From Segatella copri (lineage in GTDB: Bacteria; Bacteroidota; Bacteroidia; Bacteroidales; Bacteroidaceae), in contig NZ_CATKVU010000006.1 of NCBI RefSeq assembly GCF_949820605.1, forward strand, positions 3,011,001-3,075,000: DNA of 64,000 bases. The letters are read 5' to 3'. The translations under genes and the position numbers were made by a program. Below the pieces are notes generated by a model that had not been told where the DNA came from, made no database searches, and saw nothing but the letters and a program-made list of their open reading frames with translations. Each line of letters opens with the position of its first letter. Position 1 is the stretch's first letter. This document shows, piece by piece, positions 1 to 64,000 of this stretch.

Positions 1-96
1 TATCTCTCGCGTCAAAGCATAGTATTCGTTATGAAATACCATGGTTATCGGAAGGTGGCAAAAGAGTATGAACAATTATTTATTTCACTCATGTAG
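1..96 (+). CDS. C-terminal end of a cut-off gene, possibly a glycosyltransferase
   Basis: An open frame enters from the left window edge and ends at TAG 94-96, giving 31 residues that finish with RKVAKEYEQLFISLM. A basic and amphipathic tail of this kind is common at the C-terminus of GT4-type glycosyltransferases, and the next genes are glycan genes, so that identity is a guess from context. The frame converges on the GT4 gene across the IS256 element. Before that insertion the two stop codons would have been only some 15-20 bases apart. Confidence 0.4.
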   Translation, partial: YLSRQSIVFVMKYHGYRKVAKEYEQLFISLM

Positions 97-169
97 AAAC
101 ATAAGTGTTATATAATTGGGGGGTGTAATTTAAACTGTGTCAAGGCTTGTTCTTAACTTTCATTCCCAC

Positions 170-199
170 TCCCTGCTGGGGGCATGCCCCCAGCAGGGA
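170..199. repeat. 30-bp perfect GC-rich palindrome inside the IS256 element
   Basis: The stretch TCCCTGCTGGGGGC, AT, GCCCCCAGCAGGGA reads the same on both strands. It lies about 20 bases beyond the transposase stop codon and recurs at 51237-51266 in the second IS copy. It lacks a U tract, so it may be a weak terminator or a barrier to transcription running out of the element. Confidence 0.7.
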
Positions 200-218
200 A
201 GCCTTTTCGGCTGCAAAG

Positions 219-1424
219 TTACATAATTTTAAATCTATCTCCAAATTTTATTGCCAATTGTTGAGAAATTTGTCCCCAATTTGCCAGTGACATAGTCCAT
301 TTCTTACGGATGTTGCGATAAGCTAAGTACACAAGCTTCTCCAAAGAATTATCCGTAGGAAAGACCCCTTTAGTCTTTGTGACCTTTCTTACCTGTCTGT
401 GATACCCCTCAACCGTATTGGTCGTATAAATGAGTTTACGGATGGCTGGAGTATATTGGAAATATTCTGTCAGACGTTCCCAATTGTCACGCCATGACTT
501 GATGACAATTGGGTACATCTCTCCCCACTTAGACTCTAACAGGTCTAAATTAGCAGCAGCGGAGTCTTTGTTTACTGCACCATATACTGTTCTTAAATCC
601 TTGATAAACTCCTTTTGATGCTTACTGCCAACATACTTGATAGAATTGCGTATCTGATGGACAATACAGAGCTGCACAGAACTCTCAGGAAATACGCTTT
701 GGATGGCATCCGGGAAGCCTTTGAGACCATCAATACAACAAATCAAGATGTCTCGAACACCACGGTTCTGAAGATCCGTAAGAACTTCTAGCCAGAAGTT
801 AGCTCCTTCACTCTTAGACACATACATACCTAACAGTTCTTTTTGGCCTTCCTTGTTGATGCCAAGAATGTTGTAAATGGCTCGTGTGACAGCTCTGCCA
901 TTCTCATCCTTTACCTTATAATGGATAGCATCAAGCCAGCAAATGGCATATACAGGATCGAGCATGCGAGACTTCCAGGCGGTGATTTCGGGTAATACAC
1001 GGTCTGTTATAGAGCTGATAGTATCGGCTGATAGAGTTGTGTTGAACTCACGCTCAAAGTAGCTGCTGATGTCACGTGTGCTGGTGCCCATGGCGTACAT
1101 CTCAATAATCTGGTCTGCCATGCCATTGGCAAGAATAGTCTCACGCTTCTTTACGGTCTCAGGTTGGAAAGTTCCGTCTCGGTCACGAGGAGTCTCTATA
1201 GTGACCTCACCATATTTTGTTTGAACCTTCTTACTCATCTTACCATTACGACGATTGCCGGAAGAGCGTTCCTCGTCACTTAAATGAGCGTCCATCTCAC
1301 CTTCGAGAGCTGAGTTGAGAATACGCTCTAACAATGGAGCTAATGCTCCGTCCTTGCCAAATAAGGCTTCACCACTACGCAACTGCTGAGCTGCTTTCTT
1401 GTAATCAATTTCTAAGTTGTCCAT
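219..1424 (-). CDS. IS256-family transposase
   Basis: The 401-residue protein is a full-length mutator-type (IS256) DDE transposase. The catalytic aspartates lie in CWLDAIHYK and CCIDGLKGF and the glutamate in TTNTVEGYHRQV. The N-terminal part (LLERILNSALEGEMDAHL) and the block around RNGKMSKKVQTKYGEV are typical of the family. It differs from the second copy at 50012-51217 only at residue 50 (Asp here, Glu there), so both are recent and probably active. The frame is intact and starts just inside the right terminal repeat. Confidence 0.96.
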   Translation of the reverse strand: MDNLEIDYKKAAQQLRSGEALFGKDGALAPLLERILNSALEGEMDAHLSDEERSSGNRRNGKMSKKVQTKYGEVTIETPRDRDGTFQPETVKKRETILANGMADQIIEMYAMGTSTRDISSYFEREFNTTLSADTISSITDRVLPEITAWKSRMLDPVYAICWLDAIHYKVKDENGRAVTRAIYNILGINKEGQKELLGMYVSKSEGANFWLEVLTDLQNRGVRDILICCIDGLKGFPDAIQSVFPESSVQLCIVHQIRNSIKYVGSKHQKEFIKDLRTVYGAVNKDSAAANLDLLESKWGEMYPIVIKSWRDNWERLTEYFQYTPAIRKLIYTTNTVEGYHRQVRKVTKTKGVFPTDNSLEKLVYLAYRNIRKKWTMSLANWGQISQQLAIKFGDRFKIM

Positions 1425-1470
1425 AATATAAAAACTGTGTTAAACTACTTTTATTGTAGCTTGACACAGT

Positions 1471-2568
1471 TTAGTTTACACTCTCTATAATTGTTCTCTC
1501 TATAAGTTTTACCCATTTAGGAAATATCTGTTCACGATAGTATTGTTTTCCTACTTTTATAGCATGGATTCCAAATTTTTGTCTCAGGTTTTCTGAACTT
1601 ATCATTTGTATGATTGCTTCAGAAAACTTATTTTTATCCCCTTGTGGTATTAAAAAACCATTATATCCATTGGTTATAATATCTTTTGCACCATATTTAA
1701 AGTCAAATGCTACAGTTGGTATTCCGCAGGCTTGCCCTTCGATAAGAGTTATGGGTTGACCTTCATATCTTGATGGTATAACTTGAATACTATAATTAGG
1801 ATAGATATCCCATATATTATCGGTTCTGCCACAAAGTATAATTTGTTCTTTTAGATTGAGAAAATTGATTTGTTGTTGTAATTGTTCATAGCAACTACCT
1901 TCTCCATAGATATGGAGTTGCCAGTTTGGATATTTTTTTGCAACTTTTTTCCAGCATTCTATAAGAACATCAAATCCTTTAGCATATTCTAGTCTACCAA
2001 CAGCTATTACTCTTTTGGTGTCATAGTTTTCCACTAGTTTATGGGGTGTGTTGATAAAATTGGGTATAATACTTATTTTTTTTGTATGTTTATATTCTTT
2101 AGCGTCACCTTTAGTTAAGCAAACTACTTGATCGGCCGCTTTTTCCATAAGAAAAAATAATTTATGATAAGGAGTAAATGAACGAGCAGAATGCGACTCG
2201 TATACTTTTTTTGCTTTTGTTTTGATTAAGGGTAATAAGATAGCTCCCAAACTCATAGTATAGAATATGAGTTTAGGTTGGATACGATTGATAATAGTTT
2301 GAAATTTTAAGATAATTTTTCCTATTGTTATTATTCTAAAAAGAGTTTTTAATAGAATAGAACTATTTTTGGGAGTGAACGGAATTTCAAGAGAGATGAA
2401 ATCCACGCTTTCTTCTAGATGGTAGCTTATAGGACGCTCATCATGATATATGGAAACAATAGTAACATGATGCTGAAATCTTGAGGCTAAATAATTAGCC
2501 TTTTCAGCAATAATTCGTTCTGCTCCACCTTTTATTGAAAAATCTTCTATAACATATACTATTTCCAT
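1471..2568 (-). CDS. GT4-family glycosyltransferase, C-terminus rewritten by an IS
   Basis: The 365-residue protein has the two-domain GT-B layout of GT4 enzymes: a GGAE loop at 14-17, a hinge, GRLEYAKG at 191-198, and the E-x7-E motif at Glu269 and Glu277. It probably transfers a sugar from a nucleotide donor onto a growing surface polysaccharide or LPS glycan at the cytoplasmic face. The last four residues (ESVN) and the stop come from the terminal repeat of the IS256 element. Rejoining the flanks through the 8-bp duplication gives a stop right after ERTII, so the native protein was 361 residues and its function is likely kept. Low GC here suggests an exchanged glycan cassette. Confidence 0.88.
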   Translation of the reverse strand: MEIVYVIEDFSIKGGAERIIAEKANYLASRFQHHVTIVSIYHDERPISYHLEESVDFISLEIPFTPKNSSILLKTLFRIITIGKIILKFQTIINRIQPKLIFYTMSLGAILLPLIKTKAKKVYESHSARSFTPYHKLFFLMEKAADQVVCLTKGDAKEYKHTKKISIIPNFINTPHKLVENYDTKRVIAVGRLEYAKGFDVLIECWKKVAKKYPNWQLHIYGEGSCYEQLQQQINFLNLKEQIILCGRTDNIWDIYPNYSIQVIPSRYEGQPITLIEGQACGIPTVAFDFKYGAKDIITNGYNGFLIPQGDKNKFSEAIIQMISSENLRQKFGIHAIKVGKQYYREQIFPKWVKLIERTIIESVN

Positions 2569-2712
2569 TTTATAAAATAATAATGAGATTTATTTATTCA
2601 CAAAAATACGATATTTCAATTTATCTACCAAAAATACTTGTTATATTTAATAATTCTTATCATATACTCCTTGCTATTAGCAATAAAACAGGATTATTTT
2701 CGTTTAAATAGT

Positions 2713-3615
2713 ATGATTATACAAGAGCTGTCTATACTTATTCCTGTTTATAATGATGAAGCCACTTCGCTGGTAAAATCTCTTCATAAACAAGCACAAG
2801 CTGTTTCTGGTTTGTGTTATGAAATTATTGTTTTTGATGATGGTAGTACTAACAAAAAAACTATTGAAAATAATTATTCATTGACTCTTTTGCCAAATTG
2901 TCGTTATATATGTTCAGAACATCATGGTTGTCGTGCTGCGATGCGAAATTCATTAGTTAGACAGGCAAAGTATGAGTGGCATTTAATGATAGATGCTAGG
3001 TTGATATTAGTGAATAATGATTTTTTGATACGTTATCTTAGTTGTGATGTTCGGGTTGGAGAAGTTGCCTGTGGAGGAGTTTGTGTGGATGGTGGTTCTC
3101 TTACTGTTCAATTATATCGTGAGAATTTGCGTTTTAGATACGAAAAGCATGAAGAATCTAAACATTCATATATAGTGAGAAAGTCTGAACCTTATAAATC
3201 CTTTCGTACAACCAATTTCTTTTATCATAAGTCTGTATTGGAACAAGTTCCTTATAATGAACAGGTTAAGGGGTATGGTTATGAGGATGTTTTGCTGGGA
3301 AAGGCATTAAGTGAAAAGAAGATAAAAGTAACCCATATTGATAATCCCGTTGCCTATACTGAGTTTGAGGAAAATCTGGTTTATCTTCGAAAAATAGAAG
3401 AAGCATTACGTACTTTGCATGCATTTGAAGGAGAGTTGAATGATTACTCTCCATTATTGCATGCAAGAAATATCTTGAGAAAGTTTCATCTTCTGGGCGC
3501 TTTCCGAAAGTTTCATGCTCTCTGTAAAGGTTGGGAGCTTATGAATCTTTGTAGCAATATGCCTTCTCTTTTCATATTTAAACTCTATAAACTAGGCTAT
3601 TACGTCAGCCTTTAA
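2713..3615 (+). CDS. GT2-family glycosyltransferase
   Basis: The 300-residue protein begins with the GT-A fold of family 2: SILIPVYND at 7-15, FDDGS at 41-45, a metal-binding DAR at 94-96 in place of the usual DxD, and later GYGYEDVLLG, which resembles the acceptor/galactosyltransferase-like block of this family. The frame is open up to a TTG at 2638, but the ATG at 2713 puts the strand-1 motif close to the N-terminus as in relatives, and the 25 residues before it look like translated AT-rich leader. It runs divergently from the GT4 gene and converges on the following membrane gene, overlapping it by about 11 bases at the stops. Role: surface glycan assembly. Acceptor and donor cannot be told. 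Confidence 0.85.
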   Translation: MIIQELSILIPVYNDEATSLVKSLHKQAQAVSGLCYEIIVFDDGSTNKKTIENNYSLTLLPNCRYICSEHHGCRAAMRNSLVRQAKYEWHLMIDARLILVNNDFLIRYLSCDVRVGEVACGGVCVDGGSLTVQLYRENLRFRYEKHEESKHSYIVRKSEPYKSFRTTNFFYHKSVLEQVPYNEQVKGYGYEDVLLGKALSEKKIKVTHIDNPVAYTEFEENLVYLRKIEEALRTLHAFEGELNDYSPLLHARNILRKFHLLGAFRKFHALCKGWELMNLCSNMPSLFIFKLYKLGYYVSL

Positions 3616-5614
3616 GTTTAGGAAGAGATAGAATTGTTATTGCAAATGGAATGGCTGCATCTATATAGGTTATGTCGTAGTTTGAATTAAATATATCTGT
3701 CCAATTCCCATAAATATACATAGAATATCCATAGGAGATTATTGGGATGAGCAGTAGTATTATAACAGAATATAGAACCTGAAATTGGTAACTACCTTTC
3801 CAGGTTAGTGACATGGTAAGAGCTATTGTAACAAGGAATATTGTTGCAATAGGGCTACCTTGTCTAAACTGTAAGGAAAAAGGATTATTTTCAGCTCCAA
3901 ATAACTCCTTGGCATCCCATAATATTAATGGTAGAAATGTCATTGCAAATACTCCCACAATAAGAAGTGGGATAAGAATCTGCTTCTTTACTTTTAATTT
4001 TATATAGTATGGAAAAAATAGAATGAACAGAGGAAATGCTACGCTCAGTCTGGTAGATAACCATAAACCTACACACACAGACAGAATCCATGGGTGCTGT
4101 TTGAAATTAATTTGATAGACTTGCAGTATATTGATAAAAGCTGCTAGCAGAAAGAAGTTTGATATGAGATCGCTTCTTACAGCTACTTCATACCAAAGGT
4201 TAATAGAAAGGAACAATAAAAGTGTGGCCTTGATGGCTGCTTTGTAACCTGATAATAACTTAATACTGTAGATAAATATCATGCAAGTGAATATTTCTGA
4301 TAATCCTACGTTCTGTAATAGATAGAATGGTATATGGAATACCAGCCATATAGGAAATGGTGATGCATTTCCGCCTAGATGTGTTTTGGCAGAATACGGA
4401 AATTGTCCATTGAAAAGATTTTGGATAGGATAAGCTAAGGCAGACCATCGATCAACTTTGTTGGTCAAAGGGTCAAAATGGTATTGTACTATCAATAGTC
4501 CTATTACAAGAACAGTTGTTGTTGCAGCAAATAGATAGGGTAAATATTTGTTTGTTTTTTTCTCTTCTTCTTTTGTTGCAAAGAAGAGTATACCTAAAGC
4601 CAAAACTAAAGCGTATCCAATACAGATATATCCATAGTGTTCTGTAACTCTCATACTATATTTGCACATGAGCGTATAGCATATCCCTATATAGAGAATG
4701 CCTGTTAAGCTATAAATGAAATAGCTTTTTTTACTTAGAAACTGATTGATTCTTCTGAAAATAACACTTATGATAATTGAATATGCAGAATAGATGAATA
4801 TGGATATAATACCAGTGATGGCTGGCATAAAGTTGTAGTGAACTATATATAATTCGTAACTGATTTTACCTAATTTATTGAATATACCAATCTTTTTTAA
4901 TAGTGGAAAAAGGAAAGGTGCGGCTATGATAGGCATAGCCAACGGCAGTTTAATGTTAAGCAGTATAACATTAAACAGTATCGATCCCTTTATTTGCTGA
5001 ATAGTTGGTATTTCTTTGATTAACAGGAATATAATTCCGTATATTACGCTTAGGAAAGTATACTTCAATACATGCTTTTTGTTTAGTTTGTTCAGCTTCC
5101 CAACATATTCTGATGCTAGGTATCCACAGAAAAAGGAGAAAGCTTGTTCACTATATAGTTGTTGCTGGAATACATTATATATTCCAAAGACAAAAAGAAT
5201 GTATTTCGTATTTTTCGTAAAAAATCTTCTGCTTATCCAATATACAAGATACCATCGTATGATATAATCGACGAACCAGAGATCTGAAGCGTAAAAAGTC
5301 AAATTCTTTAGAAGTTGTACTGAATTAAAATGTTCAACGAATGGTAGTTGAAATAAAAAGATAGTCCAGCATGGGATGATTACACGAAGAAATCTCTTTT
5401 TCCAAAAGTTATTGATGCCATTTATTTTATGGCTTTCATTAATTCCAAATCCTGAAATAAATAGGAAAACAGCAACAGCAACGCTATCAAAAATATTAAA
5501 AAAGCGAGGATAGTCCTCTAACTGCATAACAAAGTGCATCAGCATAATTAATAATGCTGATACACCTTGCATCCATAAAGTATTTTGACGTGATAATATA
5601 TTATTTTCTGTCAT
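3605..5614 (-). CDS. Acyltransferase-3 domain fused to a second polytopic (GT-C-like) domain
   Basis: The 669-residue polytopic protein has two parts. Residues 1-345 form an acyltransferase-3 module: the N-terminal helix QGVSALLIMLMH, FLFISGFGI at 50-58, a basic loop WKKRFLRVIIP, and a late SYELYIVHY helix. After a charged linker (EEEKK, near 349-353) comes a second membrane region of about 300 residues that starts DRWSALAYP at 388 and resembles GT-C-type glycosyltransferases or other polyprenyl-linked sugar enzymes; that assignment is tentative. Acyltransferase-3 proteins usually stop near 350 residues, so the length itself shows the fusion. Together with the neighbouring glycosyltransferases it probably O-acylates and extends a surface glycan. 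The start lies 10 bases beyond the porZ stop, consistent with one leftward transcript. Confidence 0.72.
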   Translation of the reverse strand: MTENNILSRQNTLWMQGVSALLIMLMHFVMQLEDYPRFFNIFDSVAVAVFLFISGFGINESHKINGINNFWKKRFLRVIIPCWTIFLFQLPFVEHFNSVQLLKNLTFYASDLWFVDYIIRWYLVYWISRRFFTKNTKYILFVFGIYNVFQQQLYSEQAFSFFCGYLASEYVGKLNKLNKKHVLKYTFLSVIYGIIFLLIKEIPTIQQIKGSILFNVILLNIKLPLAMPIIAAPFLFPLLKKIGIFNKLGKISYELYIVHYNFMPAITGIISIFIYSAYSIIISVIFRRINQFLSKKSYFIYSLTGILYIGICYTLMCKYSMRVTEHYGYICIGYALVLALGILFFATKEEEKKTNKYLPYLFAATTTVLVIGLLIVQYHFDPLTNKVDRWSALAYPIQNLFNGQFPYSAKTHLGGNASPFPIWLVFHIPFYLLQNVGLSEIFTCMIFIYSIKLLSGYKAAIKATLLLFLSINLWYEVAVRSDLISNFFLLAAFINILQVYQINFKQHPWILSVCVGLWLSTRLSVAFPLFILFFPYYIKLKVKKQILIPLLIVGVFAMTFLPLILWDAKELFGAENNPFSLQFRQGSPIATIFLVTIALTMSLTWKGSYQFQVLYSVIILLLIPIISYGYSMYIYGNWTDIFNSNYDITYIDAAIPFAITILSLPKLKG

Positions 5615-5624
5615 TGATAGTCTT

Positions 5625-7694
5625 TTATCTAATAATAGCTATTTTACAAACAATTCCCTTTTTACAACTCTCTGTCGCAGTTTCTACCATGTAGATACCG
5701 CTGGCTACTTTCTTGCCGTTTAGGTCACAACCATCCCAGGAATAACTGCCTCCTGCACTTCTGCCTTCGTTTATTAAAGTTCCATTTGTTGATACAATTT
5801 TAATATTAGCATTGAAAGATAATCCAACGATGTTTATTTTGCCAGTATAATCTGGTTTCACCGGGTTTGGATATGCATAGACATTATCTTTGGTCATTTC
5901 AGAGTTAGAACCGACAATTCCATTATTGAAAGAGCACAGTCCTTTATCTGTAGCAAAATATACCTTTCCTGTATTGTTATTGACAGCAATACTATATACT
6001 ATATTCGATATTAATGGAGAATTATCTGTATCAAAATGATAAATTTGTGTATTGCAATCATCACTAACCAAATATACTCCATTATCGGTACCGAACCATT
6101 TCTGGTTTGCTCCGTCTACTGCTATACAACGTATATTACTATTATCTAATAGATAGTCTGCATAATTAGTATTATCATTACGAGGTACTTTATGTTGTGT
6201 AAATATATTGTTACCATTTTGGATGTCTGACATTGAAAGATAAAGAGGACCAGATGTTGTTCCTATCCAAATATTACCATTTCTGTCTTCTGCCAAACAA
6301 TGTACGTAAATTGGAGTAATGTCTCTTCCATCCTCATTGGTAAATGTAGGTCCATACATTGTTAATTCATCTGTATTATAGTTATATTTATATAGTCTAT
6401 TCTTTTCATAATAATTGTTTGCGAACCATATATTCCCATTATTCTTGCCGATAATTAATCCTGTTAGATTATATCTGTCATTAGAACCTATTTCCGAATG
6501 AGGATAGTGTTTCCATTCTTGTGTAGTTTGGTCAAACGATAGAATAGAATTATCTCCTAAGCTATTTAAAAGCCATAATTTTCCTCTTGCATCATATTTT
6601 ACAGATGAAATAATAGTATAATTATTACCCAAAGGTGATGTAATAACGCTTGTATTGTCTTTATTGTAACACTTTATGAATTTTCCATCTTGAAATTCAT
6701 ATAATCCTGCCTTTGAACCTACCATGATATGTCCTTCTTTTGATGGGTCAAAGTCAAGACAGAGCAGGTCTCTGTACAGATGGCCTAATGAAGCATCTGA
6801 AGGTTGCTCAAATTCTTCCCATTTTTCTCCATTCCAGACATGTACTTCTCCCATGTTATTACAGTCTTTTTCTTGTGACCAAGCACCTGCTACTGCATAT
6901 AATTTATTTTTATTAATATATAAACGGTAGAATTTGTTAGATGCAGGCCCATCAGGAATAATACCTTCTGTTTGATATATTTTTTCCTTATCTGTATTCA
7001 GGGTATAGTAAGTCAATTTACCTTCTTTTACCGTCCACCAATACTTATTAGTTGTATCATAGACGTTAGTAGAATTCATTGTTTGTTCTTTGAAATTACC
7101 GGCTTTTTCCCAATTATTCTTATCTATCAAGTTATTCTTTAAAACTCCTCTGTATAAGCCAGCTTCTTTCGAAGCTGCATAAAGGCAGTTGTCTTCTATA
7201 TAACTATAGTTAACATTAAAGCCCAACTTGTATGCATCGAGTATTTTTCCTTCTTTTGTATCTAGTTTAATAATTCCAAAAGAGAGAGATAAATAAACAT
7301 TTGCTCCACTTATATATATATGGTTTATCTGTTTATTATCTGTCATACTTTTCAGATACAAATCAGGCACATTAACTACATTTCCATTGGCATCCAACAG
7401 GTCAATATTGCCATTGGTATATGTAATTACCAATTTTTTGGTAGTCTTATTCCAAGCTATATGATTAATATCAAAGTCGGAAAGAGTGTTTGCTTTATCG
7501 TATGTCGTAACTGAACCATTTTTTATATGATAAGAGAAAAGTCCGTTAGACGCTAAGGCAAACACTAGGTTTCCTGCTGGCTCGATTTCTGTTATATCAT
7601 TATAACTGGTGTATATTTCCCAACTTTCCTTATCTGTGGCCGATAAGGGAAGTACCATGAATAGTATTGTAATTAATAATGTTATTGTCTTCAT
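5625..7694 (-). CDS. porZ: Type IX secretion system protein PorZ
   Basis: The 689-residue protein has a signal peptide (about 1-19, LPLSATDK), two seven-bladed propeller regions rich in two-component-propeller-like strands (for example NIWIGTTSGPLYL and QKWFGTDNGVYLV), and a C-terminal sorting-type domain that starts at YPNPVKPDY and ends in a basic KIAIIR. This order, and N-terminal text such as SWEIYTSYNDIT and NGNIDLLDANGNVV, match PorZ as I know it. In Porphyromonas gingivalis PorZ is part of the surface attachment complex with PorU, PorV and PorQ, and binds anionic LPS used to anchor secreted cargo. It sits among glycan genes here, which suits a protein that handles LPS sugars. The frame is intact. 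Confidence 0.85.
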   Translation of the reverse strand: MKTITLLITILFMVLPLSATDKESWEIYTSYNDITEIEPAGNLVFALASNGLFSYHIKNGSVTTYDKANTLSDFDINHIAWNKTTKKLVITYTNGNIDLLDANGNVVNVPDLYLKSMTDNKQINHIYISGANVYLSLSFGIIKLDTKEGKILDAYKLGFNVNYSYIEDNCLYAASKEAGLYRGVLKNNLIDKNNWEKAGNFKEQTMNSTNVYDTTNKYWWTVKEGKLTYYTLNTDKEKIYQTEGIIPDGPASNKFYRLYINKNKLYAVAGAWSQEKDCNNMGEVHVWNGEKWEEFEQPSDASLGHLYRDLLCLDFDPSKEGHIMVGSKAGLYEFQDGKFIKCYNKDNTSVITSPLGNNYTIISSVKYDARGKLWLLNSLGDNSILSFDQTTQEWKHYPHSEIGSNDRYNLTGLIIGKNNGNIWFANNYYEKNRLYKYNYNTDELTMYGPTFTNEDGRDITPIYVHCLAEDRNGNIWIGTTSGPLYLSMSDIQNGNNIFTQHKVPRNDNTNYADYLLDNSNIRCIAVDGANQKWFGTDNGVYLVSDDCNTQIYHFDTDNSPLISNIVYSIAVNNNTGKVYFATDKGLCSFNNGIVGSNSEMTKDNVYAYPNPVKPDYTGKINIVGLSFNANIKIVSTNGTLINEGRSAGGSYSWDGCDLNGKKVASGIYMVETATESCKKGIVCKIAIIR

Positions 7695-7766
7695 TGTCTG
7701 TTATTTTAAAGCCTAATACTATATTAACTGCAAATATAACTATTTATTGTTTTTATAAACAGATAC

Positions 7767-8831
7767 TTATAGATATTTTTGAAGTTGATGCTGGATGGGT
7801 AAAACGATGGCTTTCTTTGCTATCCATGCTGTGAGGATAATAAAAGCGAGGGATAGGATGAATTGGAATTCTTGATGTGGATTTCCTTCTCCATATCGTT
7901 TAAGAAATATACTCTGTATGATGCGAAAGCAGAGATTATGACAGAGAAATATTTCAAAACTGATGCTGCCTAGCCATAGCAAGAGTTTATTATGGAATAT
8001 CCTAATAAAACAACCTTTACCTTGATCTCTTGCTGTAAAATAGAACACGGTTATGGCTGATGGTATCCAATAAATAATGGCACAGCGAATGTTCGGATTG
8101 CAATGGATTGATAGAAAATACATTGCGATAAACAGCAATACCACTCCCATATCCGATAGGTTTACTTGCCAGAAAGAAGTTGGGTTTGTTATCTTATCTG
8201 CTATTTTTTTACCTTTTTCTGATCTGCATACTTTATATAAAAGGATACCTATCATGAAATCTATCATTCTGAATAATGGGTGGGCATAAATGTAGCCGGC
8301 TGAATAATCTGCTTGTGCACAGAGCGAGATACTGATATAAACTGCCATATATATACTTATTGTTACTAATAAGTATAACCAGGAATGTCGCATAATCCAA
8401 GCGTATAAATACTTAAATATAAGATAGAAGAAGATAAGATCAGAAATAAACCATGTAGCTGCATTGAGATGAGCCATAAAGTCATGTGCCGGATACCAGG
8501 TTTGTATCAACAGCGAATGGGATAGAATCTGATACCATGGTAATATACGCCCTAATCGCCAATCCATTAATATGAGAATGGCGAGAATCAGAATATGCAG
8601 AGGATAGAGTTTGATGATACGGGAAAGGAAAAACTGGCAGTTTCCCAATTCTTCTTTCTGTAGTTTTTCTCCTTTGCTTAAAGAGAGTACAAAACCACTG
8701 ATAACAAAGAAAATGGCAACAGGAAACTCGCCCAAGTAATTGATTAAATCTTGGGATATGGGTAGGGTGGAATGCGAAATCACAATCATTAGGATAAGAA
8801 TGAATCGCAGGGAATTGAGTGTCCTGATCAT
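7767..8831 (-). CDS. Acyltransferase-3 family membrane protein
   Basis: The 354-residue polytopic protein fits the usual size of acyltransferase-3 enzymes. Visible marks are the first helix NSLRFILILMIVISHST with its conserved Arg and His, VISGFVLSL at about 44-52, and a late SFEIFLCHNLCFR helix. Such proteins move acetyl or succinyl groups across the inner membrane onto sugars of O-antigen, exopolysaccharide or lipid-linked intermediates. It lies upstream of porZ on the same strand, with a 72-base gap, and completes the glycan block. Substrate unknown. Confidence 0.85.
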   Translation of the reverse strand: MIRTLNSLRFILILMIVISHSTLPISQDLINYLGEFPVAIFFVISGFVLSLSKGEKLQKEELGNCQFFLSRIIKLYPLHILILAILILMDWRLGRILPWYQILSHSLLIQTWYPAHDFMAHLNAATWFISDLIFFYLIFKYLYAWIMRHSWLYLLVTISIYMAVYISISLCAQADYSAGYIYAHPLFRMIDFMIGILLYKVCRSEKGKKIADKITNPTSFWQVNLSDMGVVLLFIAMYFLSIHCNPNIRCAIIYWIPSAITVFYFTARDQGKGCFIRIFHNKLLLWLGSISFEIFLCHNLCFRIIQSIFLKRYGEGNPHQEFQFILSLAFIILTAWIAKKAIVLPIQHQLQKYL

Positions 8832-8886
8832 GATGCCTTTTCTTTGTTATAATGTTATTCTATTCTGTATTGAACAAGAATGAATC

Positions 8887-9501
8887 TTATTTCTTTTTCA
8901 AATACTCTACCAATTTAGCCACGGCTCTTGCTCTGTGGCTGATGCCGTTCTTGATTTCCTCACCTAGCTCAGCAAAGCTCTTGTCATAGCCTTCCGGAAC
9001 GAAGATTGGGTCATAGCCGAAGCCTTCGGTACCATGCTTCTCGGTGGCGATATGGCCGTTTACGATACCCTCGAACTGGTGGATTTTCTTGATGCTGGTG
9101 CAGCCGCAAGGACATACATCCTGCTTTTCGATGTAGCAGATGACGGTGCGGAAACGGACCTGACGGTTTTCCTTGCCGTCCAGTTCTCTCAACAGCTTAG
9201 CCATGTTAGCCTCACTGTCGTGGTCGGTTCCCTCGGCATAGCGGGCACTGTGAACGCCAGGGGCACCATCAAGTGCCTCTACCTCCAGACCGGTATCATC
9301 GGCAAAGCAACTTACGTGGTAATGGTCATAAACATACTGCGCCTTCTGCAAGGCATTCTCTTCCAATGTGTTGCCTGTTTCAGGAATATCCACATCGCAT
9401 CCTATCTCCTTCAGCGATACTACTTCGTAGTCGCTGCCCAGGATGTCGCGAATCTCCTGGAGCTTATGCTGGTTATTTGTTGCAAAAACTATCCTTTTCA
9501 T
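8887..9501 (-). CDS. rdgB: XTP/dITP pyrophosphatase (RdgB/HAM1)
   Basis: The protein (204 residues) hydrolyses non-canonical purine triphosphates such as dITP and XTP to monophosphates, keeping them out of DNA and RNA. The start [14 protein letters not shown] at 9501 is chosen over an upstream in-frame ATG at 9537, because the P-loop-like FATNNQHK must lie at the N-terminus in this family. Other conserved blocks are FADDTGLEV (catalytic Asp), [21 protein letters not shown] and the C-terminal SHRARAV. It is followed by the yitT-like gene on the same strand, which lies upstream in transcription. Confidence 0.96.
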
Positions 9502-9583
9502 AAGTTTATAATTTATAGTTAATATTTTATAGGGCATTCTTGCAATAGTGCTTCTTGCTATACGGCGAAGCCGCTATAAACTT

Positions 9584-10540
9584 TTAACTTTTAATTGTTT
9601 TAATGTCTTTATCTTTGATTTTCACCTTCATCTCATCAAATCCCTCGCCATACACACCGATTACGGAACTCTGACTTACAAAGGCATTTGGGTCGATGAT
9701 CTTGACGATACGGAAGATGGTGACGCTCTCGTTCTTCTTTGCTAGGATACAGAGCACCTTCATCTCGTTGCCCGTGTACCAGCCGTGGCCATCGAGAATG
9801 GTTACGCCATGATCCATCTGCATACCGATGGCATTGGCTATCTCCTGATATTTTTTGCTGAATATCATAAACTGCACACTTTCTCGCTTGGCATTCATCA
9901 CATAGTCGAGTACCAGGTTTTCTATCACCATCGTACAGAGACCGAATACTACCTTTCTAACGGCATCTATCGTGGTAAACTCTGGTTTTGCATTGAAGAC
10001 AAAGAATGAACTGCCCACGATGAGGAGATCCACGAAGATGAGCACACGGCCCAGCGAGATGTTGTGATATTTGTTGACGATGGCAGCAATGATATCCGTT
10101 CCACCTGTACTTCCATTATGCAGAAAGACGATGGCGAGTGATAAACCCGTAAACAGACAGCCGATGATGAGCGACATGAAGTCCTGTCCCTCTCCCAATA
10201 TCTGCACCATCTTGCCATCTTCACCTATCATCCAGTCTTGCGCCAGTGCCAGGAACACGGAGAGCATGATGATGGCATAGACGGTCTTCACCATGAACTT
10301 GAATCCCAGAATCTTCAGCGCTGCAAGCAGCAAGGCGGCATTAATGAGAAAATAAGACAAATAGATAGGTATCCCCGTGCCGTAGTAAATCACGGCTGCG
10401 ATACCCGTTACGCCACCCGTTACTATCTGGTATGGAAGCAGAAAAATGGTCCATCCAAATGTGTAAAGCAAGAGTCCAAGGGTGATGTAGAAATAATCCT
10501 TGCACTCATTCTTAATTGTTTGACTGATTGCTATTTGCAT
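9584..10540 (-). CDS. YitT family membrane protein (DUF161 + DUF2179)
   Basis: The 318-residue protein has five or six hydrophobic helices in its first two thirds, with the family pattern LLPYQIVTGGVTGIA, NGSTGGTDIIAAI and GRVLIFVDLLIV, followed by a soluble C-terminal DUF2179 domain (about 235-315, with HGVTILDGHGWYTG). YitT proteins are conserved inner-membrane proteins with no firm transport substrate. It starts 78 bases downstream of leuS in transcription, after a hairpin, and stands upstream of rdgB. Confidence 0.9.
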   Translation of the reverse strand: MQIAISQTIKNECKDYFYITLGLLLYTFGWTIFLLPYQIVTGGVTGIAAVIYYGTGIPIYLSYFLINAALLLAALKILGFKFMVKTVYAIIMLSVFLALAQDWMIGEDGKMVQILGEGQDFMSLIIGCLFTGLSLAIVFLHNGSTGGTDIIAAIVNKYHNISLGRVLIFVDLLIVGSSFFVFNAKPEFTTIDAVRKVVFGLCTMVIENLVLDYVMNAKRESVQFMIFSKKYQEIANAIGMQMDHGVTILDGHGWYTGNEMKVLCILAKKNESVTIFRIVKIIDPNAFVSQSSVIGVYGEGFDEMKVKIKDKDIKTIKS

Positions 10541-10565
10541 AATATTTTCCTCGTATTTTTAAAGC

Positions 10566-10604
10566 ACAGAAGGTCGCCCATTTTTAGATGAGACGACCTT
10601 CTGT
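10566..10604 (-). terminator. Hairpin terminator after leuS
   Basis: Eleven-base arms ACAGAAGGTCG and CGACCTTCTGT form a stem with a loop of 17 bases directly after the leuS stop codon. On the minus strand it is followed by GCTTTAAAAATACG, so the U tract is weak. It separates leuS from the downstream yitT-like gene. Confidence 0.65.
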
Positions 10605-10618
10605 ATATTATCAATAAA

Positions 10619-13477
10619 TTACTTTTTCAACACCACGTTGACGATCTTCTTTGGTACGATGATCACCTTCAACACGTTGAATCCTTCCAAGTACTTCTGG
10701 CTCTTCTCGTCTTCCAATACCTGCTTCTGGATTTCCTCGTTAGGAGTATCCACAGGGAAAGTCATCTGGAAACGAGCTTTACCATTGAAGGAAATAGTGA
10801 GCTGCATATCGTTCTCCTTCAGATACTGCTCATCATACTTAGGCCATGCAGCATCGCAAACGCTGCCCTGCTCGCCAAGTGCTGCCCACAACTCTTCTGC
10901 GATGTGTGGAGCGAATGGCGCGATGAGGATGACGAGATCTGTCAGAAGTTCCTCGTTGCGGCACTTCTGCTGACCGAGTTCGTTCACGGCAATCATGAAG
11001 GCTGAGATAGAAGTGTTGTAAGAGAACTTCTCGATATCCTCACTAACCTTCTTGATGAGTTTGTGAACGCTCTTCAGACTCTCTGGCTTTGCTGCCTCGT
11101 CGCATGGCAAGAAGTTGTCTGTACGGTTCTCGTAGAACAAGCCCCAGAACTTCTTCAGGAAGCGGTGGCAACCGTCGATACCGTTGGTATCCCAAGGCTT
11201 GCTTGCCTCTACAGGACCCAGGAACATTTCGTAGAGACGCAGGGTATCAGCACCATACTTCTCGACAATCATATCTGGATTTACCACGTTGAACATACTC
11301 TTAGACATCTTCTCGATAGCCCATCCGCAGATGTACTTACCATCCTCCAGGATGAACTCAGCGTTCTGATACTCAGGGCGCCAAGCCTTGAATGCCTCGA
11401 TATCCAAAACATCGTTGCTTACGATGTTTACATCTACATGGATAGGAGTTACGTCGTAATCCTTCTTCAGATTCAAGCTTACGAATACAGGAGCCTTGTC
11501 GTGGTCATCGCTGTTGATGCGGTAAACGAAGTTAGAGCGACCCTGGATCATACCCTGGTTCACCAGCTTCTGGAATGGCTCTTCCTTGCAGCTTACGCCG
11601 AGGTCGAACAGGAACTTGTTCCAGAAACGGGAGTAAATCAAGTGACCGGTAGCATGCTCGCAACCGCCTACGTAGAGGTCTACATTCTGCCAGTACTCAT
11701 CAGCCTTCTTGCCTACGAGTGCCTCATCGTTGTGAGGATCCATGTAGCGCAGATAGTAAGCAGAAGAACCTGCGAAACCTGGCATGGTGTTGAGCTCCAG
11801 TGGGAATACGGTCTTGTTATCTACGAGGCTCTTGTCAACCACCTCTTTCTTCTCGGCATCCCAAGCCCACTTCTTGGCTCTGCCCAATGGTGGCTCGCCA
11901 GTCTCTGTTGGCTTATAGGTCTCAATCTCTGGCAATTCGAGTGGCAGGCACTCCTCTGGAACCATCTGTGGCATTCCATCCTTGTAATATACAGGGAATG
12001 GCTCACCCCAGTAGCGCTGACGGGAAAAGATGGCGTCGCGGAGACGATAGTTTACCTTTACTCGGCCGATGCCCTTCTCGGTAACAAATTTCTTGGTAGC
12101 TGCGATAGCCTCCTTCACGGTGAGTCCGTTCAGAGAGAAGCCATCCATGCTGCTCTTGCCTGCTACAGGTGAGTTGGTTACGATACCTTCCTTGGCGTCG
12201 AAGCTCTCCTCTGAAACATCAGCACCCTCGATAAGAGGAATGATAGGCAGGTTGAAGTGCTTGGCAAAGGCGTAGTCACGGCTATCGTGAGCTGGCACAG
12301 CCATGATGGCACCTGTACCATATCCTGCCAATACATATTCAGAAATCCATACTGGGATTGCCTCGCCAGTGAATGGGTTGATGGCATAACTTCCTGAGAA
12401 TACACCGGTTACGCTGTGGTTAGCCATACGGTCAAGTTCAGTACGCTTCTTCACATAGTCGAGATATTTCTCTACTTCTTCCTTCTGCTCGGCAGTAGTT
12501 ACCTGCTGAACATATTCGCTCTCTGGAGCCAGAACCATGAAGGTTACACCAAACATAGTATCGGCACGGGTGGTGAAGATGGTAAACTTCACGTCGCTGT
12601 CCTTTACAGAGAATACTACCTCTGTACCCTCAGAACGGCCAATCCAGTTCTTCTGGGTTTCCTTGATACTATCGCTCCACTGGATGGTCTCCAAACCGTC
12701 GAGCAGACGCTGAGAGTAAGCAGATGTTCTCAAGCACCACTGCTGCATCTTCTTCTGGATGACAGGATAACCGCCACGCTCACTTACGCCGTTTACCACC
12801 TCGTCGTTGGCAAGTACAGTACCCAAGCCTGGGCACCAGTTAACCATCGTTTCACCGAGGTAAGCGATGCGGTAGTTCATCAGAATCTGCTGCTTCTTCA
12901 CGTCGTCGTAGCTGTTCCACTCCTCGGCTGTGAAGTCAATCTGCTCGTTCTGAGCCACGTTCAAGTCAGCAGAACCCTTCTCCTCGAAGCGCTTGATGAG
13001 CTTCTCGATAGGCTGAGCCTTCTGGCAGCTGTTGCAGAAGAATGAGTTGAACATCTTCTGGAAAGCCCACTGAGTCCAATGGTAATACTTAGGGTCGCAA
13101 GTACGAACCTCGCGGTCCCAGTCGAAAGAGAAGCCGATTTTGTCGAGCTGCTCACGATAACGGTTGATGTTAGCTACGGTAGTAACCTCTGGGTGCTGAC
13201 CTGTCTGGATAGCATACTGCTCAGCAGGCAATCCGTAAGCATCGTAACCCATAGGGTTCAGTACGTTAAATCCGTTCAAACGCTTGTAGCGTGCATAGAT
13301 ATCGCTAGCGATATAACCAAGTGGGTGACCTACGTGCAAACCAGCTCCTGATGGATAAGGGAACATGTTGAGCACATAGAATTTCTTCTTGTTTTCATCC
13401 TCTGTCACCTTGTAGGTCTTGTTCTCGACCCATTTCTGGTGCCATTTCTTCTCGATTTCTCTGAAGTTGTATTCCAT
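10619..13477 (-). CDS. leuS: Leucyl-tRNA synthetase
   Basis: The 952-residue class I synthetase charges tRNA-Leu. The HIGH signature appears as HVGHPLGY near residue 48 and the KMSKS loop as EKMSKSMFN around residue 711. The editing domain (CP1) carries [10 protein letters not shown], and the C-terminal anticodon-binding region is present with [12 protein letters not shown] near the end. Length agrees with Bacteroidota LeuRS, which carry extra inserts. GC content is clearly higher than in the glycan block. It is a core gene and a good anchor for synteny. The large plus-strand frames within it are shadows. Confidence 0.98.
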
Positions 13478-13587
13478 TGTTTTATCTAATAATTATGTTT
13501 CTTTTCTTAAATATAATAAGGTATAACCCTATTCAAGGTGCAAAATTACATTTATTTTGGCACATAACAAAATAAAATGCAAGTTTT

Positions 13588-14562
13588 TTATGAATTTAAT
13601 GTCTTAGCATGCACACACTTCATGTTCTTTTCCAGCTGGGCGGTAGAGCTGGCTCCTACCAATACGCTGGTTACACCTTTCTGCTGCAATATCCAGGCAA
13701 GTGCCATTTCGGCGAGTGTTTCGTCTCTTTCTCCTGCTTCTGCGTTCCATTTCTTGAGCTGTTCCAGCAGTTCTGGAGTTAGAGCAGAGTGTTTCAGAAA
13801 ATGCTCTTTTGCCATACGGCTGTCTGCCGGTATTCCGTTGAGATATCGGTCGGTTAGAAGTCCCTGTGCCAGAGGTGAGAACGAGATGAAACCGATGCCG
13901 TTTTCTGCGCAATAATCTAAGGTTCCATTCTCTTGTGGCGCATGGTCGAGCATGTTGAGTCTGTCCTGAAAAATGAGCAGCGGACAGTCGCGCTCCTTCA
14001 GATATTGATCAGCAAACTTCAGGGCTTCCAGTGGCCAGCGGCTGATGCCGAGATAAAGAGCCTTGCCTTGCTTCACGATGTCTACCATGGCTTGAAGGGT
14101 TTCTTCGAGCGGTGTGTTCGGATCGTAGCGGTGGCTGTAGAAGAGGTCAACATACTCGAGATTCATTCTCTTGAGACTCTGATTCAGACTGGCCATCAGA
14201 TACTTACGGGAACCCCAGTTGCCGTAAGGACCTTCCCACATATCATAACCTGCTTTGGTTGAGATAAAGAGTTCATCGCGATAGGATTTGAAATCATCTT
14301 TCATCAGTCTGCCCATCGTTTCCTCTGCACTTCCGTATGGAGGTCCATAGTTGTTAGCCAGGTCGAAGTGGGTGATACCATGGTCGAAGGCATAGTGAGT
14401 GATGGCACGACTTCTTTCGTAAGGATCTACCTCTCCGAAGTTGTGCCAGAATCCCAAACTTATTTTAGGCAGCAAGATACCACTCTTGCCGCATCTCTTG
14501 TAGAGTGCTTCTGCATCGCTATAGCGATTGGCGTCAGCATGATAAATACCTTTAATGTCCAT
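13588..14562 (-). CDS. Aldo/keto reductase (YghZ / L-glyceraldehyde 3-phosphate reductase type)
   Basis: The 324-residue NADPH-dependent reductase has the catalytic tetrad in family positions: Asp in THFDLANNYG, Tyr in the same block, Lys in ISTKAGYDM and His in FYSHRYDP. Sequence such as PYGNWGSRKYL and the GSAEE loop place it with the YghZ/Gpr branch, which shares the Kv-channel beta subunit fold and reduces L-glyceraldehyde 3-phosphate and methylglyoxal. It stands alone on the minus strand, about 110 bases before the leuS start. The physiological substrate here is inferred only. Confidence 0.92.
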   Translation of the reverse strand: MDIKGIYHADANRYSDAEALYKRCGKSGILLPKISLGFWHNFGEVDPYERSRAITHYAFDHGITHFDLANNYGPPYGSAEETMGRLMKDDFKSYRDELFISTKAGYDMWEGPYGNWGSRKYLMASLNQSLKRMNLEYVDLFYSHRYDPNTPLEETLQAMVDIVKQGKALYLGISRWPLEALKFADQYLKERDCPLLIFQDRLNMLDHAPQENGTLDYCAENGIGFISFSPLAQGLLTDRYLNGIPADSRMAKEHFLKHSALTPELLEQLKKWNAEAGERDETLAEMALAWILQQKGVTSVLVGASSTAQLEKNMKCVHAKTLNS

Positions 14563-14597
14563 TATTCCTTATATTTTTTATTACGGCGAAGAGCCAG

Positions 14598-14703
14598 AAA
14601 CTCTTCACTCTTCACCTTTCATTTGTAAATGCCTATAAACAAGGCATTTGGCGTGGTGAAGAGTTTTTGTTCACTCTTCACCCACTCTTCACCACTCTTC
14701 ACC
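14598..14703 (+). repeat. 106-bp dispersed repeat of the CTCTTCACC family
   Basis: The order is AAACTCTTCACTCTTCACC, a variable middle with AAATGCCTATAAACA, GGTGAAGAG, then three CTCTTCACC units in a row. The same order with the same core (AAATGCC-ATAAACA) occurs at 38213-38319 and, inverted, at 39661-39768. GGTGAAGAG can pair with the CTCTTCACC units, so the repeat can fold on itself. Confidence 0.75.
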
Positions 14704-14888
14704 GGTATGTGGTTAGGAGCCTGCCGGCTCTTCCTTTTCTACATCGCAAAGGTAATAAAAATATTCAATATAATCGTTGTATTGAATAAAAATTATATTT
14801 TTTTCGATATGGAAGAGTAAGTGGGGATGTAGTAAAGGTCGATTGGTTATGGAAAAACATTCTGTTTGTTTGATATGCTTTATCAAAA

Positions 14889-14914
14889 TACACTTTTAAG
14901 GAAGACTTTTTGTA
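14889..14914 (+). repeat. Lone copy of the AAGGACGACTTTTTGTG iteron
   Basis: One 26-bp unit, with A for C in the centre (AAGGAAGACTTTTTGTA), resembles the three tandem units before the AAA_14 gene at 18251-18340. No AAA gene follows here, so it may mark a deleted copy. Confidence 0.6.
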
Positions 14915-15239
14915 CTATAAGAAATAAAAGTTAGCAGTGTGATAGGAAGATGTGCCGACATCTAATCGTGGTGCAACAAGTTTGCTGGTGCCACAGCGGT
15001 TTATAATTTCTTGGTGGCAGACGATGAAGAACATCTCCAACTCATGCGAAACAAATGGCGACCGAGAATGTTCTTTGGCTTTAGGTCCTAAATTTGTCAT
15101 ATTGTTGCTCTTTCGCTGGGCTTTTTGTTTATATGAGGCAAAAGATATTAAAAAATCATTTAAAAATAGATGACTTTCAGTATTATTCAGTACTTTTGCA
15201 CCGACAGTATTTGAAAGTATAAATTTAAATATTACAGAC

Positions 15240-15530
15240 ATGATAAGACTGAATGTATTTTTTGAAGTGAAAGAAGGAGTGGATATGGAGCAACTTAATG
15301 CCCTGTGTCAGGAGTTAGTGGAAAAGTCATTGGATGACGAAGGCAACATTGCCTATGATTATTTCGTTAGTGGTACTCGTGATGGCGTGATGATGATATG
15401 TGAGACTTGGCAGAATGCTAAGGTGCTGAAAACTCACATGGAGTCTGCTCACTTTACCACATTGGTTCCTCAAATAGAGGCTTTGACCAAACATGGATTG
15501 AAATTGGAACAATTTCAGTTTGAGAAATAA
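15240..15530 (+). CDS. Antibiotic biosynthesis monooxygenase (ABM) domain protein
   Basis: The 96-residue protein is one ferredoxin-like ABM domain: strand MIRLNVFFEVKEG, a helix, GNIAYDYFVSGT, MMICETWQN, then KTHMESAHFTTLVPQIE. The pattern E-x-W, then H-x6-H-F is typical. Such proteins act as small quinol monooxygenases or heme-degrading enzymes, or serve as stress proteins; no specific substrate can be read. It is a single-gene unit with a -7 element about 45 bases upstream and a hairpin downstream. Confidence 0.88.
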   Translation: MIRLNVFFEVKEGVDMEQLNALCQELVEKSLDDEGNIAYDYFVSGTRDGVMMICETWQNAKVLKTHMESAHFTTLVPQIEALTKHGLKLEQFQFEK

Positions 15531-15630
15531 CAAAGTTTTCTTAAAGACGATATGTAGTATGAAACTTCACATAGTCTTGCACAACTTTTTCATGAGTGTC
15601 TATTTGGAAAAAACTCTAAATTGAAAAATT

Positions 15631-15667
15631 AGGGGAAATTAGAGGAGAATGTCCCCTAATTTCCCCT
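15631..15667 (+). terminator. Hairpin after the ABM gene
   Basis: Perfect 12-base arms AGGGGAAATTAG and CTAATTTCCCCT enclose a 13-base loop about 100 bases after the stop codon. There is no U tract after it, so termination is likely but not certain. Confidence 0.5.
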
Positions 15668-15690
15668 ACAAGTTATTGGTAGTTCCAGTC

Positions 15691-15935
15691 TTGCTCAAAT
15701 CTAGAGAGTATCAGTCTCCCAGGCTTAACCACCATCGCAGAGAGCACTTTCGATGGTTGTAGTAAACTACAGGAAGTAAGAGTTCCTAGCACATTGGAGC
15801 GTATCGGTGACATGGCTTTCAACAATTGCAACAATTTGAACAACGTATATACTTATACCGTTCTCCCTATCAACATCGACCAGAATACGTTTACCAATTT
15901 CAAGGCTACTACCCTTTGGGTGCCATTTGGGATTA
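15691..15935 (+). pseudogene. Fragment of a BspA-like leucine-rich-repeat protein
   Basis: The plus strand encodes LRR_5-type repeats (TIAESTFDGCSKLQEVRVPS, then LERIGDMAFNNCNNLN) and ends WVPFG, close to the usual C-terminal part of such repeats. There is no start codon or signal peptide, and the frame runs into antisense of the next ATPase. BspA-like proteins are secreted surface proteins. An 8-base deletion relative to copy B breaks the frame near 15680. Confidence 0.8.
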
Positions 15936-15949
15936 TATTCTGTACTATT

Positions 15950-16444
15950 TTACATCATTTCCTTCTTAAACCAAAGCTCGAACACACAGTCGGCGATGAA
16001 AACTCCATCCTTTTCCAAGGTGATCAATTCCTTGTCGATGAGGGCTTTCTTGATGCGGTCGATATTGGATTTGCTGCCCAGCGGATAGGTTTCAGCTACA
16101 GCCTGGGCGGTGAAACCTGAGTGGACGCCACTGCAGAGGAGGCGCAGAAAATTGAGTTGATAGGTGGTTAAGTCCTCGGTTTGCTGTATGAAAAGACCAT
16201 GACATTGTTGCAGCAAGGCGCTGATGCCACTTTGTAAGGTTTCTTCGTTTACTTCTTTCTCGGTTTCTGCCATCACGTTCCAAGCTAGTTGCTGCACGTA
16301 GGAAGAATAGTTCTTTATGGTTTCACAGATTCTTGTTGCATATTCCTCAGATATACTCTTACCATATTTCTCGAACCGGGAGCAGATGAAAGGCACCCAA
16401 TATTCTGTAGGGATGCAATCCAGGTGAAGCATCTCTCCAAACAT
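15950..16444 (-). pseudogene. C-terminal fragment of an AAA-family ATPase (5' half deleted)
   Basis: About 165 residues match the C-terminal half of the intact 374-residue ATPase at 31343-32467, from FGEMLHLDCIPTEYWV to the end FELWFKKEMM. The P-loop half is missing. The junction near 16444 joins the middle of the gene to the near-palindrome that lies upstream of the intact gene, so about 0.7 kb including the promoter -7 element was lost. A longer frame from 16516 exists but its first 20 residues are translated palindrome. Confidence 0.88.
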
Positions 16445-16452
16445 AAGCAAAA

Positions 16453-16491
16453 AAAGTTCACAAGGTTGTGGACCATAAACTTGTGAACTTT
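16453..16491. repeat. 39-bp near-palindrome (ATPase operator copy 1)
   Basis: The arms AAAGTTCACAAG and CTTGTGAACTTT flank a 15-base centre that is itself almost symmetrical (TTGTGGACCATAA here). The same element occurs at 24810-24848 and 32512-32550. In the intact copy it overlaps the promoter; here the -7 element has been deleted. Confidence 0.85.
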
Positions 16492-16569
16492 TAATATTAT
16501 TTTGTAAATCAAGCATTTAAATGTGAGGAGAATTTACAGGCTAAGAGTCTGAGTGTGTTCTTTGTCTCA

Positions 16570-18018
16570 TTAAATAAACAATTCATCCATCGTAATCTGT
16601 TTCTGTACGATGTCGCTATGTTTGTTCTGCTTCAATCCGAAAGAAGTAATCAATGTGAGGAGAAGCGATTTGGAAGTCTTAGTCTCTTCTGTGAAGATAC
16701 GCAGTTTCTCCAGCAACTTCTCCTCATATTCCTTGCTGATTTCGAATTTGCTCTTGTAGAATTTCATCTCACAGATATTGATGGTTTCATCTTTCCGGTC
16801 TATCAGCAAGTCTATTTGAGTTCCCTTTTCTGTGTTGCTGCTTCGCCATGAGCAAACCAAGGTCTGTACTCCCGAAATTCCCAGGGCGTGCTTGATTTTG
16901 GCTATATGGTTTAGACAAAGCATCTCGAAAGACAAGCCAGCCCAAGTATGGTATAGCTGACTGTTCTGGGAGGATGACCAGAAACTGGAATCCTGATACT
17001 TGTTGTGCTTGATGAAACAGAAGTAGAAGAGTGTATAGAAATCTACTAACTGGAATAAGGTGTTTCGCTTTTGGCGAATGTCGGATGTCATCTTATTGGC
17101 TGTACTGAATGGTTCATACAGACGGATGAATCCGCATTGTTCCAATTCTTCCTGTACTGTAGAGAAGGCTCCGTTATCTTTTCCTCCCGATGCCTTGACC
17201 AGTTCCTGTCGGGTCATACCCATTCCTTTGGTAGCAAGGGCAGTAACCACGGCGATATGGTCGGCTGATTTCTTAAACAAAGCTCTGTATAAGTCGTTGA
17301 ACTCATCTTTCAGTTCTGCATTGTCTGCGAAAAACAGCTGGTCGATGTTCTGTGCCAGACTTTTCGATTTATCCATCATTGACAGATAATAAGGTATTCC
17401 TCCCATAACCATATAGCATTCTGCTATCTGTTTTCGGCTGTAGCCGAAGTGGTAAGCCTTGAAGTATTCTTCACATTCGTGCAGGGTGAATGGTTTTACA
17501 ATCATATGATGGGTCAGTCGGTTGTGCAAGCCACCACGGTTGCGAATCAGGTTGTTGATCATCCAGGAGGTGGCGGATCCGCAAACGATGAGTTTGATGT
17601 CGTTGCGCAGTACAGCCCAGCTGTTCCAGAAGTTTTCCAGTGCTGGTATGAATCCCGATTTGGCGGTATCCATCCATGGCAATTCATCGATGAATATTAC
17701 TTTCTTGCCTTCCGGAAGTGTTTCTATGTATTGTGACAGGGCATAGAATGCCAGCAGCCAGCTCTTGAATGTCTGCAGAGTGGTGGAGTGGGTATATTTT
17801 TGCAGGGCAATGCTGAAGTTGACAAGCTGTTCGCCTTTGGCAACTCCGTTCATTCCTGTCATGAAGAAGGCAAAATGGTCCTCTACGGCTTTTCTGATGA
17901 GAAAAGTCTTGCCTACACGTCGTCTTCCATAGACGGCGATAAACTCTGATCTATCGGAGTTTATATATTCATTGAGCAGTTTGAGTTCTGCTTCTCTTCC
18001 TATCAGTCTCTGTTCCAT
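16570..18018 (-). CDS. Archaeal-type AAA ATPase with C-terminal nuclease-like domain, copy A
   Basis: The 482-residue protein begins with an ATPase domain: GREAELKLL, Walker A YGRRRVGKTFL at about 30-40, Walker B KVIFIDELPW near 106-115, and a sensor block LIVCGSATSWM. A winged-helix-like middle (MTRQELVKASGG) follows. The C-terminus has a PD-(D/E)xK-like pattern, with Asp in GTQIDLLID and Glu/Lys in NICEMKFYK, as seen in DUF234-type ATPases. These are common, poorly understood Bacteroidota proteins; a role in nucleic-acid handling, defence or selfish maintenance is possible but unproven. A promoter -7 element (TATCTTTG on the minus strand) lies about 100 bases upstream, with a hairpin in between. 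Confidence 0.88.
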   Translation of the reverse strand: MEQRLIGREAELKLLNEYINSDRSEFIAVYGRRRVGKTFLIRKAVEDHFAFFMTGMNGVAKGEQLVNFSIALQKYTHSTTLQTFKSWLLAFYALSQYIETLPEGKKVIFIDELPWMDTAKSGFIPALENFWNSWAVLRNDIKLIVCGSATSWMINNLIRNRGGLHNRLTHHMIVKPFTLHECEEYFKAYHFGYSRKQIAECYMVMGGIPYYLSMMDKSKSLAQNIDQLFFADNAELKDEFNDLYRALFKKSADHIAVVTALATKGMGMTRQELVKASGGKDNGAFSTVQEELEQCGFIRLYEPFSTANKMTSDIRQKRNTLFQLVDFYTLFYFCFIKHNKYQDSSFWSSSQNSQLYHTWAGLSFEMLCLNHIAKIKHALGISGVQTLVCSWRSSNTEKGTQIDLLIDRKDETINICEMKFYKSKFEISKEYEEKLLEKLRIFTEETKTSKSLLLTLITSFGLKQNKHSDIVQKQITMDELFI

Positions 18019-18054
18019 CGTTATTTTCTTTTTGCAAAGAATAATGCAAGCGAG

Positions 18055-18082
18055 CGCAATGAAAGCTTGCTTTCAAATTGCG
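18055..18082 (-). repeat. Hairpin in the 5' leader of the 482-residue ATPase gene
   Basis: CGCAATGAAAGC and GCTTTCAAATTGCG pair with a 2-base bulge between promoter and start codon. The same hairpin is present in copy B near 26418-26445. It may affect mRNA stability or translation. Confidence 0.5.
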
Positions 18083-18250
18083 AGTGCAACTTATTTTCTG
18101 CGCAAAGATATGAAAAAATACCCATTAGCGCAGATTATCTGCGTATTTTGGCCTTTTTATTTAATACAGAATCATCGGCAAGAAGGGATAAACAGGGGCT
18201 ATAGTTTCTTCAGTTTGGCCCCATTGATTTGTTAGATGGCTATTATAAAA

Positions 18251-18340
18251 TACACTTTAAAGGACGACTTTTTGTGATTTTCCACACTTTTAAGAACGAC
18301 TTTTTGTAGTTTTATACATTTTTAAGGACGACTTTTTGTG
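18251..18340 (+). repeat. Three 26-bp iterons with an exact 32-bp period
   Basis: Units at 18251-18276, 18283-18308 and 18315-18340 share the core AAGGACGACTTTTTGTG, with AAGAACGACTTTTTGTA in the middle one. The third unit supplies the TTG of the -33 element. A 32-bp step is about three helical turns, so all units face the same side of the DNA, as for cooperative protein binding. Confidence 0.85.
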
Positions 18341-18367
18341 CTCTTTGAAATAAAAAATGTATCTTTG
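18336..18367 (+). promoter_or_regulatory. Promoter of the AAA_14 ATPase gene
   Basis: TTG at 18336-18338, 21 bases, then TATCTTTG at 18360-18367 fits the Bacteroidota promoter pattern. The -33 element lies inside iteron 3. Confidence 0.75.
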
Positions 18368-18397
18368 CATTCTGAAATATCAAATAATCAGATAGTT

Positions 18398-19690
18398 ATG
18401 AAGAGAAATGCCATCAAATACCTATATCAATGGAAAGCAAGCAACGACCGAAAGCCGTTGATCATGCTTGGAGCCCGCCAAGTTGGCAAAACCTGGCTGA
18501 TGCAGGAATTTGCCACAGAGGCCTATACCCATAGTGCGTATATAAACTTTGAAGACAATGAAATGCTCCGGGAAGTTTTTGCTCATGACTTTGATATCCC
18601 CCGCATTATTAATAGCATACAATGGAGTACAGGCGTTACTATAGACGAAGATACGCTTATTATCCTTGATGAGATACAAGAAGCGCCCAGGGGTATCACA
18701 GCATTAAAGTATTTTGCGGAAAAAGCACCTCAATATCATGTCGTAGCTGCAGGTTCATTGCTCGGAATAGCAATGCATCAGAATGACTCTTTTCCTGTAG
18801 GTAAGGTAGATTTCATGCATTTATATCCCCTCACATTCTTTGAATTTCTAGATGCAATCGGTGAAAGCCGTATGGTTGAACTGCTGATGTCAAAGGATTG
18901 GAATATGATAACCATGTTCCGGAATAAATTTGAGGAATGTCTGCGACAGTATTATCTGGTCGGGGGAATGCCGGCTGTAGTACAGTCTTTTGCCAGCGAG
19001 GGAAATCTGTCTGAAGTCAGAAGCATTCAAAAAGGAATCCTTGAAGCGTATGAGCGTGATTTTTCCAAACATGCTCCGGCCATAGAAGTTCCACGTATCC
19101 GAATGGTATGGAAATCCATCCCATCCCAGCTTGCCAAGGAAAACAAGAAATTCATCTATGGTGCCGTCAAGGAAGGAGCTAGAGCAAAGGATTTTGAGCT
19201 CGCTATCGAATGGCTGAAAGATGCAGGGTTGATCTATAAGGTAAACCGTTGTAAGAAAGCCCTGTTGCCATTGGCTGCATACGAGGATTTTTCTGCTTTC
19301 AAGTTATTCCTGTCTGATGTGGGACTGATGGGAGCCATGAGCAATATTCCTGCCCAAAGCTTGCTGGAAGGAAATGTGCTGTTTTCAGATTTTAAGGGGG
19401 CACTGACAGAGCAGTATGTCCTGCAGCAGCTTAAGGAGAAATCTTCCTTGTCTATCTATTATTGGTCGGCAGAAAATTCACGTGGTGAAATAGATTTTCT
19501 AGTGCAGGATGAAGAAAGAATCATTCCGATAGAAGTAAAGGCTGAGGAGAATTTGCAGGCTAAGAGTTTGAGGGTGTTTGTAGAGCGCAATCAGGGATTG
19601 AAAGGTATGCGCCTATCCATGTCACCTTATAGAGAGCAGGATTGGCTTGCCAATTATCCATTATATTCCGTGTCTGCAATATTTGGATAA
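18398..19690 (+). CDS. AAA_14 / DUF4143 family ATP-binding protein
   Basis: The start ATG at 18398 (MKRNAIKYLYQWK) is preferred over an upstream TTG-type start at 18338, which would lie inside the promoter. The 430-residue protein has Walker A GARQVGKTWL near residue 24, Walker B LIILDEIQEA near 85-94, and the sensor AAGSLLGIA. The C-terminal DUF4143 part has the nuclease-like EIDFLVQ and PIEVKAEENL motifs. This family is abundant in gut Bacteroidota and its function is not established. The gene is flanked by direct repeats of its own leader and followed by a hairpin terminator. Confidence 0.9.
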   Translation: MKRNAIKYLYQWKASNDRKPLIMLGARQVGKTWLMQEFATEAYTHSAYINFEDNEMLREVFAHDFDIPRIINSIQWSTGVTIDEDTLIILDEIQEAPRGITALKYFAEKAPQYHVVAAGSLLGIAMHQNDSFPVGKVDFMHLYPLTFFEFLDAIGESRMVELLMSKDWNMITMFRNKFEECLRQYYLVGGMPAVVQSFASEGNLSEVRSIQKGILEAYERDFSKHAPAIEVPRIRMVWKSIPSQLAKENKKFIYGAVKEGARAKDFELAIEWLKDAGLIYKVNRCKKALLPLAAYEDFSAFKLFLSDVGLMGAMSNIPAQSLLEGNVLFSDFKGALTEQYVLQQLKEKSSLSIYYWSAENSRGEIDFLVQDEERIIPIEVKAEENLQAKSLRVFVERNQGLKGMRLSMSPYREQDWLANYPLYSVSAIFG

Positions 19691-19707
19691 TTATATAGGT
19701 ATAGTAT

Positions 19708-19761
19708 GCAGATAATCAGCGCTAATGGTATGAAAAAAGCACATTAGCGCAGATTATCTGC
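19708..19761. terminator. 20-bp-stem hairpin after the AAA_14 gene
   Basis: The arm at 19708-19727 pairs with the arm at 19742-19761 (CATTAGCGCAGATTATCTGC) with one mismatch and a 14-base spacer. GTGTTTTGGTCTTTTTGTTT follows, so it looks like an intrinsic terminator for the rightward gene. A related hairpin lies at 26507-26554, and copy A of the duplication keeps only the right arm. Confidence 0.7.
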
Positions 19762-19959
19762 GTGTTTTGGTCTTTTTGTTTAATACAGAATCATCGGAGG
19801 GGGGGATAAACATGGGCTATAGTTTCTTCAGTTTGGCCCCATTGATTTGTTAGATGGCTAATATAAAATACACTTTTAAGGACGACTTTTAGTGCTATTT
19901 GAAGTAAAAAATGTATTTTTGCATTCAGAAACATCAAATAATCAGATAGTTATGAAGAG
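19742..19959 (+). repeat. Direct repeat 2: orphan AAA_14 leader
   Basis: The sequence repeats 18123-18405 but has a single iteron (19869-19894) and a weakened -7 element (TATTTTTG). It ends exactly at ATGAAGAG, after which the sequence is unrelated, so a second tandem ATPase gene seems to have been removed. Confidence 0.8.
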
Positions 19960-19960
19960 G

Positions 19961-20443
19961 TTACTTCATTAAAATTGATTTATTATTGTAGCCATAGCCG
20001 ATAATCTTGACGTCTACTTTTGAATGGATTAAAGTTGGTGAACCTTGTATCTTGTATTGGAAGTAGATTGTATCTATTTTCTCTGTTGTGGCTATTTTGA
20101 GAGTTTTAACTTGATTGAATATTTCCATTGTTATCTTTTTGAATTTTTTATTGTCGCAAATAACCACTCTTTTTTTTACAATATATCCTTGTTGGTCTGT
20201 CTTGTACTCAATAGCAACGTATGCCTCCAAATTATTTTTTTGAAACTCAATAGGATATTTACATTTTCTTTTCAATTCGTTTATAAACAACTCTTTATTT
20301 CTATAGTCAGGATTACCTGTGCTTACTTGGCATACATCAAATAGTTGCGGAGACGTTCCCACAAGAGACACATTAGTATTGGAGTTGCATGAATCAAATA
20401 CTACCAAAACTGTCAATAATATAATACCCACTAATTCCTTCAT
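19961..20443 (-). CDS. Lipoprotein with a TonB C-terminal-like domain
   Basis: The 160-residue protein has a lipoprotein signal (LLTVLVVFDSC, Cys near 19) and one small domain. The pattern LKRKCKYPIEFQ, AYVAIEYKTDQQGYIVKKRVV resembles the C-terminal domain of TonB-type energy transducers (a proline-containing helix turn followed by strands). It has no membrane anchor, proline-rich linker or ExbBD partners nearby, so it is not a classical TonB. Such lipoproteins are frequent in Prevotella; function unknown. The stop lies next to the orphan ATPase leader. Confidence 0.6.
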   Translation of the reverse strand: MKELVGIILLTVLVVFDSCNSNTNVSLVGTSPQLFDVCQVSTGNPDYRNKELFINELKRKCKYPIEFQKNNLEAYVAIEYKTDQQGYIVKKRVVICDNKKFKKITMEIFNQVKTLKIATTEKIDTIYFQYKIQGSPTLIHSKVDVKIIGYGYNNKSILMK

Positions 20444-20508
20444 CTTTATTCTATATGATTTTATCTATGACACATATGCCTTGGAAAGCCTTTATGCAAT
20501 CCTCGGCG

Positions 20509-20868
20509 TTAACTAACTCTGACAACGTAGAACACACCTTGTTTCGGCTTTGCATTGCCCTCGTCCAATCTGCGAAATACCTCGTCTATGTGCTTATTGG
20601 TTGCTTCAATGTGCTTATCGGTATCTTGTTGATGTTGCAGGATTTCCAACTGATGATATTCCATCGTTTCCAAACGACTAAAAACAGAAGCATTGTTTAC
20701 CATAAAGTGACGCATGGAAACAAATGCTCGCATGATCTGAATATTAACCTCAATAGCTGTTTGTGAACGAAGAACGCTACTAAGCATTGCCACGCCTTGC
20801 TCTGTAAAAGCATAAGTTGAATAGCGGTTGCCGCCTCTTCCATTTGAGATCACAATTTGTGACCTCAA
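20509..20868 (-). pseudogene. ORF6N-domain protein, 5'-truncated
   Basis: The 119-residue frame contains the C-terminal half of an ORF6N (phage/mobile regulator) domain: YAFTEQGVAMLSSVLRS, EVNIQIMRAFVSMR, then a helical tail. The N-terminal part of the domain, with the usual start and LPNRVFELYG-type sequence, is absent upstream. The start MRSQIVIS is therefore internal and the gene is most likely broken. Intact relatives are typically 170-290 residues and are found on phages and integrated elements. Confidence 0.75.
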
Positions 20869-21306
20869 ACGTGTTGTTACTTATTATTGCATTCAAAGGT
20901 AGTGCTTTTAGCCTTTAAGCCACTATTGCACAACCCCTTTTTTTGAAAAAAACGTAAAATTAATAGTTTTATTGCTGTGATTGTACTTTTATTAACTAAA
21001 GTTTCCCACCCCAAAATAATAGGGTAAAAATAACAGTTTCTCGATAAAAAGTTGTATCTTTGTAATCGCTAAAGAACAAAATTGAAGAAGTTCCTCCAAG
21101 GGTGGAATATTCTTTCACACCAATAGCCAAGGACTTCTTGTGAGAAATCAGTTACGTCATAGAATGGGGGCAGCTGCATTTTGAGCAGATAGTGAAGGGT
21201 AGAAAATAATCATATATATACATTTATATTCTTTAACTAAACATTGTGCAGTCATCAAGCCTTTGATGTATCTATATCAAAATAGATAGTACGAAACAAT
21301 TCGCTC
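20869..21306 (+). promoter_or_regulatory. 438-bp gap with promoter and long leader of the sigma-barrel gene
   Basis: A -7 element TATCTTTG lies at 21055-21062, without a good -33 match. Transcription from there would give a leader of about 235 bases. Within it, AAGAAGTTCCT (21085-21095) can pair with AGGACTTCTT (21130-21139), with one bulged base. The leader could carry regulation, but I recognise no known riboswitch. The rest of the gap is AT-rich and shows no gene. Confidence 0.45.
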
Positions 21307-22998
21307 ATGGCTTCAAATATAACAACATTAGTAGAAAAAGCAAAACAAGGTGACGCTGACGCTTTCAGCACATTATACCAAATGTATTATCCTAAGATGA
21401 AAGGGATATGCATCAATATTCTTAGAGAGGACAAGGCTGTCGTTGACGACCTTGTCCAAGATGCTTTTATACTTGCGTTTGTTTCATTGAAAGACTTGAA
21501 GAATACTCATAGGTTTAGTCAATGGCTTACAAGTATCACTACTAACCTTGTATTGAAATATCAGGAGAAAGGTAAGAGATACGATTTCATTTCCTTGTCT
21601 GATATAGAGGATGAATTTAGTTCCGTATTGGAAGATGGCAACACTTCCAAGCAATCAATTCCGTATGAGGAAATTATGGTAGCAATAGACAGTTTGCCTG
21701 AAGGGTATAAGAAAATATTCAACATGTCTGTTTTGGATGGCTTGTCTCATCAAGAAATCAGCGAATTACTTGATATTGCTCCACATAGTTCTTCCTCACA
21801 ATTGTCAAGGGCAAAGGCAATGTTGCGAAACATATTGTCTCCAAGAGCTATGTTTATCATCGTATTGGCGTTGATAGTCATCCCTGTATATAGATATTTT
21901 ACAGCAAAGAAAAAAATAGTTTCAGAAAATGATGTGAATATAGTTCGAACTCGAAAGCCTAATGAAGACATTACGCCTATACAAAAGAAGCCTAATGTTT
22001 CTGTTAGTAGAATACAAAACGCTATTTTGTGCTCTAATTATCGAAGTGTTCAACAGGGAAAGAACACTGTAATAACTGTTGGCGATTCGATTAAGGCAAG
22101 TCAAAATGTAATAGTCGAAATATCCGATTCTTTGCAGGATAACCAACATATTTGGGCTGATAACAAGAGAGATAGTATCATCACAAAAGATACTGTATAT
22201 ACACCTATTCCAAACGAGGAAAGATGGATTGCGGATGATACAAAGACGCACAAGAAAAGTAAATGGCAATTGCTTGCAACTGGTTCTTTGGGTACTACTC
22301 TTGCGCAAAATGTTTGTAAGATTCTAACAAGTAGCGGTGATGATATTACGAGTGAACAACCTTCAAAAAAGATTTTTACTACATGGGAAGAGTATTCTGA
22401 ATATCTACATCGCTTAACACCAACTGACCCAACGGCGGAAAATGTTGCAATGATGGATATTGCCGATAATAACAAGGGCAAAATTGAAGAGGTAGAACAT
22501 CATGACAAACCTATAATATTAGGATTGGCTGTGAACAAGAGCATAGGAAAGCATTGGAGTTTAGAAACAGGACTCCAATACTCTTACTTGAAGTCATATT
22601 TTACTTTGGGTACTGGCAATTATCGTGTTGACAAGGAACAAAAGTTGCATTACATCGGTATCCCTGTCAAGCTCTCGTACCAATTCATGGCGTACAAGAA
22701 ACTGTCGGCTTACGGTTCTGCAGGAGCAAGCATTCAGATACCATTGTCAGGAAAGACATATGCAGACTATGTAGTAGGAGGAAAGTCTGGCTATACAACG
22801 GATTGGAAGACAATACCTTCTATACAGTGGACTGTAAACACTAACATCGGAATACAATATCAATTTGCACCAAAGTTGACATTGTTTGTTGAGCCAACGC
22901 TGAATTGGTACATTCCGAATGGAAGCGAAGTCAAGAATACTTGGACAGAACGTCCATTTACATTGACTGTACCTTTCGGTATTAGGCTCTCTTGGTAA
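21307..22998 (+). CDS. ECF sigma factor fused through a membrane helix to an outer-membrane beta-barrel
   Basis: The 563-residue frame is unbroken. Residues 5-85 are sigma-70 region 2 (AFSTLYQMYYPKMKGIC, DDLVQDAFILAF, FSQWLTSI). Residues 118-175 are region 4 (IDSLPEGYKKIFNM, then LDGLSHQEISELL with helix-turn-helix spacing). A single hydrophobic helix, about 181-198, follows (AMFIIVLALIVIPVYRYF) with a basic stop (KKK). Residues 200-400 are polar and probably periplasmic. Residues 401-563 form an OmpA/porin-like barrel with alternating strands (SLETGLQYSYL, YIGIPVKLSYQF, IGIQYQFAPKLTLFVEPT) and a terminal aromatic residue (RLSW), the usual barrel-assembly signal. The protein could thus span cytoplasm, inner membrane, periplasm and outer membrane. 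Dual-membrane anti-sigma factors (Dma) of Bacteroides have a comparable barrel; here the sigma factor itself is tethered. Confidence 0.9.
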   Translation: MASNITTLVEKAKQGDADAFSTLYQMYYPKMKGICINILREDKAVVDDLVQDAFILAFVSLKDLKNTHRFSQWLTSITTNLVLKYQEKGKRYDFISLSDIEDEFSSVLEDGNTSKQSIPYEEIMVAIDSLPEGYKKIFNMSVLDGLSHQEISELLDIAPHSSSSQLSRAKAMLRNILSPRAMFIIVLALIVIPVYRYFTAKKKIVSENDVNIVRTRKPNEDITPIQKKPNVSVSRIQNAILCSNYRSVQQGKNTVITVGDSIKASQNVIVEISDSLQDNQHIWADNKRDSIITKDTVYTPIPNEERWIADDTKTHKKSKWQLLATGSLGTTLAQNVCKILTSSGDDITSEQPSKKIFTTWEEYSEYLHRLTPTDPTAENVAMMDIADNNKGKIEEVEHHDKPIILGLAVNKSIGKHWSLETGLQYSYLKSYFTLGTGNYRVDKEQKLHYIGIPVKLSYQFMAYKKLSAYGSAGASIQIPLSGKTYADYVVGGKSGYTTDWKTIPSIQWTVNTNIGIQYQFAPKLTLFVEPTLNWYIPNGSEVKNTWTERPFTLTVPFGIRLSW

Positions 22999-23025
22999 GA
23001 AAGTATCATTTTGCATGCAGTCTTT

Positions 23026-23868
23026 ATGAATGATCTGTATCTATATATACAGAAAAGTCAAAAAATAAGATACATGCAAAAAAGACATACAGACAGAAAG
23101 ATGTATTTCCGTGACTTGGAGATAACATCTAAGGAGTTTTACATCAGCTATTTGTCAGATTTTACGGAACTGACATCAAAGAGTAGAATCTTGGAGGTAG
23201 GCTGTGGTGAAGGAGGAAACTTAGTTCCCTTTGCACAGTTGGGCTGCAAAGTGACAGGTATAGATATTGCCGAATGCAGAATTAAAGAAGCCAAAGCATA
23301 CTTTTCTGAAATCAGCAATCATGTCACATTTGTATGCAGTGATTTCATGCAATATCCTGTTCCATGTAATGAAGAGGATAAATATGACGTAATACTATTA
23401 CATGATGTGATAGAACACGTTCCGACAAAAGAGCCATTTCTTGCACACCTAAGAAAGTTTATGAAAACAAAAGGCGTGCTGTTTGTCGGATTCCCCGCAT
23501 GGCAAATGCCTTTTGGAGGACATCAACAGATTTGCAGAAGCAAACTTTGCTCACATCTGCCATTCATTCACTTGCTGCCAAACCCTTTATACCGGTTGTT
23601 GCTAAAAACATGCAATGAAAAAAAAGGAACTATGAATGAGCTTATGAGCATAAAAGAATGCCGAACAAGTATAGAGTTGTTTGAAAGACTCATACACCAA
23701 TGCGGCTTCTCGATAACAGACCAAAAACTTTGGTTTATCAATCCTCATTACAAGCAGAAGTTCCACCTTACCCCACGACTCTTGCCACATTGGGTCTGGA
23801 AGATGAAGTATATCAGAAATTTCTTCACCACTTCATGCTGGTATATATTGACCATAAGCCATAAATAG
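23026..23868 (+). CDS. Class I SAM-dependent methyltransferase
   Basis: The 280-residue protein has the Rossmann-type methyltransferase core: RILEVGCGEGGNLVPFA (motif I, SAM-binding), GIDIAECRIKEA (acidic end of strand 2), and VILLHDVIEHV (motif with the His typical of the Methyltransf_11/UbiG-like group). The C-terminal part is basic and unassigned. I start at ATG 23026 (MNDLYLYIQ); an upstream TTG at 23011 is less likely, and MQKRHTDRK at 23083 is another possible start. It begins 27 bases after the sigma-barrel stop on the same strand, so cotranscription is plausible. Substrate unknown. Confidence 0.82.
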   Translation: MNDLYLYIQKSQKIRYMQKRHTDRKMYFRDLEITSKEFYISYLSDFTELTSKSRILEVGCGEGGNLVPFAQLGCKVTGIDIAECRIKEAKAYFSEISNHVTFVCSDFMQYPVPCNEEDKYDVILLHDVIEHVPTKEPFLAHLRKFMKTKGVLFVGFPAWQMPFGGHQQICRSKLCSHLPFIHLLPNPLYRLLLKTCNEKKGTMNELMSIKECRTSIELFERLIHQCGFSITDQKLWFINPHYKQKFHLTPRLLPHWVWKMKYIRNFFTTSCWYILTISHK

Positions 23869-23949
23869 AACTTACGTTCTTTAGGCAACCATTGAATCTA
23901 TGAAACAATAAATAAGATATACTTAACCATTTCGGAAAAGCAGACTCCA

Positions 23950-24292
23950 AAAAACAGTATTGGAATCTGTTTTCAGTCTTGCTTTAATCTGAAGTCTATT
24001 CAGTTCCCTCCATCATTGAGAACAATTGGTAATCATGCATTCCAGTCTTGCTCAAATCTTGAGAGTATCAGTCTCCCAGGCTTAACCACCATTGCAGAGA
24101 GCACTTTCGATGGTTGTAGTAAACTACAGGAAGTAAGAGTTCCTAGCACATTGGAGCGTATCGGTGACATGGCTTTCAACAATTGCAACAATTTGAACAA
24201 CGTATATATTTATACCGTTCTCCCTATCAACATCGACCAGAATACGTTTACCAATTTCAAGGCTACTACCCTTTGGGTGCCATTTGGGATTA
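23950..24292 (+). pseudogene. BspA-like leucine-rich-repeat fragment, copy B
   Basis: The open stretch encodes three to four LRR_5 units (IGICFQSCFNLKSIQFPPS, TIGNHAFQSCSNLES, TIAESTFDGCSKLQ, RIGDMAFNNCNNL) and ends WVPFG. It extends about 90 bases further upstream than copy A and is in frame throughout, but has no start or signal peptide. It is a captured gene fragment rather than a functional gene. Confidence 0.8.
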
Positions 24293-24306
24293 TATTCTGT
24301 ACTATT

Positions 24307-24801
24307 TTACATCATTTCCTTCTTAAACCAAAGCTCGAACACACAGTCGGCGATGAAAACTCCATCCTTTTCCAAGGTGATCAATTCCTTGTCGATGAGG
24401 GCTTTCTTGATGCGGTCGATATTGGATTTGCTGCCCAGCGGATAGGTTTCAGCTACAGCCTGGACGGTGAAACCTGAGTGGACGCCACTGCAGAGGAGGC
24501 GCAGAAAATTGAGTTGATAGGTGGTTAAGCCCTCGGTTTGCTGTACGAAAAGACCATGACATTGTTGCAGCAAGGCGCTGATGCCGCTTTGCAAAGTTTC
24601 TTCGTTTACTTCTTTCTCGGTTTCTGCCATCACGTTCCAAGCTAGTTGCTGCACGTAGGAAGAATAATTCTTTACGGTTTTACAGATTCTTGTAGCATAT
24701 TCCTCAGATATACTCTTACCATATTTCTCGAACCGGGAGCAGATGAAAGGCACCCAATATTCTGTAGGGATGCAATCCAGGTGAAGCATCTCTCCAAACA
24801 T
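24307..24801 (-). pseudogene. C-terminal fragment of an AAA-family ATPase, copy B
   Basis: It has the same truncation as copy A: about 165 residues starting at FGEMLHLDCIPTEYW and ending FELWFKKEMM. The P-loop half and the promoter are absent. It is closely similar to the C-terminal half of the intact gene at 31343-32467, which gives three related copies within 17 kb. Confidence 0.88.
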
Positions 24802-24809
24802 AAGCAAAA

Positions 24810-24848
24810 AAAGTTCACAAGGTTGTGGACCACAAACTTGTGAACTTT
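24810..24848. repeat. 39-bp near-palindrome (ATPase operator copy 2)
   Basis: The arms AAAGTTCACAAG and CTTGTGAACTTT with centre TTGTGGACCACAA match the intact copy at 32512-32550 base for base. The downstream promoter part is deleted, as in copy A. Confidence 0.85.
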
Positions 24849-24926
24849 TAATATTATTTTGTAAATCAAGTATTTAAATGTGAGGAGAATTTACAGGCTA
24901 AGAGTCTGAGTGTGTTCTTTGTCTCA

Positions 24927-26375
24927 TTAAATAAACAATTCATCTATCGTAATCTGTTTCTGTACGATGTCGCTATGTTTGTTCTGCTTCAATCCGAAAG
25001 AAGTAATCAATGTGAGGAGAAGCGATTTGGAAGTCTTAGTCTCTTCTGTGAAGATACGCAGTTTCTCCAGCAACTTCTCCTCATATTCCTTGCTGATTTC
25101 GAATTTGCTCTTGTAGAATTTCATCTCACAGATATTGATGGTTTCATCTTTCCGGTCTATCAGCAAGTCTATTTGAGTTCCCTTTTCTGTGTTGCTGCTT
25201 CGCCATGAGCAAACCAAGGTCTGTACTCCCGAAATTCCCAAGGCGTGCTTGATTTTGTCTATATGGTTTAGACAAAGCATCTCGAAAGACAAGCCAGCCC
25301 AAGTATGGTATAGCTGACTGTTCTGGGAGGATGACCAGAAACTGGAATCCTGATACTTGTTGTGCTTGATGAACCGGAAGTAGAAGAGTGTATAGAAATC
25401 TACTAACTGGAATAAGGTGTTTCGCTTTTGGCGAATGTCGGAAGTCATCTTATTGGCTGTACTGAATGGTTTATACAGACGGATGAATCCGCATTGTTCC
25501 AATTCTTCCAGTACAGTAGAGAAGGCTCCATTATCTTTTCCTCCCGATGCCTTGACCAGTTCCTGTCGGGTCATACCCATTCCTTTGGTAGCAAGGGCAG
25601 TAACCACGGCGATATGGTCGGCTGATTTCTTAAACAAAGCTCTGTATAAGTCGTTGAACTCATCTTTCAGTTCTGCATTGTCTGCGAAAAACAGCTGGTC
25701 GATGTTCTGTGCCAGACTTTTCGATTTATCCATCATTGACAGATAATAAGGTATTCCTCCCATGACCATATAGCATTCTGCTATCTGTTTTCGGCTGTAG
25801 CCGAAGTGGTAAGCCTTGAAGTATTCTTCGCATTCGTGCAGGGTGAATGGTTTTACAATCAGATGATGGGTCAGTCGGTTGTGCAAGCCACCACGGTTGC
25901 GAATCAGGTTGTTGATCATCCAGGAGGTGGCGGATCCGCAAACGATGAGTTTGATGTCGTTGCGCAGTACAGCCCAGCTGTTCCAGAAGTTTTCCAGTGC
26001 AGGTATGAATCCCGATTTGGCGGTATCCATCCATGGCAATTCATCGATGAATATTACTTTCTTGCCTTCCGGAAGTGTTTCTATGTATTGTGACAGGGCA
26101 TAGAATGCCAGCAGCCAGCTCTTGAATGTCTGCAGAGTGGTGGAGTGGGTATATTTTTGCAGGGCAATGCTGAAGTTGACAAGCTGTTCTCCTTTGGCAA
26201 CTCCGTTCATTCCTGTCATGAAGAAGGCAAAATGATCCTCTACGGCTTTTCTGATGAGAAAAGTCTTGCCTACACGACGTCTTCCATAGACGGCGATAAA
26301 CTCTGATCTATCGGAGTTTATATATTCATTGAGCAGTTTGAGTTCTGCTTCTCTTCCTATCAGTCTCTGTTCCAT
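24927..26375 (-). CDS. Archaeal-type AAA ATPase with C-terminal nuclease-like domain, copy B
   Basis: This 482-residue protein differs from copy A at a handful of positions (HHLIV for HHMIV, VLEE for VQEE, YKPF for YEPF, YFRF for YFCF, HIDKI for HIAKI, ITIDEL for ITMDEL). Walker A YGRRRVGKT, Walker B IFIDELPW and the C-terminal IDLLID and CEMKFYK motifs are all kept. Keeping both copies intact suggests recent duplication or selection for both. The upstream hairpin and -7 element (TATCTTTG on the minus strand) are also preserved, with a 6-bp insertion just before the start codon. Confidence 0.88.
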   Translation of the reverse strand: MEQRLIGREAELKLLNEYINSDRSEFIAVYGRRRVGKTFLIRKAVEDHFAFFMTGMNGVAKGEQLVNFSIALQKYTHSTTLQTFKSWLLAFYALSQYIETLPEGKKVIFIDELPWMDTAKSGFIPALENFWNSWAVLRNDIKLIVCGSATSWMINNLIRNRGGLHNRLTHHLIVKPFTLHECEEYFKAYHFGYSRKQIAECYMVMGGIPYYLSMMDKSKSLAQNIDQLFFADNAELKDEFNDLYRALFKKSADHIAVVTALATKGMGMTRQELVKASGGKDNGAFSTVLEELEQCGFIRLYKPFSTANKMTSDIRQKRNTLFQLVDFYTLFYFRFIKHNKYQDSSFWSSSQNSQLYHTWAGLSFEMLCLNHIDKIKHALGISGVQTLVCSWRSSNTEKGTQIDLLIDRKDETINICEMKFYKSKFEISKEYEEKLLEKLRIFTEETKTSKSLLLTLITSFGLKQNKHSDIVQKQITIDELFI

Positions 26376-26506
26376 ATCTTTCGTTATTTTCTTTTTGCAA
26401 AGAATAATGCAAGCGAGCGCAATGAAAGCTTGCTTTCAAATTGCGAGTGCAGCCTATTTTCTGCGCAAAGATATGAAAAAATACCCATTAGCGCAAATTA
26501 TTCGTG

Positions 26507-26554
26507 GATAATCTGCGCTAATGATGTGAAAAAAGTACGTTAGCGCAGATTATC
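26507..26554. terminator. Hairpin related to the AAA_14 terminator
   Basis: GATAATCTGCGCTAA (26507-26521) and TTAGCGCAGATTATC (26540-26554) form a perfect 15-bp stem, followed by TGTGTTTTGGTCTTTTTATT. It matches the hairpin at 19708-19761, though no rightward gene ends just before it here. Confidence 0.55.
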
Positions 26555-26616
26555 TGTGTGTTTTGGTCTTTTTATTTAATACAGAATCATCGGCAAGAAG
26601 GGATAAACAGGGGCTA

Positions 26617-27185
26617 CTATTTCTTCGATTTACCAAGTTGGTAAAACCTGATTCTGCGTCTTTGATTCTTCTACATGGTAAGAAAAATTGGCAGCAGGGA
26701 TGCTTCCCGTCACGATGAATGGATTATATTGATAGTCATATCTTCTTCTTCAGTTATAATTATTTAGGTGCAAGGATAAGGCTAATATTTGGATAATGGT
26801 GGATGACTGAGATATAATTCTGTCAAATCTATGCTAAAATACTACGATTTGGCAAAATGGCGGAATGTTTTTAGGCTCTTGTCCCATCATCTATGAATAC
26901 CGCCAATATTCTGACAACAAGGACAAGCAGACTGGAGGTTCACGCATAGGTGTGACCTGTTCTGTCGTTTGTTGTTGTGTAGGTCGCTTGGCGGTAACCG
27001 ATAGATGTGACAAACTGAAGGAATGGTTGCATGCCTTTTACTTTTTACCTAAAAACGGAATAGCATTAGCCACCGCAACGATTACCATAACTAAAAAATA
27101 TTAATTAAAACTTTTGACTATAATTGCTTCAATAGAAAATATTGCTGCTTCGCAACACTTTTTTGCCGTTTCGAATAAGGAGACG
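26617..27185. other. About 570-bp gap with a small AAA_14 remnant
   Basis: Near 26630-26655 the plus strand reads ACCAAGTTGGTAAAACCTG, which matches the Walker A region (Gln-Val-Gly-Lys-Thr) of the AAA_14 gene at about 18478. No frame continues from it, so it looks like a scrap of a deleted ATPase gene at the duplication border. The rest, to 27185, shows no gene that I can support. Confidence 0.45.
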
Positions 27186-27216
27186 TTGTGTATAAAAACA
27201 AACTATTGTACTTTTG
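27186..27216 (+). promoter_or_regulatory. Promoter of the lipoprotein/OMP pair
   Basis: TTG at 27186-27188, 20 bases, then TACTTTTG at 27209-27216 matches the Bacteroidota pattern. It lies about 64 bases before the lipoprotein start. Confidence 0.75.
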
Positions 27217-27279
27217 CAGCATAATAATAAGTTCTCAGGCAACTTGTCCTTTGAACGAACCCATAAATTGAAGCATAAA

Positions 27280-28173
27280 ATGAAAAAGTTTGGATTTAGA
27301 CATTTGATGTACGGATGGCTTGCTGTCGTAGCCCTTGTGCTGACTTCATGCGACTCTGAAAATGTGACACCGATCAATGACAAAACTTTGCCGGAGGCCA
27401 TTGCCAAAGATTTCCACGAACGCTGCGAGGACTACACTATCAAACGCGTTTACACAGGTCCAGTGCCTTACTTCGACAGTGGAGCAATGGAAACGTATGT
27501 CACCTCTGAGGACAACGCGGGGAATGAGTGCGTGGTTGTATACGTTGACAATGCGTGGAACCGCACAGTGCGGATGCTCTCTGACATTGACCAGTTGCCC
27601 AGCTCGGTGCGATACCGGCTGCTCACGATAAACCAGGAGGCCAGAAACGATGAATTCTGGGAGATAAAGGAAGTGACACAGGCCAGCATAAACGGGACAT
27701 ACTATATTCTCTGCTATCTGCAGGACACTCCCAAGCTCAAGAATCTCGTCCACACACTTGTCATCGACAGCAAAGGAACGGTGGTCAAGGCATGCACATA
27801 CAAACTGAACGACGCTGAATATATAGGTACGATTCCTGGCGATATGGAATGGATTACAGCGCACTACAAAGGCTCCGAAGTGCTTGGTTTTGTCAACGAC
27901 AGCGGCGATGACAACTATCTCATCATGCACGACGGCGTGCTGAAGTCCGTATACTTCAAAACTTCCCGCAAGGGTACGACATGGAAAGAAACCTGTTACC
28001 CCTTGCCGAAAGGCACAACGGTACCAAGCAATGTATTGGAATCCTTACACGCTGACTACCCTGATTTCACCTATACTGAGGTCTCTATTGTTGAAACCCC
28101 AGACGGAATAGTCTACCTCTTTACCGATGGAAACAGCCCCGACCGTTTAGGGCATTATGTTGAAGCAAACTAA
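27280..28173 (+). CDS. Lipoprotein with PepSY-like repeats
   Basis: The 297-residue protein starts at ATG 27280 (MKKFGFRHLMYGW); an upstream in-frame start at 27214 would lie at the transcription start. The signal ends in VLTSC (Cys24), a lipobox. Two repeats begin near LPEAIAKDF and QLPSSVRYRLL and resemble the PepSY-like domains of secreted Bacteroides proteins; a third weaker one begins TVPSNVLESLHADYPDF. PepSY-like proteins are periplasmic or surface-exposed, with no firm activity. It is followed by an outer-membrane protein and faces a LytTR two-component system. Confidence 0.65.
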   Translation: MKKFGFRHLMYGWLAVVALVLTSCDSENVTPINDKTLPEAIAKDFHERCEDYTIKRVYTGPVPYFDSGAMETYVTSEDNAGNECVVVYVDNAWNRTVRMLSDIDQLPSSVRYRLLTINQEARNDEFWEIKEVTQASINGTYYILCYLQDTPKLKNLVHTLVIDSKGTVVKACTYKLNDAEYIGTIPGDMEWITAHYKGSEVLGFVNDSGDDNYLIMHDGVLKSVYFKTSRKGTTWKETCYPLPKGTTVPSNVLESLHADYPDFTYTEVSIVETPDGIVYLFTDGNSPDRLGHYVEAN

Positions 28174-28314
28174 AGACAGTATGAAATCGTCTGAAGATTT
28201 GCCTTTATTTTTAAGGCGTTTTGGAGCCTTGAAGAGGGAGTGTTGCAAGCTACACGACCGATGAACGTGGGTGATAGAATATCCACCGACAATAAACATA
28301 TGATAAAATATATA

Positions 28315-28893
28315 ATGAGAAAGATTGTATTATCATTATTTGCATTATGCTGTTTTTCGGCAGTAATGGCACAACAGAAGACACGTAACCTGTCTGTAGA
28401 ATTACTTGGTGCCCAAAATATTGTGGGCATCAACTACGACAGTAGATTCGATGGAAACTCCGGGTTAGGCTACCGCATAGGCATTGGCTATGGCTATGGA
28501 GACAATTCTGGTTTGTTCGACCAGAAAATCAATGGCGTTGGCGTTCCGTTGGAGCTAAACTATCTGCTCGGAAAGAAGAATAGCAAATTGGAGCTGGGTT
28601 TCGGTGCGAGTCTTGGTGTATATCAAGTAAAGGAAACAATGGGATACGTCAAAGATACAGGGTGGTATCCAGGTGGGGAGAATACAGACGAAACTTCTCC
28701 TAAAATTGATTTTTATACTTCATCAAAAACTCAATTCGGCTATTTTCTCTTCGGCAACATCGGCTACCGCTATCAGCGCCCCAACGGATTCATGTTTCGT
28801 GTTGGCGTATCGCCGTCCTTCAATTTCGGAGACAAGTATGGACTCAAAAAGGCAGCCTTCTTTCCATATATCGGTTTAGGTTGGTCGTTCTAA
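28315..28893 (+). CDS. Small outer-membrane beta-barrel protein
   Basis: The 192-residue protein has a signal peptide (MRKIVLSLFALCCFSAVMAQ, cut after MAQ) and eight or so amphipathic strands, ending in a terminal aromatic residue (IGLGWSF). An upstream in-frame ATG at 28300 is a possible start, but ATG 28315 gives the cleaner signal peptide. This is the size and pattern of 8-stranded OmpW/OmpX-like porins of Bacteroidota. It lies 141 bases after the lipoprotein and ends at a shared bidirectional terminator, opposite the LytTR regulator. Confidence 0.8.
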   Translation: MRKIVLSLFALCCFSAVMAQQKTRNLSVELLGAQNIVGINYDSRFDGNSGLGYRIGIGYGYGDNSGLFDQKINGVGVPLELNYLLGKKNSKLELGFGASLGVYQVKETMGYVKDTGWYPGGENTDETSPKIDFYTSSKTQFGYFLFGNIGYRYQRPNGFMFRVGVSPSFNFGDKYGLKKAAFFPYIGLGWSF

Positions 28894-28901
28894 GTAGATT
28901 T

Positions 28902-28946
28902 CGAGTGCTCCAGATGCATATTTATGCTTCAGGAGCACTCGCTTTA
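28902..28946. terminator. Bidirectional terminator between the OMP and LytTR genes
   Basis: CGAGTGCTCC (28902-28911) and GGAGCACTCG (28932-28941) form a perfect 10-bp stem between two convergent genes, with CTTTAATTATTTTT after it on the plus strand. Confidence 0.8.
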
Positions 28947-28947
28947 A

Positions 28948-29703
28948 TTATTTTTCCAACCATTTCTTAAACAATGTCGCTTTCTCCTTGCTTATCACAA
29001 TATTCTCATCCTCACATCCTTTCAATCTTACTATGAGTTTGGAACTGAAGTAAAAACTGATTTTCCTGATGCCATTAATGTTGGCGATATACTGTCGATT
29101 GAGACGGAAGAAACGGGCAGGGTCTAAAGCCTGCTCCAGGTCGTTCATGCTCATGGGCAGCGGATAGGATGTGCCGTCGACAGCAAACGCCGTGATTCGG
29201 TTGTCGTGTATATTGATGTAGCTTATGTCGTCGGCGCAGAGCATGCAAAGCTCGTCGCCTTTCGTGATTAGGAAGCGCTCACGGTATTGGCGTGTGTCGT
29301 TAAGCACGCCGTGCAGAGGTCTCTCTACGGCAGACTGTTGTGCATTGCGGTTAAGCTGCAGCTTGCCGATTGCGGCACATAGCTCGTTTGCGTCAATCGG
29401 CTTCATCAGATAGTCGAGTCCGTTGTTCTTAATCGCCTCCATTGCGTATTCATCGTAAGCCGTGGTGAATATCACGAACGACTGTGGCATCACCTTGCGG
29501 AACGCTTCAAACACGTCGCCGTCAGCAAGTCGGATGTCGGAGAAGATAAGGTCATAGTCGTTGTTGGCGGCAAGCTCCTCTGTCACCTCCGCCACACTTT
29601 TCAGCGGTCCATGCACGTCTATCGTGTCGTCAATATCCATAATGAGCCTTTTCAGACGTCTTGCGCTGAAATGGTCGTCTTCTATAATCAATACCTTTTG
29701 CAT
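28948..29703 (-). CDS. LytTR-family response regulator
   Basis: The 251-residue regulator has an N-terminal receiver (VLIIEDDHFSARRL, phospho-acceptor Asp in FSDIRLADG near 56, switch Lys in YLMKPIDA) and a C-terminal LytTR DNA-binding domain (about 150-250, with FLRLNRQYIANINGIRKI-type text). It overlaps nothing and starts 7 bases after the kinase stop, so the two form one leftward operon. LytTR pairs in Bacteroidota often control surface genes; the convergent lipoprotein and OMP are plausible but unproven targets. Confidence 0.93.
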   Translation of the reverse strand: MQKVLIIEDDHFSARRLKRLIMDIDDTIDVHGPLKSVAEVTEELAANNDYDLIFSDIRLADGDVFEAFRKVMPQSFVIFTTAYDEYAMEAIKNNGLDYLMKPIDANELCAAIGKLQLNRNAQQSAVERPLHGVLNDTRQYRERFLITKGDELCMLCADDISYINIHDNRITAFAVDGTSYPLPMSMNDLEQALDPARFFRLNRQYIANINGIRKISFYFSSKLIVRLKGCEDENIVISKEKATLFKKWLEK

Positions 29704-29710
29704 CGTTCTT

Positions 29711-30736
29711 CTATTGTTTTCGTTTTATGATTGGCAGTCGCACCTCAAAGGCATCCTGTCTGGCTACGAACTCTGGCTCTGCCTCGCCCTCCAGTCGGTA
29801 GCGTTGCTTCAGGTTGCTGATACCTATTCCGTACGACTCTATGCTCTGGTCGTTGGTCTGGTTGGTATATATGCGGTTGTTCTTTATGACGAGCATGTCG
29901 CCCTGGCGCCCAATAGACACATGAAGCTCAGTGCCGCTCTGCGGACAGTTGTGCTTCACGGCATTCTCGATGATAAGCTGTAGACTCAGCGAGAGGATGC
30001 ATTCGTTGCGGTCGCCGTGCAAATTGTCGGCGTGCAGGACGATGGTGTTGTCGTAGCGCATGTTGAGCAGGCCGATGTACGACTTGATGAAGTCGGTGCC
30101 GTCGGCAAGGGTTATATACTCCTTGTCGATATGCTGAAGTATGTAGCGGTAGATATGTGAGAGTTTCACGACATAGTCCTCAGCCATCTTCGGGTTTTCC
30201 CCTATCATTCCAGCAAGTGAACTAAAACTGTTGAACACGAAATGTGGGTCCAACTGCAGCATAAGGTATCGCTTCTGTAAGGCGAGGTTCTCCTTGCCTT
30301 TCAGAACAATCATGTCGGAGAAGTGCATCGAAAGGTGGATGAGCGCTACAAGACTCGCTATCAGTCCAAATAGGAAAGACGTTCCCCATATATCCTGCAT
30401 CATAAGCTTAGGTGCTACAAGGCTCAGCAGCAGTTCGCAGCCACCAGCAATAAGCAGGTTGAAGCCCAACACCACCAGTCCGTTCTGCACAAACACACGG
30501 TGGCCCTGCCATTCGCGCCAAAAGCGCTGCTGTTTGAACAGCCATCGGTTGAGATACAAACTCGAAAGCGAGAACAAACCGCAGAGTGCAAAGTCAACAA
30601 GCAACTCAGGATACAGTCCGCTTACCGACTGTAGGAAGTCGGGCAGGTCAACCAATATCCAGATGATATCGTACAGGAAGAAGAATATAAGCGAGTAGAC
30701 AAGCCACTCAAGAAAAGAGTTCTTGGATCTATGCAT
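29711..30736 (-). CDS. LytS-type membrane histidine kinase
   Basis: The 341-residue kinase has four hydrophobic helices in its first 150 residues, a short coiled segment, then a His_kinase domain: the phospho-accepting His in LQLDPHFVFNSF, the N box LIIENAVKHNCP, and the glycine block GIGISNLKQRYRL. No periplasmic sensor domain is visible, so it probably senses through its membrane part. The start codon lies two bases from the end of a truncated AAA gene, so the promoter region upstream has been replaced. Confidence 0.93.
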   Translation of the reverse strand: MHRSKNSFLEWLVYSLIFFFLYDIIWILVDLPDFLQSVSGLYPELLVDFALCGLFSLSSLYLNRWLFKQQRFWREWQGHRVFVQNGLVVLGFNLLIAGGCELLLSLVAPKLMMQDIWGTSFLFGLIASLVALIHLSMHFSDMIVLKGKENLALQKRYLMLQLDPHFVFNSFSSLAGMIGENPKMAEDYVVKLSHIYRYILQHIDKEYITLADGTDFIKSYIGLLNMRYDNTIVLHADNLHGDRNECILSLSLQLIIENAVKHNCPQSGTELHVSIGRQGDMLVIKNNRIYTNQTNDQSIESYGIGISNLKQRYRLEGEAEPEFVARQDAFEVRLPIIKRKQ

Positions 30737-30738
30737 AA

Positions 30739-31308
30739 TTATATAATAAAATGATTATCCTTGCCACCAAGTTCAACCAATCCTACCCGTGGCAGTCCTC
30801 CAAAAGTATAGTAATCCAACCAAGCTTTGCGTATATCTCCACCAATACCACTAAAGTATTCGTCAAAGGTGAGAGGCCAGATGCGTATCTCGTCACCTCT
30901 GCCTCGGAACTCAGTCACAACATCACTTGACTGGAAACGAGAGTTTGAGCCTGACACATACACATCTACATTCCGCATGTGTGTCAAGCTAAGAATAACC
31001 TCCACAAATTCTTCTACCAACTGTACCTCGTCCAAGACTATATAATAAGGATTGCCATCATCCACAACCTTTGAATCTATATAATCGAGCAAGGCATCAG
31101 GCTTTCTCAACCGTCTGTTTCGGAAATCATCAAGTTGTATTTCGATGATGTGACTATTAGTCACCCCATGTTCCAACAACCAGTTATGCCAGATATCAAA
31201 CAGCAGGAAAGACTTTCCACATCGTCTGACACCAGTTATAATCTTCACAAGACCATTTCCACGTCCTGCAATAAGTTCATCCAAGTATTTCTTACGTTCA
31301 AATATCAT
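30739..31308 (-). pseudogene. N-terminal fragment of an AAA_14 ATPase
   Basis: The 189-residue frame begins like a normal AAA_14 protein (FERKKYLDELI, Walker A GVRRCGKSFLLF, Walker B YYIVLDEVQLV, VYVSGSNSR) but stops after YYTFGGLPR-VGLVELGG. The C-terminal half of the domain and the whole DUF4143 part are missing; relatives are about 400 residues. The end abuts the start of the histidine kinase, so recombination probably fused the fragment to the kinase operon. Promoter activity may have come with it. Confidence 0.8.
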
Positions 31309-31342
31309 ATTAGAGTACTATTTTTGAAATTGGTATCATATT

Positions 31343-32467
31343 TTACATCATTTCCTTCTTAAACCAAAGCTCGAACACACAGTCGGCGATGAAAACTCCA
31401 TCCTTCTTTAGGGTGATTAATTCCTTGTCGATGAGGGCTTTCTTGATGCGGTCGATATTGGATTTGCTGCCCAGCGGATAGGTTTCAGCTACAGCCTGGG
31501 CGGTGAAACCTGAGTGGACGCCACTGCAGAGGAGGCGCAGAAAATTGAGCTGATAGGTGGTTAAGCCCTCGGTTTGCTGTACGAAAAGACCATGACATTG
31601 TTGCAGCAAGGCGCTGATGCCACTTTGTAAGGTTTCTTCGTTTACTTCTTTCTCGGTTTCTGCCATCACGTTCCAAGCTAGTTGCTGCACGTAGGAAGAA
31701 TAGTTCTTTACGATTTTACAGATTCTTGTAGCATATTCCTCAGACATTTTCTTTCCGTATTTCTCGAATCGGGAACAGATGAAAGGCACCCAATATTCAG
31801 TAGGAATGCAATCCAAGTGCAGCATCTCGCCAAACATATAGAAAGGCATGCGTCGGTTTTGGAAAATGTTTTCCATCAGATGCTTCTTGCTTCCAAAGAA
31901 ACAGTATGATACATTCTGATGATGCTGCCAGGCGCCACGCAGTTTTTTCTGAACCGTAAGAGTATCAGGGAATTCTCCAATTTGCTGGAATTCGTCGATG
32001 CAGACCACCATGCGGATTCCCTTTTCCTGAGCGATTCTTTCCGGAAGATTCAGAATCTCTTCAGGGGAATAGTCCTTTGGTGTAATTCCCATAGATAATG
32101 AATATTCGGATGTAGGATCTGGACTAAAGGAGATTTTTGGTGAAACTCTTACCAGGAACTGCTTGATGTTTTCTACTACTTGTTCCAGCTTATTACTCAT
32201 AGATTTCATAATGGTTTCTACAAAGCGATTGTAGAAATCATATTCGCTTCGGCAGTCATAGATGTCCATATACACCACTTTTATCTCTGGATTATCAATT
32301 TCGGATATAACCTTTTTGACGAGCGAAGTCTTGCCCATGCGTCGGGGAGAGATGAGAATGACGTTGATGCCATGCTCAAAGTCTGCCTTGATGCGCTTGG
32401 TTTCTTCTATTCGGTCGGTGAAGTTGTTTCCTGCAACCGACATACCATATACGAATGCCTTTTCCAT
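31343..32467 (-). CDS. AAA-family ATPase (intact parent of the truncated copies)
   Basis: The 374-residue protein has Walker A SPRRMGKTSLV near 41-51, Walker B VVCIDEFQQIG near 170-180, a sensor YCFFGSKKHLM, and a helical/winged C-terminus (SGVHSGFTAQAVAETYPLGS, then IADCVFELWF). It has no C-terminal nuclease-like motif, unlike the other ATPases here. It is the complete version of the two fragments at 15950 and 24307. Its start codon follows a well-formed promoter whose -33 element lies in the 39-bp near-palindrome, which suggests autoregulation. Function unknown. Confidence 0.88.
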   Translation of the reverse strand: MEKAFVYGMSVAGNNFTDRIEETKRIKADFEHGINVILISPRRMGKTSLVKKVISEIDNPEIKVVYMDIYDCRSEYDFYNRFVETIMKSMSNKLEQVVENIKQFLVRVSPKISFSPDPTSEYSLSMGITPKDYSPEEILNLPERIAQEKGIRMVVCIDEFQQIGEFPDTLTVQKKLRGAWQHHQNVSYCFFGSKKHLMENIFQNRRMPFYMFGEMLHLDCIPTEYWVPFICSRFEKYGKKMSEEYATRICKIVKNYSSYVQQLAWNVMAETEKEVNEETLQSGISALLQQCHGLFVQQTEGLTTYQLNFLRLLCSGVHSGFTAQAVAETYPLGSKSNIDRIKKALIDKELITLKKDGVFIADCVFELWFKKEMM

Positions 32468-32491
32468 TGTTTTTTTGCTTGATTACGGATG

Positions 32492-32522
32492 CAAAGATAA
32501 GCAAAAAAATGAAAGTTCACAA
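32492..32522 (-). promoter_or_regulatory. Promoter of the 374-residue ATPase gene
   Basis: On the minus strand, TTG (32522-32520), 20 bases, then TATCTTTG (32499-32492) match the Bacteroidota pattern exactly. The -33 TTG is part of one arm of the near-palindrome at 32512-32550. Confidence 0.8.
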
Positions 32523-32550
32523 GGTTGTGGACCACAAACTTGTGAACTTT
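32512..32550. repeat. 39-bp near-palindrome overlapping the promoter (probable operator)
   Basis: Arms AAAGTTCACAAG and CTTGTGAACTTT flank the nearly symmetric centre TTGTGGACCACAA. Only one off-centre pair and the centre base break the symmetry. It covers the -33 element, so bound protein would block RNA polymerase. As DNA it could also form a cruciform. Confidence 0.8.
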
Positions 32551-32611
32551 TAATATTATTTTGTAAATCAGGTATTTAAAAGCTGTTTTTTATGCATAAA
32601 ATAAGCCGTAA

Positions 32612-33994
32612 TCAGAGGCTTTTCTTATCAAACACACCATTCATCGTGATGCAGAGATGCTGGAACTTGCTGAGGAGCTTGTCTGACCATTTCGTCATAT
32701 TGTAAAGGTCCTTGATTTCCTTAAACTTCTTTTCCTCCCATTGCGGATAATCTATCTCTGAGAAATAACGGCGGTAGTCGCGGAGATTGTCGCCCGAGAA
32801 ATGGAGATAATCGTCGATGTCGCCAAACCATTCGGGTGTCATCATCTGGGTGGCAAAGGCTTCGAAATTCTGGTTGTCCTGAAGCATGCAGTTGTGATTC
32901 AATACACACCATACGCAGAACCAGTGGTTCTTGCGGGTAACAAATTTCAACATATTGGCTATCTGAGTCTTCAGATTCTGCATGTCGATGTATTTGCCGT
33001 CTTTTACTTTGTAGAAAACCTCGTTGGGAAGGGTTTCCGGAATGCCTTCGGGATGTTCCAAATCGTAGATTTCCTGCTCGATGATGTGCCATTTTACGGT
33101 GGCTGATACCAGCTTGAGATATTCTTGTGCTGTAAAATTGACGTGGGCAAGCTGGGCGCCCAGCAGTTGGGTATCTCTTATATATTTCATAAAGTCGAGG
33201 CGCAGATTTTCCGGTACCTCGTCTTTTAGCGTTTTTCTTACTTCCAGCAATTGGCTGACGGAGAGCTGCTTTCCGTTGTTATCATATTCCAGGGTTGTAA
33301 AGTATCGGTCTATGTCGCTGATGCCCTTTGGTTCTTCCTGATATTCCTGTAGCGACATTTCGAAGAGGCGGGTGGTTTGCTCTTCGCTCATGGCGAGGTT
33401 GGTGAAATGGCTCAGCTGGCGGAAGTGGAGCATCAGATAACATGCCATGCTGTATAGCTGGAAGAGATTCCAGAGGCGCTCTACGGGTTTTACGCCGGGG
33501 ATATGAGTGGGTTTTACCTGGCGTAACAGTTCTTTCTGGAGTTTGGTTACTTCGTTTACATCGATAGTACTTCCTTTGCCCAGTTCATCGGTTTCAAAAA
33601 ATTCGTTGAGTTTCGGCAGGATGCGGGTCATATCCAGCGGCGCCACTTTCATCCGTTTTCCTTCTATCTGTTTTCCCTTTTTCATGTCTTCCATGATATG
33701 CGCCATCAGGGGGGTAAACTTCTGCATTACGATGATGCTGATGCTTACTTCATGGGTTTCGTTCTGCTCCTTTCGCTGCTTGGCTATGTCGTTGTGTTGC
33801 AGCACCATATCTTTCTCTGCCATATAGCAGAGCCGGGTGGCTTTGGTGCAGAGCGAACGGATATCGAAGGTCAGTTCCTGCGGACTGTAATCTTCCCATG
33901 CATCTACCAGAATGCTGAGCATTCGGCAGAAGTTGTCGAGCTGTCGGTCGAAGACTTCGTAGCTGAATTCTATTTCATCTTTATCTTCATTCAT
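32612..33994 (-). CDS. Unknown 460-residue cytoplasmic protein, cut off from its promoter
   Basis: I do not recognise this protein. It has no signal peptide or membrane helix, is rich in charged helices, and contains conserved-looking stretches such as FWCVWC-like CVWCVLNHNCML near the C-terminus and YDLEHPEGIP. The frame is intact and its codon use is like nearby core genes. The composite transposon at 34016-37984 lies 17-22 bases before its start codon. A perfect promoter for it (TTG-N20-TACCTTTG, minus strand) is found on the far side at 38032-38002. Expression now depends on whatever promoter the transposon end provides. Confidence 0.75.
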   Translation of the reverse strand: MNEDKDEIEFSYEVFDRQLDNFCRMLSILVDAWEDYSPQELTFDIRSLCTKATRLCYMAEKDMVLQHNDIAKQRKEQNETHEVSISIIVMQKFTPLMAHIMEDMKKGKQIEGKRMKVAPLDMTRILPKLNEFFETDELGKGSTIDVNEVTKLQKELLRQVKPTHIPGVKPVERLWNLFQLYSMACYLMLHFRQLSHFTNLAMSEEQTTRLFEMSLQEYQEEPKGISDIDRYFTTLEYDNNGKQLSVSQLLEVRKTLKDEVPENLRLDFMKYIRDTQLLGAQLAHVNFTAQEYLKLVSATVKWHIIEQEIYDLEHPEGIPETLPNEVFYKVKDGKYIDMQNLKTQIANMLKFVTRKNHWFCVWCVLNHNCMLQDNQNFEAFATQMMTPEWFGDIDDYLHFSGDNLRDYRRYFSEIDYPQWEEKKFKEIKDLYNMTKWSDKLLSKFQHLCITMNGVFDKKSL

Positions 33995-34015
33995 TGTCAG
34001 TCTGTTTTAAGAAAA

Positions 34016-35097
34016 CCTTATTACCGCAACACTATAATTTAATATTTTTATAAGCACCTGAGCAACAATAAGTTGCTCAGGATTTTGGCATGTCAGAAAT
34101 TTCACTTATCTTAGTGCTGCTTTTTAAAACAAATAAAACTCTGAATGACATGGCAAAAATACAAATAAAATCTGAGAAACTCACTCCTTTTGGAGGAATT
34201 TTTTCTATTATGGAGCAATTTGATGCTCTTTTAGCTCAAACCATAGATTCCACCTTGGGATTGAGATGCACATTGTCTGGTTATCAATATAGTGAGATTC
34301 TACGTTCTCTGATGTGCGTATATCTTTGTGGTGGCTCATGTGTTGAGGATTTTTCAACACACCTTATGAAACATTTGTCTCTTCATCCAACTCTTCGTAC
34401 TTGCAGCGCAGACACCATATTGCGTGCTATCGGAGAACTGACTTATAAGAACATCACCTATAAGTCTGCTTCTGGCAAATCCTATGATTTCAATACAGCA
34501 GACAAGATGAACTGCTTATTGATCAAAGCCCTGCTTGCTACTGGTCAATTGAAATCCGGTCAAGAGTATGATTTTGACTTTGATCATCAGTTCATAGAAA
34601 CAGAGAAGTATGATGCAAAACCAACCTACAAGAAGTTTTTCTATGACATGAACAATGGCTTAGGCTGGAATAGATTGCCAAAATCGTTCATGGCACAGAA
34701 TACAGTATTCCTACTTATGACTGCTCTCATCAGAAACTTCTACAAAGCTATTATGCAGAGATTGAAAACCCATGAATTTGGATTGCACTCCACCAGCAGA
34801 ATCAAGACCTTTGTGTTCAAGTTCATCTCTGTTCCTGCAAAATGGATTTAGACGTCACGTAGGTACGTATTGAACATTTATTCAGACAACTATGCTTATG
34901 CCAACCTGTTCAAGACAGACTTTGGTTAAAGGCCATGCTTTTCTGGTTAAACCGGCGTATTACCTCAAGTCGCTTTATGGGGTAAGGGGATTTTGTGTCT
35001 GCGACATTTCTGTTGTGCAAGAAATATGTACAATAAAATGAATTTTGTCGCTTTGCAAGCAAAATCCCACTAAACCCTATAGGTTGCGGATTTGAGG
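34016..35097 (+). mobile_element. IS1380-family remnant, left copy
   Basis: The 1082-bp remnant keeps both imperfect ends (about 20 bp, sharing TCCGCAAC or ACCGCAAC and CTATA) and a transposase gene with an internal deletion. The stretch after the shortened frame, 34860-35097, matches the end of the right copy at 37720-37984. Confidence 0.82.
34150..34851 (+). pseudogene. IS1380-family transposase, internally deleted
   Basis: The frame from ATG 34150 (MAKIQIKSEKLTPFGG) encodes the family's N-terminus (GYQYSEILRSLM, ADTILRAIGEL) and the first catalytic Asp region (YDFDFDHQFIETEKYDA), then jumps at PTYKKF to the C-terminal FYDMNNGLGWNRLP. About 200 central residues are missing from the usual 430 or so. 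It is unlikely to be active. Confidence 0.85.
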
Positions 35098-35114
35098 ATC
35101 ATATCTTTTATGGT

Positions 35115-36473
35115 TCAACATTGCAGATTCTCTGTTGTGAGATGTGATTTATGACCTATCTCCTTATGAATTCGGACAGCAAAGAACAGTGTCATTAAAG
35201 TTGCAAAGACGTCGGCAATAGGCTGTGCATAAAGCACTCCATTTAGTTCCCAATACGATGGAAGCAGCAATATTATAGGGATAAAAAACAAACCTTGCCG
35301 TCCGATGTTTAGCAGAAGACTTTGCCTTGCTCTTCCGATTGCCATATATAGTGTGGAATACACAAATTGGAATCCGAAAGTGAAGAACATAATCGTATTG
35401 GCTCTAAGCGCAATTCTTGCTATTTCCTGCATTGTTTCGTCTTTACCGAAACAACTGATGATAGGAGAGGTAAAAATGACTATAAGAATACTCCAGAGCA
35501 CACAAAACGAGGTTGAGAGTATCAGAGAACAGCACACCGCTTCCCTTAATCTTTGAAAATTGCCTGCCCCGTAGTTATAGCCTGCCATAGGTTGGAGTCC
35601 TTTTACAAATCCGAAGACCACGTTTGTTCCCAATGTGACGATTTTCAGGACGATACCCACAGCCGCAACAGCCTCTGCCCCATATTTCACAGCGGCTTTC
35701 TGCAACAAACAGATGGAAAGGGTCTGGAGTAGTTGCAAAAAGAGCATAGAGATACCAATCTTAATGATGTCTGCGTATATTCTTATCGTGGGAGCGAACA
35801 AGGCAAGAGATACTTTTACCTCTGCTTTCGTAAGGAAACGGATGTAAATAGCTGTCGTGATGATTCTTGAAAGAATAGTTGCCCATGCAGCACCTTCCAC
35901 ACCCCAATTGAAAGTGTATATAAACAAGGGGTCTAATGCAACATTAACGATAGAGCCGATGATCATTGCCGACGCAGATGTCTTCGACGCACCTTGTGAA
36001 ACAATGATATTGGACATGGACACATTCAATGTCCCTATGACACAACTGATGATAAAAAGCCTACCGTAGGATTCTGCCAAACTTATCATCTCCTCGTTTG
36101 CTCCCATGAAAAGTAGGATGTCCGGCAGGAACGCATTGCACACAAGGGCAATGAGAGCTGCCAACATCACAGAGGTTATCACTGAGACGGAAGCGACCTG
36201 ACTTGCCTTGACAACCTGTTTCGCTCCCAACAGACGGGATATATACACTCCGCCTCCGACACCGAACATCAGTCCTATCCCAAGAAATAACAACGATATA
36301 GGGAAAACAACCGATACAGCGGCGACAGGAAGAGTTCCAAGACGTGCAACCCAAAAAGTATCTACCACATTGTATATTGCCATAATCAGCATTGCGATGA
36401 CAATAGGTATCCCCAACTTTGTCAGGGCTTTCATCATACTTCCTTCTCGCAAAATATTAACAGCGTTGTTCAT
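35115..36473 (-). CDS. MATE family multidrug efflux transporter
   Basis: The 452-residue protein has twelve predicted membrane helices in two similar halves. Family marks are IPIVIAMLIMAIYNVVDTFWVARLG in the first helices, GIGLMFGVGGGVYISRLLGAK, and KGLQPMAGYNYGAGNF at the start of the second half. MATE proteins export cationic drugs and metabolites in exchange for Na+ or H+. It is cargo of the composite transposon and lies 95 bases downstream of the AraC gene on the same strand, so that regulator probably controls it. Confidence 0.93.
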   Translation of the reverse strand: MNNAVNILREGSMMKALTKLGIPIVIAMLIMAIYNVVDTFWVARLGTLPVAAVSVVFPISLLFLGIGLMFGVGGGVYISRLLGAKQVVKASQVASVSVITSVMLAALIALVCNAFLPDILLFMGANEEMISLAESYGRLFIISCVIGTLNVSMSNIIVSQGASKTSASAMIIGSIVNVALDPLFIYTFNWGVEGAAWATILSRIITTAIYIRFLTKAEVKVSLALFAPTIRIYADIIKIGISMLFLQLLQTLSICLLQKAAVKYGAEAVAAVGIVLKIVTLGTNVVFGFVKGLQPMAGYNYGAGNFQRLREAVCCSLILSTSFCVLWSILIVIFTSPIISCFGKDETMQEIARIALRANTIMFFTFGFQFVYSTLYMAIGRARQSLLLNIGRQGLFFIPIILLLPSYWELNGVLYAQPIADVFATLMTLFFAVRIHKEIGHKSHLTTENLQC

Positions 36474-36568
36474 TCTTATAATCCTTTCTTTTTAAGTGAA
36501 TAAATTTCGCTGCAAAGGTACGGTGAAATACAAACTTTCACAATAGACGGACAACGGTAATGATAGCA

Positions 36569-37417
36569 CTATTCGTGGTAAGTCCTTCTGAAGAGCGTGG
36601 GAGAAACGCCTGCAACCTTGGTAAACAGCCGTGTGAAGTAGGAGTAATCGTTAAAGCCTAAACTATGTGCAATCTCTTTGATGGAATCTGTAGTATAGAC
36701 CAATTGACGTTTAGCCAACAAAATAATCTCGTTTTGGATATGGTGGCTCACACTTGTCCCCAGAACAGAATTTACAGCTTCATTCAGGTAGGCAACGGTA
36801 ATGTTCAGCCGCCCGGCATAGAATGATGGCGAACGTTTGCTTCGGATATTGCTTTCCAACAAATCCCGAAATTCCCATACTATTTCCTTGTGTCTGGTCA
36901 CTGTCCCCTGCAATTTGGATTGAGCTATCGTTGCATTTACAATGTTCTCCACGACTAACCCTACAATGACGGTGGTCAGTCGCTGAACGACTGCTTTGGC
37001 AGATGGATTTTCCATGCCACTCAGTTTGCTGTCAAGAAGTGATAATAATAGTTTCTGTTCCGGTATGTCGGATAGTTGTATTTGAGGGCGACCGTATCTC
37101 TCAAGCGTTCGTTTTTCCTCCTTATCCACCAATATCGAGTCGATAACCAGAAATTTTGCAGAAAGATTGGAAGCGTCGATGATACGATGCACCTGCCCGG
37201 GTAGAATGATAGCCAGACTTCCTTTCCCGAAAGTGTATTCCTCGAAATCAATATTCAGACAGCATTGCCCACCCTCTATGAAGCCAAAGAAATAATAATC
37301 GTCGGTATGAGAAAAGGCGTATCTGTCTGAAGATGCCGATGTCCGAGAGATGACGGTCTTCAGATAGACTCCGAAATCTGAGAGTTGTGAACTTCTATGG
37401 ATAGGTAACCGAGACAT
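36569..37417 (-). CDS. AraC-family transcriptional regulator next to the MATE gene
   Basis: The 282-residue protein has an N-terminal cupin-like sensing domain (about 30-100, FFGFIEGGQCCLNIDF, GSLAIILPGQVHRI) and a C-terminal double helix-turn-helix (SIKEIAHSLGFNDYSYFTRLF, then AGVSPTLFR). The frame is open up to 37510, but everything beyond 37421 is IS1380 sequence, so I start at MSRLPIHRSS (37417), four bases from the IS end. The native promoter has thus been lost or was never part of the unit, and transcription must come from the IS. The likely target is the MATE gene. Confidence 0.88.
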   Translation of the reverse strand: MSRLPIHRSSQLSDFGVYLKTVISRTSASSDRYAFSHTDDYYFFGFIEGGQCCLNIDFEEYTFGKGSLAIILPGQVHRIIDASNLSAKFLVIDSILVDKEEKRTLERYGRPQIQLSDIPEQKLLLSLLDSKLSGMENPSAKAVVQRLTTVIVGLVVENIVNATIAQSKLQGTVTRHKEIVWEFRDLLESNIRSKRSPSFYAGRLNITVAYLNEAVNSVLGTSVSHHIQNEIILLAKRQLVYTTDSIKEIAHSLGFNDYSYFTRLFTKVAGVSPTLFRRTYHE

Positions 37418-37420
37418 ATA

Positions 37421-37984
37421 CCTTAATTCCGCAACACTATAAATTTTAACTTTTATAATCCCCTGAGCAACAAAAAGTTGTTCAGGATTTTGCCATGTCA
37501 GAAATTTCACTTATCTTAGTGTTGCAAAATAAAAACAAACAAAATTCTGAATGACATGGCAAAAGTACAAATAAAATCCGAGAAACTCACTCCTTTTGGG
37601 GGATTTTTTCTATTATGGAGCAATTTGATGCTCTTTTAGCTCAAACCATAGATTCCTCCTTGGGATTGAGATGCACTATGTTTGGTTATCAATATAGCGA
37701 GATTCTACGCTCTCTGATCCTGCGAAATGGATTAAGACATCACGTAGGCATGTATTGAACATTTACTCAGACAACTATGCTTATGCCAACCTGTTCAAGA
37801 CAGACTTTGGTTAAAGGCCATGCTTTTCTGGTTAAACCGGCGTATTACCTCAAGTCGCTTTATGGGGTAAGGGGATTTTGTGTTTACGACGTTTCTGTTA
37901 TGCCCAAGGAATATGTACAATAAAAGAATTTTTGTCGTTTTACAGGTAAATTCCCACGAAACCCTATAGGTTGCAGATTTGAGG
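37421..37984 (+). mobile_element. IS1380-family remnant, right copy
   Basis: This 564-bp remnant has the same two ends as the left copy but a larger internal deletion: the frame runs from MAKVQIKSEKLTPFGG-like sequence to about SEILRSL, then jumps to the terminal part. It is a MITE-like derivative. GAAAA follows it at 37985-37989, the outer target duplication. Confidence 0.82.
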
Positions 37985-38001
37985 GAAAATAAGTTTTGCC
38001 A

Positions 38002-38032
38002 CAAAGGTAAGATTTATTTTCGGATTATGCAA
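38002..38032 (-). promoter_or_regulatory. Orphaned promoter of the unknown 460-residue gene
   Basis: On the minus strand, TTG (38032-38030), 20 bases, then TACCTTTG (38009-38002). Once the composite transposon and one GAAAA are removed, this stands about 40 bases before the start codon at 33994. It now reads into the right IS remnant. Confidence 0.7.
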
Positions 38033-38133
38033 GGATATGCGCTTGTTTTTCCTCTTTTTTCCCCATACTTTTCCCCGTAGCCCCCTTGTTTCTTCCCTAA
38101 TTTCAGAAAAGTAGCGGGAAGGTGGCGGGGAAA

Positions 38134-38165
38134 TTTGGAATCGGCGAAGGGAAGTATTAACTTTG
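38134..38165 (+). promoter_or_regulatory. Promoter of the VirE-like gene
   Basis: TTTG at 38134-38137, 20 bases, then TAACTTTG at 38158-38165. Transcription would start near 38172 and give a leader of about 200 bases that contains the left 107-bp repeat. Confidence 0.7.
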
Positions 38166-38212
38166 CAATCGAAAACGAAAGAGCGGCGAAATGCTGAACC
38201 ATGAATGAGCTG

Positions 38213-38319
38213 AAACTCTTCACTCTTCACCTGAAGCCCGGAAATGCCCATAAACAGAGGGGTTTCGAGGGGTGAAGAGATAGAGACAACTCTTCACCCA
38301 CTCTTCACCACTCTTCACC
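38213..38319 (+). repeat. 107-bp repeat, left of the VirE-like gene
   Basis: The repeat reads AAACTCTTCACTCTTCACC, a core with GGAAATGCCCATAAACAGAGG, GGGTGAAGAG, then three CTCTTCACC units. It is about 85-90% identical, in inverted orientation, to 39661-39768. It lies in the 5' leader of the gene. Confidence 0.85.
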
Positions 38320-38372
38320 TTATTATATATAAGGGCTAAAAGATGATTATTATTAACTAAAAAAATTAATAT

Positions 38373-39638
38373 ATGAACAAAGTTACAGCTTTATCGTCAT
38401 CAGATAAGATGACAAACGAAATTTCAGCACTCTCTCTTGTTGAGAGTTTTCTCGATGAGTATTATCTCTTCCGTAGAAATGTGCTAAGTGGTAAAACCGA
38501 GTATCTCACTCTCTCAAAGAATGAGGACGAAACAGAGGAGCCCGTAGAAGAGGAACCGGAAACCGGTGGGGAAGAGGAGGAATCTTCTGACTCAACCTGG
38601 AAGGTGCTGACTCCGGAGGCTTTCAATTCTATCGTCCGTCATGCCAAGCGGTTGGGTGTGGGAGGCAAGAAGTCGCCCCGACAGGATATTGAGGAGTTCG
38701 TACGTTCTGAAGAGGTTCCGGAGTTTGACCCTATCAGGGAATATCTCGAAAACCTGCCTGAATGGGATGGAAAGAACCATGTGGCTGAACTCTTTGGCAG
38801 GATTCCGGGGCTTACAAGTGAACAGTTGGGATGGTGCGCCACCTGGCTCCGTTCAGCTGTCGCCCACTGGTTGCAGATGGATATGTTTCATGGCAACGAA
38901 ACCACTCCTGTGCTTATCGGCAAGCAGGGTTGCGGCAAGAGTACCTTTGCCTATCGCCTGCTGCCGGATCATCTGCGCCAGTATTTCCTCGACCACATCA
39001 ACTTTGCCAATAAGTTTGACTCCGAGATGGCGCTCACTCATAATCTCTTTGTCAACATAGATGAGTTTGCGAATATGGGACCATCGCAGCAGGGCAAGCT
39101 GAAGCAGATGCTTTCGAAGGTGAAGGTGAACGGGCGCCCTATCTTCGGCAAGTGTCAGGATGACCGTCCGCGTTACGCTTCCTTCCTGGCAACTACCAAT
39201 GATGAGCATCCGCTCTGCGACCCTACGGGTAGCCGCCGATTCGTCTGTCTGCACATTCCGGCAGGTGAATATATCGACAACGGTTCCCCCATCATTTATG
39301 ACCAGCTCTATGCACAAGTTATGTATGAGCTTTGCCATAAGAAGACGCCTTACTGGTTTACCAATGCCGAGGTGGACCGTATCCAGAAGTGCAATCTTCC
39401 TTTCTTCAAGGTAGATGATTTTGAGTCGATGCTGAAGAGCTGTTTCCGTGTTCCTGAGGAGAATGAAACGGGCGAATGGCTCATCTGTTCGGATGTTTTC
39501 GAGGTTCTTCACGAAAGATTTCCGATGCTGATCAGTAATCTGAGTACCAAGATTCGCATAGGCCAGTCGCTCAAACTCCTGGGGTGCAAGATGAAGCATA
39601 CCAAGAAGGGTCAGGCCTATCTGCTTGTAAGAATCTGA
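38373..39638 (+). CDS. VirE-family P-loop protein (primase/helicase-like)
   Basis: The 421-residue protein belongs to the virulence-associated E family, related to the superfamily-3-like helicase half of phage and plasmid primases. Visible parts are an acidic linker (about 50-72), PIREYLENLPEWDGKNHV before the ATPase, Walker A GKQGCGKS (183-190), Walker B LFVNIDEF, and the sensor/arginine region LATTNDEHPL and DPTGSRRF. It lacks a catalytic primase domain. In Bacteroidota such genes occur on and off mobile elements, and their job is not known. The gene is bracketed by 107-bp inverted repeats and followed by a DUF6078-like gene. Confidence 0.88.
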   Translation: MNKVTALSSSDKMTNEISALSLVESFLDEYYLFRRNVLSGKTEYLTLSKNEDETEEPVEEEPETGGEEEESSDSTWKVLTPEAFNSIVRHAKRLGVGGKKSPRQDIEEFVRSEEVPEFDPIREYLENLPEWDGKNHVAELFGRIPGLTSEQLGWCATWLRSAVAHWLQMDMFHGNETTPVLIGKQGCGKSTFAYRLLPDHLRQYFLDHINFANKFDSEMALTHNLFVNIDEFANMGPSQQGKLKQMLSKVKVNGRPIFGKCQDDRPRYASFLATTNDEHPLCDPTGSRRFVCLHIPAGEYIDNGSPIIYDQLYAQVMYELCHKKTPYWFTNAEVDRIQKCNLPFFKVDDFESMLKSCFRVPEENETGEWLICSDVFEVLHERFPMLISNLSTKIRIGQSLKLLGCKMKHTKKGQAYLLVRI

Positions 39639-39660
39639 AAATATAGCTAAGCGGCAGATG

Positions 39661-39768
39661 GGTGAAGAGTGGTGAAGAGTGGGTGAAGAGTGAGAAACAA
39701 CTCTTCACCCCTCGAATCCCCTCTGTTTATCGGCATTTCCGGGGGTTAGGTGAAGAGTGAAGAGTTTT
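39661..39768 (-). repeat. 108-bp repeat, right of the VirE-like gene (inverted copy)
   Basis: Reverse-complemented, it has the same parts as 38213-38319 (core GGAAATGCCGATAAACAGAGG). The pair flanks the gene as inverted repeats, so the mRNA could loop the coding region between two pairing ends, and the DNA could invert or move as a unit. Confidence 0.85.
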
Positions 39769-39948
39769 TCGCAGTTCCTTTCTTAAATTTCTTTCTCAGG
39801 CTTTTCCGATAGCTGTCTGACTAGAACAGCCCACTGTTCTCATAGCGGCTAGTTGGCTGTCTGTGGTTCGCCAGTTGGCTGTTTGCCGATAACAGCCTCT
39901 CAATCTTTCGAAGAAAAAATTATTTATCCAACTTAAAAAATAAAGAAC
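39769..39948. other. 180-bp gap with short repeats
   Basis: The gap contains AGTTGGCTGT twice (in TAGTTGGCTGTCTGTGG and CAGTTGGCTGTTTGCC) and the small hairpin GAACAG-CCCA-CTGTTC. No gene or promoter is clear. Confidence 0.4.
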
Positions 39949-40401
39949 ATGAACAATATTTCAATCCATTCCATTGATACGGTATGTCTCAAGGAGGCGT
40001 GCCCGGTACATCACCTTTGTGCTCGTTTTGAGCGTTATCAGAAGTTGCGTAAGTCGGAGAAGGTATTCAGTATTCTGAACCCGGACCATATAGCCTGCAG
40101 CGAGCAGGGCTGCGCCTATCGTCTTCAGAAGAAGATCATACGCATGGCACGCGGATTCCGCCGCATGTTCGGTACGATACCTTCTGCCAATACGCCTCAT
40201 TTCTGGCACTTTTCGCCCTATATCAGCGAAAGCACCTATTGCAAGGCGAAGCGCGGCGCCATCCTCATCGCACCCGATATGCAGCAGAAATTACTGCGTC
40301 TCTTCGAGCAGAATGGCGCCGATATCAGCATCGGTTTTGATGAATATGTAGAGCAGGAGGGCTATGAAGAAGTAGATACCGCAAACTGTAAAAAAATATA
40401 A
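39949..40401 (+). CDS. DUF6078-like small protein
   Basis: The 150-residue protein resembles DUF6078 proteins as I remember them. Features are cysteines in the N-terminal half (CLKEACPVHHLCARFERY, then CSEQGCAYRL) that could bind metal, a basic stretch (KKIIRMARGFRRMFG) and YISESTYCKAKRGA. No signal peptide or membrane helix is seen. It follows the VirE-like gene with a 310-base gap. This pairing may be conserved, but its function is unknown. Confidence 0.6.
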   Translation: MNNISIHSIDTVCLKEACPVHHLCARFERYQKLRKSEKVFSILNPDHIACSEQGCAYRLQKKIIRMARGFRRMFGTIPSANTPHFWHFSPYISESTYCKAKRGAILIAPDMQQKLLRLFEQNGADISIGFDEYVEQEGYEEVDTANCKKI

Positions 40402-40486
40402 TTTTTGCCATCTTTTAGCGGTAATGAAACAGATTTTTATTATTTTTGTTTTCTGAATTTTACAACTAAACAATAAGAAATAGATT

Positions 40487-41278
40487 ATGCGTGTTATTAT
40501 CGAAAAAGATTATGAGAAGCTGTCAAAGTGGGCAGCTGATCATGTAGTTGAAACAATTAACAGATTTCAACCAACTGCTGAACGTCCTTTTGTTCTGGGT
40601 TTGCCAACCGGTTCTTCACCTCAGGGCATGTATGCCAATCTGGTAAAGGCGGTAAAAGAAGGCAAGGTTTCGTTCAAGCATGTCATCACCTTCAATATGG
40701 ATGAATATGTAGGTTTGCCGGAATCTCATCCTGAGAGCTATCACTCTTTCATGGCTACCAATCTCTTCAATCATATCGACTGTCCTAAGGAGAATATTCA
40801 TATCCTGAACGGTAATGCCGAGAACCTGGAAGAGGAGTGCCGTCATTATGAGCAGATGATAGAAGAAGCGGGTGGCATCGACCTCTTTATCGGTGGTATC
40901 GGTCCTGATGGCCATATCGCTTTCAACGAGCCATTCTCTTCTCTAACCTCCCGCACACGAGTAAAGACGCTCACTACAGACACCAAGATTGCCAACTCCC
41001 GTTTCTTCGATAATGATCCTGAGAAGGTACCTAGTCTGGCTCTGACCGTAGGTGTGGGTACCGTGATGGCTGCCCGAGAGGTAATGATTCTCTGCAACGG
41101 TCATAACAAGGCCCGCGCCCTGCAGGCTGCCATCGAAGGTCCTGTTACCCAGGCTTGGACCATCAGCGCTCTGCAGCAGCACCAGCATGGCATCATCGTT
41201 TGTGATGAGATTGCCTGCGATGAACTGAAGGTGGGTACTTACCGTTACTTCAAGGATATCGAAAAGGATAATCTCTAG
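40487..41278 (+). CDS. nagB: Glucosamine-6-phosphate deaminase
   Basis: The 263-residue enzyme converts glucosamine 6-phosphate to fructose 6-phosphate and ammonia, feeding amino sugars into glycolysis. Catalytic blocks are FNMDEYVGL (the acid/base Asp), [14 protein letters not shown] (His and Glu of the active site) and the phosphate loop [12 protein letters not shown]. The length is standard for the family (about 260-270). It is a lone gene with a strong terminator and no nagA or transporter nearby. Confidence 0.97.
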
Positions 41279-41314
41279 CATATAGCTAGGGACGATTTCG
41301 TGGAAAATAAAAAT

Positions 41315-41351
41315 AGCGGCATTTCTCTATCTCAGGGAAATGCCGCTTTTA
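41315..41351 (+). terminator. Intrinsic terminator after nagB
   Basis: AGCGGCATTTC (41315-41325) pairs with GAAATGCCGCT (41337-41347) and is followed by TTTT. It overlaps the end of the broken ATPase gene on the other strand. Confidence 0.85.
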
Positions 41352-41830
41352 ACATGAAAATATGAAGTATATCCCTTGACCCATAGAAACTCCTCGAAGT
41401 CCATGGAGTGCATGGTATAGTCTTCTTTATATCCCACGCTGTTGGATTCTATCTCCCGATAGTTGATGCCCATGAGGGAGCCAGAGCAAATCACATCATA
41501 TCTTCCATCAATCTTGAACGCCTTTAGGGAGGTGGCGCAAGCCGGACAGTCTTGCATCTCATCGAAGAAAATGAGCGTGTTGCCTGGTTCTAGTTTAATG
41601 GAAGGGTCGATGAAGGTTAATGCTCTTGTAATGGAGTCTACATCATATCCTTCTTCGAAGATTGCCTTGTATTTTTGTTGTAGCACAAAGTTGATGGCAA
41701 CTACATTTTTATAGTTGCTATTAGCAAATTGCATGATGGAGGCAGTCTTTCTTATTTGTCGTGCTCCCTTGACGATAAGAGGCATTCTGTTCTCATTTTC
41801 TCTCCATTTTTTGAGAAATTTATCTACGTA
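41327..41830 (-). pseudogene. Decayed AAA_14 ATPase fragment
   Basis: The frame begins in the family's N-terminal region (DKFLKKWRENENRMPLIVKG), but a frameshift separates it from a usable start. The Walker A motif reads GARQIRKT, with Arg for the essential Gly. Walker B (LIFFDEMQDC) is still visible. It ends after about 150 residues at SGISLR, without the rest of the ATPase or the DUF4143 part. It is one of several dead members of this family in the window. Confidence 0.8.
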
Positions 41831-41959
41831 ATAACTTCATAATCAGTTCGTTTTGGTTGTAAAGGTACTACTTTTTTACAAAATTTCAAGGAAATCTGAT
41901 GAAAAAATTACAAAATTCCAAGGTGTTTGTTGCTCTTTATCACATTTTCTTAAAATGGC

Positions 41960-41990
41960 TTTTGCTAATGGGATTTTTTTATTATCTTTG
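41960..41990 (+). promoter_or_regulatory. Promoter of the TPR/HTH regulator
   Basis: TTTG at 41960-41963, 19 bases, then TATCTTTG at 41983-41990. The start codon is at 42048. Confidence 0.7.
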
Positions 41991-42047
41991 CAACCTGTAT
42001 ACATTTCCGTTTGGGATTACGCTTGATAAACAAAACTAATTTAGAGC

Positions 42048-43802
42048 ATGAAACATAGATGGATATATCTCGTTCTGCTTTTGGTTGCCATTGTTTCTTG
42101 TACGGGTAATAAGAGATATGACAATTTGATGCAGCGAGCAGACAGCATTATGGATAGTAACGATGACTCGGCGAAAGTTGCCATCGAGTTATTGGACAAG
42201 GTGAAGCCCCAGTTGGATGACTTTACCAAAGGGCAGCGTATGCGTTATGAACTGCTCTATCATAAAGCTATGAACAAGGCTTGCATCACGTTCACATCTG
42301 ATACCGTGATGAAGGAGGTCGTGGATTATTATGACCATCATGGTTCGGCTAATGAGCGGATGCTAGCCAACTATGTGTTGGGCTGCGTGTATAGAGACAT
42401 GCATGAGGCACCGATGGCATTGGAGTATTATAATAAAGCGACGGAGCAAGCCGATACCACTGCCGCAGATTGTGACTATGGCACGCTTTATAGAGTATAC
42501 AGCCAGATGGGTTTTCTCTTTAGTAAGCAATATTTACCTTATCAAGAGTTGAATGCTTTTGATAAGGCGGAGAAGTATGCCTATTTGGCAAAGGACACCT
42601 TCAATGCTATCGTAAATTACCAAAATCAAGGAGAAGTCTATGATTTTTTAGGAAAAAAAGATTCGGCTATTGCTATAAATTTACAGGCAGCGAAGTTGTT
42701 TAAAAAACATGGCAACGATTATGCAGCAGCCATTGCTTTTGGATGTAATTACAAATATTATATTGAAAAGAAAGATTCTATTAATGCAAAGAAAGCTTTT
42801 GAGGCTTACAACTCTACAGGATATGAAGGCAATTCTAATTATGAAGATGCCAAAGCGTATGTATTATACCAAAAGGGAACTTATTATCTGTTTGTAAATA
42901 AACAGGACTCTGCCTATGATAATCTATCCCTAAGTTTTAAAATATGTAAATCATATAGTATTAAAGCTGCTACGACCAAAGCCTTAGCTCAATATTATGC
43001 AAAGGTTAATCAACCGGCAATGGCTATGAAGTATGCCTTGCAAAGTTCTGAGTATAATGACTCGGATTTGATAGAAGCCAGGAAGACTCAGTTACAGCAA
43101 GTTCAAGCCATGTACGATTATAGCAGAAACCAAGAAATAGCCAAAAATGCAGAGCAGAAAGCTGAACGCAGTACTCGGATGAACTATATGATAGTTTTAT
43201 CTTGTCTCATGCTCTTTTTACTGCTTTCTTATATCTATAGGAAACAAATTGCTATTAAGAAAAAGAAAATAGCCGTCTCAAAACTATTATATGAAGATAG
43301 TTTACTTAACCTTAAAAGGTTACAAGATGAAAGAGCCAAACTTGTTGCAGAAAACGACAATAAATTAGCTCAAGTCATCATGGAAAAAGAAAATACCATC
43401 AGTAAATTAAAAGCTGAAATAACTCATATACAAGAAAGATACTCGCTATCTTCTGTGTCAGATGCCGATTTAATATTAAAAGATTCTTCTATTTATAAGA
43501 AAATTAAATTTATAGAGGTGCATCCTAAGGAGAAAATGTGTGAGGAAGATTGGAAAGAGTTAGCTGATACAATAGAGGAAGTGGTTCCTAACTTCATTCC
43601 TGTATTGAAAAATAAACTTAATGATAAAGACTACCAAATTTGTTTATTGGTTAGATTAGGTTTCTCTACATCCTTGGTAGCAAGACTGCTAGGACTATCA
43701 GATGCAGCAATCTCAAAAAGCAGGAAAACAATGTTGAAAAAGATATGTAGAAAAGAAGGCAAGCCAAAAGAATTTGATGAGTATATTCTACAAATTCAAT
43801 AA
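42048..43802 (+). CDS. Membrane-bound regulator: TPR domain, membrane helix, coiled coil, HTH
   Basis: The 584-residue protein has an N-terminal signal/anchor ending in VAIVSC (Cys18, a possible lipobox), about 350 residues of tetratricopeptide-type helices (for example YVLGCVYRDMHEAPMALEYY and YQKGTYYLF), one strong membrane helix near 380-400 (MIVLSCLMLFLLLSYIY), a basic coiled coil (RLQDERAKLVAENDNK) and a C-terminal helix-turn-helix (NDKDYQICLLVRLGFS, VARLLGLSDAAISKSR) at about 525-568. The domain order suggests that the TPR part faces the periplasm and the HTH the cytoplasm. The next genes encode small secreted proteins and are likely targets. I know no characterised member by name. Confidence 0.82.
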   Translation: MKHRWIYLVLLLVAIVSCTGNKRYDNLMQRADSIMDSNDDSAKVAIELLDKVKPQLDDFTKGQRMRYELLYHKAMNKACITFTSDTVMKEVVDYYDHHGSANERMLANYVLGCVYRDMHEAPMALEYYNKATEQADTTAADCDYGTLYRVYSQMGFLFSKQYLPYQELNAFDKAEKYAYLAKDTFNAIVNYQNQGEVYDFLGKKDSAIAINLQAAKLFKKHGNDYAAAIAFGCNYKYYIEKKDSINAKKAFEAYNSTGYEGNSNYEDAKAYVLYQKGTYYLFVNKQDSAYDNLSLSFKICKSYSIKAATTKALAQYYAKVNQPAMAMKYALQSSEYNDSDLIEARKTQLQQVQAMYDYSRNQEIAKNAEQKAERSTRMNYMIVLSCLMLFLLLSYIYRKQIAIKKKKIAVSKLLYEDSLLNLKRLQDERAKLVAENDNKLAQVIMEKENTISKLKAEITHIQERYSLSSVSDADLILKDSSIYKKIKFIEVHPKEKMCEEDWKELADTIEEVVPNFIPVLKNKLNDKDYQICLLVRLGFSTSLVARLLGLSDAAISKSRKTMLKKICRKEGKPKEFDEYILQIQ

Positions 43803-43905
43803 TTTTGTGCATAGTAAATTTTGGGTAAAATACTTTGGTAAATGCTTAAAGTTGAATTATTTATGTGAAAGGTAAAAAATAGGTAAATTTTAAATTGATG
43901 ATTTA

Positions 43906-43937
43906 TTTGTGTGTTTCGTTGTAAATTTGTACTTTTG
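43906..43937 (+). promoter_or_regulatory. Promoter of the DUF3244-like gene
   Basis: TTTG at 43906-43909, 20 bases, then TACTTTTG at 43930-43937. It is a textbook Bacteroidota promoter, 42 bases before ATG 43980. Confidence 0.8.
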
Positions 43938-43979
43938 CAGCAAAGTTTTGAATAAACTATAATCAAAAAATATTGTAAT

Positions 43980-44337
43980 ATGAAACAGACATTAATGAAT
44001 CTCATTATTTATGGGGGGGGCATTATTTTTATGTCCTACTCATTCAATAGCCGAACCTTATACCTTATCGTATAGCTTGGTTGGTACTAATCGTGGAACT
44101 ATCACTGGGAGTAAATCACCCAAGCGACCATTGGTTGTTGATTTGGTGGATCACACATTGACCTTGCCGAGTCAAGTGATTGGTAATACGCTCATACTTG
44201 AAAGTGAGGAAGGGGATGTCTATACCTATTACATAATAGATACAACATTTCAAATTTCTGAAAATCTGAGTGGTGAGTATGAGATTACTATTTCTGATGG
44301 AAATAGTATGTATCATGGTAAGATTGATATCGAATAA
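43980..44337 (+). pseudogene. DUF3244-like secreted protein, frame set by a G8 tract
   Basis: From ATG 43980 the frame reads MKQTLMNLIIYGGGIIF and stops early. With seven instead of eight G at 44013-44020 it becomes MKQTLMNLIIYGGALFLCPT, HSIAEPY, a good signal peptide, and continues to 44337 for about 118 residues. The mature part (LSYSLVGTNRGTITGSKSPK, VVDLVDHTLTLPSQV, LSGEYEITISDGN) resembles DUF3244 domains, small beta-sandwich proteins of Bacteroides. A second ATG at 44011 gives a 108-residue frame without a proper signal start. The tract may switch the gene on and off, or may be a sequencing error. Promoter at 43906-43937. Confidence 0.75.
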
Positions 44338-44486
44338 AAAAGGATATAAAGGTGTCAAAAAGATACGAAAAATATTCCAGATAACAGCATAAATTAGAGA
44401 TTATTTTCGTGAAATGTAAAAATTTTAGACAGGCCTTGCTTTTTAAAGTTGGCTCAGTATTTTATAAATCTAAAAAATAATAGTTT

Positions 44487-45392
44487 ATGATTAGAAAGAA
44501 GTTTTTGTTTTTATTTGTTGGATGTGTAATCTGGGTGTCATGTAGTGAACATGCTTTTGATACACATAATGTGGTAGCAGATTCTAATTCTGTATTATTG
44601 ACAAAAATGTCATCGTTTAATGATAGTTTAATCCAAAGTAGAGTGGAGACGCGAGGTTGGGTTAAGCCTGGAGCTTGGAAACGTGCACAAGTGATAGCGG
44701 CTGATTGTGGTGGAGCTTGGTCATTAGGAAAAGCTGGCTTTTGGGCTGGTGGCCTTTTTTCGCCAGGAGGTGCAGCTGTTGGTGCTACAATTGGTGCTCT
44801 TATCGGAGGTACTTGTGGTTCATATACAGCTTATGCTTCTTTGTATTGGAGTCGTGCATTGCCTTTACATCCTCTTACACCTCAAAAGGCAACTACAGCA
44901 TATGCTTCTTTGTTGAATGATGAAAATGTAAATTTTGAGGAATATGTTCCTAAAACAATAAATGTAGATTATCCTATTTTAGATGATAATATTACATTAA
45001 TGGGAGCAAAGCATAATGTTCTTCTCAAAAGTATAATGCTTGATGATTTCAAAGAAAATGATTATAAAGACATTCTTTCGGATGAAGAAGTTAAGGTGAT
45101 TGAATCAAAGGAATATAAAGCTTCGTTCGATTCTATTATGGCATCTATTTCTGTTATTGATGGAGTTCTTGTTTTAAAAGGAAACGATGTAGGAACAAAA
45201 TTGATGAATCTTTTTTATGATGTATTTCAAAAATATTCTGAAGACTCAGATGATGTTCAGTTTTTAATCAATAAATATATTGATGAAGTAAATAGTACAT
45301 CAGAACTTTCAGATGAAGATAAAAAGCTAGTATATTCTAGTTTGAGTGTTATTGCTTCAAGTTATGAATTTTGGTCAAATATAGATTTATAA
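44487..45392 (+). CDS. Glycine-rich lipoprotein, paralogue 1
   Basis: The 301-residue protein has a lipoprotein signal (FVGCVIWVSC, Cys19), a polar stretch with MSSFNDSLIQ, then a glycine/alanine-rich hydrophobic segment (about 73-112, GLFSPGGAAVGATIGALIGG) like a glycine zipper or bacteriocin-type membrane helix pair, and a helical C-terminal domain. It is a paralogue of the broken gene at 46770-47680, sharing GAKHN-LLL, a KGND/SGNDI-x-K-MNLF block and the ending SxEFWSN/SFEYWSN. I do not recognise the family. The setting (membrane regulator upstream, small membrane protein downstream) hints at a secreted peptide or surface system. Confidence 0.7.
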   Translation: MIRKKFLFLFVGCVIWVSCSEHAFDTHNVVADSNSVLLTKMSSFNDSLIQSRVETRGWVKPGAWKRAQVIAADCGGAWSLGKAGFWAGGLFSPGGAAVGATIGALIGGTCGSYTAYASLYWSRALPLHPLTPQKATTAYASLLNDENVNFEEYVPKTINVDYPILDDNITLMGAKHNVLLKSIMLDDFKENDYKDILSDEEVKVIESKEYKASFDSIMASISVIDGVLVLKGNDVGTKLMNLFYDVFQKYSEDSDDVQFLINKYIDEVNSTSELSDEDKKLVYSSLSVIASSYEFWSNIDL

Positions 45393-45489
45393 TTATGAAA
45401 TATCCATGAGCTAAAAAAATCTTGCCAAAGCGAATGTAAATTGGAAATAAAATGCTATCTTTGTTGCGTTAAATCAACATTGAGCAATT

Positions 45490-46519
45490 ATGACTAACGT
45501 AACATTTCCTCAGTTGATCCAGCGAGGCTGTGGTATCGACGTCCACTTGAAGGTGGTGGTGGCAACAATTGATGGTGTGGGCATCCGTAAGGAGACTCGC
45601 ACTTTTGACACCTTCACGAGTTGTTTGACAGAAATGAAAGAATGGCTGTTAGCTAATGGTATTACCCATGTAGCAATGGAGAGTACCGGTGTTTATTGGA
45701 AACCAGTAATGCGTGTCTTGGAAGACTGCAACATCAAGCTTTCAAGTGTTGTAGCTAACACCTCTGGTGTTACAGCAACAGCTTTGATAGATATGCTTTG
45801 CGAAGGTCGTAAGTTGACAATAGAAGACATCGAAAGTGTTTATCACAAGAAATTGTCGGCTAGTCCGCAAGAATTGTTGGAGGCTTGCACTGGCTTTGTC
45901 GAGGAGCACCATGTATATATGCTTCAGATGATTCGTAAGAGTATTGCTCAAACGCAAGGACTCGTTGATGAATTGTCCAAGCGTATCAAGGAAATACTTA
46001 TCAAGTATGACAATGTGCTAGAATTACTGAAGGAGATACCTAGTTTCAATACCAAGGTAGTCGAGGACCTCGTTTCAGAAATTGGCCTTGACATGTCAGC
46101 TTTCCCATCCGAGAAGCATTTGGCATCTTGGGCAGGTATCTGCCCTGGCAATAATGAGAGTGCTGGTAAAAAAACGGAAGAATTACTCGCGGTAACAAAC
46201 AAGTAAAGGCTGTCCTGACAGAGGCAGCGTGGGCTGCGACCCGTACCAAGAATTCATTCTTCAGTGAACGTTACCATCGTATCAGTGCCAGACGTGGAAA
46301 AAGCGTGCCTTGATTGCGGTTGCACACTCTCAATTAACTGCTGCATATCTGATTCTCAGCACAGGTGCTAGATACCATGAGTTGGGTGCTCAATATATGC
46401 AAGCCAAAATTGAGAAAAAGTGAAAGCTTTACTTGGCAGCAGAATTGAAGAAACTTGGGTACAAAGTTAGTCTTGAGAAAAAAAGGAAGCAACAAAATCT
46501 TGAGACAACACTATCTTAG
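45490..46519 (+). mobile_element. Dead IS110-family element
   Basis: The frame at 45490-46206 starts as an IS110 transposase (GCGIDVHLKVVVATI, with the first Asp, and VAMESTGVYWKPV, with the Glu), then jumps to the late NIKLSSVVANTSGVTATALID block, so about 90 residues with the remaining catalytic Asp pair are gone. After LASWAGICPGNNESAGKK it shifts frame at an A7 tract (46168-46174); a second shift occurs at A5 (46298-46302) and a stop near 46422. Related C-terminal sequence runs to 46519. IS110 elements lack inverted repeats, so the true ends are not visible. It separates the two lipoprotein paralogues. Confidence 0.85.
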
Positions 46520-46769
46520 GCCGATTTTTACTGGAACACCCATAGTCCGATTATGAAATTGGTCTCAACAGTTAAGCGGCAAAGACTGTGACTTATGGAC
46601 ACGTGTATGAAACTTTTAAATCTTAGCTGTTACATAAAAATGCCGTACTTTACAGTCGCACTTATAGGTATTATGAGTGCTATTCTTTCTTGTGTCTAAT
46701 ACTTACATAAATATAAATTTAGTGTAAAACATATGTTCTACAGTAATGTAGGACGATAATAATTTACGT

Positions 46770-47680
46770 ATGAAAAAAATAAAAACTTATATTGTATTAC
46801 TTTTATGTGCAATATTACTTTCTTGTACAGAATATGTTGGTAATAATGTATTACAAGAAAGCGAACCAAAAGTAATAGAGAATTTGACTTCTTATAATGA
46901 TAGTTTAATGTTGTCATCAAAAAAACTCGTGTATCTACTAGGAGATTACTTTATTACCTAAGTGTAGCGAGTGCTGATGCTGGTGGCGCATATAATGGTG
47001 GGCAGGCTGGGTTAAAAGTTGGGGCACTTATAGGACAACCTCATATTGGAGCAGCGATAGGTGCTGTTTGTTGTGGAGGATATGCTTCTTATATGTGTCA
47101 CCGTTTGTTGTCAGATGCAAATGTAACTAGGGGAGTAAGTACTCCCAATTTAAATTTGAAGGCAATGGATATAGCTGCAGCTTATGCTCCAGTATTGAGC
47201 GAGGAAAAGGTAATTGAGAAAAATCGTACAGATAATATTTATTTAAATGATGTGTCTGTAGATATAAAAGATATTGGTGCAAAACATAATTTGTTGTTAA
47301 GTAATTTGCAAACCAATCACTTTGAAAAGAAAAGTGTTAAGGAAAATTTGACATCAGAAGAATTATGCATTTTGAATTCTGATGAATTTGAAATTAAAAT
47401 GGACAGTACTGTAAATCAACTTCAAATGTCTGTACAAGATGGAAAAATAGTGCAAATTAGTGGTAACGATATTCCTGCTAAGGTAATGAATCTTTTTTTT
47501 GAAATATTCACCAATTATCCAAATGACGAAAATGATGTAGGAATGGTAGTTTCAAGATACTTAAAAGAGATAGATTTAGATGCTAGCTTTTCAGAATTGG
47601 ATAGAATACTAATTCGTCAAGCATTAAGTGTTGCTGTTTCTAGTTTTGAATATTGGAGTAATTATGACAAAAATAACTAA
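46770..47680 (+). pseudogene. Glycine-rich lipoprotein, paralogue 2, frameshifted at an A7 tract
   Basis: ATG 46770 gives a lipoprotein signal (LLLCAILLSC) and SYNDSLMLSS, then the frame is lost in A7 at 46919-46925. One added A restores KTRVSTRRLLYYLSVASADAGG and the whole remaining protein to 47680: a glycine-rich segment (KVGALIGQPHIGAAIGAV) and the helical C-terminus ending SSFEYWSNYDKNN. The repaired protein is about 300 residues and matches paralogue 1 throughout. Either the gene is phase-variable or dead, or one A is missing from the assembly. The stop overlaps the next small gene. Confidence 0.8.
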
Positions 47681-47840
47681 ATATACAATACTGATTTTTT
47701 TAGTAGCTTTACAAGTTGTCTATTTAATAGAAATAATTGAAAGGGTTATTTTAAATAAATGGAGTGATATATTCTTTCCATGTATTTTTTCTTTATTTAT
47801 TTGGAATGCTATCTATATATTTTACAGAAAGGCAAAATAA
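47664..47840 (+). CDS. 58-residue protein with two membrane helices
   Basis: The start ATG 47664 overlaps the end of the lipoprotein gene by 17 bases, which is typical of translational coupling. The product (MTKITKYTILIFLVALQVVY, then SDIFFPCIFSLFIWNAIYIF) has two hydrophobic helices and a basic end. Small coupled membrane proteins of this form often protect against, or help export, the neighbouring product, but nothing here proves that. Confidence 0.6.
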   Translation: MTKITKYTILIFLVALQVVYLIEIIERVILNKWSDIFFPCIFSLFIWNAIYIFYRKAK

Positions 47841-47966
47841 TAAAAGGCCGCAAGTTACCAATACGAATAAAAGTTAAAAGTGCGTTTCTTTAGTTTACCC
47901 AATGGTAAGAGTTGCGTATTTTCTAATAAGAATAAGTATGTAGGAAACATATATAAGAGATATACA

Positions 47967-48752
47967 ATGGAAAAGAAAATGATAAAACAAATGATGATGG
48001 CGTTGCTTTTGGCGATGATGCCTTTTGCTGCAAGCGCACAGGAAACTCCTGTCGTACAGGAACAAGCAGATAGTTTGCTGTCTCCTAGTATAATGGTGAA
48101 TCGACATTTCTATGTCAAGGATTTGCCTTTGGATGTATCGAAGGTAAAGTCTATGTCAGCCATCAAGTATGGAGAAAATGGCAACTTGATGATTTTTACG
48201 ATGTATCCCAACTTTACTATACCTAAGGAATGGGAAAAATATGAGATACCTCGCAGTAGAGTGAAATCTCTATCAGAGATAGAAGACCAAATAGAGACCA
48301 ATCAGCAGATGTTTTCTTTGACGAGGCATAACGAGAATACTGACACATTGTGTGGCAAGCCGTTGCCTGGTTCCTTTACTTTGCACGATTTGAACGGAAA
48401 ACTTTGGACAGAACAGTCGCTCAAGGGACATAAGGTAGTTATCAACGCATGGTATTCAGGCTGTGGACCTTGTTTGCGAGAAATGCCTATCCTTTCGGAG
48501 TGGAAGAATAAGTATCCTAATGTGATATTTCTCTCTGTAAACTTCGAGAAAGCTGATAAGGTAAGGAAGATAACGGAGGCACGTGGCTTCAATTGGACTC
48601 ATCTTTATGGTGATAATTATTTCGTGAAATTTGTTGGCTCAGGCGGTTTCCCTCTCTTCATCGTCCTAGGTGAGGATGGCTTGATACGTTATATGGTAAA
48701 TGGTACCAATGAGAAGATACGTCAGGATATTTTGAACGTTATCAATAAGTAG
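47967..48752 (+). CDS. TlpA-like periplasmic thioredoxin
   Basis: The 261-residue protein starts at ATG 47967 (MEKKMIKQMMMALLLAMMPF), with a signal peptide cut after ASAQ. A variable N-terminal half is followed by a thioredoxin fold of the TlpA/ResA type: KVVINAWYSGCGPCLREMP holds the redox CxxC pair, and GGFPLFIVLGEDG holds the cis-proline loop. It probably reduces disulfides or acts on cytochrome or stress substrates in the periplasm. The stop codon lies inside the left arm of the bidirectional terminator. Confidence 0.88.
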   Translation: MEKKMIKQMMMALLLAMMPFAASAQETPVVQEQADSLLSPSIMVNRHFYVKDLPLDVSKVKSMSAIKYGENGNLMIFTMYPNFTIPKEWEKYEIPRSRVKSLSEIEDQIETNQQMFSLTRHNENTDTLCGKPLPGSFTLHDLNGKLWTEQSLKGHKVVINAWYSGCGPCLREMPILSEWKNKYPNVIFLSVNFEKADKVRKITEARGFNWTHLYGDNYFVKFVGSGGFPLFIVLGEDGLIRYMVNGTNEKIRQDILNVINK

Positions 48753-48771
48753 TAAAAGCCAAAGGGGGCAT
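48744..48771 (+). terminator. Left arm of a split bidirectional terminator
   Basis: The 28-base arm (AATAAGTAGTAAAAGCC, then AAAGGGGGCAT) covers the tlpA-like stop codon. It is the exact reverse complement of 51322-51349. Before the IS256 insertion, the two arms were separated by about nine loop bases. Confidence 0.85.
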
Positions 48772-48840
48772 GAACACAAAATGCGAGAGTGTAAACTAAA
48801 CTGTGTCAAGCTACAATAAAAGTAGTTTAACACAGTTTTT

Positions 48841-49999
48841 ACCTCAGTTCGGGATAACGAGCTCTATCTAAAGGCTTTATAATGTTTTTATATAAGGGAC
48901 ACAGAGGCTTGGCAACCATCTATATATCTTGGATGGTTGCTGAGACAAAATCCTCATGTAAAATATGCAATGTTAGAAAAGACTAAGCTGTTTCGTATCT
49001 TCGATAACGTATCCAGTAAGTGCCTTGGGCTTGTTGTCAAAGAAACAGTATGCCCCTAATGCAGAAATAATATTTATGATGAAATTCGCAACAGACCTGT
49101 GACGTGAATGTACTATCTGAGCCGTATTTTTCAACAGGTCATTAATCGTTTCAATGATGTATCTTTTGCGTAGCATCATCTTGTCATAGAACGGCATTAG
49201 TTTGTTCTTCATGTTCACTCTCAGTCCTGTTACCAACTGGATGCCTTCCTCAAAAAGCGAATCGAAAAGTTTTTGCGAGATATAGCCTTTATCTGCAAAC
49301 AGCTTACCATACAGACGTTTAGCCAACACATCGAATACCGTTGGATCTTTGTCGCTAACGTTTGCACCAGTGAGAACAAAAGCAATTATCTCACCTCTAT
49401 CATTACAAGCCAGATGTAGCTTGAACCCATGACACCATCCCATTGTTCCCTTTCCGTTTGTGGCAATGCCTTTGAACACTTTGTTGGCATAACGCCTGAG
49501 ATTGTGGCATATTGGTATCATGGTTGAATCAACAAAGGTTATACCTGTACATCTGCCAAAAGCACGGAGATTCAGGAAGAACATAAGAGGGAAGAATACG
49601 CGACTTTCAAGTTCTACAAAACGGTTATAAGACACCGCATTTGGAAAATATGACTTCAAAGTTCCTCTAATAAAAAATAGGTAATAATGCTTGAAGTTTC
49701 GGAACGAGCCGAAATGGAAATACAGCAAAATCGTCATGATTTCACTATCAGATAAAGAGGCTTTACGTCGTCTGCGCTTTACTCCATCTTCACCCAAAAG
49801 CAATTTTCCTGCATTTTCAGCATCAAAAACTTTGTAAAATTCATCAATAATACAAAATAATTCTGTAACTTTGTCCTTGGTAATCTCCATAATGATATCT
49901 TTTTATGTTTGTAACTAATTGGATTTCAACTACAAAGATACAAAAAATATCGGAGATTACCAACTTTTTTAGGCACTATTTCTTATCCCGAACTGAGGT
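48841..49999 (-). mobile_element. IS982-family insertion sequence nested in IS256
   Basis: The 1159-bp element has 17-bp perfect inverted ends (ACCTCAGTTCGGGATAA at the left, its complement at the right). The 7-bp target duplication AGTTTTT is at 48834-48840 and 50000-50006. It has one intact transposase gene on the minus strand. Confidence 0.94.
48973..49890 (-). CDS. IS982-family transposase
   Basis: The 305-residue DDE transposase fits the IS982 family (relatives include IS195 of Porphyromonas). Marks are MEITKDKVTELFCIIDEF at the N-terminus, the first Asp in ITFVDSTMIPIC, the second in LFADKGYIS, and the Glu in KRYIIETINDLLK with the family's RHRSVANF-type basic block after it. The frame is intact, so the element may be active. 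Confidence 0.93.
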   Translation of the reverse strand: MEITKDKVTELFCIIDEFYKVFDAENAGKLLLGEDGVKRRRRKASLSDSEIMTILLYFHFGSFRNFKHYYLFFIRGTLKSYFPNAVSYNRFVELESRVFFPLMFFLNLRAFGRCTGITFVDSTMIPICHNLRRYANKVFKGIATNGKGTMGWCHGFKLHLACNDRGEIIAFVLTGANVSDKDPTVFDVLAKRLYGKLFADKGYISQKLFDSLFEEGIQLVTGLRVNMKNKLMPFYDKMMLRKRYIIETINDLLKNTAQIVHSRHRSVANFIINIISALGAYCFFDNKPKALTGYVIEDTKQLSLF

Positions 50000-50011
50000 A
50001 GTTTTTATATT

Positions 50012-51217
50012 ATGGACAACTTAGAAATTGATTACAAGAAAGCAGCTCAGCAGTTGCGTAGTGGTGAAGCCTTATTTGGCAAGGACGGAGCATTAGCTCC
50101 ATTGTTAGAGCGTATTCTCAACTCAGCTCTCGAAGGTGAGATGGACGCTCATTTAAGTGAAGAGGAACGCTCTTCCGGCAATCGTCGTAATGGTAAGATG
50201 AGTAAGAAGGTTCAAACAAAATATGGTGAGGTCACTATAGAGACTCCTCGTGACCGAGACGGAACTTTCCAACCTGAGACCGTAAAGAAGCGTGAGACTA
50301 TTCTTGCCAATGGCATGGCAGACCAGATTATTGAGATGTACGCCATGGGCACCAGCACACGTGACATCAGCAGCTACTTTGAGCGTGAGTTCAACACAAC
50401 TCTATCAGCCGATACTATCAGCTCTATAACAGACCGTGTATTACCCGAAATCACCGCCTGGAAGTCTCGCATGCTCGATCCTGTATATGCCATTTGCTGG
50501 CTTGATGCTATCCATTATAAGGTAAAGGATGAGAATGGCAGAGCTGTCACACGAGCCATTTACAACATTCTTGGCATCAACAAGGAAGGCCAAAAAGAAC
50601 TGTTAGGTATGTATGTGTCTAAGAGTGAAGGAGCTAACTTCTGGCTAGAAGTTCTTACGGATCTTCAGAACCGTGGTGTTCGAGACATCTTGATTTGTTG
50701 TATTGATGGTCTCAAAGGCTTCCCGGATGCCATCCAAAGCGTATTTCCTGAGAGTTCTGTGCAGCTCTGTATTGTCCATCAGATACGCAATTCTATCAAG
50801 TATGTTGGCAGTAAGCATCAAAAGGAGTTTATCAAGGATTTAAGAACAGTATATGGTGCAGTAAACAAAGACTCCGCTGCTGCTAATTTAGACCTGTTAG
50901 AGTCTAAGTGGGGAGAGATGTACCCAATTGTCATCAAGTCATGGCGTGACAATTGGGAACGTCTGACAGAGTATTTCCAATATACTCCAGCCATCCGTAA
51001 ACTCATTTATACGACCAATACGGTTGAGGGGTATCACAGACAGGTAAGAAAGGTCACAAAGACTAAAGGGGTCTTTCCTACGGATAATTCTTTGGAGAAG
51101 CTTGTGTACTTAGCTTACCGCAACATCCGTAAGAAATGGACTATGTCACTGGCAAATTGGGGACAAATTTCTCAACAATTGGCAATAAAATTTGGAGATA
51201 GATTTAAAATTATGTAA
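50012..51217 (+). CDS. IS256-family transposase, copy 2
   Basis: The 401-residue protein is identical to copy 1 except for Glu at residue 50. All catalytic residues (Asp in WLDAIHYK, Asp in CIDGLKGF, Glu in NTVEGYHR) are present. The native leader between terminal repeat and start codon has been split by the IS982 insertion 12 bases upstream of the ATG, which probably alters or silences expression. Confidence 0.95.
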   Translation: MDNLEIDYKKAAQQLRSGEALFGKDGALAPLLERILNSALEGEMDAHLSEEERSSGNRRNGKMSKKVQTKYGEVTIETPRDRDGTFQPETVKKRETILANGMADQIIEMYAMGTSTRDISSYFEREFNTTLSADTISSITDRVLPEITAWKSRMLDPVYAICWLDAIHYKVKDENGRAVTRAIYNILGINKEGQKELLGMYVSKSEGANFWLEVLTDLQNRGVRDILICCIDGLKGFPDAIQSVFPESSVQLCIVHQIRNSIKYVGSKHQKEFIKDLRTVYGAVNKDSAAANLDLLESKWGEMYPIVIKSWRDNWERLTEYFQYTPAIRKLIYTTNTVEGYHRQVRKVTKTKGVFPTDNSLEKLVYLAYRNIRKKWTMSLANWGQISQQLAIKFGDRFKIM

Positions 51218-51321
51218 CTTTGCAGCCGAAAAGGCTTCCCTGCTGGGGGCATGCCCCCAGCAGGGAGTGGGAATGAAAGTTAAGAACAAGCCTTGACACA
51301 GTTTAAATTACACCCCCCAAA

Positions 51322-51349
51322 ATGCCCCCTTTGGCTTTTACTACTTATT
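51322..51349 (-). terminator. Right arm of the split bidirectional terminator
   Basis: The 28-base arm lies 14 bases after the stop codon of the efflux adaptor gene on the minus strand. It pairs with 48744-48771, now 2.55 kb away. Confidence 0.85.
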
Positions 51350-51363
51350 CTATACTGCTAAGA

Positions 51364-52482
51364 TTATTCTTCATCATCCTTGTTGTCTGCCACAACCTGC
51401 GGACCTCTTACCTTGTCCTTCAGGCTCAGACCTTTCTTGATTTCTATGTTCACACCATCGCTCAAGCCGGTGGTTACCTGCTTGCGCTCGTAGGTCTTCT
51501 TCTCGCCGCTGCCCTTTACGATATAGACAAAGGTGCTGTCGCCGCTGAATTCGATGGCACTCTCCGGAACGGTGATCACGTGGTTAGCCTTTGCCAATAC
51601 TATCTCGGCGTTGGCACTATAGCCGGAACGGATCTTGCCGCCCTTTACTGAGCGGACGGCTGCCTTTACCTCAAACTGGTTGGCGCCATTGTTCTCTACA
51701 GCCTTTGGAGAAATATACTCCAGGTCGGCATCAAACTTCAGGTCCTGCATCGCTCCGATGGTAATCTTCATCGGCATTCCTACTACCAGGTTGCCCACCT
51801 CGGTTTCGTCGATGTTGCCACGGAAGATGAGGTCGTTCATGTTTGCCACGCTGGCGATGGTGGTTCCGTCATTAAAGGTGTTGGCAAGAATCACGGAGTT
51901 ACCCACCTTGACAGGAATATCAAGGATAATTCCCGAAATGGTAGAACGGATGAGGGTGGAAGAGGCGCTGGCGTTGCTCTTGGAAACACCATCACGAACC
52001 ACTTCGAGCGCATCCAGGGCGGCAACTTTCTCCTCCTTCGCCTGCTGCAACGACTGTTTTACCTTATCAAACTCATCGGCGCTGACCAGCTGTTTCTTGA
52101 AGAGCTGTTCCTCGCGACCATAATCCACCTGTGCCTGTTTCAGGTTGATTTCAGCAAGGCGCACGCGTGCTTGCGCCGAACTGAGCTGTCCCATATCCGG
52201 AATCACCTTTACCTTGGCGATAACCTCGCCCGCCTGAACATAATCACCAGCTTCTTTGCAAATCTCGGTGATGATACCGCTAATCTGAGGCTTTACGCTC
52301 ACCTCGTTGCGAGGCTCAATCTTACCCGTGATGACGGTAGTTTTCAAAACATCAGCCATCTTAGGAGTAAACTCAGTATACTCCACAGGCTTAGGCTGCG
52401 ATTTCTCATAAAGGAACACGAAGGTTCCGATGAAAATCAAGGCGACAATCGCCGCAACAATCAACTTTGAATACTTTTTCAT
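51364..52482 (-). CDS. Periplasmic adaptor (HlyD/MacA type) of an ABC efflux system
   Basis: The 372-residue protein has an N-terminal membrane anchor (IVAAIVALIFIGTFVFLY), a lipoyl/barrel-sandwich domain (ISGIITEICKEAGDYVQAGEVIAKV), a coiled-coil hairpin (about 85-160, LAEINLKQAQVDYG), the second lipoyl half (TISGIILDIPVKVGNSV) and beta-barrel domains. It links inner-membrane pump and outer-membrane channel, as MacA does for MacB and TolC. It is the last gene of a leftward operon with two permeases and an ATPase. No TolC-like gene lies in the window. Confidence 0.92.
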   Translation of the reverse strand: MKKYSKLIVAAIVALIFIGTFVFLYEKSQPKPVEYTEFTPKMADVLKTTVITGKIEPRNEVSVKPQISGIITEICKEAGDYVQAGEVIAKVKVIPDMGQLSSAQARVRLAEINLKQAQVDYGREEQLFKKQLVSADEFDKVKQSLQQAKEEKVAALDALEVVRDGVSKSNASASSTLIRSTISGIILDIPVKVGNSVILANTFNDGTTIASVANMNDLIFRGNIDETEVGNLVVGMPMKITIGAMQDLKFDADLEYISPKAVENNGANQFEVKAAVRSVKGGKIRSGYSANAEIVLAKANHVITVPESAIEFSGDSTFVYIVKGSGEKKTYERKQVTTGLSDGVNIEIKKGLSLKDKVRGPQVVADNKDDEE

Positions 52483-52493
52483 ATCGTAAGTTT

Positions 52494-52637
52494 AAGTGAA
52501 GAGTGAAGAACGAAGAGTGAAGAATTCAATTGCTTTACTTTCGTCTTTCATTCTTATTTCGTTAATATTATTATTTGTCAGGAGTTATCATTTAGAGGAC
52601 AAGTGAATTCTTCACTCTTCACTCTTCGTTCTTCACT
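52494..52637. repeat. Inverted GAAGAGTGAAGA repeat between efflux genes
   Basis: About 30-base arms of the GTGAAGAACGAAGAGTGAAG type face each other across about 80 bases (52494-52530 and 52605-52637). They belong to the same CTTCACTCTTCAC family as those near 14.6, 38.2, 39.7 and 55.2 kb. In mRNA they form a long hairpin that could slow decay or dampen expression of the adaptor gene. Confidence 0.75.
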
Positions 52638-52638
52638 C

Positions 52639-53886
52639 CTATTCGTCTCTCATCGCATCTACCGGTTTGATGCTCATGGCTCGCCATGCAGGGGCGAGTC
52701 CGGCTAGGCCGCCGAGAATGCAGATGAGGATGGCAGAAGAGATGGCCGTCCAGAAATCTACCTGGAAGTGGGCGGTAAGAATGCCATCCGTGGAACTTCC
52801 TACTTCCAGCATTTGCAGGATGGCAACACCGAAGAGAATGCCGCTCATGCCGGCTACCAGGGTGAGGAGAATACTCTCGGAGATGATTTGCGAGAGAATC
52901 ATCTTAGGCGTGGCTCCGATGGCTCGGCGGATGCCTATCTCGGTGGTTCGCTCCTTTACCGTTACCATCATGATATTGGAAACTCCGATGGCGCCGGCGA
53001 GAAGGGTGCCGATACCCACCAGCCAGATGAGGAAGTTGACGCCCTTAAACAGGTTGTCGAGCATCTGGAAGAGAACTTCGGTATTGAACACCATGATGCC
53101 CTTTTCGTCCGTAGGGTCGATGCTGTGGGCTCTTGCCACGGTTTCTCTCATCCGCTGGGCAATGCTGCTCATTACTACGCCCGGTTTGCCGGTGGTGGCT
53201 ATGATGTCTACTGCCTTACCCCGGTTATAAGCGCTGCGCAAAACCGATTGGGGCAAGGTGATGGTTTCATCGGCACGACCGCCGAAGTTCACGCCGTTGC
53301 CCGAGCGGTAATCTACGCCTATCACCATATAATAGGTAGAGTCTACTCTTACGCTCTTGCCGCACGGATCACCGCCGCCAGGAAAGAGATTCTTGTAAAT
53401 CTGTTTGCCGATGACGCAAACCTTGCGCTGCTGGCGCACATCCATCTCGTTGATGTATCTGCCGTAAAACATCTGTGGTGCAGAAACTTTGGCGTAGTCA
53501 GGATTTACGCCCTGGGTGCTGCCGCTGAATTTCTTGTCTCCAAACACCACCGACTTGTTGCCGCCGAAGAGCAGCGGGGTGATGACATCGAGTTCGGGCA
53601 CCTGGTGGCGCAATCTGTCCAGGTCTTTCTCTTCCATCTGCCAGGAGCGCCCCTTGTTGAATCCCTTGTAGGGTTTGGTGGTGTTCTGCGCCCAGATGAT
53701 AGCGGTGTTGGTGGCAAAGCCTGTGAAGTTGTTTTGCAGCATCTCCTTCAGTCCTTGTCCGCCACCCATCAGGGCGATGAGCATAAACACGCCCCAGAAC
53801 ACGCCGAAGCCCGTAAGCAGACTGCGGCTCTTGTTCCTCGTGATGGTGTCGAGAATCTCTTTATATGTATCTAAATCTAATCGCAT
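52639..53886 (-). CDS. MacB-type ABC permease, second
   Basis: The 415-residue protein has the FtsX/MacB layout: an N-terminal membrane helix (FGVFWGVFMLIALMGGG), a periplasmic MacB_PCD domain (about 45-270) and three C-terminal helices (GVNFLIWLVGIGTLLAGAIG, VKERTTEIGIRRAIGA, and the late GGLAGLAPA). This family exports peptides, lipoproteins or drugs with energy from an ABC ATPase by a mechanotransmission mechanism. It is paired with a similar permease upstream, and the two may form a heterodimer. Confidence 0.92.
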   Translation of the reverse strand: MRLDLDTYKEILDTITRNKSRSLLTGFGVFWGVFMLIALMGGGQGLKEMLQNNFTGFATNTAIIWAQNTTKPYKGFNKGRSWQMEEKDLDRLRHQVPELDVITPLLFGGNKSVVFGDKKFSGSTQGVNPDYAKVSAPQMFYGRYINEMDVRQQRKVCVIGKQIYKNLFPGGGDPCGKSVRVDSTYYMVIGVDYRSGNGVNFGGRADETITLPQSVLRSAYNRGKAVDIIATTGKPGVVMSSIAQRMRETVARAHSIDPTDEKGIMVFNTEVLFQMLDNLFKGVNFLIWLVGIGTLLAGAIGVSNIMMVTVKERTTEIGIRRAIGATPKMILSQIISESILLTLVAGMSGILFGVAILQMLEVGSSTDGILTAHFQVDFWTAISSAILICILGGLAGLAPAWRAMSIKPVDAMRDE

Positions 53887-53962
53887 AGCCTATTCTATAT
53901 ATATAATAAGGTGTAAGCAAGAATGAATTCAACATTTAACACTTAACATTCAACATTTTGCA

Positions 53963-55252
53963 TTACTCCGCTCTCAGCGCTTCTATCGGTCGGATTCTTG
54001 CAGCCTTGATGGCTGGGATGAGTCCGGCGATGGTGCCTGCGATGACGATGGTGATGGTGGCGCCGATACAGGTGCCGATGCCCACCGTAGGGTTCACAAA
54101 CATGGCGGCTTTAAACAGTCCGGTATCTACGGTGGTGTGACCGATGGTTGCATCCATGATTTCGTTTGCCGCCACACCGCAGACCATTCCGATGTAGCCG
54201 AAAAACGAGGTGATGATGATGCTCTCGGTAATGATGAGCTTCAGTATCGACCAAGGCTTGGCTCCGATGGCTTTTCTTACGCCAAACTCTCGGGTTCGCT
54301 CCTTCACGGTGATGAGCATGATGTTGCTTACGCCCACGATTCCGCTCAGCAGGGTGAACAGACCTACTATCCAGAGTGCCGTCTGCATGATGGCGATTCC
54401 CTGGTTCATTTGGATGTTGTCCATGTATCGGTTCCATAGCCAGATGGTACGGTCGTCATCAGGTGCAGCCTGATGGTTGTTGTTGATGCTGGCGCGGTAG
54501 TTCTTTTCAAACTGCTTATTGTCCTCCCTGGTCTTCAGGTTCTTGATGGTGAACTCCAGACTTCCCGCATCATCGCCCTTGGCGTAGATGGTCTTTATGG
54601 TGGAGTAGGCGATGAAGGCTTCGGTATTATTGCGCGATTCATCATCCTTGTAGATTCCCACCACCTGGAAGTTGAGGTTGCTGATCTTTACGTTCTTGCC
54701 CACCAGCGAATGGTAGTCTTTGCAGAGTTCCTTGGCCTGGCTTCGGCTCAGCACCACATTCTTGCGCTGCTCCTTCATATCGATTTCGTTGATGAATCGT
54801 CCGGCAATCAGCTCCGTCTTGTCGATTTTGGGATGTGTAGGAGCCACACCCACCAATGACTGGCTTGCCACATAATTATCGCCATAGTTGATGTTCACGT
54901 TATACTGTTCCAGTCTTCCGCCCACATCATCTACGTATTGACCATAGGTCTTGTTGCTGATGAGGATATCCTTGTCGTTGAGCGTGATGCTTCTTCCTTC
55001 TTTCAGTCCCTTGTAAGCCTTGGAGGTTTCGCCCGGGAATACTCGCATGGAGTTGGCTAGGAATCGGGTGCTTTGCTGCAACTGGGCATTAATCAGTCCG
55101 TTGCCGGCGCCCAGCAGGAATATCAGCATGAAGATTCCCCAGGCAACGGCAAATCCCGTGAGCGAAGTGCGGAGCTTGTTGCGCTTCGACGTGCTCCAAA
55201 CCTCTGAGAGGAGTGAAGAGTGTAGAGTGAAGAGTGAAGAATTCATATGCAT
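53963..55252 (-). CDS. MacB-type ABC permease, first
   Basis: The 429-residue protein has the same layout: a membrane helix (FAVAWGIFMLIFLLGAGNGL), a periplasmic domain, then KERTREFGVRKAIGAKPW and two more helices. The first 16 residues (MHMNSSLFTLHSSLLS) are encoded by the CTTCACTCTTCA repeat, so the native start was probably at or near LLSEVWSTSKRNKLRT, and the repeat extended the gene or overlaps its start. The 76-base gap to the next permease contains short TTAACATTCAACATT-type repeats. Same operon as the ATPase upstream. Confidence 0.88.
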   Translation of the reverse strand: MHMNSSLFTLHSSLLSEVWSTSKRNKLRTSLTGFAVAWGIFMLIFLLGAGNGLINAQLQQSTRFLANSMRVFPGETSKAYKGLKEGRSITLNDKDILISNKTYGQYVDDVGGRLEQYNVNINYGDNYVASQSLVGVAPTHPKIDKTELIAGRFINEIDMKEQRKNVVLSRSQAKELCKDYHSLVGKNVKISNLNFQVVGIYKDDESRNNTEAFIAYSTIKTIYAKGDDAGSLEFTIKNLKTREDNKQFEKNYRASINNNHQAAPDDDRTIWLWNRYMDNIQMNQGIAIMQTALWIVGLFTLLSGIVGVSNIMLITVKERTREFGVRKAIGAKPWSILKLIITESIIITSFFGYIGMVCGVAANEIMDATIGHTTVDTGLFKAAMFVNPTVGIGTCIGATITIVIAGTIAGLIPAIKAARIRPIEALRAE

Positions 55253-55339
55253 TGTGTATTGTTTTAAAAATTAATAACCCCGAAGAGATGTCAGAGAAAG
55301 ACAATTGGATTCTTCACTCTTCACTCTTCGTTCTTCACT
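55207..55339. repeat. Inverted GAAGAGTGAAGA repeat around the ATPase-permease junction
   Basis: AGTGAAGAGTGAAGAATTC (near 55225-55245) and its partner ATTCTTCACTCTTCACTCTT (near 55309-55330) face each other across some 65 bases. One arm is translated as the permease N-terminus. Same family as 52494-52637. Confidence 0.75.
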
Positions 55340-56055
55340 TACTTTACGTAGTCTTTCGATACGAGATGATGGTCTCTGTTGTCTTCGATGCTTCCGATGA
55401 GTCCGTCCTTGATATGGATAACCTTATCGGTCTCGTTGGCAACACCACTTTCGTGGGTTACCACCACGATAGTCATTCCCTCCTTCTGGTGCAGTTCCTT
55501 CAGCAGGTCCATCACTTCCACGCTCGTTTTGGAGTCGAGGGCTCCGGTAGGCTCATCGGCTAGGATGATTTCGGGTTTGGTGATGAGGGCACGGGCGATG
55601 GCTACACGCTGCTTCTGTCCTCCCGACATCTCGTTGGGATAATGGTTGGCCCATTGCTTCAAGCCCAGTTTGTCGAGATATTCCATTGCCAGTTCGTGGC
55701 GCTTCTTGCGGCTCACGCCCTGGTAGAAGAGTGGAAGCTCCACGTTTTCCACCGCCGTCTTGAACGAGATGAGGTTGAACGACTGGAAGATGAAGCCGAT
55801 CATCTTGTTGCGGTATTCGGCAGCACGGGTTTCCGAGAGGTCTTTGATGAGCACATCATTGAGTCGGTATTCTCCCGTATCGTAGTTGTCGAGAATACCC
55901 AGTATATTTAATAAGGTGGATTTTCCCGAGCCGGAAGCACCCATGATGCTGACGAACTCGCCACGTTCGATGTCGAGGTCGATGCCCTTCAGTACATGGA
56001 GTGGCTGAGCACCCTGGTAGGTCTTGTTGACGCCTTTTAGATGAATTAATGACAT
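55339..56055 (-). CDS. ABC transporter ATPase, LolD/MacB type
   Basis: The 238-residue ATPase energises the two permeases. Walker A is GASGSGKSTLLN, the signature is MSGGQKQRVAIARAL, Walker B is IILADEPTGALD, and the switch His lies in VVVTHESG. It starts the leftward efflux operon (ATPase, permease, permease, adaptor), with a 31-bp perfect palindrome upstream. Confidence 0.95.
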   Translation of the reverse strand: MSLIHLKGVNKTYQGAQPLHVLKGIDLDIERGEFVSIMGASGSGKSTLLNILGILDNYDTGEYRLNDVLIKDLSETRAAEYRNKMIGFIFQSFNLISFKTAVENVELPLFYQGVSRKKRHELAMEYLDKLGLKQWANHYPNEMSGGQKQRVAIARALITKPEIILADEPTGALDSKTSVEVMDLLKELHQKEGMTIVVVTHESGVANETDKVIHIKDGLIGSIEDNRDHHLVSKDYVK

Positions 56056-56093
56056 GTTACTTTCGTTTTATGGATATCAATTTAAACCATTAG

Positions 56094-56124
56094 ACGCTTG
56101 CAACTTTCAGAAAGTTGCAAGCGT
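56094..56124. repeat. 31-bp perfect palindrome between gntR-like and ABC ATPase genes
   Basis: ACGCTTGCAACTTTC, A, GAAAGTTGCAAGCGT has 15-base arms with a one-base centre. On the plus strand it is followed by AACTCTTTTTTT. No plus-strand gene ends here, and on the minus strand, where both neighbours run, there is no U tract. It may be a stable leader hairpin, an attenuator or an operator for a dimeric regulator rather than a plain terminator. Confidence 0.75.
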
Positions 56125-56152
56125 AACTCTTTTTTTAAAACGTTATTACATA

Positions 56153-56171
56153 CACCTTATTATATATAAGG
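56153..56171. repeat. Dispersed motif CACCTTATTATATATAAGG
   Basis: This short partly palindromic motif recurs with few changes at 38316-38334, 53895-53913 (inverted), 58406-58424 and 61994-62012, always between genes. Its role is not known. Confidence 0.65.
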
Positions 56172-56216
56172 CAAAAACAGAAGCTATAAATATATATTTG
56201 AGGATGAATAGTGTCA

Positions 56217-56588
56217 TCATATCTTTATCTTTTTGAGATTCTTCTCCAACTCTTCCTTCACTTCATCGATGGAGATGTCGAGAAGCTGCATTTGTCGGGC
56301 GAGTTCCGGGAGTCTTTCTTTCATAAACTCCTTCTTGCGGGTCTTCTTAATCTGCTTCTTGGCTCCTGCGGAAACAAAGTAGCCTAGGCCTCGCTTGTTG
56401 TAGATAATCTCATCGGTGGCAAGCAGGTCGTATGCCTTCACGGTTGTGTTGGCATTTACCTCCAGCAGTACGGCATATTCCCTGACGCTCGGTATTCGCT
56501 CGTCCTCCTTGTACTTGCCCGCCAGAATTTCATCGCTCAATCGTTCGGCTATCTGTACGTATATTGCTTTATCATTACTGAAATTCAT
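56217..56588 (-). CDS. GntR-family regulator, YtrA type
   Basis: The 123-residue protein starts at MNFSNDKAIYVQIAERL (56588); a longer frame from 56702 begins inside the upstream gene. It is a winged helix of GntR type (IPSVREYAVLLEVNANTTVKAY) with only a short helical C-terminus, as in the YtrA subfamily, which usually represses an ABC-2 transporter operon. Here it is the third gene of such an operon, after ATPase and permease, 19 bases from the permease stop. Confidence 0.9.
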   Translation of the reverse strand: MNFSNDKAIYVQIAERLSDEILAGKYKEDERIPSVREYAVLLEVNANTTVKAYDLLATDEIIYNKRGLGYFVSAGAKKQIKKTRKKEFMKERLPELARQMQLLDISIDEVKEELEKNLKKIKI

Positions 56589-56607
56589 AATCTTCAATTT
56601 TAATTTC

Positions 56608-57450
56608 TTAGATGTTGATCCACTTGTTGCAGATAACCTGCATACGGGTGAAGAGCTTGTAGGATGCCCAATAGTTGAAGGCAGCCAAAGCCAGGAAAAC
56701 AAAGAATGCTGTAATTGTTATACAATAGTCAGCTGTGGAACCATTGCTGAAGTTAATATGACTGAAGAAATCAAAAACTCCAGCTTCTCCTAATTTGTTG
56801 ATTATGTATCCCAAAATCATACTAAGAAGAATGCCCGTGCAAGCTGTTAGCAATACAGGCAGCTTGCGATAGAATGTTCCGCCAAGTGTTGCGAAAGAAT
56901 GGGAAAATAGTATGAATGAATAGAAGGTAATCCATTTCAGCCAGTCGTTGTCGAAAGGGTGAATTGTGGGAATAATATGGCTGAGCACAGCCCAGGTGAT
57001 GCTGATATGAAAATCTGGAGTGATGATGAAACTAAAGATGAACTGTATAACATCGGCCAAGATTACTGCTGCAAAAAGTTGAACCAAAACACCGATACTC
57101 ATCATGAGTAGTCGGGCCACAAACTTCTCTAGATTACAAGCAGGAAGCATCAGGAAACTCTCTCTTTGCAATTTAGTCTTCATGTTATTGAATATACAAC
57201 TTGCCAAGACGTAGAACGCGATGAATGCTATTACAGAAAAGAACATGCAAACACTTACCTGGTATTGATGACCAGCCAGCTCTACATCGGTTGAGTTAAG
57301 CCAATATCTCATGCTAAAAAGTCGCAATACACAATAGATGGAAATGCCGATGGCGAGACCTGCTGTAGCTCCAAGATGACGCTGCCAGTTGGTGAGAATA
57401 TCCCAACGAAGTACCATGCTTAATCTATGTAAATCGAAATTCTTTTTCAT
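56608..57450 (-). CDS. Six-helix membrane protein of an ABC-2-type transporter
   Basis: The 280-residue protein has about six hydrophobic helices (LAIGISIYCVLRLF, VCMFFSVIAFIAFYVLASC, VLVQLFAAVILADVIQFIF, and others) with short loops. It begins with a cytoplasmic segment (HRLSMVLRWDILTNWQRHLG). It stands between an ABC ATPase and a GntR regulator on the same strand, with gaps of 13 and 19 bases, so it is very likely the permease. Exported substrate unknown; YtrA-type systems respond to cell-wall-active compounds in some bacteria. Confidence 0.8.
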   Translation of the reverse strand: MKKNFDLHRLSMVLRWDILTNWQRHLGATAGLAIGISIYCVLRLFSMRYWLNSTDVELAGHQYQVSVCMFFSVIAFIAFYVLASCIFNNMKTKLQRESFLMLPACNLEKFVARLLMMSIGVLVQLFAAVILADVIQFIFSFIITPDFHISITWAVLSHIIPTIHPFDNDWLKWITFYSFILFSHSFATLGGTFYRKLPVLLTACTGILLSMILGYIINKLGEAGVFDFFSHINFSNGSTADYCITITAFFVFLALAAFNYWASYKLFTRMQVICNKWINI

Positions 57451-57463
57451 AATCGTCTAATTT

Positions 57464-58288
57464 TTAATCGTTTAATTTTCCATTAATTACTGCATTGAAG
57501 AGCAACTCCAGGTTCATCTGTGTTTCCTGTTTTCCCTCCTGACGCTTGCAGATGGCGGCATTGCCCTGCAGGGTTGGCTCGGCGTAGAGCACGGTGTCGT
57601 CCATTTCCTGTGGGTTGCGATATTCGAAGGTGTATTTCTCGCAGATGTTTGAAATAGATGCGTCGAGCAGAAGCTGGCTCTGGTTCATGATGATGATGTG
57701 GTCGAGCAACGACTCTACATCGTGCACCTGATGAGTTGAGATGATGAGGGTGCGGTCTTCCGTCATGTTGTTGGCGATGACCTTACGGAACTGGCTCTTC
57801 GATGGGATATCGAGACCATTGGTTGGCTCGTCCATCAGAAGAAAGCGGGTACCCGTGGCGAGTGCGAAACTCATGAATACCTTCTTCTTCTGTCCCATCG
57901 AGAGTTCGTTCAACTTGAGAGAGAGTGGTAAATCAAAATCCTTGAGGCAACGGTCCAATACTTCCTGCGAGAAGTTTGGATAGAATCCCTGGTTCATCTT
58001 CACGTAGGTGGCGAGGGAAACGTTGGGCAGTTCAAACTCTTCGGGCACCATGAAGATGTCCTTCAGCATCTCGGCTTTGCGATCTTGTGCCGAAATGCCA
58101 TCCACGAGAACGGTACCTTGTTGCTGGCGGAGCAATCCGCTGATGAGGTAGAGCAGGGTGCTCTTGCCTGTACCGTTCTTACCAAGCAAGCCATAAATGT
58201 TGTTCTCCTTGAGTTCCAAAGAGAAATCTCTAAATACAAGGTGCTTGCTACCTGGGTATCTGAAATCAATGTCTTTAATCTGTATCAT
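57464..58288 (-). CDS. ABC transporter ATPase (YtrB/CcmA-like)
   Basis: The 274-residue ATPase has Walker A GLLGKNGTGKSTLLYL, signature ELSMGQKKKVFMSFAL, Walker B FLLMDEPTNGLD and switch His in ISTHQVHD. The C-terminal 60 residues are an extra domain of unknown role, common in ABC-2 exporters. It is the first gene of the leftward operon (ATPase, permease, GntR). Confidence 0.93.
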   Translation of the reverse strand: MIQIKDIDFRYPGSKHLVFRDFSLELKENNIYGLLGKNGTGKSTLLYLISGLLRQQQGTVLVDGISAQDRKAEMLKDIFMVPEEFELPNVSLATYVKMNQGFYPNFSQEVLDRCLKDFDLPLSLKLNELSMGQKKKVFMSFALATGTRFLLMDEPTNGLDIPSKSQFRKVIANNMTEDRTLIISTHQVHDVESLLDHIIIMNQSQLLLDASISNICEKYTFEYRNPQEMDDTVLYAEPTLQGNAAICKRQEGKQETQMNLELLFNAVINGKLND

Positions 58289-58474
58289 AATCTTTAATGT
58301 TTTAGTGTACTACTTCAATAGAACACTGCAAAGGTATGCTTTTCTGCGATAAGTTCCAAACTTTTGGGCAATTATTTTCATACTTTAACGTATTGTTAAC
58401 AATTCCACCTTATTATTTATAAGAAGAGTATGATATGGATGAATGTCTTATAATATAGAACTTTATAAAAAAAC

Positions 58475-58510
58475 AAAGGCATCAGAAAGCGAAAACTTCC
58501 CGATGCCTTT
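58475..58510 (-). terminator. Terminator after the hemolysin-III-like gene
   Basis: On the minus strand AAAGGCATC and GATGCCTTT form a stem around an 18-base region, followed by TGTTTTTTT. It lies 11 bases after the stop codon. Confidence 0.85.
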
Positions 58511-58521
58511 TATTAAGTCGT

Positions 58522-59178
58522 TTAGATATATTTCATGAGAATATCCCAAACTGCAATGATGTGGCAGATACTACCAGCTAAAACGAAGAAATGGAACACG
58601 GAATGCATGTATTTCTTCTTGTTAATACTGTAGAATACGGCGCCCGTAATGTAGCAGACGCCTTCGGCAATAATCCACCAGACTGTGGCGGCGGATACGG
58701 AGTCTATCAAAGGTTTGAAGGCAACCAGTACCGACAATCCCATGCCTACAAAACAGATGGTCTCCAGGTTGCTGTGATCCTTGAGTCTGGCAAAACTCAT
58801 GATGGTTCCGGCAATGGCGCAAGCCCAGATAAAGATAAAGAGGCTCCATCCCCAATATCCCTGGTCTCGCATCGCAATGAGCGTGATTGGCGAGTAAGAA
58901 CCGGCAATATGCCAGTAGATGGCGGCATGGTCCCATTTGCGCAGTCGCTCCTTCCATTTGCTCCAGGCAGAAACGGCATGGTAAACCGTTGAGGCGATGT
59001 AAGACATCAACATACCGAACAGATAGAGGATAACTCCCGCCGTAGCCCATCCATTATGCATCGTAAAGCACCAATATAAGAAGATTGCTCCCACGACAAA
59101 GCCCATCAGGATACCTCCTGCATGCGACCATGAGTTCCAAAGTTCTTCTTTATGACTGAAATGTATCTTTAGTTTCAT
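58522..59178 (-). CDS. Hemolysin III family (PAQR-like) membrane protein
   Basis: The 218-residue protein starts at MKLKIHFSHKEELWNSWSH (59178); the longer frame from 59235 adds an unlikely leader. It has seven helices with family residues in SHAGGILMGF (His), STVYHAVS (the conserved Ser and His of the metal site) and the last-helix pair FHFFVLAGSICH. These proteins resemble eukaryotic PAQR receptors and may be hydrolase-like. The hemolysin name comes from an early heterologous finding and should not be read as a toxin claim. Confidence 0.92.
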   Translation of the reverse strand: MKLKIHFSHKEELWNSWSHAGGILMGFVVGAIFLYWCFTMHNGWATAGVILYLFGMLMSYIASTVYHAVSAWSKWKERLRKWDHAAIYWHIAGSYSPITLIAMRDQGYWGWSLFIFIWACAIAGTIMSFARLKDHSNLETICFVGMGLSVLVAFKPLIDSVSAATVWWIIAEGVCYITGAVFYSINKKKYMHSVFHFFVLAGSICHIIAVWDILMKYI

Positions 59179-59402
59179 ATCTCTATATATCTTTTCGTTA
59201 CACATTCTGCTGATTTTGAAAAATAGGGCATTCAAACCACTATACCTAAATCGTTATCAGCTATAATATTGCAAAGATACTAAGAATTTCTTAAAGTGGA
59301 CTATCTTTTAGGAATTCTTTCGATTTCTAAAGTGTTTTCTTTGCTTTATTTGCTGATTGTTTGTCCTTTTCTGCTTTCTTCGAAAAATAAATCAAAAAAG
59401 TA

Positions 59403-59433
59403 TTGGAATGTATTGGATTTTTTTATAATTTTG
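59403..59433 (+). promoter_or_regulatory. Promoter of the alpha-galactosidase gene
   Basis: TTG at 59403-59405, 20 bases, then TAATTTTG at 59426-59433. The start codon is at 59506. Confidence 0.7.
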
Positions 59434-59505
59434 CGATGTGAAAATGAGAAATCATCTCTCACAAAATAGAAACTATAAACGCAACTAATAATTTGGAAAG
59501 GTAAT

Positions 59506-61701
59506 ATGAAGTTAAAATCAATTGCACTTATATTGATGACTGTCGCACTTCCGGCGATGGCAGAAAAAGTATCTGTAAATACAAAGGGTATGTCGCTCAT
59601 TCTCGATGTTGAGAATGGAAAACCTGCCCAGTATCTCTATTTCGGTACAAAGTTGAATCCTAACGATTTGCAGAATCTGAAGGTCGCTACTGATGGCCGT
59701 ATGGATGCTTATCCGGCTTACGGACTGAATACTCCAGCTGAAGCGGCGCTTGCCATGCGTCATAGTGATGGCAATCTTTCAACTGCACTCGTGGCTACGG
59801 GCTGTGATGTGAAGAACGAAGGAAATGCTTCTGTTACGACCGTTCATCTGAAAGATCCTGTATATAATATAAAGGTAGATTTGAAGTATCGTGCATACAA
59901 TGATGTTGATATGATTGAGGCATGGACCGAGATTCTGAATGGTGAAAAGGGTACTGTTACCCTGACTACCTTTGCATCGGCTATGCTTCCTATCCGTCGT
60001 GGAGATGTCTGGATGAGTCATCTTTCCGGTACTTGGGCAGCAGAGGGACAGTTGAGTCATGAAAAACTGCAGCCAGGAGAATTTGTAATTCGAAACAATG
60101 ATGGTACCCGCAATTCGCATACCGATCATGCAGAAGTCATGTTCTCGCTCGATGGTAAAGGACAGGAAAATGCGGGTAATGTTATTGGTGCAGCCTTGGT
60201 TTATAGCGGAAACTATAAGCTGAAGACGGTTACCGATGATACCGAATATCATTATTTCTTTGCCGGTATTAATGAACAGAATTCTGAATATCATCTTAAA
60301 AAAGGTGAGACTTTCAAAACTCCTGCACTCGCTTTGACTTATTCAACGCAGGGCTTGAGCGGTGCAAGTAGAAACTTCCATAAATGGGGACGCAAATATA
60401 TCTTGGCACATGGAGATAAGGAGCGTGATATCTTGCTCAACTCTTGGGAAGGTGTTTATTTCGACATCAACCAAAAGGGAATGGACCAGATGATGGCTGA
60501 TATCCATAGTATGGGTGGTGAACTCTTCGTAATGGATGATGGATGGTTCGGAACCAAATATCCTCGTGTTACTGATAACTGTGCACTCGGCGACTGGGTG
60601 GTTGATACCAAGAAACTTCCTAATGGCATTGAAGGCTTGCTGAGCGATGCCAGGAAAAACCAGGTAAAGTTTGGTATCTGGATCGAACCGGAAATGACCA
60701 ATACTACCAGTATGCTCTATGAGAAGCATCCTGATTGGGTTATCAAGGCTCCTAAGCGAGATGCTGTTCTGGGCCGTGGCGGTACTCAGCTGGTGCTCGA
60801 TCTCTCAAATCCAAAAGTACAGGACTTTGTTTTCGGTGTAGTAGACAATTTACTTACTAAATATCCAGATATAGCCTACATCAAGTGGGATGCCAATATG
60901 CCTATTATGAATCATGGCAGCCAATATTTGTCTGCAGCCGATCAGAGCCATCTCTACATCGCTTATCATCAGGGATTTGCGAAGGTTATTGACCGTATTC
61001 GTGCTAAGTATAAGGATGTGGTGATTCAATGTTGCGCAAGTGGCGGTGGTCGTGCCAATTGGGGCATGCTCCGTGGTTTTGATGAGTTTTGGGTAAGTGA
61101 TAATACGGATGCCATGCAGCGTATTTATATGCAGTATGGAACCAGCTATTTCTTCCCAGCCATCGCCATGGCAAGTCATATCTCTGCTGTGCCAAATCAT
61201 ACCGTATTCCGCACTACTTCTTTGAAGTATCGTATTGATGTAGCTATGAGCGGACGTCTTGGAATGGAAATCCAGCCAAAGAATATGACGGATGAGGAGA
61301 AGGCTCTCTGTCGAAAGGCTATCTCTGAATACAAGGAGATTCGTCCTGTTGTTCAGTTTGGCGACCTTTATCGTTTGGTTTCTCCGTACGATAATCAGGG
61401 CTTATCTTCTATTATGTATGTTAGTGAAGCAAAAAACAAGGCTGTCTTCTATTGGTGGAAATTGGCGAACTTCTATAATGTTCATTTGCCAAGAGTTAAG
61501 ATGGCTGGTTTGGATGAGAATAAGATGTATAAGGTAAAAGAACTTGATGTAATTGATAACAAGCCTCTTGATTGTGAGGGAAAATCTTACTCAGGTAAGT
61601 ATCTTATGGAACATGGCTTGGAAATGCCGTATGTTCATGAGGTAGACTGGGGTAAGAAGAACGACTGGTCGTCTCGTGTTCTCTATTTGGAGGCAGAATA
61701 G
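59506..61701 (+). CDS. Secreted GH36 alpha-galactosidase
   Basis: The 731-residue enzyme has a signal peptide (MKLKSIALILMTVALPAMA), an N-terminal beta-sandwich (about 20-290), and a GH36 (beta/alpha)8 barrel with DDGWFG, the nucleophile Asp in YIKWDANMP and the acid/base Asp in FWVSDNTDA, followed by a C-terminal beta domain. It cleaves terminal alpha-1,6-galactose from raffinose-type sugars and galactomannan, here in the periplasm or at the surface. It stands alone, without a SusC/SusD pair in the window. Confidence 0.95.
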   Translation: MKLKSIALILMTVALPAMAEKVSVNTKGMSLILDVENGKPAQYLYFGTKLNPNDLQNLKVATDGRMDAYPAYGLNTPAEAALAMRHSDGNLSTALVATGCDVKNEGNASVTTVHLKDPVYNIKVDLKYRAYNDVDMIEAWTEILNGEKGTVTLTTFASAMLPIRRGDVWMSHLSGTWAAEGQLSHEKLQPGEFVIRNNDGTRNSHTDHAEVMFSLDGKGQENAGNVIGAALVYSGNYKLKTVTDDTEYHYFFAGINEQNSEYHLKKGETFKTPALALTYSTQGLSGASRNFHKWGRKYILAHGDKERDILLNSWEGVYFDINQKGMDQMMADIHSMGGELFVMDDGWFGTKYPRVTDNCALGDWVVDTKKLPNGIEGLLSDARKNQVKFGIWIEPEMTNTTSMLYEKHPDWVIKAPKRDAVLGRGGTQLVLDLSNPKVQDFVFGVVDNLLTKYPDIAYIKWDANMPIMNHGSQYLSAADQSHLYIAYHQGFAKVIDRIRAKYKDVVIQCCASGGGRANWGMLRGFDEFWVSDNTDAMQRIYMQYGTSYFFPAIAMASHISAVPNHTVFRTTSLKYRIDVAMSGRLGMEIQPKNMTDEEKALCRKAISEYKEIRPVVQFGDLYRLVSPYDNQGLSSIMYVSEAKNKAVFYWWKLANFYNVHLPRVKMAGLDENKMYKVKELDVIDNKPLDCEGKSYSGKYLMEHGLEMPYVHEVDWGKKNDWSSRVLYLEAE

Positions 61702-62165
61702 TTTTCTGGTACCATTTATGTATATGCGCATGCTTGTGTGCCCACACGCAGATATGAGCGCGTGTATGTATATAATAAAGTGTTTGGTATCAAAATAAGT
61801 GCAAAATAAGATGAAAGTGTTAAAATACTGTTAATTTCAAAACTTTTTCCGGAAAATGTTTGGCGGTTTCGGAAAATGTTTGTACTTTTGCACTCGCTTT
61901 TGAGAAATACGCTTTCTCTTAGCGATTAAAGAAAGAGTTCTTTGAAAGATTTTACATAAACAGACAAGTAGTACAAGAAGCGGTTTTGGATTACACCTTA
62001 TTATATATAGGGAGTATGAAGGAACTGGGTAAAAGAAACGAACCGTCAAGCAATTGACAAGTCAGGTTTACTAAGCTTCAATAAACGAAAAGGATATTCG
62101 TCCTAAGTACAGACAACAAACACTTCGCTAGACTTTCGGGTATAGCAAAGTAAAAATGATATTTT
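61702..62165 (+). other. Gap and leader of the rrn operon
   Basis: The gap holds a GTGTGCCCACAC-type hairpin region after the alpha-galactosidase gene (61720-61780), the rrn promoter (61859-61890), a CACCTTATTATATATAGGG motif (61994-62012) and about 270 bases of leader before 16S. Confidence 0.6.
61859..61890 (+). promoter_or_regulatory. Promoter of the rrn operon
   Basis: TTTG at 61859-61862, 20 bases, then TACTTTTG at 61883-61890. CGGAAAATGTTTG occurs twice (near 61850 and 61870), so a second shifted -33 element, or an upstream activating copy, is present. Confidence 0.8.
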
Positions 62166-63697
<1,532 letters not shown>

Positions 63698-63830
63698 CTG
63701 GAGAGACGAATTTCCTGTAGAAGATTTAGGGACAGGACTTAAAAGTTCGCTTCTCTTCTTGTACGCACCATCTGTTTAATTAAATAAGAGATAGAGAATG
63801 TTCGGCAGAGATGCTACTCTTTACCAACAC

Positions 63831-63904
63831 AGTCCTATAGCTCAGTTGGTTAGAGCGCCACACTGATAATGTGGAGGTCGGCAGTTCAAATCTGCCTGGG
63901 ACTA
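63831..63904 (+). tRNA. tRNA-Ile (GAT)
   Basis: A 74-base cloverleaf with acceptor pair AGTCCTA/TGGGACT, anticodon GAT at 63865-63867 in a seven-base loop, and TTCAAAT in the T loop. CCA is not encoded. It lies in the 16S-23S spacer, as is usual. Confidence 0.96.
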
Positions 63905-63923
63905 CTTCTTTACTTCTCGATTT

Positions 63924-64000
63924 GGGGGATTAGCTCAGTTGGCTAGAGCACCTGCTTTGCAAGCAGGGGGTCAACGGTTCGAATCCGTTATTCTCCACCA
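63924..64000 (+). tRNA. tRNA-Ala (TGC)
   Basis: A cloverleaf with acceptor GGGGGAT/ATTCTCC, anticodon TGC at 63958-63960 and TTCGAAT in the T loop. CCA is encoded and ends at the last base of the window. The 23S gene should follow outside. Confidence 0.96.

Follow-up and report, generated by a model that had tools for sequence, protein, structure and literature searches.

The window analyzed here, a 64,000-nt stretch of a Segatella copri contig, carries a gene in which an ECF sigma factor, a TM helix, a tether and an outer-membrane barrel are fused, followed by a methyltransferase gene; each is preceded by a putative promoter. The features are as follows:

21082..21213, + strand: remnant (3′ end) of a gene for a small HxlR-type regulator, the complete gene being present in locus L031 (1838-2218)
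21214..23973, + strand: horizontally shared unit of P1, fused gene, P2 and methyltransferase gene (blastn, 2.76 kb)
21247..21274, + strand: putative promoter P1, TGCAGTC-N14-GTATCTA, 60 nt before the fused ATG
21307..22998, + strand: fused ECF sigma factor-TM helix-tether-outer-membrane barrel, a single intact 563-aa frame
21373..21579, + strand: sigma region 2, residues 23-91 (Pfam PF04542; fold match to sigmaE region 2)
21667..21825, + strand: sigma region 4, residues 121-173 (Pfam PF08281; recognition helix PHSSSSQL at 159-166)
21832..21906, + strand: membrane helix, about residues 176-200 (hydropathy; invariant columns of alignments A1 and A2)
21931..22368, + strand: predicted disordered periplasmic tether, residues 209-354 (pLDDT <50; the least conserved part)
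22489..22995, + strand: predicted C-terminal outer-membrane beta-barrel, residues 395-563 (Pfam, structure model, fold match; final residue Trp)
23016..23043, + strand: putative promoter P2, TGCAGTC-N14-GTATCTA, 58 nt before the methyltransferase ATG
23074..23868, + strand: class I SAM-dependent methyltransferase, 264 aa (Pfam Methyltransf_25, 1.2e-15; start set by homology with L034 and L036)

The original prediction, that a sigma factor and an outer-membrane barrel are joined in one polypeptide, was borne out by the intact frame, the Pfam matches and the fold match, and the C-terminal part was indeed predicted by structure to be a barrel whose last residue is Trp. The fused protein scored 80.0 bits against the NCBIfam superfamily profile TIGR02937 (cut-off 42.9), which identifies it as an ECF sigma factor, and 83.2 bits, below the curated cut-off of 126.4, against the Bacteroidetes sigma subfamily TIGR02985, which we take as a stand-in for ECF21. 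The hydrophobic stretch begins within about 10 residues after sigma region 4, so that the membrane helix lies directly behind this region; its placement is by hydropathy, the confidence of the structure model being low there, and Pro193 within it is invariant in alignments A1 and A2. The tether, about 145 residues long, is disordered in the predicted structure (pLDDT <50). The Foldseek list for the fused protein was headed by sigma factors and held weak barrel matches (OmpA-long, 2e-3), the barrel fold match becoming clear only in a later fold comparison. Within the variable tether, a D-[ST]-L element at residues 274-276 (window 22126-22134) stands out as near-invariant, with D274 invariant and L276 nearly so, and is possibly a protease or chaperone site.

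A scan of ten window neighbours, namely the methyltransferase and nine ORFs between 16570 and 30736, revealed no separate ECF sigma gene beside the fused gene (E <= 0.01), and the fused protein gave no Pfam match to a periplasmic anti-sigma domain of the IutY type. A profile of Dma-type N-termini matched all 31 separate barrel proteins (29 distinct; E <= 2.5e-16), a set that includes its own training sequences, and matched none of 24 fused proteins below E 0.0079, the weak match at this value falling on the membrane helix. As judged by this profile, the fused family lacks the anti-sigma domain that ordinary Dma proteins have, just as had been anticipated, and we thus rejected membership in the ordinary Dma anti-sigma family, even though the tether and the C-terminal barrel are present.

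Extent and origin of the fused family

A search with the fused protein gave 1558 matches at E <= 1e-5 among 7995 scored candidates; the 120 listed best matches, one of which stands for a cluster of 7409 member sequences, span 98-100% of the query and are 562-605 residues long. A search with a diverse alignment gave 1537 matches at E <= 1e-20, the best 120 of which were likewise listed. The sigma-barrel layout was common to the 240 best-listed relatives, so that the expected domain order was found in 241 of the 241 proteins examined; all of them showed a hydrophobic peak at residues 155-215, and 239 ended in Trp.

In the first sample, drawn from the genus of the nearest genome, an intact fused gene was present in 11 of 36 genomes, with a contig-end piece in one more. 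Among 393 genomes of the order, at least five carried an uninterrupted fused frame (G402, G372, G433, G266 and G422) and at least three more an interrupted or split one (G410, G347 and G104), these counts being lower bounds from three scored candidates per genome; the other rows listed were nearly all matches to a separate sigma or barrel protein. A second genus of the family gave matches in at least 13 of 158 genomes, 10 with intact and three with broken copies, again as lower bounds, from eight scored candidates per genome. As for damaged copies, the fused gene of Bacteroides heparinolyticus (L037, 6001-7691) is broken into two frames, the frames in G592 and G609 are interrupted, and the split copy in G104 (L079/L112) is also without the promoter word described below.

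Purifying selection was apparent on both the sigma end and the barrel end, and dN/dS was 0.10-0.24 for the barrel and 0.28-0.66 for the linker. The sigma parts of 24 fused proteins formed one branch against 34 separate sigma factors (SH-aLRT 100), as did the fused barrels against 29 separate barrels (SH-aLRT 91). Single branches in both trees fit a fusion that arose once and was followed by long divergence.

Promoter-like sites and neighbouring genes

P1 and P2 share an identical box pair at identical spacing. In the window, TGCAGTC-N14-GTATCTA has two matches at up to one mismatch, both of them exact, compared with none in 100 shuffles. The word TGCAGTC was first spotted by comparing the regions upstream of fused genes, by eye in the window and the first batch of loci, and later batches were fetched with the motif fixed. 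This putative -35 word recurs at divergent fused loci whose proteins are 28-68% identical to that of the window (alignment A1), and the -10 box takes locus-specific forms (GTATCTA as in the window, ACTCC/ACTCT, GGACTATA as in L047, and ATCATA). The proposed check for a promoter motif shared between the upstream region and target genes therefore came out positive, at P1, at P2 and in the relatives.

Exact TGCAGTC[TA] stands directly before the fused gene in 27 of 38 distinct fused loci, a number that rises to 34 when same-strand neighbours are also considered. The 38 loci are the window, L036, L042-L053, L055, L056, L104-L111, L148-L150, L154, L155 and L174-L182; the near-copies L031-L035, L037, L038 and L147 were not counted as loci. 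The scripted count was 26 and 32 of 34 recognised loci, to which L181 and L051 were added: the pattern used by the script missed L056, L149, L154 and L181, of which only L181 has the exact word, and the script gave no credit to L051, where the word stands before the upstream neighbour. An earlier count, including L054 (contig end) and L112 (split gene), had found the word before the fused gene at 17 of 26 loci. At the loci fetched after the motif had been fixed, it preceded the fused gene in 17 of 22, and in 20 of 22 when the same-strand neighbour was included. As a control, the word was found at one of 33 separate sigma genes, some of these loci having been fetched twice (e.g., L013/L081), and a general Bacteroidales sigma signal was thus rejected. 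An insertion-site repeat is also unlikely, since the sites of divergent loci are found at the starts of genes, oriented in sense and with a fixed spacing.

Over 39 sites, the -10 boxes within a locus agreed in 6.4 of 8 letters (19 pairs) versus 4.9 of 8 between loci (722 pairs), an agreement reached by none of 2000 label shuffles, the sites having been picked by word and place and the related loci L047, L049, L050 and L106 not being independent. The spacer showed no clear within-locus effect across the 39 sites (0.07).

Eleven of the 38 loci are without the exact word before the fused gene. The word precedes the upstream neighbour instead in L048, L051 and L053; TGCAGTA precedes the fused gene in L046 and in L148, and in L154 both promoters have it; and the one-mismatch versions TGCAGTG and CGCAGTC occur in L108 and L104, respectively, the -10 box of the latter breaking the -10 rule. 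AGCAGTA, with two mismatches, precedes the cluster's first gene in L055 and in L056, and L149 has no defensible site, exact or mismatched. If mismatches are allowed, 37 of the 38 loci carry a site (L055, L056 and L154 on mismatches alone), these versions having been found afterwards with the exceptions in view. The chance expectation for a site with a plausible -10 box is about 0.02 (one mismatch) or 0.18 (two mismatches) per 160 nt, real sites included, and by the latter value the sites of L055 and L056 are weak.

The recognition helix, PH[ST]SSSQL, shows few changes in the 24 fused proteins, with P159 and H160 in 23 and S163 in all 24. The 34 separate sigma factors mostly have E at 159, with S, N or K at 160 and A, R or K at 163. 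Such a near-invariant region 4 helix fits one shared -35 word. A joint change of helix and box looked promising in L154, which combines H160R with TGCAGTA in both promoters; the idea failed because L046 and L148 have TGCAGTA with the usual helix.

In whole genomes, the sites appear to be nearly restricted to the fused loci. With strict patterns, which miss weaker sites, all 14 matches to TGCAGTC-N14-GTATC lay at the unit, in nine genomes with the unit or a piece of it (reversed control, 2), or, in L040, at a remnant of the unit. All 12 matches to the GACT form (six of 17 genomes; reversed control, 0) and all 11 to the ATCWT form (seven of eight genomes; reversed control, 1) lay at fused loci. 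The predicted regulon is one to three neighbouring genes, with a frequent enzyme partner.

The methyltransferase is such a partner, and homologues with 45-76% identity lie beside divergent fused genes. Among 120 genomes searched, 13 had a match, and in nine of these the homologue adjoins the fused gene or is one gene away; it lies elsewhere in G500, G004 and G534, and as a fragment in G013. Family searches gave only general class I matches for this enzyme and indicated no substrate. Methyltransferase neighbours bear a site in the window, L036, L046, L105, L148, L150, L155, L174, L175, L177 and L178. Radical SAM/SPASM neighbours bear one in L044, L045, L047, L050, L104, L106 and L108 (Pfam in L045, L047 and L108) and are followed by a Gfo/Idh-type oxidoreductase gene (Pfam run in L045, L104 and L108). 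Other site-bearing neighbours are a C13-type peptidase gene (L053), an acyltransferase gene (L181) and small genes without a Pfam match (L047, L049 and L110). As an aside, the radical SAM/SPASM and Gfo/Idh-type pair recurs after the fused genes of L044, L045, L047, L050, L104 and L106-L108, and possibly represents an undescribed modification pathway.

Mobility of the two-gene unit

By blastn, the unit is shared over 2.65-2.89 kb at 90-98% DNA identity with L031-L035, L037 and L038, and at 75.6% with L036. The similarity of the window ends at about 21214 (21082 with L031) on the left and at 23973 or earlier on the right, and its flanks match none of these loci except for 132 bp on the left side shared with L031, where the regulator gene is HxlR by Pfam (4.9e-16). 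Some flanking sequence is common to L032, L033, L034, L037 and L038.

The fused proteins and the LeuS proteins were at variance. In S. copri iA622, LeuS is 99% identical to that of the window and the fused protein 87%, whereas in Prevotella UBA5387 the fused protein is 97% identical and LeuS 76%. The fused proteins of Leyella (94 and 92%), Hallella (90%) and B. heparinolyticus (89%, broken frame) are likewise closer to that of the window than is the fused protein of iA622, LeuS being 75-86% identical in these and UBA5387. No such excess was seen in L036 (fused protein 67%, LeuS 77%). Taken together, the sequence comparisons indicate that the 2.76-kb unit has moved between genera. The original prediction had included neither this mobility nor the methyltransferase partner and its promoter.

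Among other observations around these loci, L035 has genes of Abi-like, Mob_Pre relaxase and Toprim primase type among its neighbours (Pfam). In the window, the unit is flanked by near-identical blocks 8.36 kb apart (15683-18405 and 24040-26631; 98-99% identity over two listed stretches and 87% over a third), each with an ATPase_2-type gene of 482 aa (16570-18018 and 24927-26375), to which the ORF at 31343-32467 looks related. A further small barrel-like ORF without a Pfam match (28240-28893) adjoins a LytTR response regulator and histidine kinase (28948-30736).

Known systems and the proposed mechanism

The statement in the original prediction that no characterised protein has this layout is outdated as to the layout, since Dma3 of B. 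thetaiotaomicron (bt_2778-2779) is described as having its own N-terminal sigma domain and no adjacent ECF21 sigma gene (PMC13088901). With its N-terminal sigma factor, one membrane helix, disordered tether and C-terminal barrel, the window protein is a member of the Dma3 kind, going by that description. The available text of PMC13088901 states the role of Dma3 to be unknown and reports that the dma3 locus rises on loss of dma1 or dma2; bt_2778, which is annotated as a sigma-70 factor, shows a 2.3-fold change in an iron stimulon table (PMC10434189). The available parts of these two papers give no promoter, regulon or role for Dma3. Its two-gene locus resembles the pairs of fused gene and methyltransferase gene in L174, L175 and L177, three loci of a different genus within the family, and we would guess that bt_2779 is a methyltransferase. 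The window unit, unlike Dma3 as described in the available text, is mobile, and is found in Segatella, Leyella, Hallella and others. In the literature seen, mainly open-access and in part, we found neither a description of the promoter, regulon or mobility of fused proteins nor experiments on family members beyond the remarks on Dma3. What is new here, as far as that literature goes, is the promoter, the regulon and the mobility, the layout itself being known already from Dma3.

Dma1 and Dma2 with Das1 and Das2 (ECF21), and a sigma/anti-sigma pair of P. vulgatus as described in PMC9308784, share with the fused family the membrane helix, disordered tether, C-terminal barrel, ECF sigma factor and envelope theme. 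What sets them apart from the fused family is an N-terminal anti-sigma domain and a sigma factor encoded by a gene of its own, and the fused family forms its own branch in the sigma and barrel trees. The P. vulgatus pair is reported to be induced by likely envelope stress and to lengthen O-antigen (PMC9308784). The closest studied fusion is IutY of Pseudomonas putida (ECF243), a sigma factor fused to a membrane-spanning regulator and reported to be freed by Prc and RseP on an outer-membrane signal (PMC8999054, PMC5411451). IutY has a periplasmic anti-sigma domain and a separate receptor, IutA, with no barrel of its own described in the parts available, whereas the window protein has, as its periplasmic part, a disordered tether that runs to a barrel. 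The C-terminal fusions of ECF52/48/53 in Actinobacteria (e.g., SCO4117) also have a membrane-spanning extension and expected proteolytic release (PMC8999054), but differ in their zinc-finger anti-sigma domain and other extracytoplasmic parts, the available text mentioning no outer-membrane barrel.

On balance, we consider it fairly probable that the window protein is a self-tethered sigma factor of the Dma3 kind with proteolytic release and a tiny, portable regulon. From the layout, we infer that the sigma part would be cytoplasmic and separated by a few residues from the inner membrane, which the chain would cross once, and that the disordered tether would span the periplasm to the barrel in the outer membrane. 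A sigma factor tethered in this way would be ill placed to engage RNA polymerase or DNA, and hence silent. A disturbance of the barrel, such as envelope damage, failed barrel insertion or a ligand, would make the tether accessible to a periplasmic protease, with a site-2 protease then cutting within the membrane helix and freeing the sigma factor. The free sigma factor would read TGCAGTC-N14-GTATCTA and switch on its own gene, thereby amplifying itself and supplying the outer membrane with a new reporter, together with the methyltransferase gene, whose product would presumably alter the cell surface. The invariant proline and the precedent of IutY are suggestive of release by proteolysis. A site-2 protease family member was found in all eight genomes; as all 14 control genomes have one too, this makes release possible and no more. 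It is our guess that a surface-modifying methyltransferase would fit the O-antigen response of the P. vulgatus pair. Given that the fused gene, its partner and both promoters move as a unit, the circuit would need only the core polymerase and common proteases of its host.

The chances are about even, in our estimate, for the broader proposal that a whole trans-envelope signal chain lies in one polypeptide without an anti-sigma factor, has spread as a portable two-promoter, two-gene circuit and has diversified into many insulated paralogues, nearly all of which would share the -35 box and recognition helix, each having its own -10 box common to a handful of adjacent genes. With the present analysis, the Dma3 kind gains a concrete, testable candidate promoter, a predicted regulon and a frequent enzyme partner. 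Such a single-protein switch from outer membrane to gene, already moving between gut species, would help in studying the passage of information across two membranes, and would offer a set of sigma/promoter pairs that may be insulated.

One version of this self-tethered mechanism, differing in the signal only, takes the barrel as a folding reporter rather than a receptor: an uninserted barrel would open the tether to proteases, and the protein would measure the capacity for outer-membrane assembly. The good conservation of the barrel (see the dN/dS values above), the induction of the P. vulgatus barrel pair by likely envelope stress (PMC9308784) and the increase of the dma3 locus in cells lacking dma1 or dma2 (PMC13088901) all agree with it, and we hold it as a tentative alternative with a reasonable share of the probability.

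It is rather unlikely that the sigma factor works while tethered, without proteolysis, a change in the barrel altering its freedom or oligomeric state. CadC and ToxR are membrane-bound regulators that work in this manner. The absence of an anti-sigma domain and of a mapped cleavage site would be compatible with such action, as would the closeness of the strict-scan matches to the fused gene, within reach of a membrane-bound regulator; against it, region 4 ends only about 10 residues from the hydrophobic stretch, leaving little room for the holoenzyme, and IutY is reported to need RseP (PMC5411451).

Less likely still is that another regulator or sigma factor of the host reads TGCAGTC-N14-GTATCTA and that the fused protein is merely one of its targets. 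The rise of dma3 in dma1 and dma2 mutants indicates that other sigma factors can influence that locus (PMC13088901), and box and helix show no visible joint change. However, the sites travel with the unit into different genera with a locus-specific -10 part, they are absent from 32 of the 33 separate sigma genes, and a near-invariant box is paired with a near-invariant helix, all of which argue against another reader.

Chance fusion or assembly error, to which the broken or split copies (L037, G104, G592 and G609) might point, was rejected as next to impossible in view of the family counts (1558 matches and the cluster of 7409), the layout in 241 of 241 proteins and the purifying selection at both ends.

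As a minor observation, the fused gene of L053 has the C13-type peptidase gene (3262-4236) on its upstream side and is immediately followed by a serpin gene (6951-8837), placing a protease and a protease inhibitor beside a sigma factor that may be freed by proteolysis; the upstream genes of L055 and L056 look similar to those of L053.
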